A DNA stretch of 33,017 nucleotides from Acidovorax sp. (GTDB lineage Bacteria > Pseudomonadota > Gammaproteobacteria > Burkholderiales > Burkholderiaceae_C), in assembly GCA_024711405.1 (NCBI GenBank), contig JANJSZ010000162.1, forward strand, positions 1-33,017. The letters are read 5' to 3'. The notes beneath the pieces were generated by a model. The model did no database searches and was not told where the DNA came from. It saw only the letters and a list, made by a program, of their open reading frames with translations. Made by a program: the position numbers and the translations under genes. Of this stretch, positions 1-33,017 are shown one piece after another (position 1 is the first letter of the stretch; every line of letters begins with the position of its first letter).

Positions 1-306
1 TTTCCTGGTCTTGAGTTCGCTCTGCCTGACTTGCCACTCTGCAGGTGTGCGGACTTCGCAATCGGTCTTGTAGCGGGCGTTGCTGACCCGCCCCTGGTTG
101 GCTTGCAGCGACGCAAAGGCCGATGTGGTCACACCACGGCCCTGGCCGCCACCCGTGGCTCCGGCCAGAACGGTATTGCTCTTGAGCGCCACCACCACCG
201 GCGCTGCGCTCAGACCCGCACGAACCATCTGACGGCGGCTGATTCCGCGTGCCTCCTTGTCTGGTGCCGCACCAGACGGTGTCGATGTGCTTTCGGGTGT
301 TTTCAT
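1..306 (-). CDS. Truncated (3' end off window) Tat-signal-bearing hypothetical protein
   Basis: Not in the ORF track because it runs off the left edge. Reverse-strand ATG at 306 opens an uninterrupted frame: MKTPESTSTPSGAAPDKEARGISRRQMVRAGLSAAPVVVALKSNTVLAGATGGGQGRG..., with a twin-arginine SRRQMVRAG followed by a hydrophobic stretch. Confidence 0.7.
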   Translation of the reverse strand, partial: MKTPESTSTPSGAAPDKEARGISRRQMVRAGLSAAPVVVALKSNTVLAGATGGGQGRGVTTSAFASLQANQGRVSNARYKTDCEVRTPAEWQVRQSELKTRK

Positions 307-352
307 GGCTGCCTCCAAAGCAGTTCAGTTTTTCTCGTCGGCGATACCGTGT

Positions 353-369
353 TGCACCAAGCTTCCCAA
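353..369 (-). promoter_or_regulatory. Candidate sigma-54 (-24/-12) promoter for the Tat-signal gene
   Basis: Reverse-strand TTGGGAAGCTTGGTGCA: GG and GC dinucleotides at canonical spacing (TGG...TGCA), about 47 nt upstream of the ATG at 306. Three mismatches to TGGCACGNNNNTTGCA. Confidence 0.45.
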
Positions 370-400
370 GCCGATCGCCCGTCCAGCGCGCAACGGCGAT

Positions 401-3178
401 TCACAATGTTTTCTTGAGGCGGTCCACCTCGGCCTGGGAAGAAAACTTGTCTCCTGCCGCACCGAGCTCGTCGAGCAATGCACGGGCGGCATCCTTGTTG
501 CCGGCCTTGATCTGGATTTTGGCCAGGTTCAACTTGAACTCCAACACTTGCGGCTGCAGCTGAACCACCTTCTTCTGCAACTCCACGGCGCGCTCATGCT
601 GGTTGGCGGCGGATAGCAGCATGGCCCAGGTATCCATGAACGCGGGTTGATTGGGTGCCAGGGCATTGGCACGCTCGACATCGGTCAGGGCACCGTCCCG
701 GCCGAGTTGGCCCTTGATCCAGGCCAGATTGTTCAAGGCGGCCGCGTTGTTGGGCTGAAGCGCCACCACACGCTCAAACTGGCGCAAGCTCTCTGGCAAC
801 TCATGGAGGGTGAGCGCCTGGTTCCCCAGGTAGAAGGGGAAGGCAGCATCCTTGGGTTGGGTGCGCAGCCACTCGGCCGCCCATCGGTCGGCTTCGGGTT
901 TCTTGCCGGCCGACAGCAGCACGTTATGCAGCCGCACCGCCAAATCCGGGCTGGCCACCTGCTTGAGCCCTGCGCGCAAAGCATCCGCGGCCTTGTCCCA
1001 GGCCTTGCCGGCTGCGTGGATCTCCCCTTCGAGCACGTAGCCTACCGCTTCCTTGGGTCTTTGCTTTTGCACCGTGCGGCTGATGGCCAAGGCATCGCCG
1101 GGCTTTTGCGCCGCCATCGCCAAACTGACCTGTCCTTGCTGTGCCTCCAGCGCGTTGGGCTCAATCTCCAGCGCCTTGCGCAGGTTCTGACTGGCCCCGG
1201 CACGGTCACCCGCCACCAGGTTGGCGCGGGCCATGCGCAGGTAGGGCAGGGGAGACTGCGGCTGCAGCGCGGCCATGCGGTTGAAGCTGGCCTGCGCCTG
1301 GTTGTGTTCGCCATTGGCTGACTGCGCGCGCCCCAGGGCATCGAGCAGCTGCACGTTGTCAGGCAGTGCGGCCACCGCTTGCTGCGCCACCGTCAGCGCA
1401 TCTTTCGGCTCGCTGTTGCGCAAGTGATGCTCTGCCAGAAGCAGGCGCGGCAGCGGACTGCTGGGTGTCGCATCCACCGCCTTGCGCAGGAGACTCGCCA
1501 GCTCCGACTTGTCCGCGCCATTGGCCGCACGCAGCTCCACCAGCGCCAGATGTGCCTGCACATTGCCCGGCTGCCGCTTGAGAGCGGCCTCCAGACGTGC
1601 GCGCGCATCGTCTGGCCGCTTGTCGGCGTTGTCAAGCGCTGCCAGCACACCCACCGCAGGAAAATAATTGGGGTCGATCTCAAGAACCCGCTCCATGGCC
1701 TTGCGTGCACCGGCGGCGTCACGTTGGAGCAACAAGGCGCGGCCACGCAAGAAGACGGGCAGCACGTCCGCTGGACGCTTTTTTTCCAGCGCATCAATGG
1801 CCTTGAGGGCCTGGTCCACCTTGCGCGCCTGCAGCAGGGCATTGATCAGGGCCATGTCTGCCACCACACCATCGTCAGATGCCGCAATGCTCTGCAATTC
1901 CCCCAGCGCGGCATCGCCCTGCCCCGATGCCAGGCGGCTGACAGCCAGGGATGTGCGCTTAACCGGGTCTTTCGGATCCAGACTGGACGCCCGGGCAAAG
2001 TAGCGCTGCGCGCGATCGACCTCGCCATGGAGCATGTACACCTGCCCCGCCAGGGCCACCATGCCGGGGTCGCGGTCGTTGCGATCGACATCGGCCGGCA
2101 GTGCCGACAATGCCTTGTCCAGCCGGCCCAGGCGCACGTAGGCCGTCACCAGGCCGCGCCGGGCCATGGGCAGCCCTGCCTCCAGCTGCAGGGCCTTGGC
2201 CAGCAAGGCCTCGGCCTGCACGTAGGCACCCAGGCGCAGCTCCGTCATGCCGGCCAGCTCAAGCGCCCGAAAATTGTCGGGTGTGAGGCTCACCAGCTTC
2301 TGCGCCTGTTCCTGTGCCGCCTTGAGATCATTTTTTGCGTAGGCCAGCATGGCTTGCAAATACAAGGTCTGCGGCTTTCCGGGCGCCGCCTGTGCCAGCC
2401 CCTTCAAGGCGTCAGCGGCAGCATCTGTCTTGCCTTGAAGCAACAGCAGCTGAACAACCGCGGCCTGTCCCTCGTTGTAGGAGGGATGGATCTGAAGCGC
2501 ATCCCGGTACGCAGCCATCGCCGCATCCATGTCGCGCTTGCCATACAGCAGCAAATCACCGCGCAGCTTGAGCGCCTCGCCGGCGGCAGCAGACTGCCGG
2601 GGAATCTTGTCCAGCCCCTGCAGCGCCGCATCCACATCGCCGCGCCGGGCGCTGGCGCGGGCCTGCTCAATGAGCGCTGGCGCGTGATCGGCCTTGGCCT
2701 GGAGCGCTTCGTCGAGGCTGGCGCGGGCCTTGTCCTCCTGGTCCTGGCGCTGCCACGCAATGGCCACGGTGGTCTTGAGACTTGCCTGCGCCTGGGCACT
2801 GGCCAGCTGCAGGCCGGCATAGTCGGTCGTGATCTTGCGGTACTGTCTGCCCAGCAACAGGGCTTCGGCCAGCTGCGGCACCACTTGGTCCGGGGACACC
2901 CCCAGATCCTGCGCCTTCCTGAACTCGGTTTCAGCGCCCGCCATATCCCCCGAAAGCTGCAAGGCCTGGCCCAGCAGGAGGCGTGCCTTGGCGGAGTCCG
3001 GGTGGTCCTTCAGCACATTCTTGAGCTGGATGATGGCCGCTGGCGCATCATTGCGCGCCAGGTAGTCCTGCGCCGACGCCATGAGCGCATCCGGATTGCC
3101 GCTACCGCAAGCCGAAACCAGCAAGGCCACAGCAAGCGTGGCGACGGGAACCATGGCGCGGAAAAGGGGAATCTTCAT
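401..3178 (-). CDS. prsT: PEP-CTERM system TPR-repeat lipoprotein (PrsT-like)
   Basis: 925 aa; lipobox LLVSAC; many TPR repeats; directly downstream of prsR. Confidence 0.88.
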   Translation of the reverse strand: MKIPLFRAMVPVATLAVALLVSACGSGNPDALMASAQDYLARNDAPAAIIQLKNVLKDHPDSAKARLLLGQALQLSGDMAGAETEFRKAQDLGVSPDQVVPQLAEALLLGRQYRKITTDYAGLQLASAQAQASLKTTVAIAWQRQDQEDKARASLDEALQAKADHAPALIEQARASARRGDVDAALQGLDKIPRQSAAAGEALKLRGDLLLYGKRDMDAAMAAYRDALQIHPSYNEGQAAVVQLLLLQGKTDAAADALKGLAQAAPGKPQTLYLQAMLAYAKNDLKAAQEQAQKLVSLTPDNFRALELAGMTELRLGAYVQAEALLAKALQLEAGLPMARRGLVTAYVRLGRLDKALSALPADVDRNDRDPGMVALAGQVYMLHGEVDRAQRYFARASSLDPKDPVKRTSLAVSRLASGQGDAALGELQSIAASDDGVVADMALINALLQARKVDQALKAIDALEKKRPADVLPVFLRGRALLLQRDAAGARKAMERVLEIDPNYFPAVGVLAALDNADKRPDDARARLEAALKRQPGNVQAHLALVELRAANGADKSELASLLRKAVDATPSSPLPRLLLAEHHLRNSEPKDALTVAQQAVAALPDNVQLLDALGRAQSANGEHNQAQASFNRMAALQPQSPLPYLRMARANLVAGDRAGASQNLRKALEIEPNALEAQQGQVSLAMAAQKPGDALAISRTVQKQRPKEAVGYVLEGEIHAAGKAWDKAADALRAGLKQVASPDLAVRLHNVLLSAGKKPEADRWAAEWLRTQPKDAAFPFYLGNQALTLHELPESLRQFERVVALQPNNAAALNNLAWIKGQLGRDGALTDVERANALAPNQPAFMDTWAMLLSAANQHERAVELQKKVVQLQPQVLEFKLNLAKIQIKAGNKDAARALLDELGAAGDKFSSQAEVDRLKKTL

Positions 3179-3200
3179 GGATGTTCTCCAGAGAAATTTT

Positions 3201-4562
3201 TCAGGGCTTGAGGCCCAGCCGGTGCATCAGGTCGTACAGCGTGGGACGGCTGACACCGAGCAGGTCGGCCGCCTTGGCCACCGTTCCGTCCGCCCGGGCA
3301 AGCGCCGCGATCACCGCCCGCTGCTCGGCCGCCTCGCGCGTCACGCGCAGGTCCAGCGATCGATCCCCCTCCGCGCCATCGGTGCCGGCAAACCCGACAT
3401 CTTCGGCAGTGATCTGATTGCCATCGGCCATGATGGTGGCCCGCTTGATGCAATTTTCGAGCTCGCGGATGTTGCCCGGCCAGGGGTGCGCCTCGATGGC
3501 ACGCAGCGCATCATCGGCCAGCGCCAGGTTGCGACGGTGCTCCTGACCGAACCGGCGCACGAAGGCGTGTGCAAGCAATGCCGCATCTCCCACCCGCGCG
3601 CGCAGGGGTGGTATCTCCACCACGATCTCAGCCAGGCGGTAATAGAGGTCTTCTCGAAACCGCCCCTCTTTGACGCATTGCGTGAGGTTCTGGTGGGTTG
3701 CACACACCACGCGCACATCGACGGCAATTTCCTGGCGACCGCCCACGCGCTCGACCACACGCTCTTGCAGGAACCGCAGCAGCTTGGCTTGCAAGGCCAT
3801 GGGCATGTCCCCGATTTCATCGAGCATGAGCGTGCCTGCGTGCGCTGTCTCGATCTTGCCCGGCGTGGTCTTGGCAGCGCCTGTGAAAGCCCCTTTTTCG
3901 TAGCCGAAGAGTTCACTTTCCAGCAGGTTTTCAGGAATGGCGGCACAGTTGATGGCCACGAACTTGCCATTCCTGCGTTGGGACTGCTGGTGCAGGCCGC
4001 GCGCCAGCACCTCCTTGCCCGTGCCGCTTTCGCCCAGCAGCATGACAGAAGCATTGGTGTTGGCGACCTTTTCGATGGTGCGGCAAACGCGCAGCATCTG
4101 CGGGTCACGGGTCAACAGGCCCGCAAGCGCATCGGGTGTCTGCATCGCCTGCAACCGCCTGTTCTCGGCTTGCAATTGGTACAGCCTGAAGGCACGTTCC
4201 ACGCCCAGATGGAGGACTTCAGGCTCAAACGGTTTGGCCAGGAAATCGTAGGCCCCCATGGCAACGGCCTTGAGCGCGTTGGACTGGTCATTTTGTCCGG
4301 TCAGCACGATTACCTTGATGTCGGGATCCGCGCCAAGAATCTGCTCCAGCAGCTTGAACCCTTCGGTGACCGAGTCGGCATCAGGGGGAAGGCCCAGGTC
4401 CATGGTCACGACAGCTGGCGCGTGCCGGCGCAATTGCGCCATGGCGCTTTCGCGATCATGGGCGGTGACGGATTCGAAACCATCCAGCGACCATTTGATC
4501 TGCTTTTGCAACGCCAGGTCATCCTCCACAATCAGCAGAGGCTGCAACTTGTCCGGACTCAT
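3201..4562 (-). CDS. prsR: Sigma-54-dependent response regulator (PrsR-like, PEP-CTERM-box regulator)
   Basis: Receiver domain (LLIVEDDLALQKQ..., VTMDLGLP), AAA+ Walker A GESGTGKE, sigma-54 contact motif GAFTGA, C-terminal Fis-type HTH (AADLLGVSRPTLYDLMHRLGL). Confidence 0.92.
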   Translation of the reverse strand: MSPDKLQPLLIVEDDLALQKQIKWSLDGFESVTAHDRESAMAQLRRHAPAVVTMDLGLPPDADSVTEGFKLLEQILGADPDIKVIVLTGQNDQSNALKAVAMGAYDFLAKPFEPEVLHLGVERAFRLYQLQAENRRLQAMQTPDALAGLLTRDPQMLRVCRTIEKVANTNASVMLLGESGTGKEVLARGLHQQSQRRNGKFVAINCAAIPENLLESELFGYEKGAFTGAAKTTPGKIETAHAGTLMLDEIGDMPMALQAKLLRFLQERVVERVGGRQEIAVDVRVVCATHQNLTQCVKEGRFREDLYYRLAEIVVEIPPLRARVGDAALLAHAFVRRFGQEHRRNLALADDALRAIEAHPWPGNIRELENCIKRATIMADGNQITAEDVGFAGTDGAEGDRSLDLRVTREAAEQRAVIAALARADGTVAKAADLLGVSRPTLYDLMHRLGLKP

Positions 4563-6652
4563 GCCCCCTCCTGTGGATGTAAACCGAAATCACGACCGAT
4601 CTCAAACAAGGGAAGCAGCAGACGCACCACGGTTCCCTTGCCTACCTTGCTGTCCACGGAAACCTTGCCGCCGAGTTCCTGCACGTACTGGAAACTCTCG
4701 TAAGTTCCAATGCCCATGCCTGCCTCCTTGGTGGTTTGAAACGGCTTGAACAGACGCGTCTGGACAAACTCCTCGGACATTCCCTGACCCTCGTCTCCCA
4801 CCTCGACACGGGCATGGCTACCGAAACGATCCACTTTCACCCATACCCGGTCACCGGTATCCGTAGCGTCGAATGCGTTGTGCACCAAGTGCCCGATGAT
4901 GCGCTCCAACCGGTCAGCCTGTCCACGGGTAAAGATCTGTGGCGCGACCTCCAGCTGCACGGTGCGCCCGCGGCGTAAGGCATTGGCCGCCAACCGTTCA
5001 GCGATCTTGCACAAATCCACGCCCACGGTCGCATCGCCGGACGCGGTGTCTCCGCGCAATTGCAGCATCAGCTGGCGCATGCGGTCCAGCGAGTTTTCTA
5101 CCGTCATCAGCATGTCGGCCTGAAACTCCGGGTTGTTCTGCAGTCGCTTCGCGTTCTTGACCATGAGCGACAGCTGGGCAACGATATTTTTCAGATCGTG
5201 CACCACAAAGGCCGACATGCGATTGAACGCTTCAAATTTGCGCGACTCCAGCAGCGCCTCGGTGGCCTGTATTTGCGCAAGAAAGCTCGCAGCCTGGCGT
5301 CCGGCAGTTTTCAAAAGATCGGTGACCTCCCAATTGACGTCCACCAGCGTGCGCGGACTGGCCAGCAACACAAAGCCCAACAAATCGTTGCCTTGCCACA
5401 GCGGAACCAACAGCCAGGCCTGCGGGTACTCGGCCAGCCACTCGGGCAAACGCAAATCGCGGTAACGCCCGGGCGAAGCGCGGAACTCCTCCAGGTTGAC
5501 CACCCACCCGGTGGCGCGCATGAAGGTGGGGAGTTCTGCATTCTTGTCCAGGGTCTGGGTGGTGGAGGCCAGATTCCACCGGGCCGCCTGCCGGTACTGC
5601 TCGTCTTCCGGGCGCAGCAGCCACAACGCGCCTGCGGGACTCTCCAGCATATCGGCAAGGCCCCGCACCACGTTCTGGCCCGCCTCCTGGGGGTGCGCCT
5701 GGCTTGACAGCGTGGCGGTGAACTTCAGCCATTCGTCGCGGTAGTCAAAACGGTAGCGGAAAAAATGCTTGCCCAGAAAGACGCGCAACTTGGCGCGCAA
5801 AGAGCCCGAAAGCGCCAACGCAAACGCAAGCACCAGGCCCACAAAAACCAGCCCCAATTGCAAGGCGCCACCCCATTCACCACCAAAATAGCGCACGTAG
5901 TAACCAACACCCGCCATAAACAGCAGGTACAGCCCCACCAGCGCCAACGTCGCGGAGTGAAATACGACCTTGCGGGAGACGCGTATCTTGGCGATCCAGT
6001 TGCGGTGCCGCGTAGTGGCCAGCAGCAGAAACGGCACCATCAGCGCGTGCACGAACGGCCTCGCAGCAAAGGCATCAGGGTCCACCCCCTGAAAAAGCAC
6101 ACCTTGGGAAAACAGGTACAGGTCAAACAGGAAGATGCCCGCCAGTCCCAGGCAAACCGGTTTGGCGCTCCACAGCGAATCGTCAGGAAGATTGCGGAAC
6201 AATTGTTCCACCAGGACCAGTCCGCCAAGTGCCAGCAACACCATGAGAAACATCTGCCCCACCACCCCGGCCAGGACACTCATGATCACCATCAACGCGG
6301 GCACACCCAGCAAGCCCGCCGCCGCAAACCCGGGCAACCACCGATACCACGGGCTATCCACCACACCCGCATCGGGCTTGAAAAAAAGGGCCAGAAAGGC
6401 ACCCCAGCAGAGATAGCGCAGCAAGTCGGCCGACTGGGCCGCCAGCCACCACGCAGCGCTCACGGTCAGCGCCAGCCAGCTGAAACCACTCCAGATCACC
6501 GTCAGCAATGCAGCAGCAAGCATTGCCGCACCAATGCGATTGACCGGCACACGCAGATATTTCTGGCGGAGCAAGCGCAGTGCCAGCAAGGCGTAGGCCC
6601 CTGCCGATAAAGTCAAGCCCCAGTAAACCAGGGTAGCTTCACTGTTGTTCAT
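4559..6652 (-). CDS. prsK: PEP-CTERM system membrane histidine kinase (PrsK-like)
   Basis: 697 aa; N-terminal multi-TM region, GAF-like middle, H-box FVVHDLKN and ATPase motifs (DEGQGMS, GIGTYES). Overlaps prsR start (ATGA). Confidence 0.9.
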   Translation of the reverse strand: MNNSEATLVYWGLTLSAGAYALLALRLLRQKYLRVPVNRIGAAMLAAALLTVIWSGFSWLALTVSAAWWLAAQSADLLRYLCWGAFLALFFKPDAGVVDSPWYRWLPGFAAAGLLGVPALMVIMSVLAGVVGQMFLMVLLALGGLVLVEQLFRNLPDDSLWSAKPVCLGLAGIFLFDLYLFSQGVLFQGVDPDAFAARPFVHALMVPFLLLATTRHRNWIAKIRVSRKVVFHSATLALVGLYLLFMAGVGYYVRYFGGEWGGALQLGLVFVGLVLAFALALSGSLRAKLRVFLGKHFFRYRFDYRDEWLKFTATLSSQAHPQEAGQNVVRGLADMLESPAGALWLLRPEDEQYRQAARWNLASTTQTLDKNAELPTFMRATGWVVNLEEFRASPGRYRDLRLPEWLAEYPQAWLLVPLWQGNDLLGFVLLASPRTLVDVNWEVTDLLKTAGRQAASFLAQIQATEALLESRKFEAFNRMSAFVVHDLKNIVAQLSLMVKNAKRLQNNPEFQADMLMTVENSLDRMRQLMLQLRGDTASGDATVGVDLCKIAERLAANALRRGRTVQLEVAPQIFTRGQADRLERIIGHLVHNAFDATDTGDRVWVKVDRFGSHARVEVGDEGQGMSEEFVQTRLFKPFQTTKEAGMGIGTYESFQYVQELGGKVSVDSKVGKGTVVRLLLPLFEIGRDFGLHPQEGA

Positions 6653-6675
6653 GGCGATGCGAGGTGGGCCGATTT

Positions 6676-8070
6676 TTACTGCGCACCTTTGCCCGTCAGA
6701 ACCACACCCACCGTTTCGAACAGAATGACCAGATCAAGAAACCAGGAATGGTTTTTGACGTAGTAAAGGTCGTATTGCAACTTGTGCTGCGTATCCTTGA
6801 TCGATGCTCCATAGTGATAGCGAACCTGGGCCCATCCGGTTAATCCTGGTTTGATGCCATGCCGCAATGCGTAGTAAGGAATTTCGAGCGTGAGGCGGTC
6901 CACAAAATAGGGGCGTTCAGGCCGGGGCCCCACCAGGCTCATGTCGCCCTTGAGCACGCACAACAGCTGGGGGAGTTCATCGATGCGCAATTTTCGAATG
7001 ATTTTTCCAACGCGCGTGATCCGCGCATCTTGGGCACTGGCCCAGCGGGGCGTGCCGTCTTTTTCCGCATCGTTGCGCATGCTGCGGAACTTGATCACAT
7101 TGAAAATCCGGCCGTTGAGTCCGACGCGCTCCTGGCGATAGAGAACAGGCCCACCACTTTCGAGATAAATCAAGAGCGCCGTGACAAGCATCACGGGAGA
7201 GGAGAGTGACAGCAACACCATCGCCCCCACCATGTCAAACAGCCATTTGACAATCGAGCGCACCCATCCCTGCTTGAACCCGTCGCCAAAAATCAGCCAT
7301 CCTGCAGACACTGCATCCAGATGGATCTGCCCCAGGAACTGCTCGAAATGGGTGGCGATGTCGATGACCTGAATACCATTGAGCTTGCAGTCGAGCAATT
7401 CACGCATCGGCATACTCCCGCCGCGGCGCTCATTCAGGGCCACCACAATTTCATCCACATGGTGATTTTTCACCACATCGGTCAGTGTTTTCCCGGAAGA
7501 AAGAATGTTGCGCTCGGAAACGCTGGGTTCTTTTTCCTGGGGCCCGGAAAAATAACCGACCAATTCGATCCCCGGATCATTGGCCTGTAACGATTGACCC
7601 ACGATGCACGCACGTGGCCCCGTGCCAAACACCAGGACACGCTGGTGCGTGTACGACACAGGCAATATTTCGCCCCCGAATAATCGAATGATCAGCAGCC
7701 CGCTGACGATCAACAGCAGTGCCACCAATGCCTGTTCATTCTGGTAAGGGGACTGCAGCGGCAAGAGGAACAAGATCCCGCTGGCAATCGCCATCGAGAA
7801 CAGAAAGGAAAGCACAGCCCGCGCCCGGACCTGACCCACGGTCAGTTTGCTGGGGCGCTCATACAGGCCAAGAGCGAAATTCACGGTGAGAATACCGACG
7901 GCCATCAACCCCCCCCGTATGACTCCCGAGGCGATCGCAGCAACATTGAACATGCCCATCCCTGCCTGCATCGTCAACGAGACAATCAACGTGCCGACGA
8001 TCAGCACCGAATACAGCAGGACCTGCAACATGGTGCGCCGGTGAAAATAATGGCTGAAAATTTTGATCAT
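6676..8070 (-). CDS. Undecaprenyl-phosphate sugar transferase, exosortase/PEP-CTERM-associated type (bacterial sugar transferase family)
   Basis: Bacterial sugar transferase signatures (KWLFDMVGAMVLL, VLYRQERVGLNGRIFNVIKFRSM, DELPQLLCVLKGDMSLVGPRPERP). ORF extends to 8220, but MIKIFSHYFHRRTMLQ at 8070 is the more likely start. Confidence 0.88.
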   Translation of the reverse strand: MIKIFSHYFHRRTMLQVLLYSVLIVGTLIVSLTMQAGMGMFNVAAIASGVIRGGLMAVGILTVNFALGLYERPSKLTVGQVRARAVLSFLFSMAIASGILFLLPLQSPYQNEQALVALLLIVSGLLIIRLFGGEILPVSYTHQRVLVFGTGPRACIVGQSLQANDPGIELVGYFSGPQEKEPSVSERNILSSGKTLTDVVKNHHVDEIVVALNERRGGSMPMRELLDCKLNGIQVIDIATHFEQFLGQIHLDAVSAGWLIFGDGFKQGWVRSIVKWLFDMVGAMVLLSLSSPVMLVTALLIYLESGGPVLYRQERVGLNGRIFNVIKFRSMRNDAEKDGTPRWASAQDARITRVGKIIRKLRIDELPQLLCVLKGDMSLVGPRPERPYFVDRLTLEIPYYALRHGIKPGLTGWAQVRYHYGASIKDTQHKLQYDLYYVKNHSWFLDLVILFETVGVVLTGKGAQ

Positions 8071-8216
8071 TGCCACGCCCTGCCAAATCCGATTGCCGGA
8101 TGCCAAAACACGTGCCAGTAAATCGCCCTCGTTCGGCAATTCATGAAACAAGGCGTTTGCGCTGCATCCCAATGCTCGACATGTCAAAAGTTGCTTGACA
8201 ACCCAATGAATCCGAG

Positions 8217-10217
8217 TCAATCACTATCTCTCATCGGATTCAATACACTGTGGTTCAGTGATGGGTCGCGAACCAGGGTTGATACGATAAGCAACAGCCA
8301 AAGCATAATGGATACGCGTGGAATTTCAATGGTGCTAATTACCGCTCCAATCAGGAGGGTAGTAGCCATTGAAACGCCCGCCACAAGGGCCAAAGCGTTT
8401 TTCCGGGCAACACCTTGAGCGACCCGCATCAGCGCCCCAACCGCCAATGCGGCCAGCACCACCCATCCCAGCAACCCACGTTCGATCAACAGTTCCAGCA
8501 GCATGTTGTCGATATGCCAGGGCAGGAAGTTCGCGTGGGCGATGCTGCTCCAGTGCCGCGGCCCTTGTGCAAAAACTGCATTCTTGAGCATCTGCCGGCC
8601 CTGTGGATCGATCAGTTCCACCGCGTCCAGGCGCACAGGCGTCTTTGCCTGCACCACCGTGATCGACAGCACACCCTCTCTCCAGGCAGAAAGGGCCCCC
8701 TCCGGCGCAAAAGCGGGGCCCTGCAAACGCCATTCCAGCCAGCCGCCCGCTTCATCGCCCGATGCAAGCACATGGTGCATTTGCTCCTGGCACCGGAAGG
8801 AGTACAGCAGATGCCGCTCACACAGCTGAACCTTCAACAGCGCGGACGCCCCGGCGTACCCGTGCAAGCGAACGCTGTAGGCGCCACCCGGCGCCAATGC
8901 CACGCGCTGGGTGAGCGCCAGCTCGCCCCTGCCCCCCGGTCGTGCGGGCCCCGAAAGCCACACCTGGCTGCTGCCATTCGTACCGCGCACCCAGCGCACC
9001 TGGCCTGGCAAGGCCCCCTCCATGGTCTGCGTGCTGGAATGCGCCGGCAACCGCCCCACCCCCAGCCCAAGGACCCACTGGCTGGGCGTCTTCAACAAGT
9101 CCACACCGCGCTGCCAATGGGCCAATCGCTGGTAGAGGTCTTTATCGGATCGGGCCAGCCGCCCCGGCATGAATGAGCCGCCCAGCAAAACACCCAGCGC
9201 TTCCACCACCAACGCCACCAGCAGGCACACCATTGCCCGCCGATGCCCTACAGAACCATCCGGCGCAACAAGGCGATATTTGTGAGCCAACACGGTCAGT
9301 GCCATCCATGCCAGCGCCACAGACAGATAAACGCCGCGTGAGTACGTCATGAGAACCGCATAGATCGACACCAGCACCAGCGCCGCCGCCGCGCACCAGC
9401 GCCAGCCATGGGGGGCAGTCCATGCCGCCCACCATGCGAACGGCAATGCCAACGCCAGATAGACGTCGATGGCGCCGCCGCCGACATGCATTTCCCAGAA
9501 CCAGGCCGTAATGCGATAGTGGTCGCTAAAGTCCAGACCACCCACGTAAACGCCGCGCTCCCACACCACCGCGGCGCAGACCAGTGCCAGCCCGGCGACC
9601 ATGCCCCGCGCCAGCCGCAGGGGGGCACCCTCGCCCGCGCGGTACAGCGCGGGCATCAGCAGCAGCCCCCACACCAGGCTCTTGGCCACACGCAGCGTAT
9701 TGCCGGGCAGGTCGTAGTCCCCATAAACCCCGTGGGCCCACAGGTCCGCCAGCAATGCGGTCCACGGCGCGGCGCCACGCGCATCGTCCAAGCCGCGCCA
9801 CACGCCCAGCAGCAGCACCGGTGGCAGCACCCGGTACACCCAACGCATGCTGCGCGGCGTGCAGTGGAAAACGGCGGCGGGTCTGCGCCATGCATCCAGG
9901 CTCCAGCGCAGGTAGGCGCCGCCCATGGCAGCAAGTATCAGCAGGTCGGATTCGTCCACCAGCCACCAGCCCGTCCAGGGTGCGAAACTGGCCACCGGCA
10001 AAAACGCTGGCAACAGGAACCACAGGTCGCCAGGCCGCCAGGCGGCCCAGGCCACCACGGTGCACAGCACCACCACGGCCAGAGCGGGCGCCACGGGGTG
10101 CTGACCGGCGACACCCAGGGCTGCTGCCGCGAAGCATAAGCCGCACAAGCCCGGCATGCCCGCACGGACAGCGGCGGACGTTGCGTTGCGTGCTTCTACA
10201 CCAGCACTTCGGGACAT
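8217..10217 (-). CDS. O-antigen ligase/polymerase (Wzy/WaaL)-like membrane protein with large periplasmic insert
   Basis: Multi-TM protein, 666 aa, with a long soluble beta-rich loop near the C-terminus. Overlaps the end of the decarboxylase gene. Confidence 0.75.
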   Translation of the reverse strand: MSRSAGVEARNATSAAVRAGMPGLCGLCFAAAALGVAGQHPVAPALAVVVLCTVVAWAAWRPGDLWFLLPAFLPVASFAPWTGWWLVDESDLLILAAMGGAYLRWSLDAWRRPAAVFHCTPRSMRWVYRVLPPVLLLGVWRGLDDARGAAPWTALLADLWAHGVYGDYDLPGNTLRVAKSLVWGLLLMPALYRAGEGAPLRLARGMVAGLALVCAAVVWERGVYVGGLDFSDHYRITAWFWEMHVGGGAIDVYLALALPFAWWAAWTAPHGWRWCAAAALVLVSIYAVLMTYSRGVYLSVALAWMALTVLAHKYRLVAPDGSVGHRRAMVCLLVALVVEALGVLLGGSFMPGRLARSDKDLYQRLAHWQRGVDLLKTPSQWVLGLGVGRLPAHSSTQTMEGALPGQVRWVRGTNGSSQVWLSGPARPGGRGELALTQRVALAPGGAYSVRLHGYAGASALLKVQLCERHLLYSFRCQEQMHHVLASGDEAGGWLEWRLQGPAFAPEGALSAWREGVLSITVVQAKTPVRLDAVELIDPQGRQMLKNAVFAQGPRHWSSIAHANFLPWHIDNMLLELLIERGLLGWVVLAALAVGALMRVAQGVARKNALALVAGVSMATTLLIGAVISTIEIPRVSIMLWLLLIVSTLVRDPSLNHSVLNPMRDSD

Positions 10218-11401
10218 GGCGGATGCCCCAAAAAGGCCTGCGGGCTGGCCGTCGCGCCATAGGCCCCGGACTGGAACACCACCACCAGGTCACCGGGCTG
10301 CGCCACAGCCAGTTCCATCCAGTCGGCCAGCACATCCAGCGGGGTGCACAACGGCCCCACGACGCAGGCGCTCTCGCGCCCGGGCGCCTGCAGCCGGTTT
10401 CCAATCACCACCGGGTAGTTGCGCCGGATCACCTGGCCAAAATTTCCCGACGCAGCCAGATGCTGGTGCATGCCACCGTCGGTCACCAGGAACACTTGTC
10501 CACGCGACACCTTGCGGTCAATCACCCGCGCCACATAAATGCCCGCCTCGCCCACCAGATAACGCCCCAGTTCCAGCACCAGCCGCGCCGCAGGCAGCGC
10601 ACGCCCCAGGTCGGCCTGCACCCGTGCCAGGGCATCGGCCACGGGAGCGAGGTCCAGCGCGTGCTCGCCCGGGAAATACGGTATGCCCCAGCCGCCGCCC
10701 AGGTTGACGTGGCGTACGGGGGCGGGTGCATCCTGCGCCAGGCGCAGCACCAGGTCGAGCGAGCGGCGCAGGCTCTCCGCAATCACGTTGCCACGCAGGT
10801 TCTGCGAGCCCGGATAGAGATGGAAACCCTCGAACGCCACGCCGTGCGGCACCATGCCGCGCAACAAGGCCGGCACCTGCTCGGCGTCGATCCCGAAGGG
10901 CTTGGGGCCGCCACCCATGTGCATGCCGGCACCGCGCAATTCGAAATCCGGATTGATGCGCAGTGCCACGCGCGCCGGCCGCCCCAGCGCCTGCGCGGCA
11001 TCGGCCAACACCCGCAGTTCGCGCGCCGACTCCACATGCAACAACACCCCTGCGGCCACGGCCCGGCGCAACTCGGCATCGCTTTTACCCGGCCCCGCAA
11101 AGCCCACGGACTGGACATCCGCGCCGGCATCCAGCGCCAGCTTGAGTTCGCCAGCCGAAGCCACGTCCATGCCATCGACCAGCGGGCGCACAAAGCCCAC
11201 CAGGGCCGGCATGGGGTTGGCCTTGATGGCGTAGTGCAGGTGCACGCCTTGCGGCAGCACCTGCCGCACGGCTGCGATGCGCGCCGCGATCAGCGCGCGG
11301 TCGTATGCGTAAAAAGGCGTCTGGCCGACCCGTTCGGCCAGCAAGGACAGCGGCATGCCGCCGACCTGCAGTTCATCGCGGGAGGTGTCGAATCGATCCA
11401 T
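10196..11401 (-). CDS. Pyridoxal-dependent decarboxylase, exosortase A system-associated
   Basis: LysA/ODC fold-III PLP decarboxylase signatures: TPFYAYD, HYAIKANPMP (PLP Lys), GMHMGGGPKPFGID, NLGGGWGIPYF. Start taken at MDRFDTSRDELQ rather than the ORF-track M at 11638. Confidence 0.87.
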   Translation of the reverse strand: MDRFDTSRDELQVGGMPLSLLAERVGQTPFYAYDRALIAARIAAVRQVLPQGVHLHYAIKANPMPALVGFVRPLVDGMDVASAGELKLALDAGADVQSVGFAGPGKSDAELRRAVAAGVLLHVESARELRVLADAAQALGRPARVALRINPDFELRGAGMHMGGGPKPFGIDAEQVPALLRGMVPHGVAFEGFHLYPGSQNLRGNVIAESLRRSLDLVLRLAQDAPAPVRHVNLGGGWGIPYFPGEHALDLAPVADALARVQADLGRALPAARLVLELGRYLVGEAGIYVARVIDRKVSRGQVFLVTDGGMHQHLAASGNFGQVIRRNYPVVIGNRLQAPGRESACVVGPLCTPLDVLADWMELAVAQPGDLVVVFQSGAYGATASPQAFLGHPPCPEVLV

Positions 11402-13025
11402 ATTCCTGTATCCAGCGTTGGCGGTCCAGCTTGCCATTGGGGCTGCGCGGCAGGGGTTGGCGGACCCATTCCAGTGCTTTGGGCAGCATGTACGCGGGCA
11501 GATGCGCGCGGCAATGCGCCAGAAGGGCCGCGCTGTCCGCGCCGGCGTTGCCGCTGGCCTCGGGCGAAGCCAGCAACGCCGCACAGATGGCGCTGCCCAG
11601 CGCCTCGTCGGGCACCGCATGCACCAGCGCTTCGGCAACCAGGCCGCTGGAATACAGCACCTCTTCCACCTCGGTGGGACTGACGCGGTAGCCCGATGTC
11701 TTGATCATCTCGTCGCGCCGGCCCACAAAATACAGGAACCCATCGGCATCGCGACGCACCGTATCGCCCGAGTACACCGCCCGCTCTGGCGCCCGCCAGT
11801 CGCCACCCGCAGGCAGCAGATCCGCAGGCCAGGGCCTGAAACGCTGCACGGTCGCCTCGGGTTGCCGCCAGTAGCCCAGGGCCACCAGCGGGCCGCGATG
11901 CACCAGCTCGCCAGGCTCGTTGACGGCACACTCGCTGCCGTCTTCGCGCAGCACGCGCACATCGGCATTCGGTATCGCCCGCCCGATGGAATCGGGCCGC
12001 CGGTCCACCTCGTCGGGTGGCAGAAACGTGGAACGAAACGCCTCGGTCAGTCCATACATCAGAAAGGGCGAAGCTGCGGGCGCCAGGTCGCGCAAGCGCT
12101 GCAGCGTGGCCCGGGGCATGCGCCCGCCGGTGTTGGCCCAATAGCGCAGATGTTGCGCGGCACCGGCCGGCCAGTCCAGCGCCGCCAGCTGCATGTACAG
12201 CGGCGGCACTGCCGTCAGGCCCGTGACCCGCTCGCGCACCATGGCCTGCAACACATCGCGCGGCAACAGGTAGTTGAGCAGCACCACGCGCGCGCCCACC
12301 AGAAAGGCCGTGGTGAGCTGGCTGAACCCGGCATCGAAGGACAGTGGCAGCACTGCCAGCAAAGTGTCATCGGCGTGGTTGTGCAGATAGCTCGCAACAC
12401 TGGTGGCGCCGGCCACCAGATTGCGGTGCGACAGCACCACCCCCTTGGGCTGGCCCGTGCTGCCGGAGGTGTAAAAAATCACCGCCACATCCATGTCCAG
12501 CAACCGGGGCGGCGCAACCGGCTGACTGGCCAGCACATCGGACCAGGCATGCACGCCAACGTGCACCGAAAAAACATCTGGAGCGGCCGGCGGGTGCCCA
12601 TCACACAGCACCACATGCCGCAGCCCGGGGCAGTTGGCCAGCACCGGGGCCAAAACCGCCAGGCGCGCAGCGGATGTCACCAGCACCTGCGCTTGCGCAT
12701 CTTGCAGAATGTGCGCCACCTGCCCCGCCTTCAGCAAGGGATTCACGGGCACCAGCACACCGCCTGCGGCAGGTGCAGCAAAGCTGGCCACCACGGTTTC
12801 CACCCGCTTTTCGAGGTACACCACCACGCGGGCCCCGCGCTCCAGCCCCAGGGCCAGCAGGCCCGCCGTGCAGCGCTCCATCTGCGACTGCAGGTCGCCA
12901 TACGACAGGTGCACCCCCTCCACCGTCAAGGCCCGGTGATCCGGCCAACAGGCGGCCGCCCGGGCCGGCAGCTCGTGCAGCAAAACGGGGGGCACTCCGC
13001 TGTGAAAATCCGGCGCTTGGGGCAT
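11373..13025 (-). CDS. AMP-forming acyl-CoA/ACP ligase, exosortase A system-associated
   Basis: ANL superfamily motifs: YTSGSTGQPKGVVLSH, YGLTEAFRSTFLPP, YSGDTVRRDADGFLYFVGRRDEMIKTSGYRVSPTEVEE. Confidence 0.9.
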   Translation of the reverse strand: MPQAPDFHSGVPPVLLHELPARAAACWPDHRALTVEGVHLSYGDLQSQMERCTAGLLALGLERGARVVVYLEKRVETVVASFAAPAAGGVLVPVNPLLKAGQVAHILQDAQAQVLVTSAARLAVLAPVLANCPGLRHVVLCDGHPPAAPDVFSVHVGVHAWSDVLASQPVAPPRLLDMDVAVIFYTSGSTGQPKGVVLSHRNLVAGATSVASYLHNHADDTLLAVLPLSFDAGFSQLTTAFLVGARVVLLNYLLPRDVLQAMVRERVTGLTAVPPLYMQLAALDWPAGAAQHLRYWANTGGRMPRATLQRLRDLAPAASPFLMYGLTEAFRSTFLPPDEVDRRPDSIGRAIPNADVRVLREDGSECAVNEPGELVHRGPLVALGYWRQPEATVQRFRPWPADLLPAGGDWRAPERAVYSGDTVRRDADGFLYFVGRRDEMIKTSGYRVSPTEVEEVLYSSGLVAEALVHAVPDEALGSAICAALLASPEASGNAGADSAALLAHCRAHLPAYMLPKALEWVRQPLPRSPNGKLDRQRWIQEYGSIRHLPR

Positions 13026-13128
13026 GTGGCGGATGGTAAGTCATTGCCATGCTTCCCAGTGGCCCGCCCCACGCAACCCGCGGCCTGCCTAGAATCCATC
13101 CGCAACCCCGCCACACACCCCACCCGCC

Positions 13129-13389
13129 ATGAACCTGACCGATCAAGTCCTTCACGTGCTCGACAGCGCACTCAGCCTGCAAGGTCGCACCGCGGGTTTC
13201 ACGCGCGACACCCCGCTGCTGGGCGCCCTGCCGGAGCTCGACTCCATGGCCGTGCTGGCACTGCTCACCGGTCTGGAAAACCACTTCGGCATCACCTTCA
13301 GCGATGAAGACCTCCGTGGCGCGGTGTTCGCCACCGTGGGCAGTCTGAGCGACCTGGTGGGGCAGGCGCTGGCCCGGCAGGACCCATGA
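13129..13389 (+). CDS. Acyl carrier protein
   Basis: 86 aa with phosphopantetheine attachment motif LPELDSMAVLALLTGLENHFGI. Divergent from the ligase gene. Confidence 0.88.
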   Translation: MNLTDQVLHVLDSALSLQGRTAGFTRDTPLLGALPELDSMAVLALLTGLENHFGITFSDEDLRGAVFATVGSLSDLVGQALARQDP

Positions 13390-14237
13390 GCCTTGTCGGG
13401 CGCGCCACCCTGCCGCAGGCATTTTTCTTGCCGACCGACACCGGGCTGCGCTTTTGCCTGTTCCACCCTCCGCAGGGTGATGCCCGCCGGGGTTGCGTGC
13501 TGTATCTGCACCCGTTTGCCGAAGAGCTCAATGGCACGCGGCGCGTGGTTGCTCAGCAAGCGAGGGCGCTGGCGCAAGCCGGCTACGGCGTGCTGCAGAT
13601 CGATCTGCTGGGCTGTGGCGACAGCGAAGGCGACTTTGCCGATGCCACCTGGCAGGCCTGGCTGCAGGACGCGCGGCTGGCCCACCGCTGGCTGCAAGAA
13701 CACGCCAGGGGCCCGCTGTGGCTATGGGGCCTGCGCGCCGGCGCCCTGCTCGCCACGGCGCTTGCAAGCGAGCTGGCCGATCCTTGCCATTTGCTGCTGT
13801 GGCAGCCGACCCTCAGCGGGCAGCAGCAGCTGCAACAATTTCTGCGCCTGCACACAGCCAGCCAGTGGCTTGGCACTGGCAACGCCAACGGGCCGCCGCC
13901 AGCGTACCTGCTCGACAAGGACCAGTCCGTGGACATTGCCGGCTACACCCTGACACCAGCGCTGGCGCAGGGTCTGGCTGCGGCGCGGCTGCAGCCCTCC
14001 CAGCGGCTCCCAGGTCGGCTGGTCTGGCTGGAGTTGTCAGCCCAGGCAGAGCCCATGCTGACTCCGGCCTCAGTCCAGCAGCTCGCCCTTTGGCGCGACG
14101 CAGGCTGGGCGGTGTCTGCACTGGCGCTCACGGGCCCGCTTTTCTGGCAAACCGTGGCCCACGATGAAGCACCCGCCCTGTTGCAGGCAACGCTCGACAT
14201 GCTCCACGGAGCAGGCACGCAGGTGAAGACGCCATGA
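13386..14237 (+). CDS. Alpha/beta hydrolase-fold protein, exosortase A system-associated hydrolase 2 type
   Basis: Alpha/beta hydrolase pattern (VLYLHPFAEELNGTRR, VLQIDLLGCGDSEGDF); elbow reads GLRAG. 4-nt ATGA overlap with ACP. Confidence 0.82.
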   Translation: MSLVGRATLPQAFFLPTDTGLRFCLFHPPQGDARRGCVLYLHPFAEELNGTRRVVAQQARALAQAGYGVLQIDLLGCGDSEGDFADATWQAWLQDARLAHRWLQEHARGPLWLWGLRAGALLATALASELADPCHLLLWQPTLSGQQQLQQFLRLHTASQWLGTGNANGPPPAYLLDKDQSVDIAGYTLTPALAQGLAAARLQPSQRLPGRLVWLELSAQAEPMLTPASVQQLALWRDAGWAVSALALTGPLFWQTVAHDEAPALLQATLDMLHGAGTQVKTP

Positions 14238-15094
14238 ACTGCCAAGAACAACCCCTGGTCATCCCCGGCCCCAACGCGCAAGACATGCTGGGCATCGTCA
14301 GCCTGCCCGCACCGGACACACCCCAGTCCAGCATGGGCGTGGTGATTGTCGTGGGCGGCGCGCAATACCGAGCGGGCAGCCACCGGCAGTTCGTGCAACT
14401 TGCCCGATTCCTGGCTGCCGCAGGCTACCCGGTGTTGCGCTTTGACTTTCCCGGCATGGGGGACAGCCCAGGCGATCCCGTGCCCTTTGAAGACTCCGCC
14501 CCCCACATTGCCGCAGCCATCGACGCCTTGTGCAGCCACCCCGTGAAGGTGAACAGGGCCGTGCTCTGGGGCCTGTGCGACGGAGCCTCGGCCAGCCTGC
14601 TCTACCTGCAGGCCAGGCATGACCCGCGGGTGACGGGACTGGTGCTGCTCAACCCCTGGGTACGCTCCGACGCCGGACTGGCCCGCGCACGGGTCAAGCA
14701 CTACTACCGCCAGCGCCTCCTGGAACCCGCTTTCTGGCGCAAACTGGTCGCCGGCGGGGTGGGCTGGCAGGCGCTGCGTGGCCTGGGGAGCAACCTGCGC
14801 ACCATGCGGAAAAAATCGCCCCAAACGATCACATTTCAAGAGCGCATGGCGCAAGGTTGGCAGGCGTTTCCTGGGCCTATCCTGCTATTGCTGAGCGAGC
14901 GCGACCTCACGGCACTGGAATTCGTCGAACACGCAAACACCCGCAGCGGCTGGGTCGGCTGGTCCCGAAAAGCAGCACTCATCCGGCACACACTGCCCCT
15001 GGCCGATCACACCTGCTCCACACCCCAGTCACAGCAATCCGTGCAAGCCCTGGTACGGGACTGGCTGGACCCACTCGTACGCCCATTCACTTGA
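14234..15094 (+). CDS. Alpha/beta hydrolase-fold protein, exosortase A system-associated hydrolase 1 type
   Basis: VIVVGGAQYRAGSHRQFVQLARFLAAAGYPVLRFDFPGMGDSPGD; elbow GLCDG. 4-nt ATGA overlap with upstream hydrolase. Confidence 0.83.
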   Translation: MNCQEQPLVIPGPNAQDMLGIVSLPAPDTPQSSMGVVIVVGGAQYRAGSHRQFVQLARFLAAAGYPVLRFDFPGMGDSPGDPVPFEDSAPHIAAAIDALCSHPVKVNRAVLWGLCDGASASLLYLQARHDPRVTGLVLLNPWVRSDAGLARARVKHYYRQRLLEPAFWRKLVAGGVGWQALRGLGSNLRTMRKKSPQTITFQERMAQGWQAFPGPILLLLSERDLTALEFVEHANTRSGWVGWSRKAALIRHTLPLADHTCSTPQSQQSVQALVRDWLDPLVRPFT

Positions 15095-15100
15095 GCGCCT

Positions 15101-15120
15101 CATCGGTGGAAAAACCGATG
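15101..15120 (+). terminator. Possible terminator hairpin after the hydrolase genes
   Basis: Perfect 7-bp inverted repeat CATCGGT-ggaaaa-ACCGATG just after the stop at 15094; no T-tract. Confidence 0.35.
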
Positions 15121-15256
15121 GCGGCTTGGCATCTGCGGATCTTCTGGGGTAACCCGCCTGTGCACGCACACCACCCAGATTCGAACCACGCTCGCAGGCA
15201 TGGAGGGAAAAAACAGCCCTGGTGGCGGGCAATCAACACGCCCACCGGGACACCGT

Positions 15257-15299
15257 CGAAATTTATTACATCCGAATGGATAGACAACACGAAATTTAT
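15257..15299 (+). promoter_or_regulatory. Candidate activator (PrsR?) binding region upstream of the PEP-CTERM gene
   Basis: Direct repeat CGAAATTTAT at 15257-15266 and 15290-15299 (33 bp apart) flanking the inverted repeat ATCC-gaat-GGAT (15270-15281). Confidence 0.4.
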
Positions 15300-15331
15300 C
15301 GCAAGTCCTTGATTTTATTTGATTTTCAAAA

Positions 15332-15348
15332 TTGGCATGCAACATGCA
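15332..15348 (+). promoter_or_regulatory. Sigma-54 (-24/-12) promoter of the PEP-CTERM gene
   Basis: TTGGCATGCAACATGCA: TGGCA and TGCA with canonical GG-N10-GC spacing, two mismatches to TGGCACGNNNNTTGCA; about 62 nt upstream of the ATG at 15411. Confidence 0.75.
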
Positions 15349-15410
15349 TTCTCAGCGTAAACCGCAATCCCGCGGTCTCTGCAGCACCTTTTGAACTCAA
15401 GGAGCACGAT

Positions 15411-16085
15411 ATGAAATTCCTTCGCCAAACCCTGTCAGCAGGCGCACTGGCAGTGGCCGCGCTGGTTGCGGCACCTGCCCATGCAACGTTCGTCGGATCG
15501 ATTCCCGGAGGAGCCGCCACCAACGACTACCTTGCGGCCATTGGCAGTGGTCCCGTGGAGGGTTGGTTCAACGCAAACCTCTATCTGCTCGGAGGTCCCG
15601 CCAACATTTCTGTGCAGTATTTCGGCGCAGAAGCTGGCTATAGCAACTCCTTCGATTTTGGGGCCTGCGGATTTGACCACCTTGGAGGGAACACAATCAC
15701 TGGAGCCCAAGTCGGCTCAACTTGCAACTTGACCAATGTTGCCTCTGGCCTGCTCAACTTTTACTTCTCGGGGCTGGGCGGTGCACCGAATCTTGTCAAC
15801 GGAGCCAACGACGGCAATGTGGCGTTGGCGGTGCCCAACTTTTTCGTCACACTCGGCAATACCTTCGACACGACCATCAATGGCAGCACCCCTGGCTCAG
15901 GTCAGGTTGCCTGGCTCTTCCTGGATGACGGCGGCGCCAGTGGTGACGACAACCACGACGACATGGTCATCAGGCTGGCCCTTACAGGAGGCAGCTTCCA
16001 GGTTCCGGAACCAACCAGCCTCGCACTGCTCGGCGTTGCCTTGCTTGGCCTGGGTGCTAGCCGCCGGAAATCAGCTGCCAAATGA
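15411..16085 (+). CDS. PEP-CTERM sorting domain-containing protein
   Basis: Start at 15411 with AAGGAG SD (15399-15404); signal peptide MKFLRQTLSAGALAVAALVAAPAHA; C-terminus VPEPTSLALLGVALLGLGASRRKSAAK (PEP motif, TM helix, basic tail). Confidence 0.95.
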   Translation: MKFLRQTLSAGALAVAALVAAPAHATFVGSIPGGAATNDYLAAIGSGPVEGWFNANLYLLGGPANISVQYFGAEAGYSNSFDFGACGFDHLGGNTITGAQVGSTCNLTNVASGLLNFYFSGLGGAPNLVNGANDGNVALAVPNFFVTLGNTFDTTINGSTPGSGQVAWLFLDDGGASGDDNHDDMVIRLALTGGSFQVPEPTSLALLGVALLGLGASRRKSAAK

Positions 16086-16131
16086 ATAGCAAGGAGTCTC
16101 TCTGCGCCCGCTCTCCAAAGGCCTGAAAACA

Positions 16132-16159
16132 AAAAGGGAACGCGAACACGTTCCCTTTT
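16132..16159. terminator. Bidirectional rho-independent terminator between convergent genes
   Basis: AAAAGGGAACG-cgaaca-CGTTCCCTTTT: 11-bp perfect arms, A-run/T-run flanks, between the PEP-CTERM gene (+) and the FemAB-like gene (-). Confidence 0.82.
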
Positions 16160-17207
16160 ACGTTTCACGAGGTGCCCATGGTTTCTTTTGCTTGACCACA
16201 ACCGGCAGCCGCTGGACCATCCGCCCCATCCACGCCCCCATAGAATGCCGACCACCCGCCCATAAACCGTGCAAACTGCGCGGATCGAAAGCCACCAGCC
16301 CCACACGCTCGCGGCGCTGGGCCATCCAGTCGCGCTTGTAGGCGTCGTCACCGCTGAGATAGTCGACCTCCCGCACCCCATCCACGTCCATGGCATGCGC
16401 CATCAGTGCCGCCGTGAGGACCGAGCCGGGCGACAAGCGGTCTTGCCCCTTCACATAAGCCAGTTTGTAGATATTGGCCTTGCCGCCATGCACCAGCCAG
16501 ACCTGCGCGGCCAAGGGCTGCTCGCCCAGCCACAGCACGCCCAGCCGCAACCAGCCTTCGTGCGCGGCAGTGCGTACCAGCCCTGGCATGAAGCCGGGAC
16601 AAGGCTCCGGCTGCTTCCAGCTTTGGGCATAGACCGCCTGGTACGCGGCCAAGGCCCGGTCCACGTCGGTCGATGCCCCGGTATGGATGTCGATGCGCCA
16701 GGTTCCCGCACGGTCGAGCCGGCGCCGGCCCCGCTCCACACTGTGGCGCAGCGCCGACGGCCGCTGCTGCCAATACGCAGCAAACCCGCCTTGCGGAACG
16801 ATTTGGTAGTGGTTACCGAAACAAAAAAACCGGTCGGTCCAGTATCCGGCAGCTTGCAGCCCGCCCTGCAGCGCCGCCAGCCACGCGCTGTCGGCATCCA
16901 GCGGCTGCAGACGCAGCACGGCGCCACCCGGCAGTTGCCGCAGTGCCTTTGCAAACGCTTGCCACTGCTGGGCAGAAAGCTCGCCAACCGCTTGCGCCGA
17001 GCCCACCGGGCCATAGAGGCAACTGTAGTAGTTGCCCAGCGCAGCCAGCGGCTGACCGGGCGCCTGCTGCATCAGGTGCAGGTGTGCAGTGCCCGCCCCC
17101 AACGACACAGGCAGCGAACATGTCCAGTGCCGGTGGGGCGCCCGCTCGAAACCATGGGCCCGCAAATTGGCAAACCAGGCCTCGGTCTCGAACACGTCGC
17201 CGGGCAT
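16158..17207 (-). CDS. FemAB/GNAT-like acyltransferase family protein
   Basis: GNAT/FemAB-type pattern (GVLWLGEQPLAAQVWLVHGGKANIYKLAYVKGQDRLSPGSVLTAALMAHAMD). Start at MPGDVFETEAWF chosen because upstream codons overlap ugd. Confidence 0.7.
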   Translation of the reverse strand: MPGDVFETEAWFANLRAHGFERAPHRHWTCSLPVSLGAGTAHLHLMQQAPGQPLAALGNYYSCLYGPVGSAQAVGELSAQQWQAFAKALRQLPGGAVLRLQPLDADSAWLAALQGGLQAAGYWTDRFFCFGNHYQIVPQGGFAAYWQQRPSALRHSVERGRRRLDRAGTWRIDIHTGASTDVDRALAAYQAVYAQSWKQPEPCPGFMPGLVRTAAHEGWLRLGVLWLGEQPLAAQVWLVHGGKANIYKLAYVKGQDRLSPGSVLTAALMAHAMDVDGVREVDYLSGDDAYKRDWMAQRRERVGLVAFDPRSLHGLWAGGRHSMGAWMGRMVQRLPVVVKQKKPWAPRET

Positions 17208-17229
17208 GCCGTCGCCCTGCCCTGTTCGC

Positions 17230-18552
17230 TCAGCGGCCGATGGCCAGGTAGTCGAACCCCCGGCTGCGCACCCAGGCAGGGTCGTAAAGGTTGCGGCCAT
17301 CCACGATGAGTGGCTGCTTGAGCCGCGCCTTGAGAAGTTCAAAGTCAGGGCTGCGGAACTCTTTCCATTCCGTCACGATGACCAGCGCGTCCGCCCCCTC
17401 CAGGGCCTCGTTGGGCGTCTGCGCATAGCGGATGCGCGGCTCGTCCCCCAGCACGCGCTGTGCCTCCGACATTGCCACCGGGTCGTAGGCGGTGACGGTG
17501 GCCCCGGCAGCCAGCAGGTCGGCCAGCAGCTCCAAACTGGGCGCTTCGCGCATGTCGTCGGTATTGGGCTTGAACGCCAGGCCCCACACCGCAAAATGCC
17601 GACCCGAGAGGTCTTCACCCAGCCGCCGCTTGATCTTGTGGCCCAGCACATGTTTTTGCGCGGCGTTGGCGTCTTCAACCGCCGTGAGCACCTTCAGGCT
17701 CAGGCCTGCATCGGCCGCCGCGGTCTTGATGAGGGCTTTCACGTCCTTGGGAAAACACGAACCGCCGTAGCCGCAGCCCGGGTACAGAAAGTGATAGCCG
17801 ATGCGCGGGTCTGAGCCCATGCCCTGGCGCACCATTTCAATGTCGGCACCCAGCTTTTCGGCCAGATTGGCCAGCTCGTTCATGAAGCTGATGCGCGTGG
17901 CCAGCATGGCGTTGGCGGCGTATTTGGTCAGCTCGGCGCTGCGGGCATCCGTCACGACCAAGCGATCCCGGTTGCGCTGAAACGGCGCGTACAGCGCACG
18001 CATGAGCAAAATGGCCTGCTCGTCGGAGGCGCCGACGATGATGCGGTCCGGGCGCATGAAATCCTCGACCGCCGCACCTTCCTTGAGAAACTCGGGATTG
18101 GACACCACCGCATAAGGTGTCTGCGCGCCACGCTGGCGCAGTTCGTCGGCAATGGCGGCATGCACCTTGTCGGCCGTGCCCACAGGCACCGTGCTCTTGT
18201 TCACCACGACCTTGTAGTCGGTCATGAGGCGGCCGATATTGCGCGCCGCAGCCAGCACATATTGCATGTCGGCCGAGCCGTCTTCATCGGGCGGCGTACC
18301 CACCGCAATGAACTGCAGGGTGCCATGCTGCACGGCGCGCGCCACATCCGTGGTGAAGTGCAAGCGGCCGGCCGCTACATTGCGCTGCACCATGTCCTGC
18401 AAGCCGGGTTCATAAATGGGGATCCCCCCCGTCTCCAGCACCCGGATCTTCTCCTGGTCGAGATCCAGGCACAGCACATCGTTGCCCACCTCGGCGAGGC
18501 AGGCCCCGCTGACCAGCCCCACATACCCTGTCCCGATGACTGTGATTTTCAT
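17230..18552 (-). CDS. ugd: UDP-glucose 6-dehydrogenase
   Basis: [26 protein letters not shown]; catalytic Cys region [32 protein letters not shown]. Confidence 0.96.
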
Positions 18553-18635
18553 GACGCCTCATTAAAAAACTGTGCCGCGCTGGAATGCCAAAAGGCATCA
18601 TAGCGACGCCGCTCCATCCAGCGGCCGGTGGATTT

Positions 18636-19001
18636 TCAGGACTGTGCCACCAGAAAAACCCCCGCACAAATCAATGCAACCCCGCCCGCGCGCAACGGGG
18701 ATACCTGCTCGCCCAACGCGAACCCCACCACCACCGTGAGGGCGAACCCCAGACCGACGAGCGGATAGGCCTTGCTGACATCCCATTTCGACAGCACGCC
18801 CAGCCAGATGACGGCCCCCAGGCCATACAACACAAATCCCCCCAGCACATATTGGTTGGCCATCACCGAGACCAGATGGACCAGCGAATGCGGCTGCGCC
18901 ATCGCATCCCGCACCCCCGGGTCCGACATGCCAGCCTTCAGCAAGAACTGCGCAGCCACCGACAGCGCGACGCTCAGCAGGGCAATCGCAAAGGTGTTCA
19001 T
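18636..19001 (-). CDS. SMR/EamA-type small multidrug-resistance-like membrane transporter (candidate lipid-linked sugar flippase)
   Basis: About 121 aa, four TM segments, WDVSKAYPLVGLGFALTVVVGFALGEQVSPLRAGGVALICAGVFLV. ATGA overlap with the upstream HAD-UbiA gene. Confidence 0.78.
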   Translation of the reverse strand: MNTFAIALLSVALSVAAQFLLKAGMSDPGVRDAMAQPHSLVHLVSVMANQYVLGGFVLYGLGAVIWLGVLSKWDVSKAYPLVGLGFALTVVVGFALGEQVSPLRAGGVALICAGVFLVAQS

Positions 19002-20461
19002 GGATAAAGCTCCCAAGTGAAAAAATGCGCTGCCATGGCTGCAGCGATCATGGCCAGCACCGTCAGGCGGCTGCCACGGTTCTTGAGGGCATAGACAACC
19101 GGGTCATCGTGCATCTCCCCACGCGATGTCTTGATCCACAGGCGTGCCATCCAGTACACCAAGCCGATGGCCACGAACCACAACATTTGCGGGGTGGCGT
19201 AGCGCGCCTGGGTCTCGGGCGCGCTGATGAACAGGCCGAACACCACCACGGCACACAGCGCTGCGCCCACACCCAGTGGCCACAGCACCACCAGATCGCT
19301 TACCCGGTAATCGCGTCCACGGGTCGCACCCGCGCCGGCGTCTTTCAACGACACCAGTTCCGCACAGCGCTTGACCAAGGCCAGGCTCAGAAATATGAAT
19401 GCCGAAAAGGCCAACAGCCAGGAACTGGTGATCGCACCGATCGCCACCGAGCCTGCCAGTATGCGAATGGTGTAGAGAAGCGACAGCATGAGCACGTCCA
19501 TCAACACGTATTCCTTGATCACCCAGCTGTAGAAGCTGGTCAATACCAGGTACGTCACCAGCATCCCGAGAAATCCTTGCGACACGGCACTGGCCAGGCC
19601 AAGGGCCAACACCAGCGCGATGCCCGCCACCAGCAGCCCCTGCAGAATCGGCAGCGCGCCGCTGGCAAAGGGACGCAGGCGTTTGCGGGGGTGAGCGCGG
19701 TCACTTTCGAGATCCCACAGGTCGTTGACGATATAGGTTGCGGATGCGGCGAGGGAAAACGCGGCAAAGGCCAGCGCCATGCTGGCCAGCTTGTCCATGC
19801 GGGTGAATTCGAACGTGGTGAGCAGCGGAACGAACAGCAACAGATTCTTGATCCACTGGTGTACCCGCAGGGCCCGCAGCCACACTGCCATGCCGCTGGC
19901 CGGCTTCGGGTACTCGCGCTCGATGGGCACTGCGCGCCGCACCTGGGCCGCTGTACGGTGCGCCACACCCACCAGAATTGCCGCCTGGGCCTGCTTCCAG
20001 ATCGGCAGATCGGCGCTGCCATCGCCGGCATAGACAAACGCCTCGCCCACTTGTGCCTGAATCGCCTGGAGTTTCGTCCGGCCTTTCAGATTGTTGCCAC
20101 CGTGGGTGGAAAGCACCTTGTCGAAAATCCCCAGGTGCCTTGCCACCCCCTGGGCGGTGGTGTGGTGCGCCGCCGTGGCAAGGACGATTTCCCGCCCCCT
20201 GGATTTCTCTGCGCGCAGGTACTCCAGCAGCGGTGTGCAATAGGGAATGTTTTCAGCGTCGAGGGTGACGCGGGACGCAATGGCCTCCTTGAACCCTGCC
20301 CGGCCACGCATCAGCCACAAAGGCAAGCGCAAAACGCTCCACGGAGAACGCTTGAGCAGTCGGACCAAGGACTCCAGCAAGGTGTCCGTGGGCGTAAGGG
20401 TGCCGTCCAAGTCCACGACCAGAGGCAAGTTCGATGTCTGGACCACTCTCCCCTCCTCCAT
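18998..20461 (-). CDS. HAD phosphatase-UbiA prenyltransferase fusion (decaprenyl-phosphate phosphoribosyltransferase-like)
   Basis: HAD motifs LVVDLDGTLTPTD and YAGDGSADLPIW at the N-terminus; UbiA motif YIVNDLWDLESDRAHPRKRLRPFASGAL and YTIRILAG...FLSLALVKRCAEL at the C-terminus. Confidence 0.87.
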   Translation of the reverse strand: MEEGRVVQTSNLPLVVDLDGTLTPTDTLLESLVRLLKRSPWSVLRLPLWLMRGRAGFKEAIASRVTLDAENIPYCTPLLEYLRAEKSRGREIVLATAAHHTTAQGVARHLGIFDKVLSTHGGNNLKGRTKLQAIQAQVGEAFVYAGDGSADLPIWKQAQAAILVGVAHRTAAQVRRAVPIEREYPKPASGMAVWLRALRVHQWIKNLLLFVPLLTTFEFTRMDKLASMALAFAAFSLAASATYIVNDLWDLESDRAHPRKRLRPFASGALPILQGLLVAGIALVLALGLASAVSQGFLGMLVTYLVLTSFYSWVIKEYVLMDVLMLSLLYTIRILAGSVAIGAITSSWLLAFSAFIFLSLALVKRCAELVSLKDAGAGATRGRDYRVSDLVVLWPLGVGAALCAVVVFGLFISAPETQARYATPQMLWFVAIGLVYWMARLWIKTSRGEMHDDPVVYALKNRGSRLTVLAMIAAAMAAHFFTWELYP

Positions 20462-20646
20462 GAAGTGAGGCCCGTTGTAGCAGATAACCCTTCAGGCACA
20501 TCGCTCTTTTTGCCTGCCACAAACAATAATTCAAAAGAAACAGCAACTAATGCAGAACAGCAAAGCACCAACAGCTATTTAATCAATAGCAATGGAAGCG
20601 CACTTTTAGACAAATTACCGCCCTCCAGCAACGCCCTGGGCTGTTG

Positions 20647-20668
20647 GCGCCGCATCGAAATGCGGCGC
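20647..20668. repeat. Perfect inverted repeat / strong hairpin in long intergenic region
   Basis: GCGCCGCAT-CGAA-ATGCGGCGC, 9-bp perfect arms; T-run (GGTTTTTTG) about 10 nt downstream on the + strand. Confidence 0.6.
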
Positions 20669-21189
20669 AAAGCGCAGGTTTTTTGTTCCGGTTCACGGGG
20701 ATATGTTTGAAAATGTTTCCATTACAGGGTGCAGCGCAAACCTCCCGCACGGCCCCAGCAAACCCGCCCCAGCCGCAAGGTCCACCGAAGATCCCGATAC
20801 CTCGCTGTTGCTGCGCAAAACTGCCCCCATTGGCACCATCTATCATGGTTCTTCGCTATTGATTTTGCTTAATTTTTAAGCACATCAAAAGCCCATCTGC
20901 AAGCGCTCCGAGCCGGCCAGCCAACGAAGCCACGGTACCGCCTCACGGTGCTGCCGGCTGTGACATACGGTTTCTTCTTTAGATACGCCCTCCCGGACAA
21001 TTCCTGGTCTGCCGAAGACCCGCACGGTCTGCGTCCGTGGTCAAGACCACCACACCAACGCTTGTCGCGCAGCTCTTTCACCCCCGATGCGCTCAAGGTA
21101 GGCCGGGTTTCATGGCCCTACCCTGCGGCGGCGCAAGCCACCTGCCAGCACATACCAGCAACCCCTTCCCATCGGATGCCCCGAAATAC

Positions 21190-23484
21190 ATGAGCACTTC
21201 AGTTTTCCAGAAAGACACAATTAGAAATAATTGTCGCAACGGGCTTACAGGCCTGCTTCTATTGGCCACCTTATCGGCCTGCGGTGGCGGCGGCGACAGC
21301 GCCACACTGGGCATCGAGTCCGCGCAAGCGTCCGAGTCCAACATGGAACTGGCGCGTCAAGGCCAGCGCCAGCGGCCATCGGCGACGACATCAACCCAGT
21401 CCACAACGACCTCGGACACCGTGACCACCACGGAGACCGTTACAACCGATGGCACCGTATCGACCACGACAGTTTCCACCCTGCCACCAGCGCCCACGCC
21501 CATCGCCAATGTTCCATTCAGCTGTGCAGCAGGTGCCATCACCTGCGTGGAAGTGGCCTCCACCAGCTCCCAGGCGCAGGCCAGCCTGCCAGTCACCTTT
21601 GGTCAACCCTTCAAAGCGGGCGACTGGCAGCACACGACGCAAGGACTGGTCGCCCAAGTGGGCGGTGCGACCATTCCCTTGCAGGCCGACGAGATCTCGT
21701 CCCACCGCGATGGGTCTGCCAGATTCGCCGTGCTCAGCGCCCAGTTGAGCAATGTGCAGCCGGGTGAAGCACGCATCATCAACATCTTTCCGGGCGCCAA
21801 GTCCAGCAGCACCCCCAGCGTGCCCGCTTCCCCCGACTGGAACCTGGAGCTCGAAGCACAGGTGTATGACGCCAGTGGCAACGTGACCGCCACGCTGGTG
21901 GCACAACCCCAAGCCCAACTGGCAACGCAAATCACCAACAACACCGGCCGCCGCCTGGCCGGCGCCGTGGCAACCGAGTACACCGTTGCCCTGCCGTTCA
22001 AGAACAAGGCAACGGGCACGCCACACCCGCACCTGAGCGCCCGGCTGCACACCCGCCTGCTGGACGGCGGCCAGCGCATCCGCACCGACGTGGTGATGGA
22101 AAACACCCGCACCTGGACGGCAAGCCCCGGCAACATCACGTATTCGTTTGCCGTCAAGCGCAACGGCAGCACCATCTACACCCAACCCAAGTTCACCCAC
22201 TACCACCACGCGCGGTGGCACAAGGTGCTGTGGACCGGCGCGTCGGCCGAACCGCTGGCGCGGGTGCGGCACAACATGCCTTACTTCTTGGCGAGCAAGG
22301 CGGTGTGGAATTACAACTTGAATCTGACGATTCCGGAGACGGTGTTGGCGGAAAACCTCACCCGCCTCAATCAGAAGCGCACAGAACAAGCGGCCCTGGG
22401 GCCCATGGCCAACCTGATGCTGGAGCCCTACTTCCCGATGACCGGTGGGCGACCGGACATCGGCCCGTACCCCCAATGGACTGCCATGTACCTAATCAGC
22501 CAGGACGAGCGCGCTCGCGAGGTTATGTTCTCCGTGAGCGACGCTGCCTCCAGCGCACCCATTCACTACCGCGACGAAACCTCCGATCAGGTACTGGACG
22601 TGGAGCGCTACCCTTCAGTCACGGTGAAATACGGCAACTCCTCGCCCGCACTGCCCACGGTCAGCAACGGTACAACCATCTGGACACCCGACACTGCCCA
22701 CCAGGCCTCCTTCGCCTACGTGCCTTACCTGATCTCGGGTGACGCCTTCTACCTCGACGAAATGCTATTCTGGGCGGGCTGGAACATCTCCTCGGTCAAC
22801 CCCAGCTACCGCGAAGGCGCCAAGGGACTCATCTACATCGAGCAGGTGCGGGGCCAGGCGTGGGCGATGCGCTCCATCGGCGAAGCCTATCGGGCCCTGC
22901 CCGACACGCACGCCATGAAGGGCTACTTCCAGACGCAACTGACCAACAATCTGAACTGGTACGCAGCGAAATACCCAGAGAGTTCGCAAGCCACTGTGGA
23001 CTCACCACTGCAAGCGATCATCAAAGGCGACGAACCGCACCTGACCGGCCCTTGGCAGAACGACATGATGGGCATCGTGTTCGCGCAATTGGCCGAGAAC
23101 GCCGACCCGAAGGCACTGGAGACCCTACGCTGGTTCAGTGGATTCAATGTCGGCCGCTTCATGAACGAGAGCCAAGGCTTCTGCATCGCCAAAGCACCCG
23201 GGTACTACTTCAAGATCAAGAACTCAAGCAACCAGCCGCTGTCGACCTGGGGGAGCCTGCTCCAGGAAAACTTCCCAGGCATGGTTTGCGACAGCAGCCT
23301 TGCGATTGATGGCTACCCGGACTGGGGTGCTGGCTACGCGGCCTATGCAAGGGCCATGCTGGCCACCGCGGCGACACTGGGCGTACCAAATGCCGCGCAG
23401 GCCTACAGCATGTGGGTGAGCAAGACGCCCAAGATGGATGCCAGCTTTGCGCAAGAGCCAGCTTGGGCTATTGTGCCGCGCTGA
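21190..23484 (+). CDS. Secreted lipoprotein with Thr/Ser-rich linker; possible RIFT-barrel / polysaccharide-lyase-like protein
   Basis: Start at MSTSVFQKDT preferred. Lipobox LLLATLSACGGGG; linker TTSTQSTTTSDTVTTTETVTTDGTVSTTTVSTLPPAPTP; beta-rich VTFGQPFKAGDWQ...GGATIPLQADEISSHRDGSARFAVL followed by an alpha-helical Trp/Tyr-rich body. Confidence 0.65.
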   Translation: MSTSVFQKDTIRNNCRNGLTGLLLLATLSACGGGGDSATLGIESAQASESNMELARQGQRQRPSATTSTQSTTTSDTVTTTETVTTDGTVSTTTVSTLPPAPTPIANVPFSCAAGAITCVEVASTSSQAQASLPVTFGQPFKAGDWQHTTQGLVAQVGGATIPLQADEISSHRDGSARFAVLSAQLSNVQPGEARIINIFPGAKSSSTPSVPASPDWNLELEAQVYDASGNVTATLVAQPQAQLATQITNNTGRRLAGAVATEYTVALPFKNKATGTPHPHLSARLHTRLLDGGQRIRTDVVMENTRTWTASPGNITYSFAVKRNGSTIYTQPKFTHYHHARWHKVLWTGASAEPLARVRHNMPYFLASKAVWNYNLNLTIPETVLAENLTRLNQKRTEQAALGPMANLMLEPYFPMTGGRPDIGPYPQWTAMYLISQDERAREVMFSVSDAASSAPIHYRDETSDQVLDVERYPSVTVKYGNSSPALPTVSNGTTIWTPDTAHQASFAYVPYLISGDAFYLDEMLFWAGWNISSVNPSYREGAKGLIYIEQVRGQAWAMRSIGEAYRALPDTHAMKGYFQTQLTNNLNWYAAKYPESSQATVDSPLQAIIKGDEPHLTGPWQNDMMGIVFAQLAENADPKALETLRWFSGFNVGRFMNESQGFCIAKAPGYYFKIKNSSNQPLSTWGSLLQENFPGMVCDSSLAIDGYPDWGAGYAAYARAMLATAATLGVPNAAQAYSMWVSKTPKMDASFAQEPAWAIVPR

Positions 23485-23500
23485 AAACATCGCACCGATC

Positions 23501-23534
23501 TGACAAGGCCCCGCCAATCCGCGGGGCCTTGTCA
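23501..23534 (+). terminator. Strong terminator-like hairpin after the lipoprotein gene
   Basis: TGACAAGGCCCCGC-caatcc-GCGGGGCCTTGTCA, 14-bp perfect arms, 17 nt after the stop; weak T-tract. Confidence 0.7.
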
Positions 23535-23586
23535 TTGGAACAGTGCGTGAGGCGGGCGCCGATTAGGCTCGTATCATCGACTACCC

Positions 23587-25014
23587 ATGAGAAAAAAGAT
23601 CGCCCTGCAATTCGTGTCCAGCAACCTGGCCACGCTGGCGAACTTTCTGCTGGTGGTCATCCTGGCCCGCCTGCTCACGCCGACCGACGTAGGCATTTTT
23701 TCGATGAGCGCCGTGCTCATTGCCGTGGCCCACGTGTTTCGCGACTTCGGGGTCACGACCTACCTCAAGCGCGAGAAGGAGGTGCCCCCCGCGCTGATTC
23801 GCAGTGCCCTGGGCTTGCTCATTGCCACATCGTGGACGGTAGCGGCCTTGTTGTATTTTTCCTCCGGCATCTGGGCTCGCTTCTTTGCCGTGCCAGCGAT
23901 TGCGGATGTGGTGGAGGTTCTGGCCCTGGGCTTCGTCTTCATCCCTTTCGGCTCCATTCCCCAAGCCCTGCTGACGCGCAACTTCCAGGTAGAACGGTCG
24001 GCGGCCGTGGTTGCCGTGTCCACCGTGGTCTATTTCTCGACCAGTGTCACGCTGGCGTGGCACGGCTTCGCGCACATGACCATGGCCTGGGCCAATCTGG
24101 TCAACATCCTCGTCACGGGCATTGCTTATCACCTGGCTTATGGTGGCGGCATCCCCCTGCTTCCCAGCACCAAAGGTTGGACGCGAATGTTGAACTTTGG
24201 GGCCGGCAACCTTCTGGCAGCCCTGCTGCGTGCGGCCGACAACGCACTGCCCGATGTGGCCCTCGGGCGAGTGAGCACACCCGCCATGGTCGGTCTTTTC
24301 AGCCGGGCCAACGCCACCGTCAACATGGTGACCATGGCCGTCAACCCCACCATTCAGTACTTTGCCCTGCCCTATCTGGCGCAGGTTTACCACGCGCAAG
24401 GCCGGATCGCCGGCGAATTCCTGCGCACCAGCTCTATCGTTAATTGCCTCATTCTGCCCACGCTGCTCTGGATCGCCCTGACGGGGAAGGAACTAGTGCT
24501 GCTGCTGTTCGGTAGCCCTTGGCTTGGCAGCGTGGAGGCCATCCCCTGGCTGTGCGCCACGTTTGCGGTGCTCACGCTGTTCACCTTGACGCCTCACGCA
24601 GTGACAAGCGTGGGGCGCCCCATGGCTGCCGTGTTCCCGATGCTGATTGGTCTGTTGGCTAAAGTCGCGTGCGTCCTGCTGGTTTTTGAGTCCACCCTGC
24701 AATCGTTTTCGATGGCTTTATTTCTGGGTCAAGTCTTGGCGGCGCCAAGCTTTCTCTGGATCAATCGCACGGTCCTCGGTGTATCGACCCGGGCGTGGCT
24801 GGCCGACGTCGCCAAGACGGTCACACCCTTGTTGGTGATCGGATCGCTGGCTGGGGAAATTCTCATCCCTGCCCTGCAGGGGCTACCATCCGTGGCACAA
24901 CTCGTGATCTCCGGCTTTTTCGTCATGGCACTGACTGTTGCAGCCTACGCGATGATGGGCATGCCGATACGTGCTGAAGTGCAGCGCATACTTAAACACT
25001 TGCCAACGCGATAG
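23587..25014 (+). CDS. Polysaccharide flippase (Wzx/MOP-type oligosaccharide exporter)
   Basis: MRKKIALQFVSSNLATLANFLLVVILARLLTPTDVGIFSMSAVL..., multi-TM, typical polysaccharide_synt N-terminus. Confidence 0.87.
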   Translation: MRKKIALQFVSSNLATLANFLLVVILARLLTPTDVGIFSMSAVLIAVAHVFRDFGVTTYLKREKEVPPALIRSALGLLIATSWTVAALLYFSSGIWARFFAVPAIADVVEVLALGFVFIPFGSIPQALLTRNFQVERSAAVVAVSTVVYFSTSVTLAWHGFAHMTMAWANLVNILVTGIAYHLAYGGGIPLLPSTKGWTRMLNFGAGNLLAALLRAADNALPDVALGRVSTPAMVGLFSRANATVNMVTMAVNPTIQYFALPYLAQVYHAQGRIAGEFLRTSSIVNCLILPTLLWIALTGKELVLLLFGSPWLGSVEAIPWLCATFAVLTLFTLTPHAVTSVGRPMAAVFPMLIGLLAKVACVLLVFESTLQSFSMALFLGQVLAAPSFLWINRTVLGVSTRAWLADVAKTVTPLLVIGSLAGEILIPALQGLPSVAQLVISGFFVMALTVAAYAMMGMPIRAEVQRILKHLPTR

Positions 25015-25035
25015 TCACTCCAGACACGCCATCCC

Positions 25036-25980
25036 ATGACACCGTCATCTTCGCCCAGGGTCTCTGTCGTCATTCCGGTTCGAAACTGCCGCGACTTCAT
25101 TGGCGAAGCGGTTCAGAGCGTTCTGAGCCAATCGTTCTTCGACCTGGAACTGCTCGTGGTCGATGACGGCTCGGATGACTGGGACTATCTTCAGCTGGAA
25201 GCACTGGACAGTCGTCTGCGCGTCATCCGCCAGAAAGGCAATGGCGTCTCCCGCGCCCGCAACACCGGCATGCGACAGGCACGCGGCGAATTCATTGCGT
25301 TTCTTGATGCTGACGACGTGTGGTTTCCTGGCAAGTTGCAGGCACAAGTCGACTACTTCGACCAGCATCCTCAAGTGGGCGTGGTTTTCGGTGGCTTCAT
25401 CAAGTGGCGGGTTGATGCCGAGGGCAAGTTTCCGGCGACTGCCACACTCATGCAGGACTGCACCGGTGTCACCACATGCGAGACCGCACGATCGGGATGG
25501 CTCTACACCCGCCTGCTCACGGGATTGCTTGTCGGAATGAACACCGCCGTCATCCGCCGAGCGATTTATGAAACCATCGGTGGATTCAACGAGGCGATGC
25601 GTCAAGGCGAAGACTATGACTTCTGGCTCAAGTCGTCACGCCTGTGCGAGATGCACGCACTTGCTTCCCCCGTAGCGCTCTATCGTATTCACAATGCTAG
25701 CGCGATGCATCGCCTATCCAGCGAAAACCACTTGGCGCTTCTCCTCAAAACCGCCGCGTTGCGATGGGGCTTATCCGCACCGAATGGAGAATGTCTGTCC
25801 AAGCAAGCTTTCATAAAGCGCCTTGGGGAGGCCGACTTCGATCACGGCTATAGCCACTTTTGGCACGGAGACCGCCGGGTGGCCCGGCGCTCGTTCCGCA
25901 GTGCCATTCGCCACTGGCACCTGCCGTTTCGATGCGCGGTCTATGTTGTGCTGTCATTTTTCCCGAGGCGAACCCATTGA
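25036..25980 (+). CDS. Family 2 glycosyltransferase
   Basis: VSVVIPVRNCRDFIGEAVQSVLSQSFFDLELLVVDDGSDD; RARNTGMRQARGEFIAFLDADDVWFPGKL. Confidence 0.93.
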   Translation: MTPSSSPRVSVVIPVRNCRDFIGEAVQSVLSQSFFDLELLVVDDGSDDWDYLQLEALDSRLRVIRQKGNGVSRARNTGMRQARGEFIAFLDADDVWFPGKLQAQVDYFDQHPQVGVVFGGFIKWRVDAEGKFPATATLMQDCTGVTTCETARSGWLYTRLLTGLLVGMNTAVIRRAIYETIGGFNEAMRQGEDYDFWLKSSRLCEMHALASPVALYRIHNASAMHRLSSENHLALLLKTAALRWGLSAPNGECLSKQAFIKRLGEADFDHGYSHFWHGDRRVARRSFRSAIRHWHLPFRCAVYVVLSFFPRRTH

Positions 25981-26034
25981 ACGGCCCAGAAAGACCTGAC
26001 TTCTTTCACCCATGGCTGATACGAGAGGCGCCCC

Positions 26035-26856
26035 ATGCTCACCCAACTCATCAGACTACACACCCGTCATTTCCCGTACCACCTGGGTAAATCCTGGGCG
26101 CAACGGTACTTGCACGGTCACCTCACCGGATCCGAAGTCAGGGCAACAAAAGATGGCTTCCTGCTGGAGCTCGACAACCACGACTTCCTTCAACGGAGCA
26201 TCAACATCACCGGCGAATGGGATCGAGAAATCGCCCAACTTATCCGCCAACGCATGGGCCCAGGCAAGGTGTTTCTCGACGTGGGAGCCAACATCGGCTA
26301 CTTCTCCTTGCTCGCAGCGCACTGTGGAGCAGAGGTAATTGCCGTCGAGCCCAATCCGGTGTGTATTGAAAAACTTCATGCCAACATCGAACGCAACAAG
26401 GCCATCATCGAATTGCATCCAGTGGCTGTTGGCCAAAGCCCCGGCGAGGCTAGACTCCACATTGATCGAGACGACAACCTCGGGGGTGGATCGGTCAGTC
26501 CGGTGCACTCAGCAGGAAAAGCCATCATAGTGCCGGTCGACACCCTGGACCTGATCGTCAAAGATCGAAGGATTGACTTGATCAAGATGGACATTGAAGG
26601 CGCGGAAGTACAGACCCTTCTGGGCGCCCGGAAGACACTTGCATCCTGCGCAGCAGTCGTCTGCGAAGTCTCAGAGTACAGCCTCACGCTTTTTGGCAAT
26701 TCGAAGGATCAGTTGTTCGACATCATGAACAGCCACGGTTTCACGCACCAGATCCTCTCGCCGATTCGCAAATCGAATATGAGTAAGCGAGCCGCCTATT
26801 TCCAGTACGACGTTCTGTTCGAAAAAGCGGACACACCCGAACCACCTGGGCCATAA
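26035..26856 (+). CDS. FkbM family methyltransferase
   Basis: VFLDVGANIGYFSLLAAHCGAEVIAVEPNPVCIEKLHANIERN; LIKMDIEGAEVQTLLGARKTL. Confidence 0.93.
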   Translation: MLTQLIRLHTRHFPYHLGKSWAQRYLHGHLTGSEVRATKDGFLLELDNHDFLQRSINITGEWDREIAQLIRQRMGPGKVFLDVGANIGYFSLLAAHCGAEVIAVEPNPVCIEKLHANIERNKAIIELHPVAVGQSPGEARLHIDRDDNLGGGSVSPVHSAGKAIIVPVDTLDLIVKDRRIDLIKMDIEGAEVQTLLGARKTLASCAAVVCEVSEYSLTLFGNSKDQLFDIMNSHGFTHQILSPIRKSNMSKRAAYFQYDVLFEKADTPEPPGP

Positions 26857-26894
26857 ACACCTCGCCCTCGCGCCAGTTTCGCCTTTACGCACGT

Positions 26895-27947
26895 TCAGCG
26901 CGATTGGTTCGTCAGCCGCCACTCAACGCGCTGAGCCCATTCAAGCAGGCGCCCCTGCATCCCAGTCGACACGAGGCCCCTGAAATACAAGTGAGACTCG
27001 GTGGCGAAATCCCGCTTGGCTTGTGTATCGCCCTCGCCCCGGTCAATGGTTCGAATGCCCTGTCCACTGGCGGCCAGCAACACCTGCCTGAAAAGAATGC
27101 GTCCCGGAGAGTAAGCCGAAAAAGCTTCGTCATAGACCGGGAACCAATAGTGCAACACGCCATTGGCCACCATGCCCAGGTGGGCAGCAACAAGGTGTGA
27201 ACCAACGGTCAGCGTGCTCAGCACGGACTCGCACGACGGGCTCGGGTTGTCGAGCAGATGTTGCAACAAGCCGGCATAGCGCTCGTCGAACAAGGGCGCG
27301 CCAGGGTGACCGGTGCGCAGGTACTGCGCCCTCTTGAGGCGGATCAACTCCTCCAAATCCTCCCTAGGCCGATCAGACCGCAGCCGAAACGTCAGAGCTC
27401 CGTAGTCTTTAACAAGCTTGCGCTCTCGCCGCTCCGTGTCCCCCACCAGCTTCTTGTCCTGCACCCGCAAGCATTGCCAGTGCGCAGCTCCGCCGTCCGC
27501 GTGAATGACCGTGCGAAGCCCCTTGCGCGGCACATGGCCCGAAAGACCATGGCGTTGTTGGGTTTCGTCGAGGTGGGTGAAGTGGAGGCACGCAACCCCG
27601 CTGCCACGCAGCAAGGCAGGCCAACTGGTTTGTACGTCCGGTGCGGCAATCAAGCCGACATAGTCGGTCATGGGGCCCCCAATGGGTTCGTATAGACCCC
27701 ATCGGCCCAGCCAACCACCGGCGCGCTGCAACGGCATGACCCCAACCAATTTAGGTCCCCGCCGCACAAGGACCACACGGACATCCACCTCCAAGGTAGC
27801 GTGGACAGCTTGCGCGTAGCAAGGCGAAAAAAATGCACCACCTGTGGCCGCTTCTGCAAGCAGTTGCTCCCATGCAACCACGTCCTCAGGGCGAAGCGTC
27901 TCCAGACGACAGGCTTCGATGGACAGTTCAACGCGATTAACACTCAT
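26895..27947 (-). CDS. GNAT/FemAB-like (BcsL/CelD-type) acyltransferase protein
   Basis: GAFFSPCYAQAVHATLEVDVRVVLVRRGPKLVGVMPLQ; HLGMVANGVLHYWFPVYDEAFSAYSPGRILFRQVLLAA. Start MSVNRVEL via ATGA overlap with upstream deacetylase. Confidence 0.78.
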   Translation of the reverse strand: MSVNRVELSIEACRLETLRPEDVVAWEQLLAEAATGGAFFSPCYAQAVHATLEVDVRVVLVRRGPKLVGVMPLQRAGGWLGRWGLYEPIGGPMTDYVGLIAAPDVQTSWPALLRGSGVACLHFTHLDETQQRHGLSGHVPRKGLRTVIHADGGAAHWQCLRVQDKKLVGDTERRERKLVKDYGALTFRLRSDRPREDLEELIRLKRAQYLRTGHPGAPLFDERYAGLLQHLLDNPSPSCESVLSTLTVGSHLVAAHLGMVANGVLHYWFPVYDEAFSAYSPGRILFRQVLLAASGQGIRTIDRGEGDTQAKRDFATESHLYFRGLVSTGMQGRLLEWAQRVEWRLTNQSR

Positions 27948-28975
27948 GCCGATGAGACGGGGCACAGCGGCCGTGCAAACAGAAACCCCGCGAGGCGGCT
28001 AAAGTTCACGCGATCGCTATCACACGTCCACTCGTTCTCAGGCAGATGGATGCGCCCAATGAGAGGTGCAGCCGCCACCTTGGGGGGCCACTCACACAGA
28101 TGGGCATCGCTCGTAAACAACCACTGGTAACCGGCCTGACTGGCTTCGTGTGCCAACCCTGGAGTGAGGTCTCCATGGGGAAACGACAGGTTGGCCGGCA
28201 TGCCTGGTGCATTCAACTTCAAATGGGCCAAGCTCGCCTGCAGCTCGCCCCTGGCCTTGTCACAATGCGTCAACGGCGCGTGCGACATACCATGCGAGCC
28301 CACCTCCATGCCTGCCTTCAGCCATGCATCCAATTCGTCAACATTGATCATCTGGCGCTTGGACACCGCTTCCCACACACCGGGGGCGCCGGCCCGCAGG
28401 GCGGCCACACGGGCTTCGTGTGGCAAACCTGCCATCCAGGCAGACAGGCGCCGGTGCACGTCGGCGCGGTCGGCGTCTTGCGCAGGCCAGCCGGCCCGCT
28501 CACACAACCGGGCCCGCACACCAGGCTGTGCCATGGCGCTCACCAGCGCGTCCTGCCACCAGCGCTCGGGGTGCTGGTTGATGGCATCCCAGGCCACGAA
28601 CAGTAGGGCAGAGAGGCTGCGCCGCTGCAGTTCGGGCAACGCGTGTACCACCGTGTCGCGCCAGCCATCGTCAAAGGTGATGAGCACGGGGTTGGGCGGC
28701 AGCGGCTGGCCCTGCTCGCGGTCAGCAGCCAGCTGACGCAGGGTCACCACGTGGTAATGCCGCTGCACAAAGTCCAACGCGCGCCGAAAGCCCTCCAGCG
28801 TGAAGGTGAACTCGCGCTCGGCCAGGGCGAAGGCCGGGTCATCGGCCGGCAGCACCCGGTGAAACATCAGTACCGTCAACGCTTGGCGGTTGCGCACGCG
28901 GTGGTACAGCCCCCAGACACCTGAGTGGTACAGCGCCTTGCGTCCCATGCACTTGACGGCTTGAAGAGCGCTCAT
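27944..28975 (-). CDS. Polysaccharide deacetylase family protein (copy 2 of tandem)
   Basis: NodB-type motifs VLITFDDGWRDT and SHGMSHAPL. Start MSALQAVKCMGR via ATGA overlap with upstream gene. Confidence 0.88.
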   Translation of the reverse strand: MSALQAVKCMGRKALYHSGVWGLYHRVRNRQALTVLMFHRVLPADDPAFALAEREFTFTLEGFRRALDFVQRHYHVVTLRQLAADREQGQPLPPNPVLITFDDGWRDTVVHALPELQRRSLSALLFVAWDAINQHPERWWQDALVSAMAQPGVRARLCERAGWPAQDADRADVHRRLSAWMAGLPHEARVAALRAGAPGVWEAVSKRQMINVDELDAWLKAGMEVGSHGMSHAPLTHCDKARGELQASLAHLKLNAPGMPANLSFPHGDLTPGLAHEASQAGYQWLFTSDAHLCEWPPKVAAAPLIGRIHLPENEWTCDSDRVNFSRLAGFLFARPLCPVSSA

Positions 28976-29934
28976 GTAGCCACCTCCGACACCTGCATGG
29001 ACTCGGTCATCAGGTTGCGCACGAGTTGATAGGTCACGTGCCAATCGCGCTCGGCCCAGGGGGTGAAGCGCGGAATCTGGAACGGCGATGTACTCGCATC
29101 GGCCACGCCCCAGTGGGTGGTAACGGCATAGCGGTAGCCGGCGCGTTTCACCGCGTCCACGTGCAGGCGCGAGAAATCGGCATAGGGGCGGCCGTTAGGG
29201 TAGGCAAAGCCATTCACCGGACCACCCACAATGGCCTGCAGGCGCTCGCGGGTGCCACCGATCTCGCGCTCGGCTTCTTCTGCGTTGCAGTAGTCCAGGA
29301 TGGGGTGCAACGCGGTGTGGGCACCGATGCCAAAGCCCTGGCTGTGCAGGTCGCGCAGCTGCGCTTCGCTCATCACCGGCACCACGGCCGCCTGAACGCC
29401 AGCCATGGCCTCCAGTTGCTGCAGGATCTGCTCGCGCCGGTAGAGCGTGAGGTACTTCAGCTCTTGCTCCAGGCGCTGCACCTGGCGCTGGCGTTCGGCC
29501 GTGGCGGCCACCGGCTGCGACGGCAGGAAGGGAATGCCCATGTCCAGCATGGGCCCGGGCAGGCGGCGCACCGCCGCCAGGATGCGCTCGTGCCACAGCG
29601 GCATGCCGTCGAACTGACCCGAGGTGATGAAAAAGGTGGCATGCAGGTTGCGCCTGCGCAAGGTCGGGGCCACTCCGGTCAACCAGTCGGGGTAGCCGTC
29701 GTCAAAGGTGATGCAGGCGGCCCGGCGCGGCAGGACGCCGGCCTGCAGGCGGGTGATGGCCTCTTCCAGTGGCAACACGTTCAGCTGGGAAAAGGTCTGG
29801 TCCAGCAGGTGCTCGAAGCGGTTCATGTTGGCGTCGGCAGGCACCAGCGGGTCGCACTGCTGCGGCACCTTGTGGAACAGAAAGACCGACAGCTTGTCTC
29901 TGGACAGGGCGCTCAGGACGAATCGGGAAATCAT
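28972..29934 (-). CDS. Polysaccharide deacetylase family protein (copy 1 of tandem)
   Basis: NodB-type motifs CITFDDGYPDW and GAHTALHPIL. Start MISRFVLSALSRDKLSVFLFHK via ATGA overlap with the ligase gene. Confidence 0.88.
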   Translation of the reverse strand: MISRFVLSALSRDKLSVFLFHKVPQQCDPLVPADANMNRFEHLLDQTFSQLNVLPLEEAITRLQAGVLPRRAACITFDDGYPDWLTGVAPTLRRRNLHATFFITSGQFDGMPLWHERILAAVRRLPGPMLDMGIPFLPSQPVAATAERQRQVQRLEQELKYLTLYRREQILQQLEAMAGVQAAVVPVMSEAQLRDLHSQGFGIGAHTALHPILDYCNAEEAEREIGGTRERLQAIVGGPVNGFAYPNGRPYADFSRLHVDAVKRAGYRYAVTTHWGVADASTSPFQIPRFTPWAERDWHVTYQLVRNLMTESMQVSEVAT

Positions 29935-31241
29935 GTTTTTCTCCCGGGTGTCGCTGCTGAGTGAGCGCGCGCCACATGCAGGCGCAGCATCTCCATGAGC
30001 ATCACCACCATGTAGATGGCCTCGAAGTATCCGAGACTCACCGCCGCACCGCCGGCCATGTAGGCGATGACTGCAAGCATGAGCATGTCGGCCATGTCGC
30101 GCGCCCACAGCCAGCCAGGCCCCAACGATTTCACCTGGCGCTTGATGACAAAGCGGCTGTAGATGGCGTGGAACAGGATTGTCATGAAGATCGCAAACCC
30201 GACAAAACCAAGATCTCCCATGATCTCAAAGTAAATGCTGTGAGAAGCTTTGGGACGATAGGCGGGCACCGGCATGTCCAAGAATGCGAGCAATCCAGTC
30301 GCCCCCTTGAACTGATCCCAAACGCCCTGGGTCTGAATGGCGTGAAAACCGCCGCCAAATATCGGGTTGGTCAGTGCAATGGCTGAACTGACGTTCCAGG
30401 TAAACAGCCGGGAGTTGAACGATTGGTCTGTACTCGCCTCCTTGATGGTCTCAAGTCGGCTGAACCAATCGGCTGGTGCAAGAGCCAAGAAAAGACCGGC
30501 GAGCAGCAGGAAAATAATAAGTCCAGTCCAACGGCGGCGACTGGTCAACACCAGCCAAAAAGCGACGACTGAGAGTGCTATGAACCCGCCTCGGGATCCA
30601 CTACCTCCAACAGCAAGCGCTACCAGAACAAATGCACCCAAAAAGCCCCAACGAATAAGAAAATTTCTTGAATATTGATACAAATAAAATAGCAATGGCA
30701 AACAAAGCACCAGTGCAGTGGAAAGGTGGTTGTTGTCAGCAATCATGGTTCCAGCCGGGCCGCCCACGTTGTGCTGACCACCTGAGGCTATCGCCTTGAG
30801 ACCATTCAGCACACCATGCAGCCCCAAACCAAGAACGATAACGATGATCACTGAATGCAGGTGTACCCTTTCGCGAATGAACAAGGGCATCACCAAACAA
30901 AAAACCAGGCCTTTCACCAGATATTCATAATACTGGGCGTTGTATGGGTTATTCGGATAGGCAAATGCAAACGACAATGTCGCATGCGCAAAGAAAACCA
31001 AATAGAGCCATGAAACACGGTTGACTTGATATGTGGAAATGGGAACGCGCCCAAGCACGATCAACATGATGGTAAGGATCGCAAAAAGGAAATTAACCCT
31101 GGCGTCAGTCATGAAGCCGTAGAAGTAGGCAGTCGGCACCACCACGCCCGTCCAGCCCCACAAAAGATAGGCATTGAGGGGGCGGGCCATGGCCAACGGA
31201 ATGGCCAGCAGCATCATGACTGCGAACATCAGGTCACGCAT
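29931..31241 (-). CDS. O-antigen ligase family / putative O-glycosylation ligase, exosortase A system-associated
   Basis: 436 aa multi-TM; YPNNPYNAQYYEYLVKGLVFCLVMPLFIRER, GPAGTMIADNNHLSTALVLCLPL, FGGGFHAIQT; pattern of the exosortase-A-associated O-glycosylation ligase family. Confidence 0.83.
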   Translation of the reverse strand: MRDLMFAVMMLLAIPLAMARPLNAYLLWGWTGVVVPTAYFYGFMTDARVNFLFAILTIMLIVLGRVPISTYQVNRVSWLYLVFFAHATLSFAFAYPNNPYNAQYYEYLVKGLVFCLVMPLFIRERVHLHSVIIVIVLGLGLHGVLNGLKAIASGGQHNVGGPAGTMIADNNHLSTALVLCLPLLFYLYQYSRNFLIRWGFLGAFVLVALAVGGSGSRGGFIALSVVAFWLVLTSRRRWTGLIIFLLLAGLFLALAPADWFSRLETIKEASTDQSFNSRLFTWNVSSAIALTNPIFGGGFHAIQTQGVWDQFKGATGLLAFLDMPVPAYRPKASHSIYFEIMGDLGFVGFAIFMTILFHAIYSRFVIKRQVKSLGPGWLWARDMADMLMLAVIAYMAGGAAVSLGYFEAIYMVVMLMEMLRLHVARAHSAATPGRKT

Positions 31242-31368
31242 CGCTGTCCCGTTTGTAGGAAAACCAGCCCAGGTCGGCCTTCTGGGGAGACTTGGGGTCG
31301 ATCTTGAACAGGCGCCAGCACAGATAGACCATGCAGGTCACGTCCAGGGTAAGAATAAGCGCTTCCAT
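31234..31368 (-). CDS. Small ORF, 44 aa, putative single-pass membrane-associated microprotein
   Basis: Below the ORF-track cutoff. Reverse-strand translation: MEALILTLDVTCMVYLCWRLFKIDPKSPQKADLGWFSYKRDSDA*. Fills the only gap between the GT-C gene and the ligase; overlaps the ligase start (ATGCGTGA); GAGG upstream. Confidence 0.7.
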   Translation of the reverse strand: MEALILTLDVTCMVYLCWRLFKIDPKSPQKADLGWFSYKRDSDA

Positions 31369-31382
31369 CTGAGCAAATAACC

Positions 31383-33008
31383 TCACTGCAGCTTGATCGT
31401 TCGGCCAATGATCTTGAGTTCAATATTGAGCTTATCGGGCTTGGGCGACACAGGTCCGAGATTGCGGTAGATGACGAGCTCGCGCTCGTGCGCTCGGTGG
31501 TTCGCCGGTGTCGCGATGCGCGCCACTTCCTCAAACTGCGAGCTGACCAGCACTCGCTCGAACCGGCGCATGGCCTCCAGGTCAGTCCAGAAACCCGGTT
31601 GCATCACCACATAGTGCACACCACTGGTGTTGATGACACGAGCAATCTCCTCCTCGCTCAGGCCCTTGTCTTCAACGCCCAGTTCGCGCCTCACTGCCAC
31701 GCTCAGCAGCACCTTGTCTGCACGCAGCACGCTCAGGTCGCGCCGGTCTTCGCGCGCGCGAAGGTTGAAGGTGAACGAGCCATCGCGGTAGCCTGAAAAC
31801 ATCACCACGCTGTCTCGCGGCGCACGGCGTACGATCTCATCCACCACTTGGGCATAACCATCCACGTAGTACACCGGCCGCCACAGCGCGGTAACGAAGG
31901 CGGTAGCAACCACGAGTGTAAGCAGCACAAGGCGTGCGACCATGACAGGCGCCCACGCCTGAACCACAGCCACCGCAGCAAACACCAACGCCGGCAAGAT
32001 GTACACGCTGTGGCGCGCTTCTTTCAGGTCGATCAGCGAATAAAAGACATAGCCCAGCACAAACCACAGACCCCAGAAGGTCCAAGCCTGCGCAAGTGGC
32101 ACACGGCCCTTGCGCACGAGCGCCCAGGTCACGCCAAACGCCGCCAGCAGCAGCAGGGGCCAGCCCGTCTGAAACGGCATCTGCCGCAGATACCAGACCC
32201 AGCCCGCGATGGAGGTTCGTGACGCCACAGAATCCGCTACTCCGCTGACCGACTGCACATTGGCCTGGCCGAACTTCAGGGTGAGAACGATCAAAGGCAG
32301 TAGGCTGATCACAGACAGCAGCAACACCACCCACACATGCCCTCGCCAGAGCAGTACCCACCCATTCCGGTGCAACAGCAAGATGGCATAGACCAGCCCG
32401 ACAAAGGCCACACTGATTTTGGTGTACATGGCCAGTACCAACAGTGCTGCGGCCAGGTACAAGTAAACAGGTCGATCCGAGCGCCAATGTGCAACAAAGG
32501 CCACCGCACTCCAAACCAGAAAGGCGAAGGCCGGCACTTCAAGCATGACCTGCCGGCCCCAGAAAGCCACTTCGGGCAACAGCAACGTAAGGGTCGCAAA
32601 GGTCAGGGCGCCGGTCTGGTCGAACCAGAAGCGCGCCAGGCGCCAGCAGCCCAAACCGAAAGCCAGATAGTGCAAGGCCACCACCAGCAGCGCCGTCTCA
32701 TGTGACACGCCGAACAAGGCATAAAAGGGTGCGCTGACGGCGTAGAACAGCGGTGGATAGAACAGGATGGTCAGCGCCGGGTACTGGGCGTAATAACGGT
32801 AGGCATAGCCCGCCGGGTCGTCCAGCGGCATGTCGCGTAGCAAGTCCATCACGAACACGCCGTTGAGCGCATGGCGCGGTGAATCACTCCAGTAGAAGGC
32901 ACCGCCGTGTGGGGCCTGCAGGAACAGTGCGACGACAAGCAGCGCCAGCAACGCAGCGGCCACAGCCCATTGCTGGCGGGAAGGACGGCTCAGTTCAGTG
33001 GTTTGCAT
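31383..33008 (-). CDS. GT-C fold (family 39 / ArnT-like) membrane glycosyltransferase
   Basis: 541 aa multi-TM with luminal acidic motif FYWSDSPRHALNGV and YPPLFYAVSAPFYALFG; C-terminal soluble domain. Confidence 0.83.
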   Translation of the reverse strand: MQTTELSRPSRQQWAVAAALLALLVVALFLQAPHGGAFYWSDSPRHALNGVFVMDLLRDMPLDDPAGYAYRYYAQYPALTILFYPPLFYAVSAPFYALFGVSHETALLVVALHYLAFGLGCWRLARFWFDQTGALTFATLTLLLPEVAFWGRQVMLEVPAFAFLVWSAVAFVAHWRSDRPVYLYLAAALLVLAMYTKISVAFVGLVYAILLLHRNGWVLLWRGHVWVVLLLSVISLLPLIVLTLKFGQANVQSVSGVADSVASRTSIAGWVWYLRQMPFQTGWPLLLLAAFGVTWALVRKGRVPLAQAWTFWGLWFVLGYVFYSLIDLKEARHSVYILPALVFAAVAVVQAWAPVMVARLVLLTLVVATAFVTALWRPVYYVDGYAQVVDEIVRRAPRDSVVMFSGYRDGSFTFNLRAREDRRDLSVLRADKVLLSVAVRRELGVEDKGLSEEEIARVINTSGVHYVVMQPGFWTDLEAMRRFERVLVSSQFEEVARIATPANHRAHERELVIYRNLGPVSPKPDKLNIELKIIGRTIKLQ

Positions 33009-33017
33009 GACGGATGT

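What the first reader, a model, noticed from the sequence alone, without database searches (positions are those of the whole stretch)
31234..31368. Unlisted 44-aa coupled microprotein ORF between the GT-C transferase and the O-glycosylation-ligase-like gene
Seen in sequence: an ATG ORF on the minus strand encodes MEALILTLDVTCMVYLCWRLFKIDPKSPQKADLGWFSYKRDSDA. It starts 14 nt after the GT-C stop, its stop overlaps the ligase start (ATGCGTGA), and it exactly fills an otherwise unexplained gap in an operon where the four downstream genes are joined by ATGA overlaps. One short hydrophobic helix plus a basic, aromatic cytosolic-like tail suggests a small membrane partner of the ligase or GT-C enzyme. 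I do not know of a described function.
Basis: partly seen in the sequence, partly recalled or inferred. Interest (0 to 1): 0.75.

Follow-up and report, generated by a model that had tools for sequence, protein, structure and literature searches.

The report
Hidden small partner of sugar-chain ligase
A 44-residue membrane protein that annotation appears to miss sits next to a sugar-chain ligase gene in this bacterium, and relatives of it accompany the same branch of ligases in alpha-, beta- and gammaproteobacteria, so it is very probably a missing subunit of an enzyme of the exosortase (protein-sorting and exopolysaccharide) system.

Summary
The ORF is real, exactly as described, and not a chance ORF. 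A family of 26-75-residue single-pass membrane microproteins (here 'MP') was found with one branch of exosortase-associated O-antigen-ligase-family genes (TIGR03097) in 78 of 80 fetched loci from Alpha-, Beta- and Gammaproteobacteria; the other two are a contig-end fragment and a frameshifted copy. On a 106-row ligase tree MP presence needs one change (75 with, 31 without; support 100). Selection is purifying (pooled dN/dS about 0.23). MP does not follow the GT-C gene, which is confined to the window's genus, nor the exosortase itself, present in 21 of 22 genomes whose ligases lack MP. In Rhodospirillales MP lies downstream of, or divergent from, the ligase, which argues against a cis-acting leader peptide. 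Two AlphaFold2 predictions of natural MP-ligase read-throughs order the MP helix and tail and imply the same contact: MP Tyr38 with the ligase's cytosolic TM7-TM8 loop. No Pfam or NCBIfam family covers it and no paper was found. Best reading: an undescribed small subunit of this ligase branch. Physical binding and biochemical role are inferred, not shown.

The parts
31234..31368 (-). MP: 44-aa single-pass membrane microprotein gene
   Evidence: ORF; homologues beside the ligase in 78/80 fetched loci; dN/dS about 0.23 pooled
31306..31362 (-). MP transmembrane helix (residues about 3-21), with Asp9 conserved as D/N in 68 of 88 members and K/R at residue 22 in 74 of 88
   Evidence: family column counts; helix 2-25 predicted in the homologue L134
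31255..31275 (-). MP cytosolic clip motif DLGWFSY (residues 32-38; family form LGxFxY, absent in some lineages)
   Evidence: the equivalent Tyr38 is one of only two bridge residues in both predicted models
31234..31241 (-). 8-nt overlap of MP stop with ligase start (ATGCGTGA), a translational-coupling arrangement
   Evidence: the same +8 overlap recurs in many loci
29931..31241 (-). O-antigen-ligase-family protein, TIGR03097 PEP_O_lig_1, 436 aa: the proposed partner
   Evidence: TIGR03097 E 1.2e-93, cut-off exceeded; Wzy_C and DUF5935
30663..30680 (-). Ligase TM7-TM8 cytosolic loop (residues about 188-193), predicted docking site of the MP clip
   Evidence: the other bridge residue: ligase residue 191 in the L134 model and its equivalent 188 in the L190 model
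31383..33008 (-). GT-C (PMT_2) glycosyltransferase upstream; same operon but not the partner
   Evidence: PMT_2; distribution
26895..29934 (-). Downstream coupled genes: two polysaccharide deacetylases and a GNAT acetyltransferase

Best explanation
MP is a small accessory subunit of the adjacent exosortase-associated O-antigen-ligase-family enzyme. A single helix crosses the inner membrane with its N-terminus outside and its tail in the cytosol; the tail clip (LGxFxY) docks on the ligase's TM7-TM8 loop, and the helix packs against the ligase. Most likely it stabilises or positions the ligase so that the periplasmic catalytic face works, comparable to the single-helix partner of RodA-type enzymes. 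In most lineages the two are made together through overlapping stop and start codons. Shown: a conserved coding gene and strict co-inheritance with one ligase branch. Predicted: topology and docking. Inferred: packing of the helix and an assembly or activation role.
For: Same-frame MP next to the ligase in 78/80 loci from three classes; the first profile, built on 10 sequences only, already hit 45 of these loci at E < 0.001, 42 of them outside the seed genomes. One change on the ligase tree, 75 with MP against 31 without (also 9 against 92). Genome-wide profile search in Rhodospirillales: 10 of 11 hits lie within about 300 nt of a TIGR03097 ligase. A further hit in the window's order, G099, precedes a truncated ligase start. 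Purifying selection. Downstream or divergent positions in Rhodospirillales and about 2 kb upstream in Azonexaceae argue for action as a protein. Two predictions (pLDDT 91.8, pTM 0.91; pLDDT 87.8, pTM 0.87) give MP Tyr38 and the ligase TM7-TM8 loop as the only two bridge residues, and in the second model MP residues 1-40 have pLDDT 87-96 while the linker falls to 36-46.
Against: No binding, expression or phenotype data. The predictions used read-throughs of the MP stop codon as one chain, so proximity is partly imposed; no PAE or coordinates were available; the contact is inferred from secondary-structure letters; no MP-alone control was run; and the two alignments share rows. The clip motif is absent in Massilia, Undibacterium, Vibrio and Colwellia members, so docking by the clip cannot be universal. 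Window against its nearest Acidovorax relatives gives dN/dS of 0.38-0.83. MP is short, so weak matches in the most distant lineages are less certain.
Confidence: 0.7

Rival explanations
1. MP is a cis-acting leader peptide whose translation opens the ligase ribosome-binding site; its sequence hardly matters.
For: Stop-start overlaps of 8 or 4 nt in most loci.
Against: dN/dS about 0.23 pooled, conserved helix and motif, and MP genes downstream of or divergent from the ligase, where a leader cannot act.
Confidence: 0.06
2. MP is a partner of another member of the system (exosortase, flippase, polymerase or a glycosyltransferase) and is only parked next to the ligase.
For: Exosortase is present in all 24 MP-containing genomes searched.
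Against: Exosortase is also present in 21 of 22 genomes whose ligases lack MP, so MP tracks the ligase branch rather than the exosortase. MP stays beside the ligase when orientation changes. Partners other than exosortase and GT-C were not tested.
Confidence: 0.15
3. MP is a partner of the GT-C transferase upstream.
For: Adjacent in the window's genus.
Against: GT-C homologue found only in the window's genus among the loci searched; G028 keeps GT-C without MP.
Confidence: 0.02
4. Chance open frame without function.
For: An ORF this long is not rare by chance.
Against: Conservation across three classes with purifying selection.
Confidence: 0.01

Closest known systems
TIGR03097 PEP_O_lig_1, putative O-glycosylation ligase, exosortase A system-associated
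   Same: The partner ligase belongs to it by score.
   Different: Only one branch of the family carries MP; about 90 ligases of the window's order lack it.
WaaL O-antigen ligase (PDB 7tpg)
   Same: Closest solved fold of the fused model.
   Different: I know of no small subunit of WaaL; sequence identity is 16% in the structural alignment.
RodA-PBP2 (PDB 8tj3)
   Same: Second structural hit; RodA works with a partner that contributes a single membrane helix (own knowledge).
   Different: PBP2 also has a large periplasmic enzyme domain; MP has none. The likeness is in working principle, not descent.
Small membrane subunits such as CydX, KdpF and AcrZ (own knowledge)
   Same: Short single-helix proteins that stabilise or modulate a large membrane protein.
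   Different: No sequence relation found; Pfam and NCBIfam give no match over a cut-off.

Membership tests
TIGR03097 (the partner ligase) | Score above the curated cut-off of 188.1 bits | tested here: met
   314.2 bits
TIGR03097 (the partner ligase) | Genome encodes an exosortase | tested here: met
   TIGR02602 hit in G000, E 4.8e-74
TIGR03097 (the partner ligase) | Ligase or polymerase activity | not testable with these tools
   Needs biochemistry; 'putative' in the family name
Any Pfam or NCBIfam family (for MP) | Match over the curated cut-off | tested here: not met
   No match over a cut-off for 16 diverse members; the window MP has none at all
TIGR02808 short protein family (for MP) | Match of family members over the cut-off | tested here: inconclusive
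   One of 79 rows at E 0.0005; which row, and whether over the cut-off, is not shown; no match for the other rows or for the window MP
Small single-helix accessory subunit (kind) | One membrane helix, conserved, encoded with one partner | tested here: met
Small single-helix accessory subunit (kind) | Physical association with the partner | tested here: inconclusive
   Predicted only, from read-through chains

The most novel reading that the evidence does not exclude
A whole branch of O-antigen-ligase-family enzymes in the exosortase system is a two-subunit enzyme whose small subunit has been overlooked, and the branch with MP does a different job from the branch without it.
Probability: 0.5. 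Interest if true: 0.82.

Novelty: new variant of a known kind. Interest (0 to 1): 0.7.

Why it matters
The exosortase-associated ligase has no established function that I could find. A conserved subunit would change how the enzyme must be expressed, assayed and modelled, would split the family into two testable branches, and would add a case to the list of conserved small proteins missed by annotation: in a Vibrio alfacsensis plasmid the 29-aa member lies in an 86-nt gap with no gene listed in the PLSDB table.

Tried and rejected
GT-C partnership: rejected on distribution. Cis leader peptide: disfavoured by trans positions and selection. Exosortase partnership: disfavoured. MP near the MP-lacking ligases: an improved profile over those loci gave nothing significant. 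Direct single-sequence search reached only one same-genus relative convincingly, which led to the ligase-anchored approach. Ligase positions that separate the two branches are scattered, not confined to the predicted docking loop, so they were not used as interface evidence. Literature searches on exosortase with small protein, O-glycosylation ligase, and accessory subunits of WaaL or Wzy found no described counterpart; the library holds open-licence papers only. L138's in-frame fusion was not used as evidence of natural fusion, because it may be an assembly error.

Full report
Observation. The ORF is present as written: 44 codons from ATG 31368 to TGA 31234 on the minus strand, 14 nt after the GT-C stop, with an 8-nt overlap into the ligase start. 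Three ATGA overlaps join the ligase, two polysaccharide deacetylases and a GNAT gene. Length alone proves nothing: a similar ORF is expected in about one of six such stretches.

Conservation. The sequence itself found one convincing relative in the genus. Looking upstream of the TIGR03097 ligase instead showed the same microprotein in G033, G062 and G066, then in another genus of the family and in two other families of the order. A profile of these 10 hit, in the window's genus, only the four genomes with this ligase type, and in 398 genomes of the order the seven seed-linked places plus four weak hits. A ligase-anchored scan of the species genomes gave 80 loci. The seed profile found MP at E < 0.001 in 45 of them, 42 outside the seed genomes; after iteration and inspection MP was located in 78. 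The two others are L189, a contig fragment, and L138, where a shifted frame joins MP to the ligase. The final profile was trained partly on these loci, so the independent tests are the seed-only search, the hit G099 next to a truncated ligase start, and Rhodospirillales, where 10 of 11 genome-wide hits lie beside a TIGR03097 ligase (one of the ten, G466, is the genome of locus L209 used in the profile). In that set 13 further ligase genomes had no hit at that threshold; local search gave weak candidates in several (a run that printed its table and then stopped on an unrelated error).

Selection and anatomy. Over nine separate pairs, summing the site and change counts printed by hand gives pS 0.43, pN 0.13 and dN/dS about 0.23; individual pairs range from 0.03 to 0.42 within this set, and up to 0.83 for the window against Acidovorax soli. 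The family (88 sequences, median 47 residues, 26 to 75) has E/D at position 2 (82 of 85), D/N at 9 (68 of 88), a hydrophobic stretch, K/R at 22 (74 of 88) and, in about half of the members, an LGxFxY-like motif in the tail. By the positive-inside rule (established knowledge) the tail is cytosolic.

Which partner. The ligase tree of the order puts nine MP-linked ligases together and 92 without MP elsewhere. With alpha, beta and gamma members the label needs one change, support 100, 75 against 31 rows; the root is not known, so gain and loss cannot be told apart. GT-C homologues were found only in the window's genus, including G028, which lacks MP and has a different ligase. Exosortase occurs with MP (24 of 24) and without MP (21 of 22); 14 control genomes had none. 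So MP follows the ligase branch.

Cis or trans. Upstream overlap is the rule, but MP is downstream in L179, L187 and L196, divergent in L198, L201, L203, L209 and L212, and about 2 kb upstream in L142 and L154. A leader peptide could not act from there.

Structure. The Burkholderiales pair L134 gave mean pLDDT 91.8 and pTM 0.91; the alphaproteobacterial pair L190, with an alignment lacking the window's clade, gave 87.8 and 0.87. Each model has exactly two residues marked as strand or bridge: MP Tyr38, and the residue that opens the loop between the helices I number TM7 and TM8 (ligase 191 and 188). A bridge needs two partners, so I infer that they pair. The loop is cytosolic if the ligase N-terminus is cytosolic, which fits the MP topology. 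The fused model's closest solved fold is WaaL, then RodA.

Comparison and novelty. MP has no Pfam or NCBIfam match over a cut-off. Papers found describe the exosortase system and floc formation without such a protein in the passages searched (PMC1569441, PMC9850573), and targeted searches found none. In Vibrio alfacsensis plasmids the stretch before the ligase has no listed gene, and in one of them it was shown to hold MP, though that table is stated to be incomplete. I therefore call it a new variant of a known kind: small single-helix subunits are known in general, but not, as far as I could find, for this ligase family.

Verdict. Coding gene: about 0.98. Functional link to the ligase: about 0.85. 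Physical subunit: about 0.7. Biochemical role: open.

Noticed in passing
window 401-16085: The contig also carries PrsT, PrsR, PrsK, EpsB2, TIGR03098/03099/03100/03101 genes and a PEP-CTERM protein, so the window lies in an exosortase A region; the exosortase gene itself is on another contig (G000:C128).
   Followed up: partly
window 8217-10217: 666-aa protein with a weak Wzy_C match just under Pfam's cut-off: a possible second ligase- or polymerase-like enzyme in the cluster.
   Followed up: no
L138 4809-6344: MP and ligase are in one open frame through a shift relative to close relatives; natural fusion or assembly error cannot be told apart.
   Followed up: partly
L109 (G028) and L110 (G003): Two genomes of the window's genus have a divergent ligase without MP; L110 has a 26-residue hydrophobic ORF, MLDNISIVVSVGLLIYMLVLAIRKDR, about 1 kb downstream.
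   Followed up: no
L239-L254 (Rhodospirillales): Downstream MP candidates carry a WPFDM-like motif where others have LGxFxY.
   Followed up: no
ligase alignment, window ligase residues 50, 169, 269, 275, 280, 400: Positions that largely separate MP-linked from MP-lacking ligases, for example F275 against A, suggesting functional divergence of the branches.
   Followed up: no
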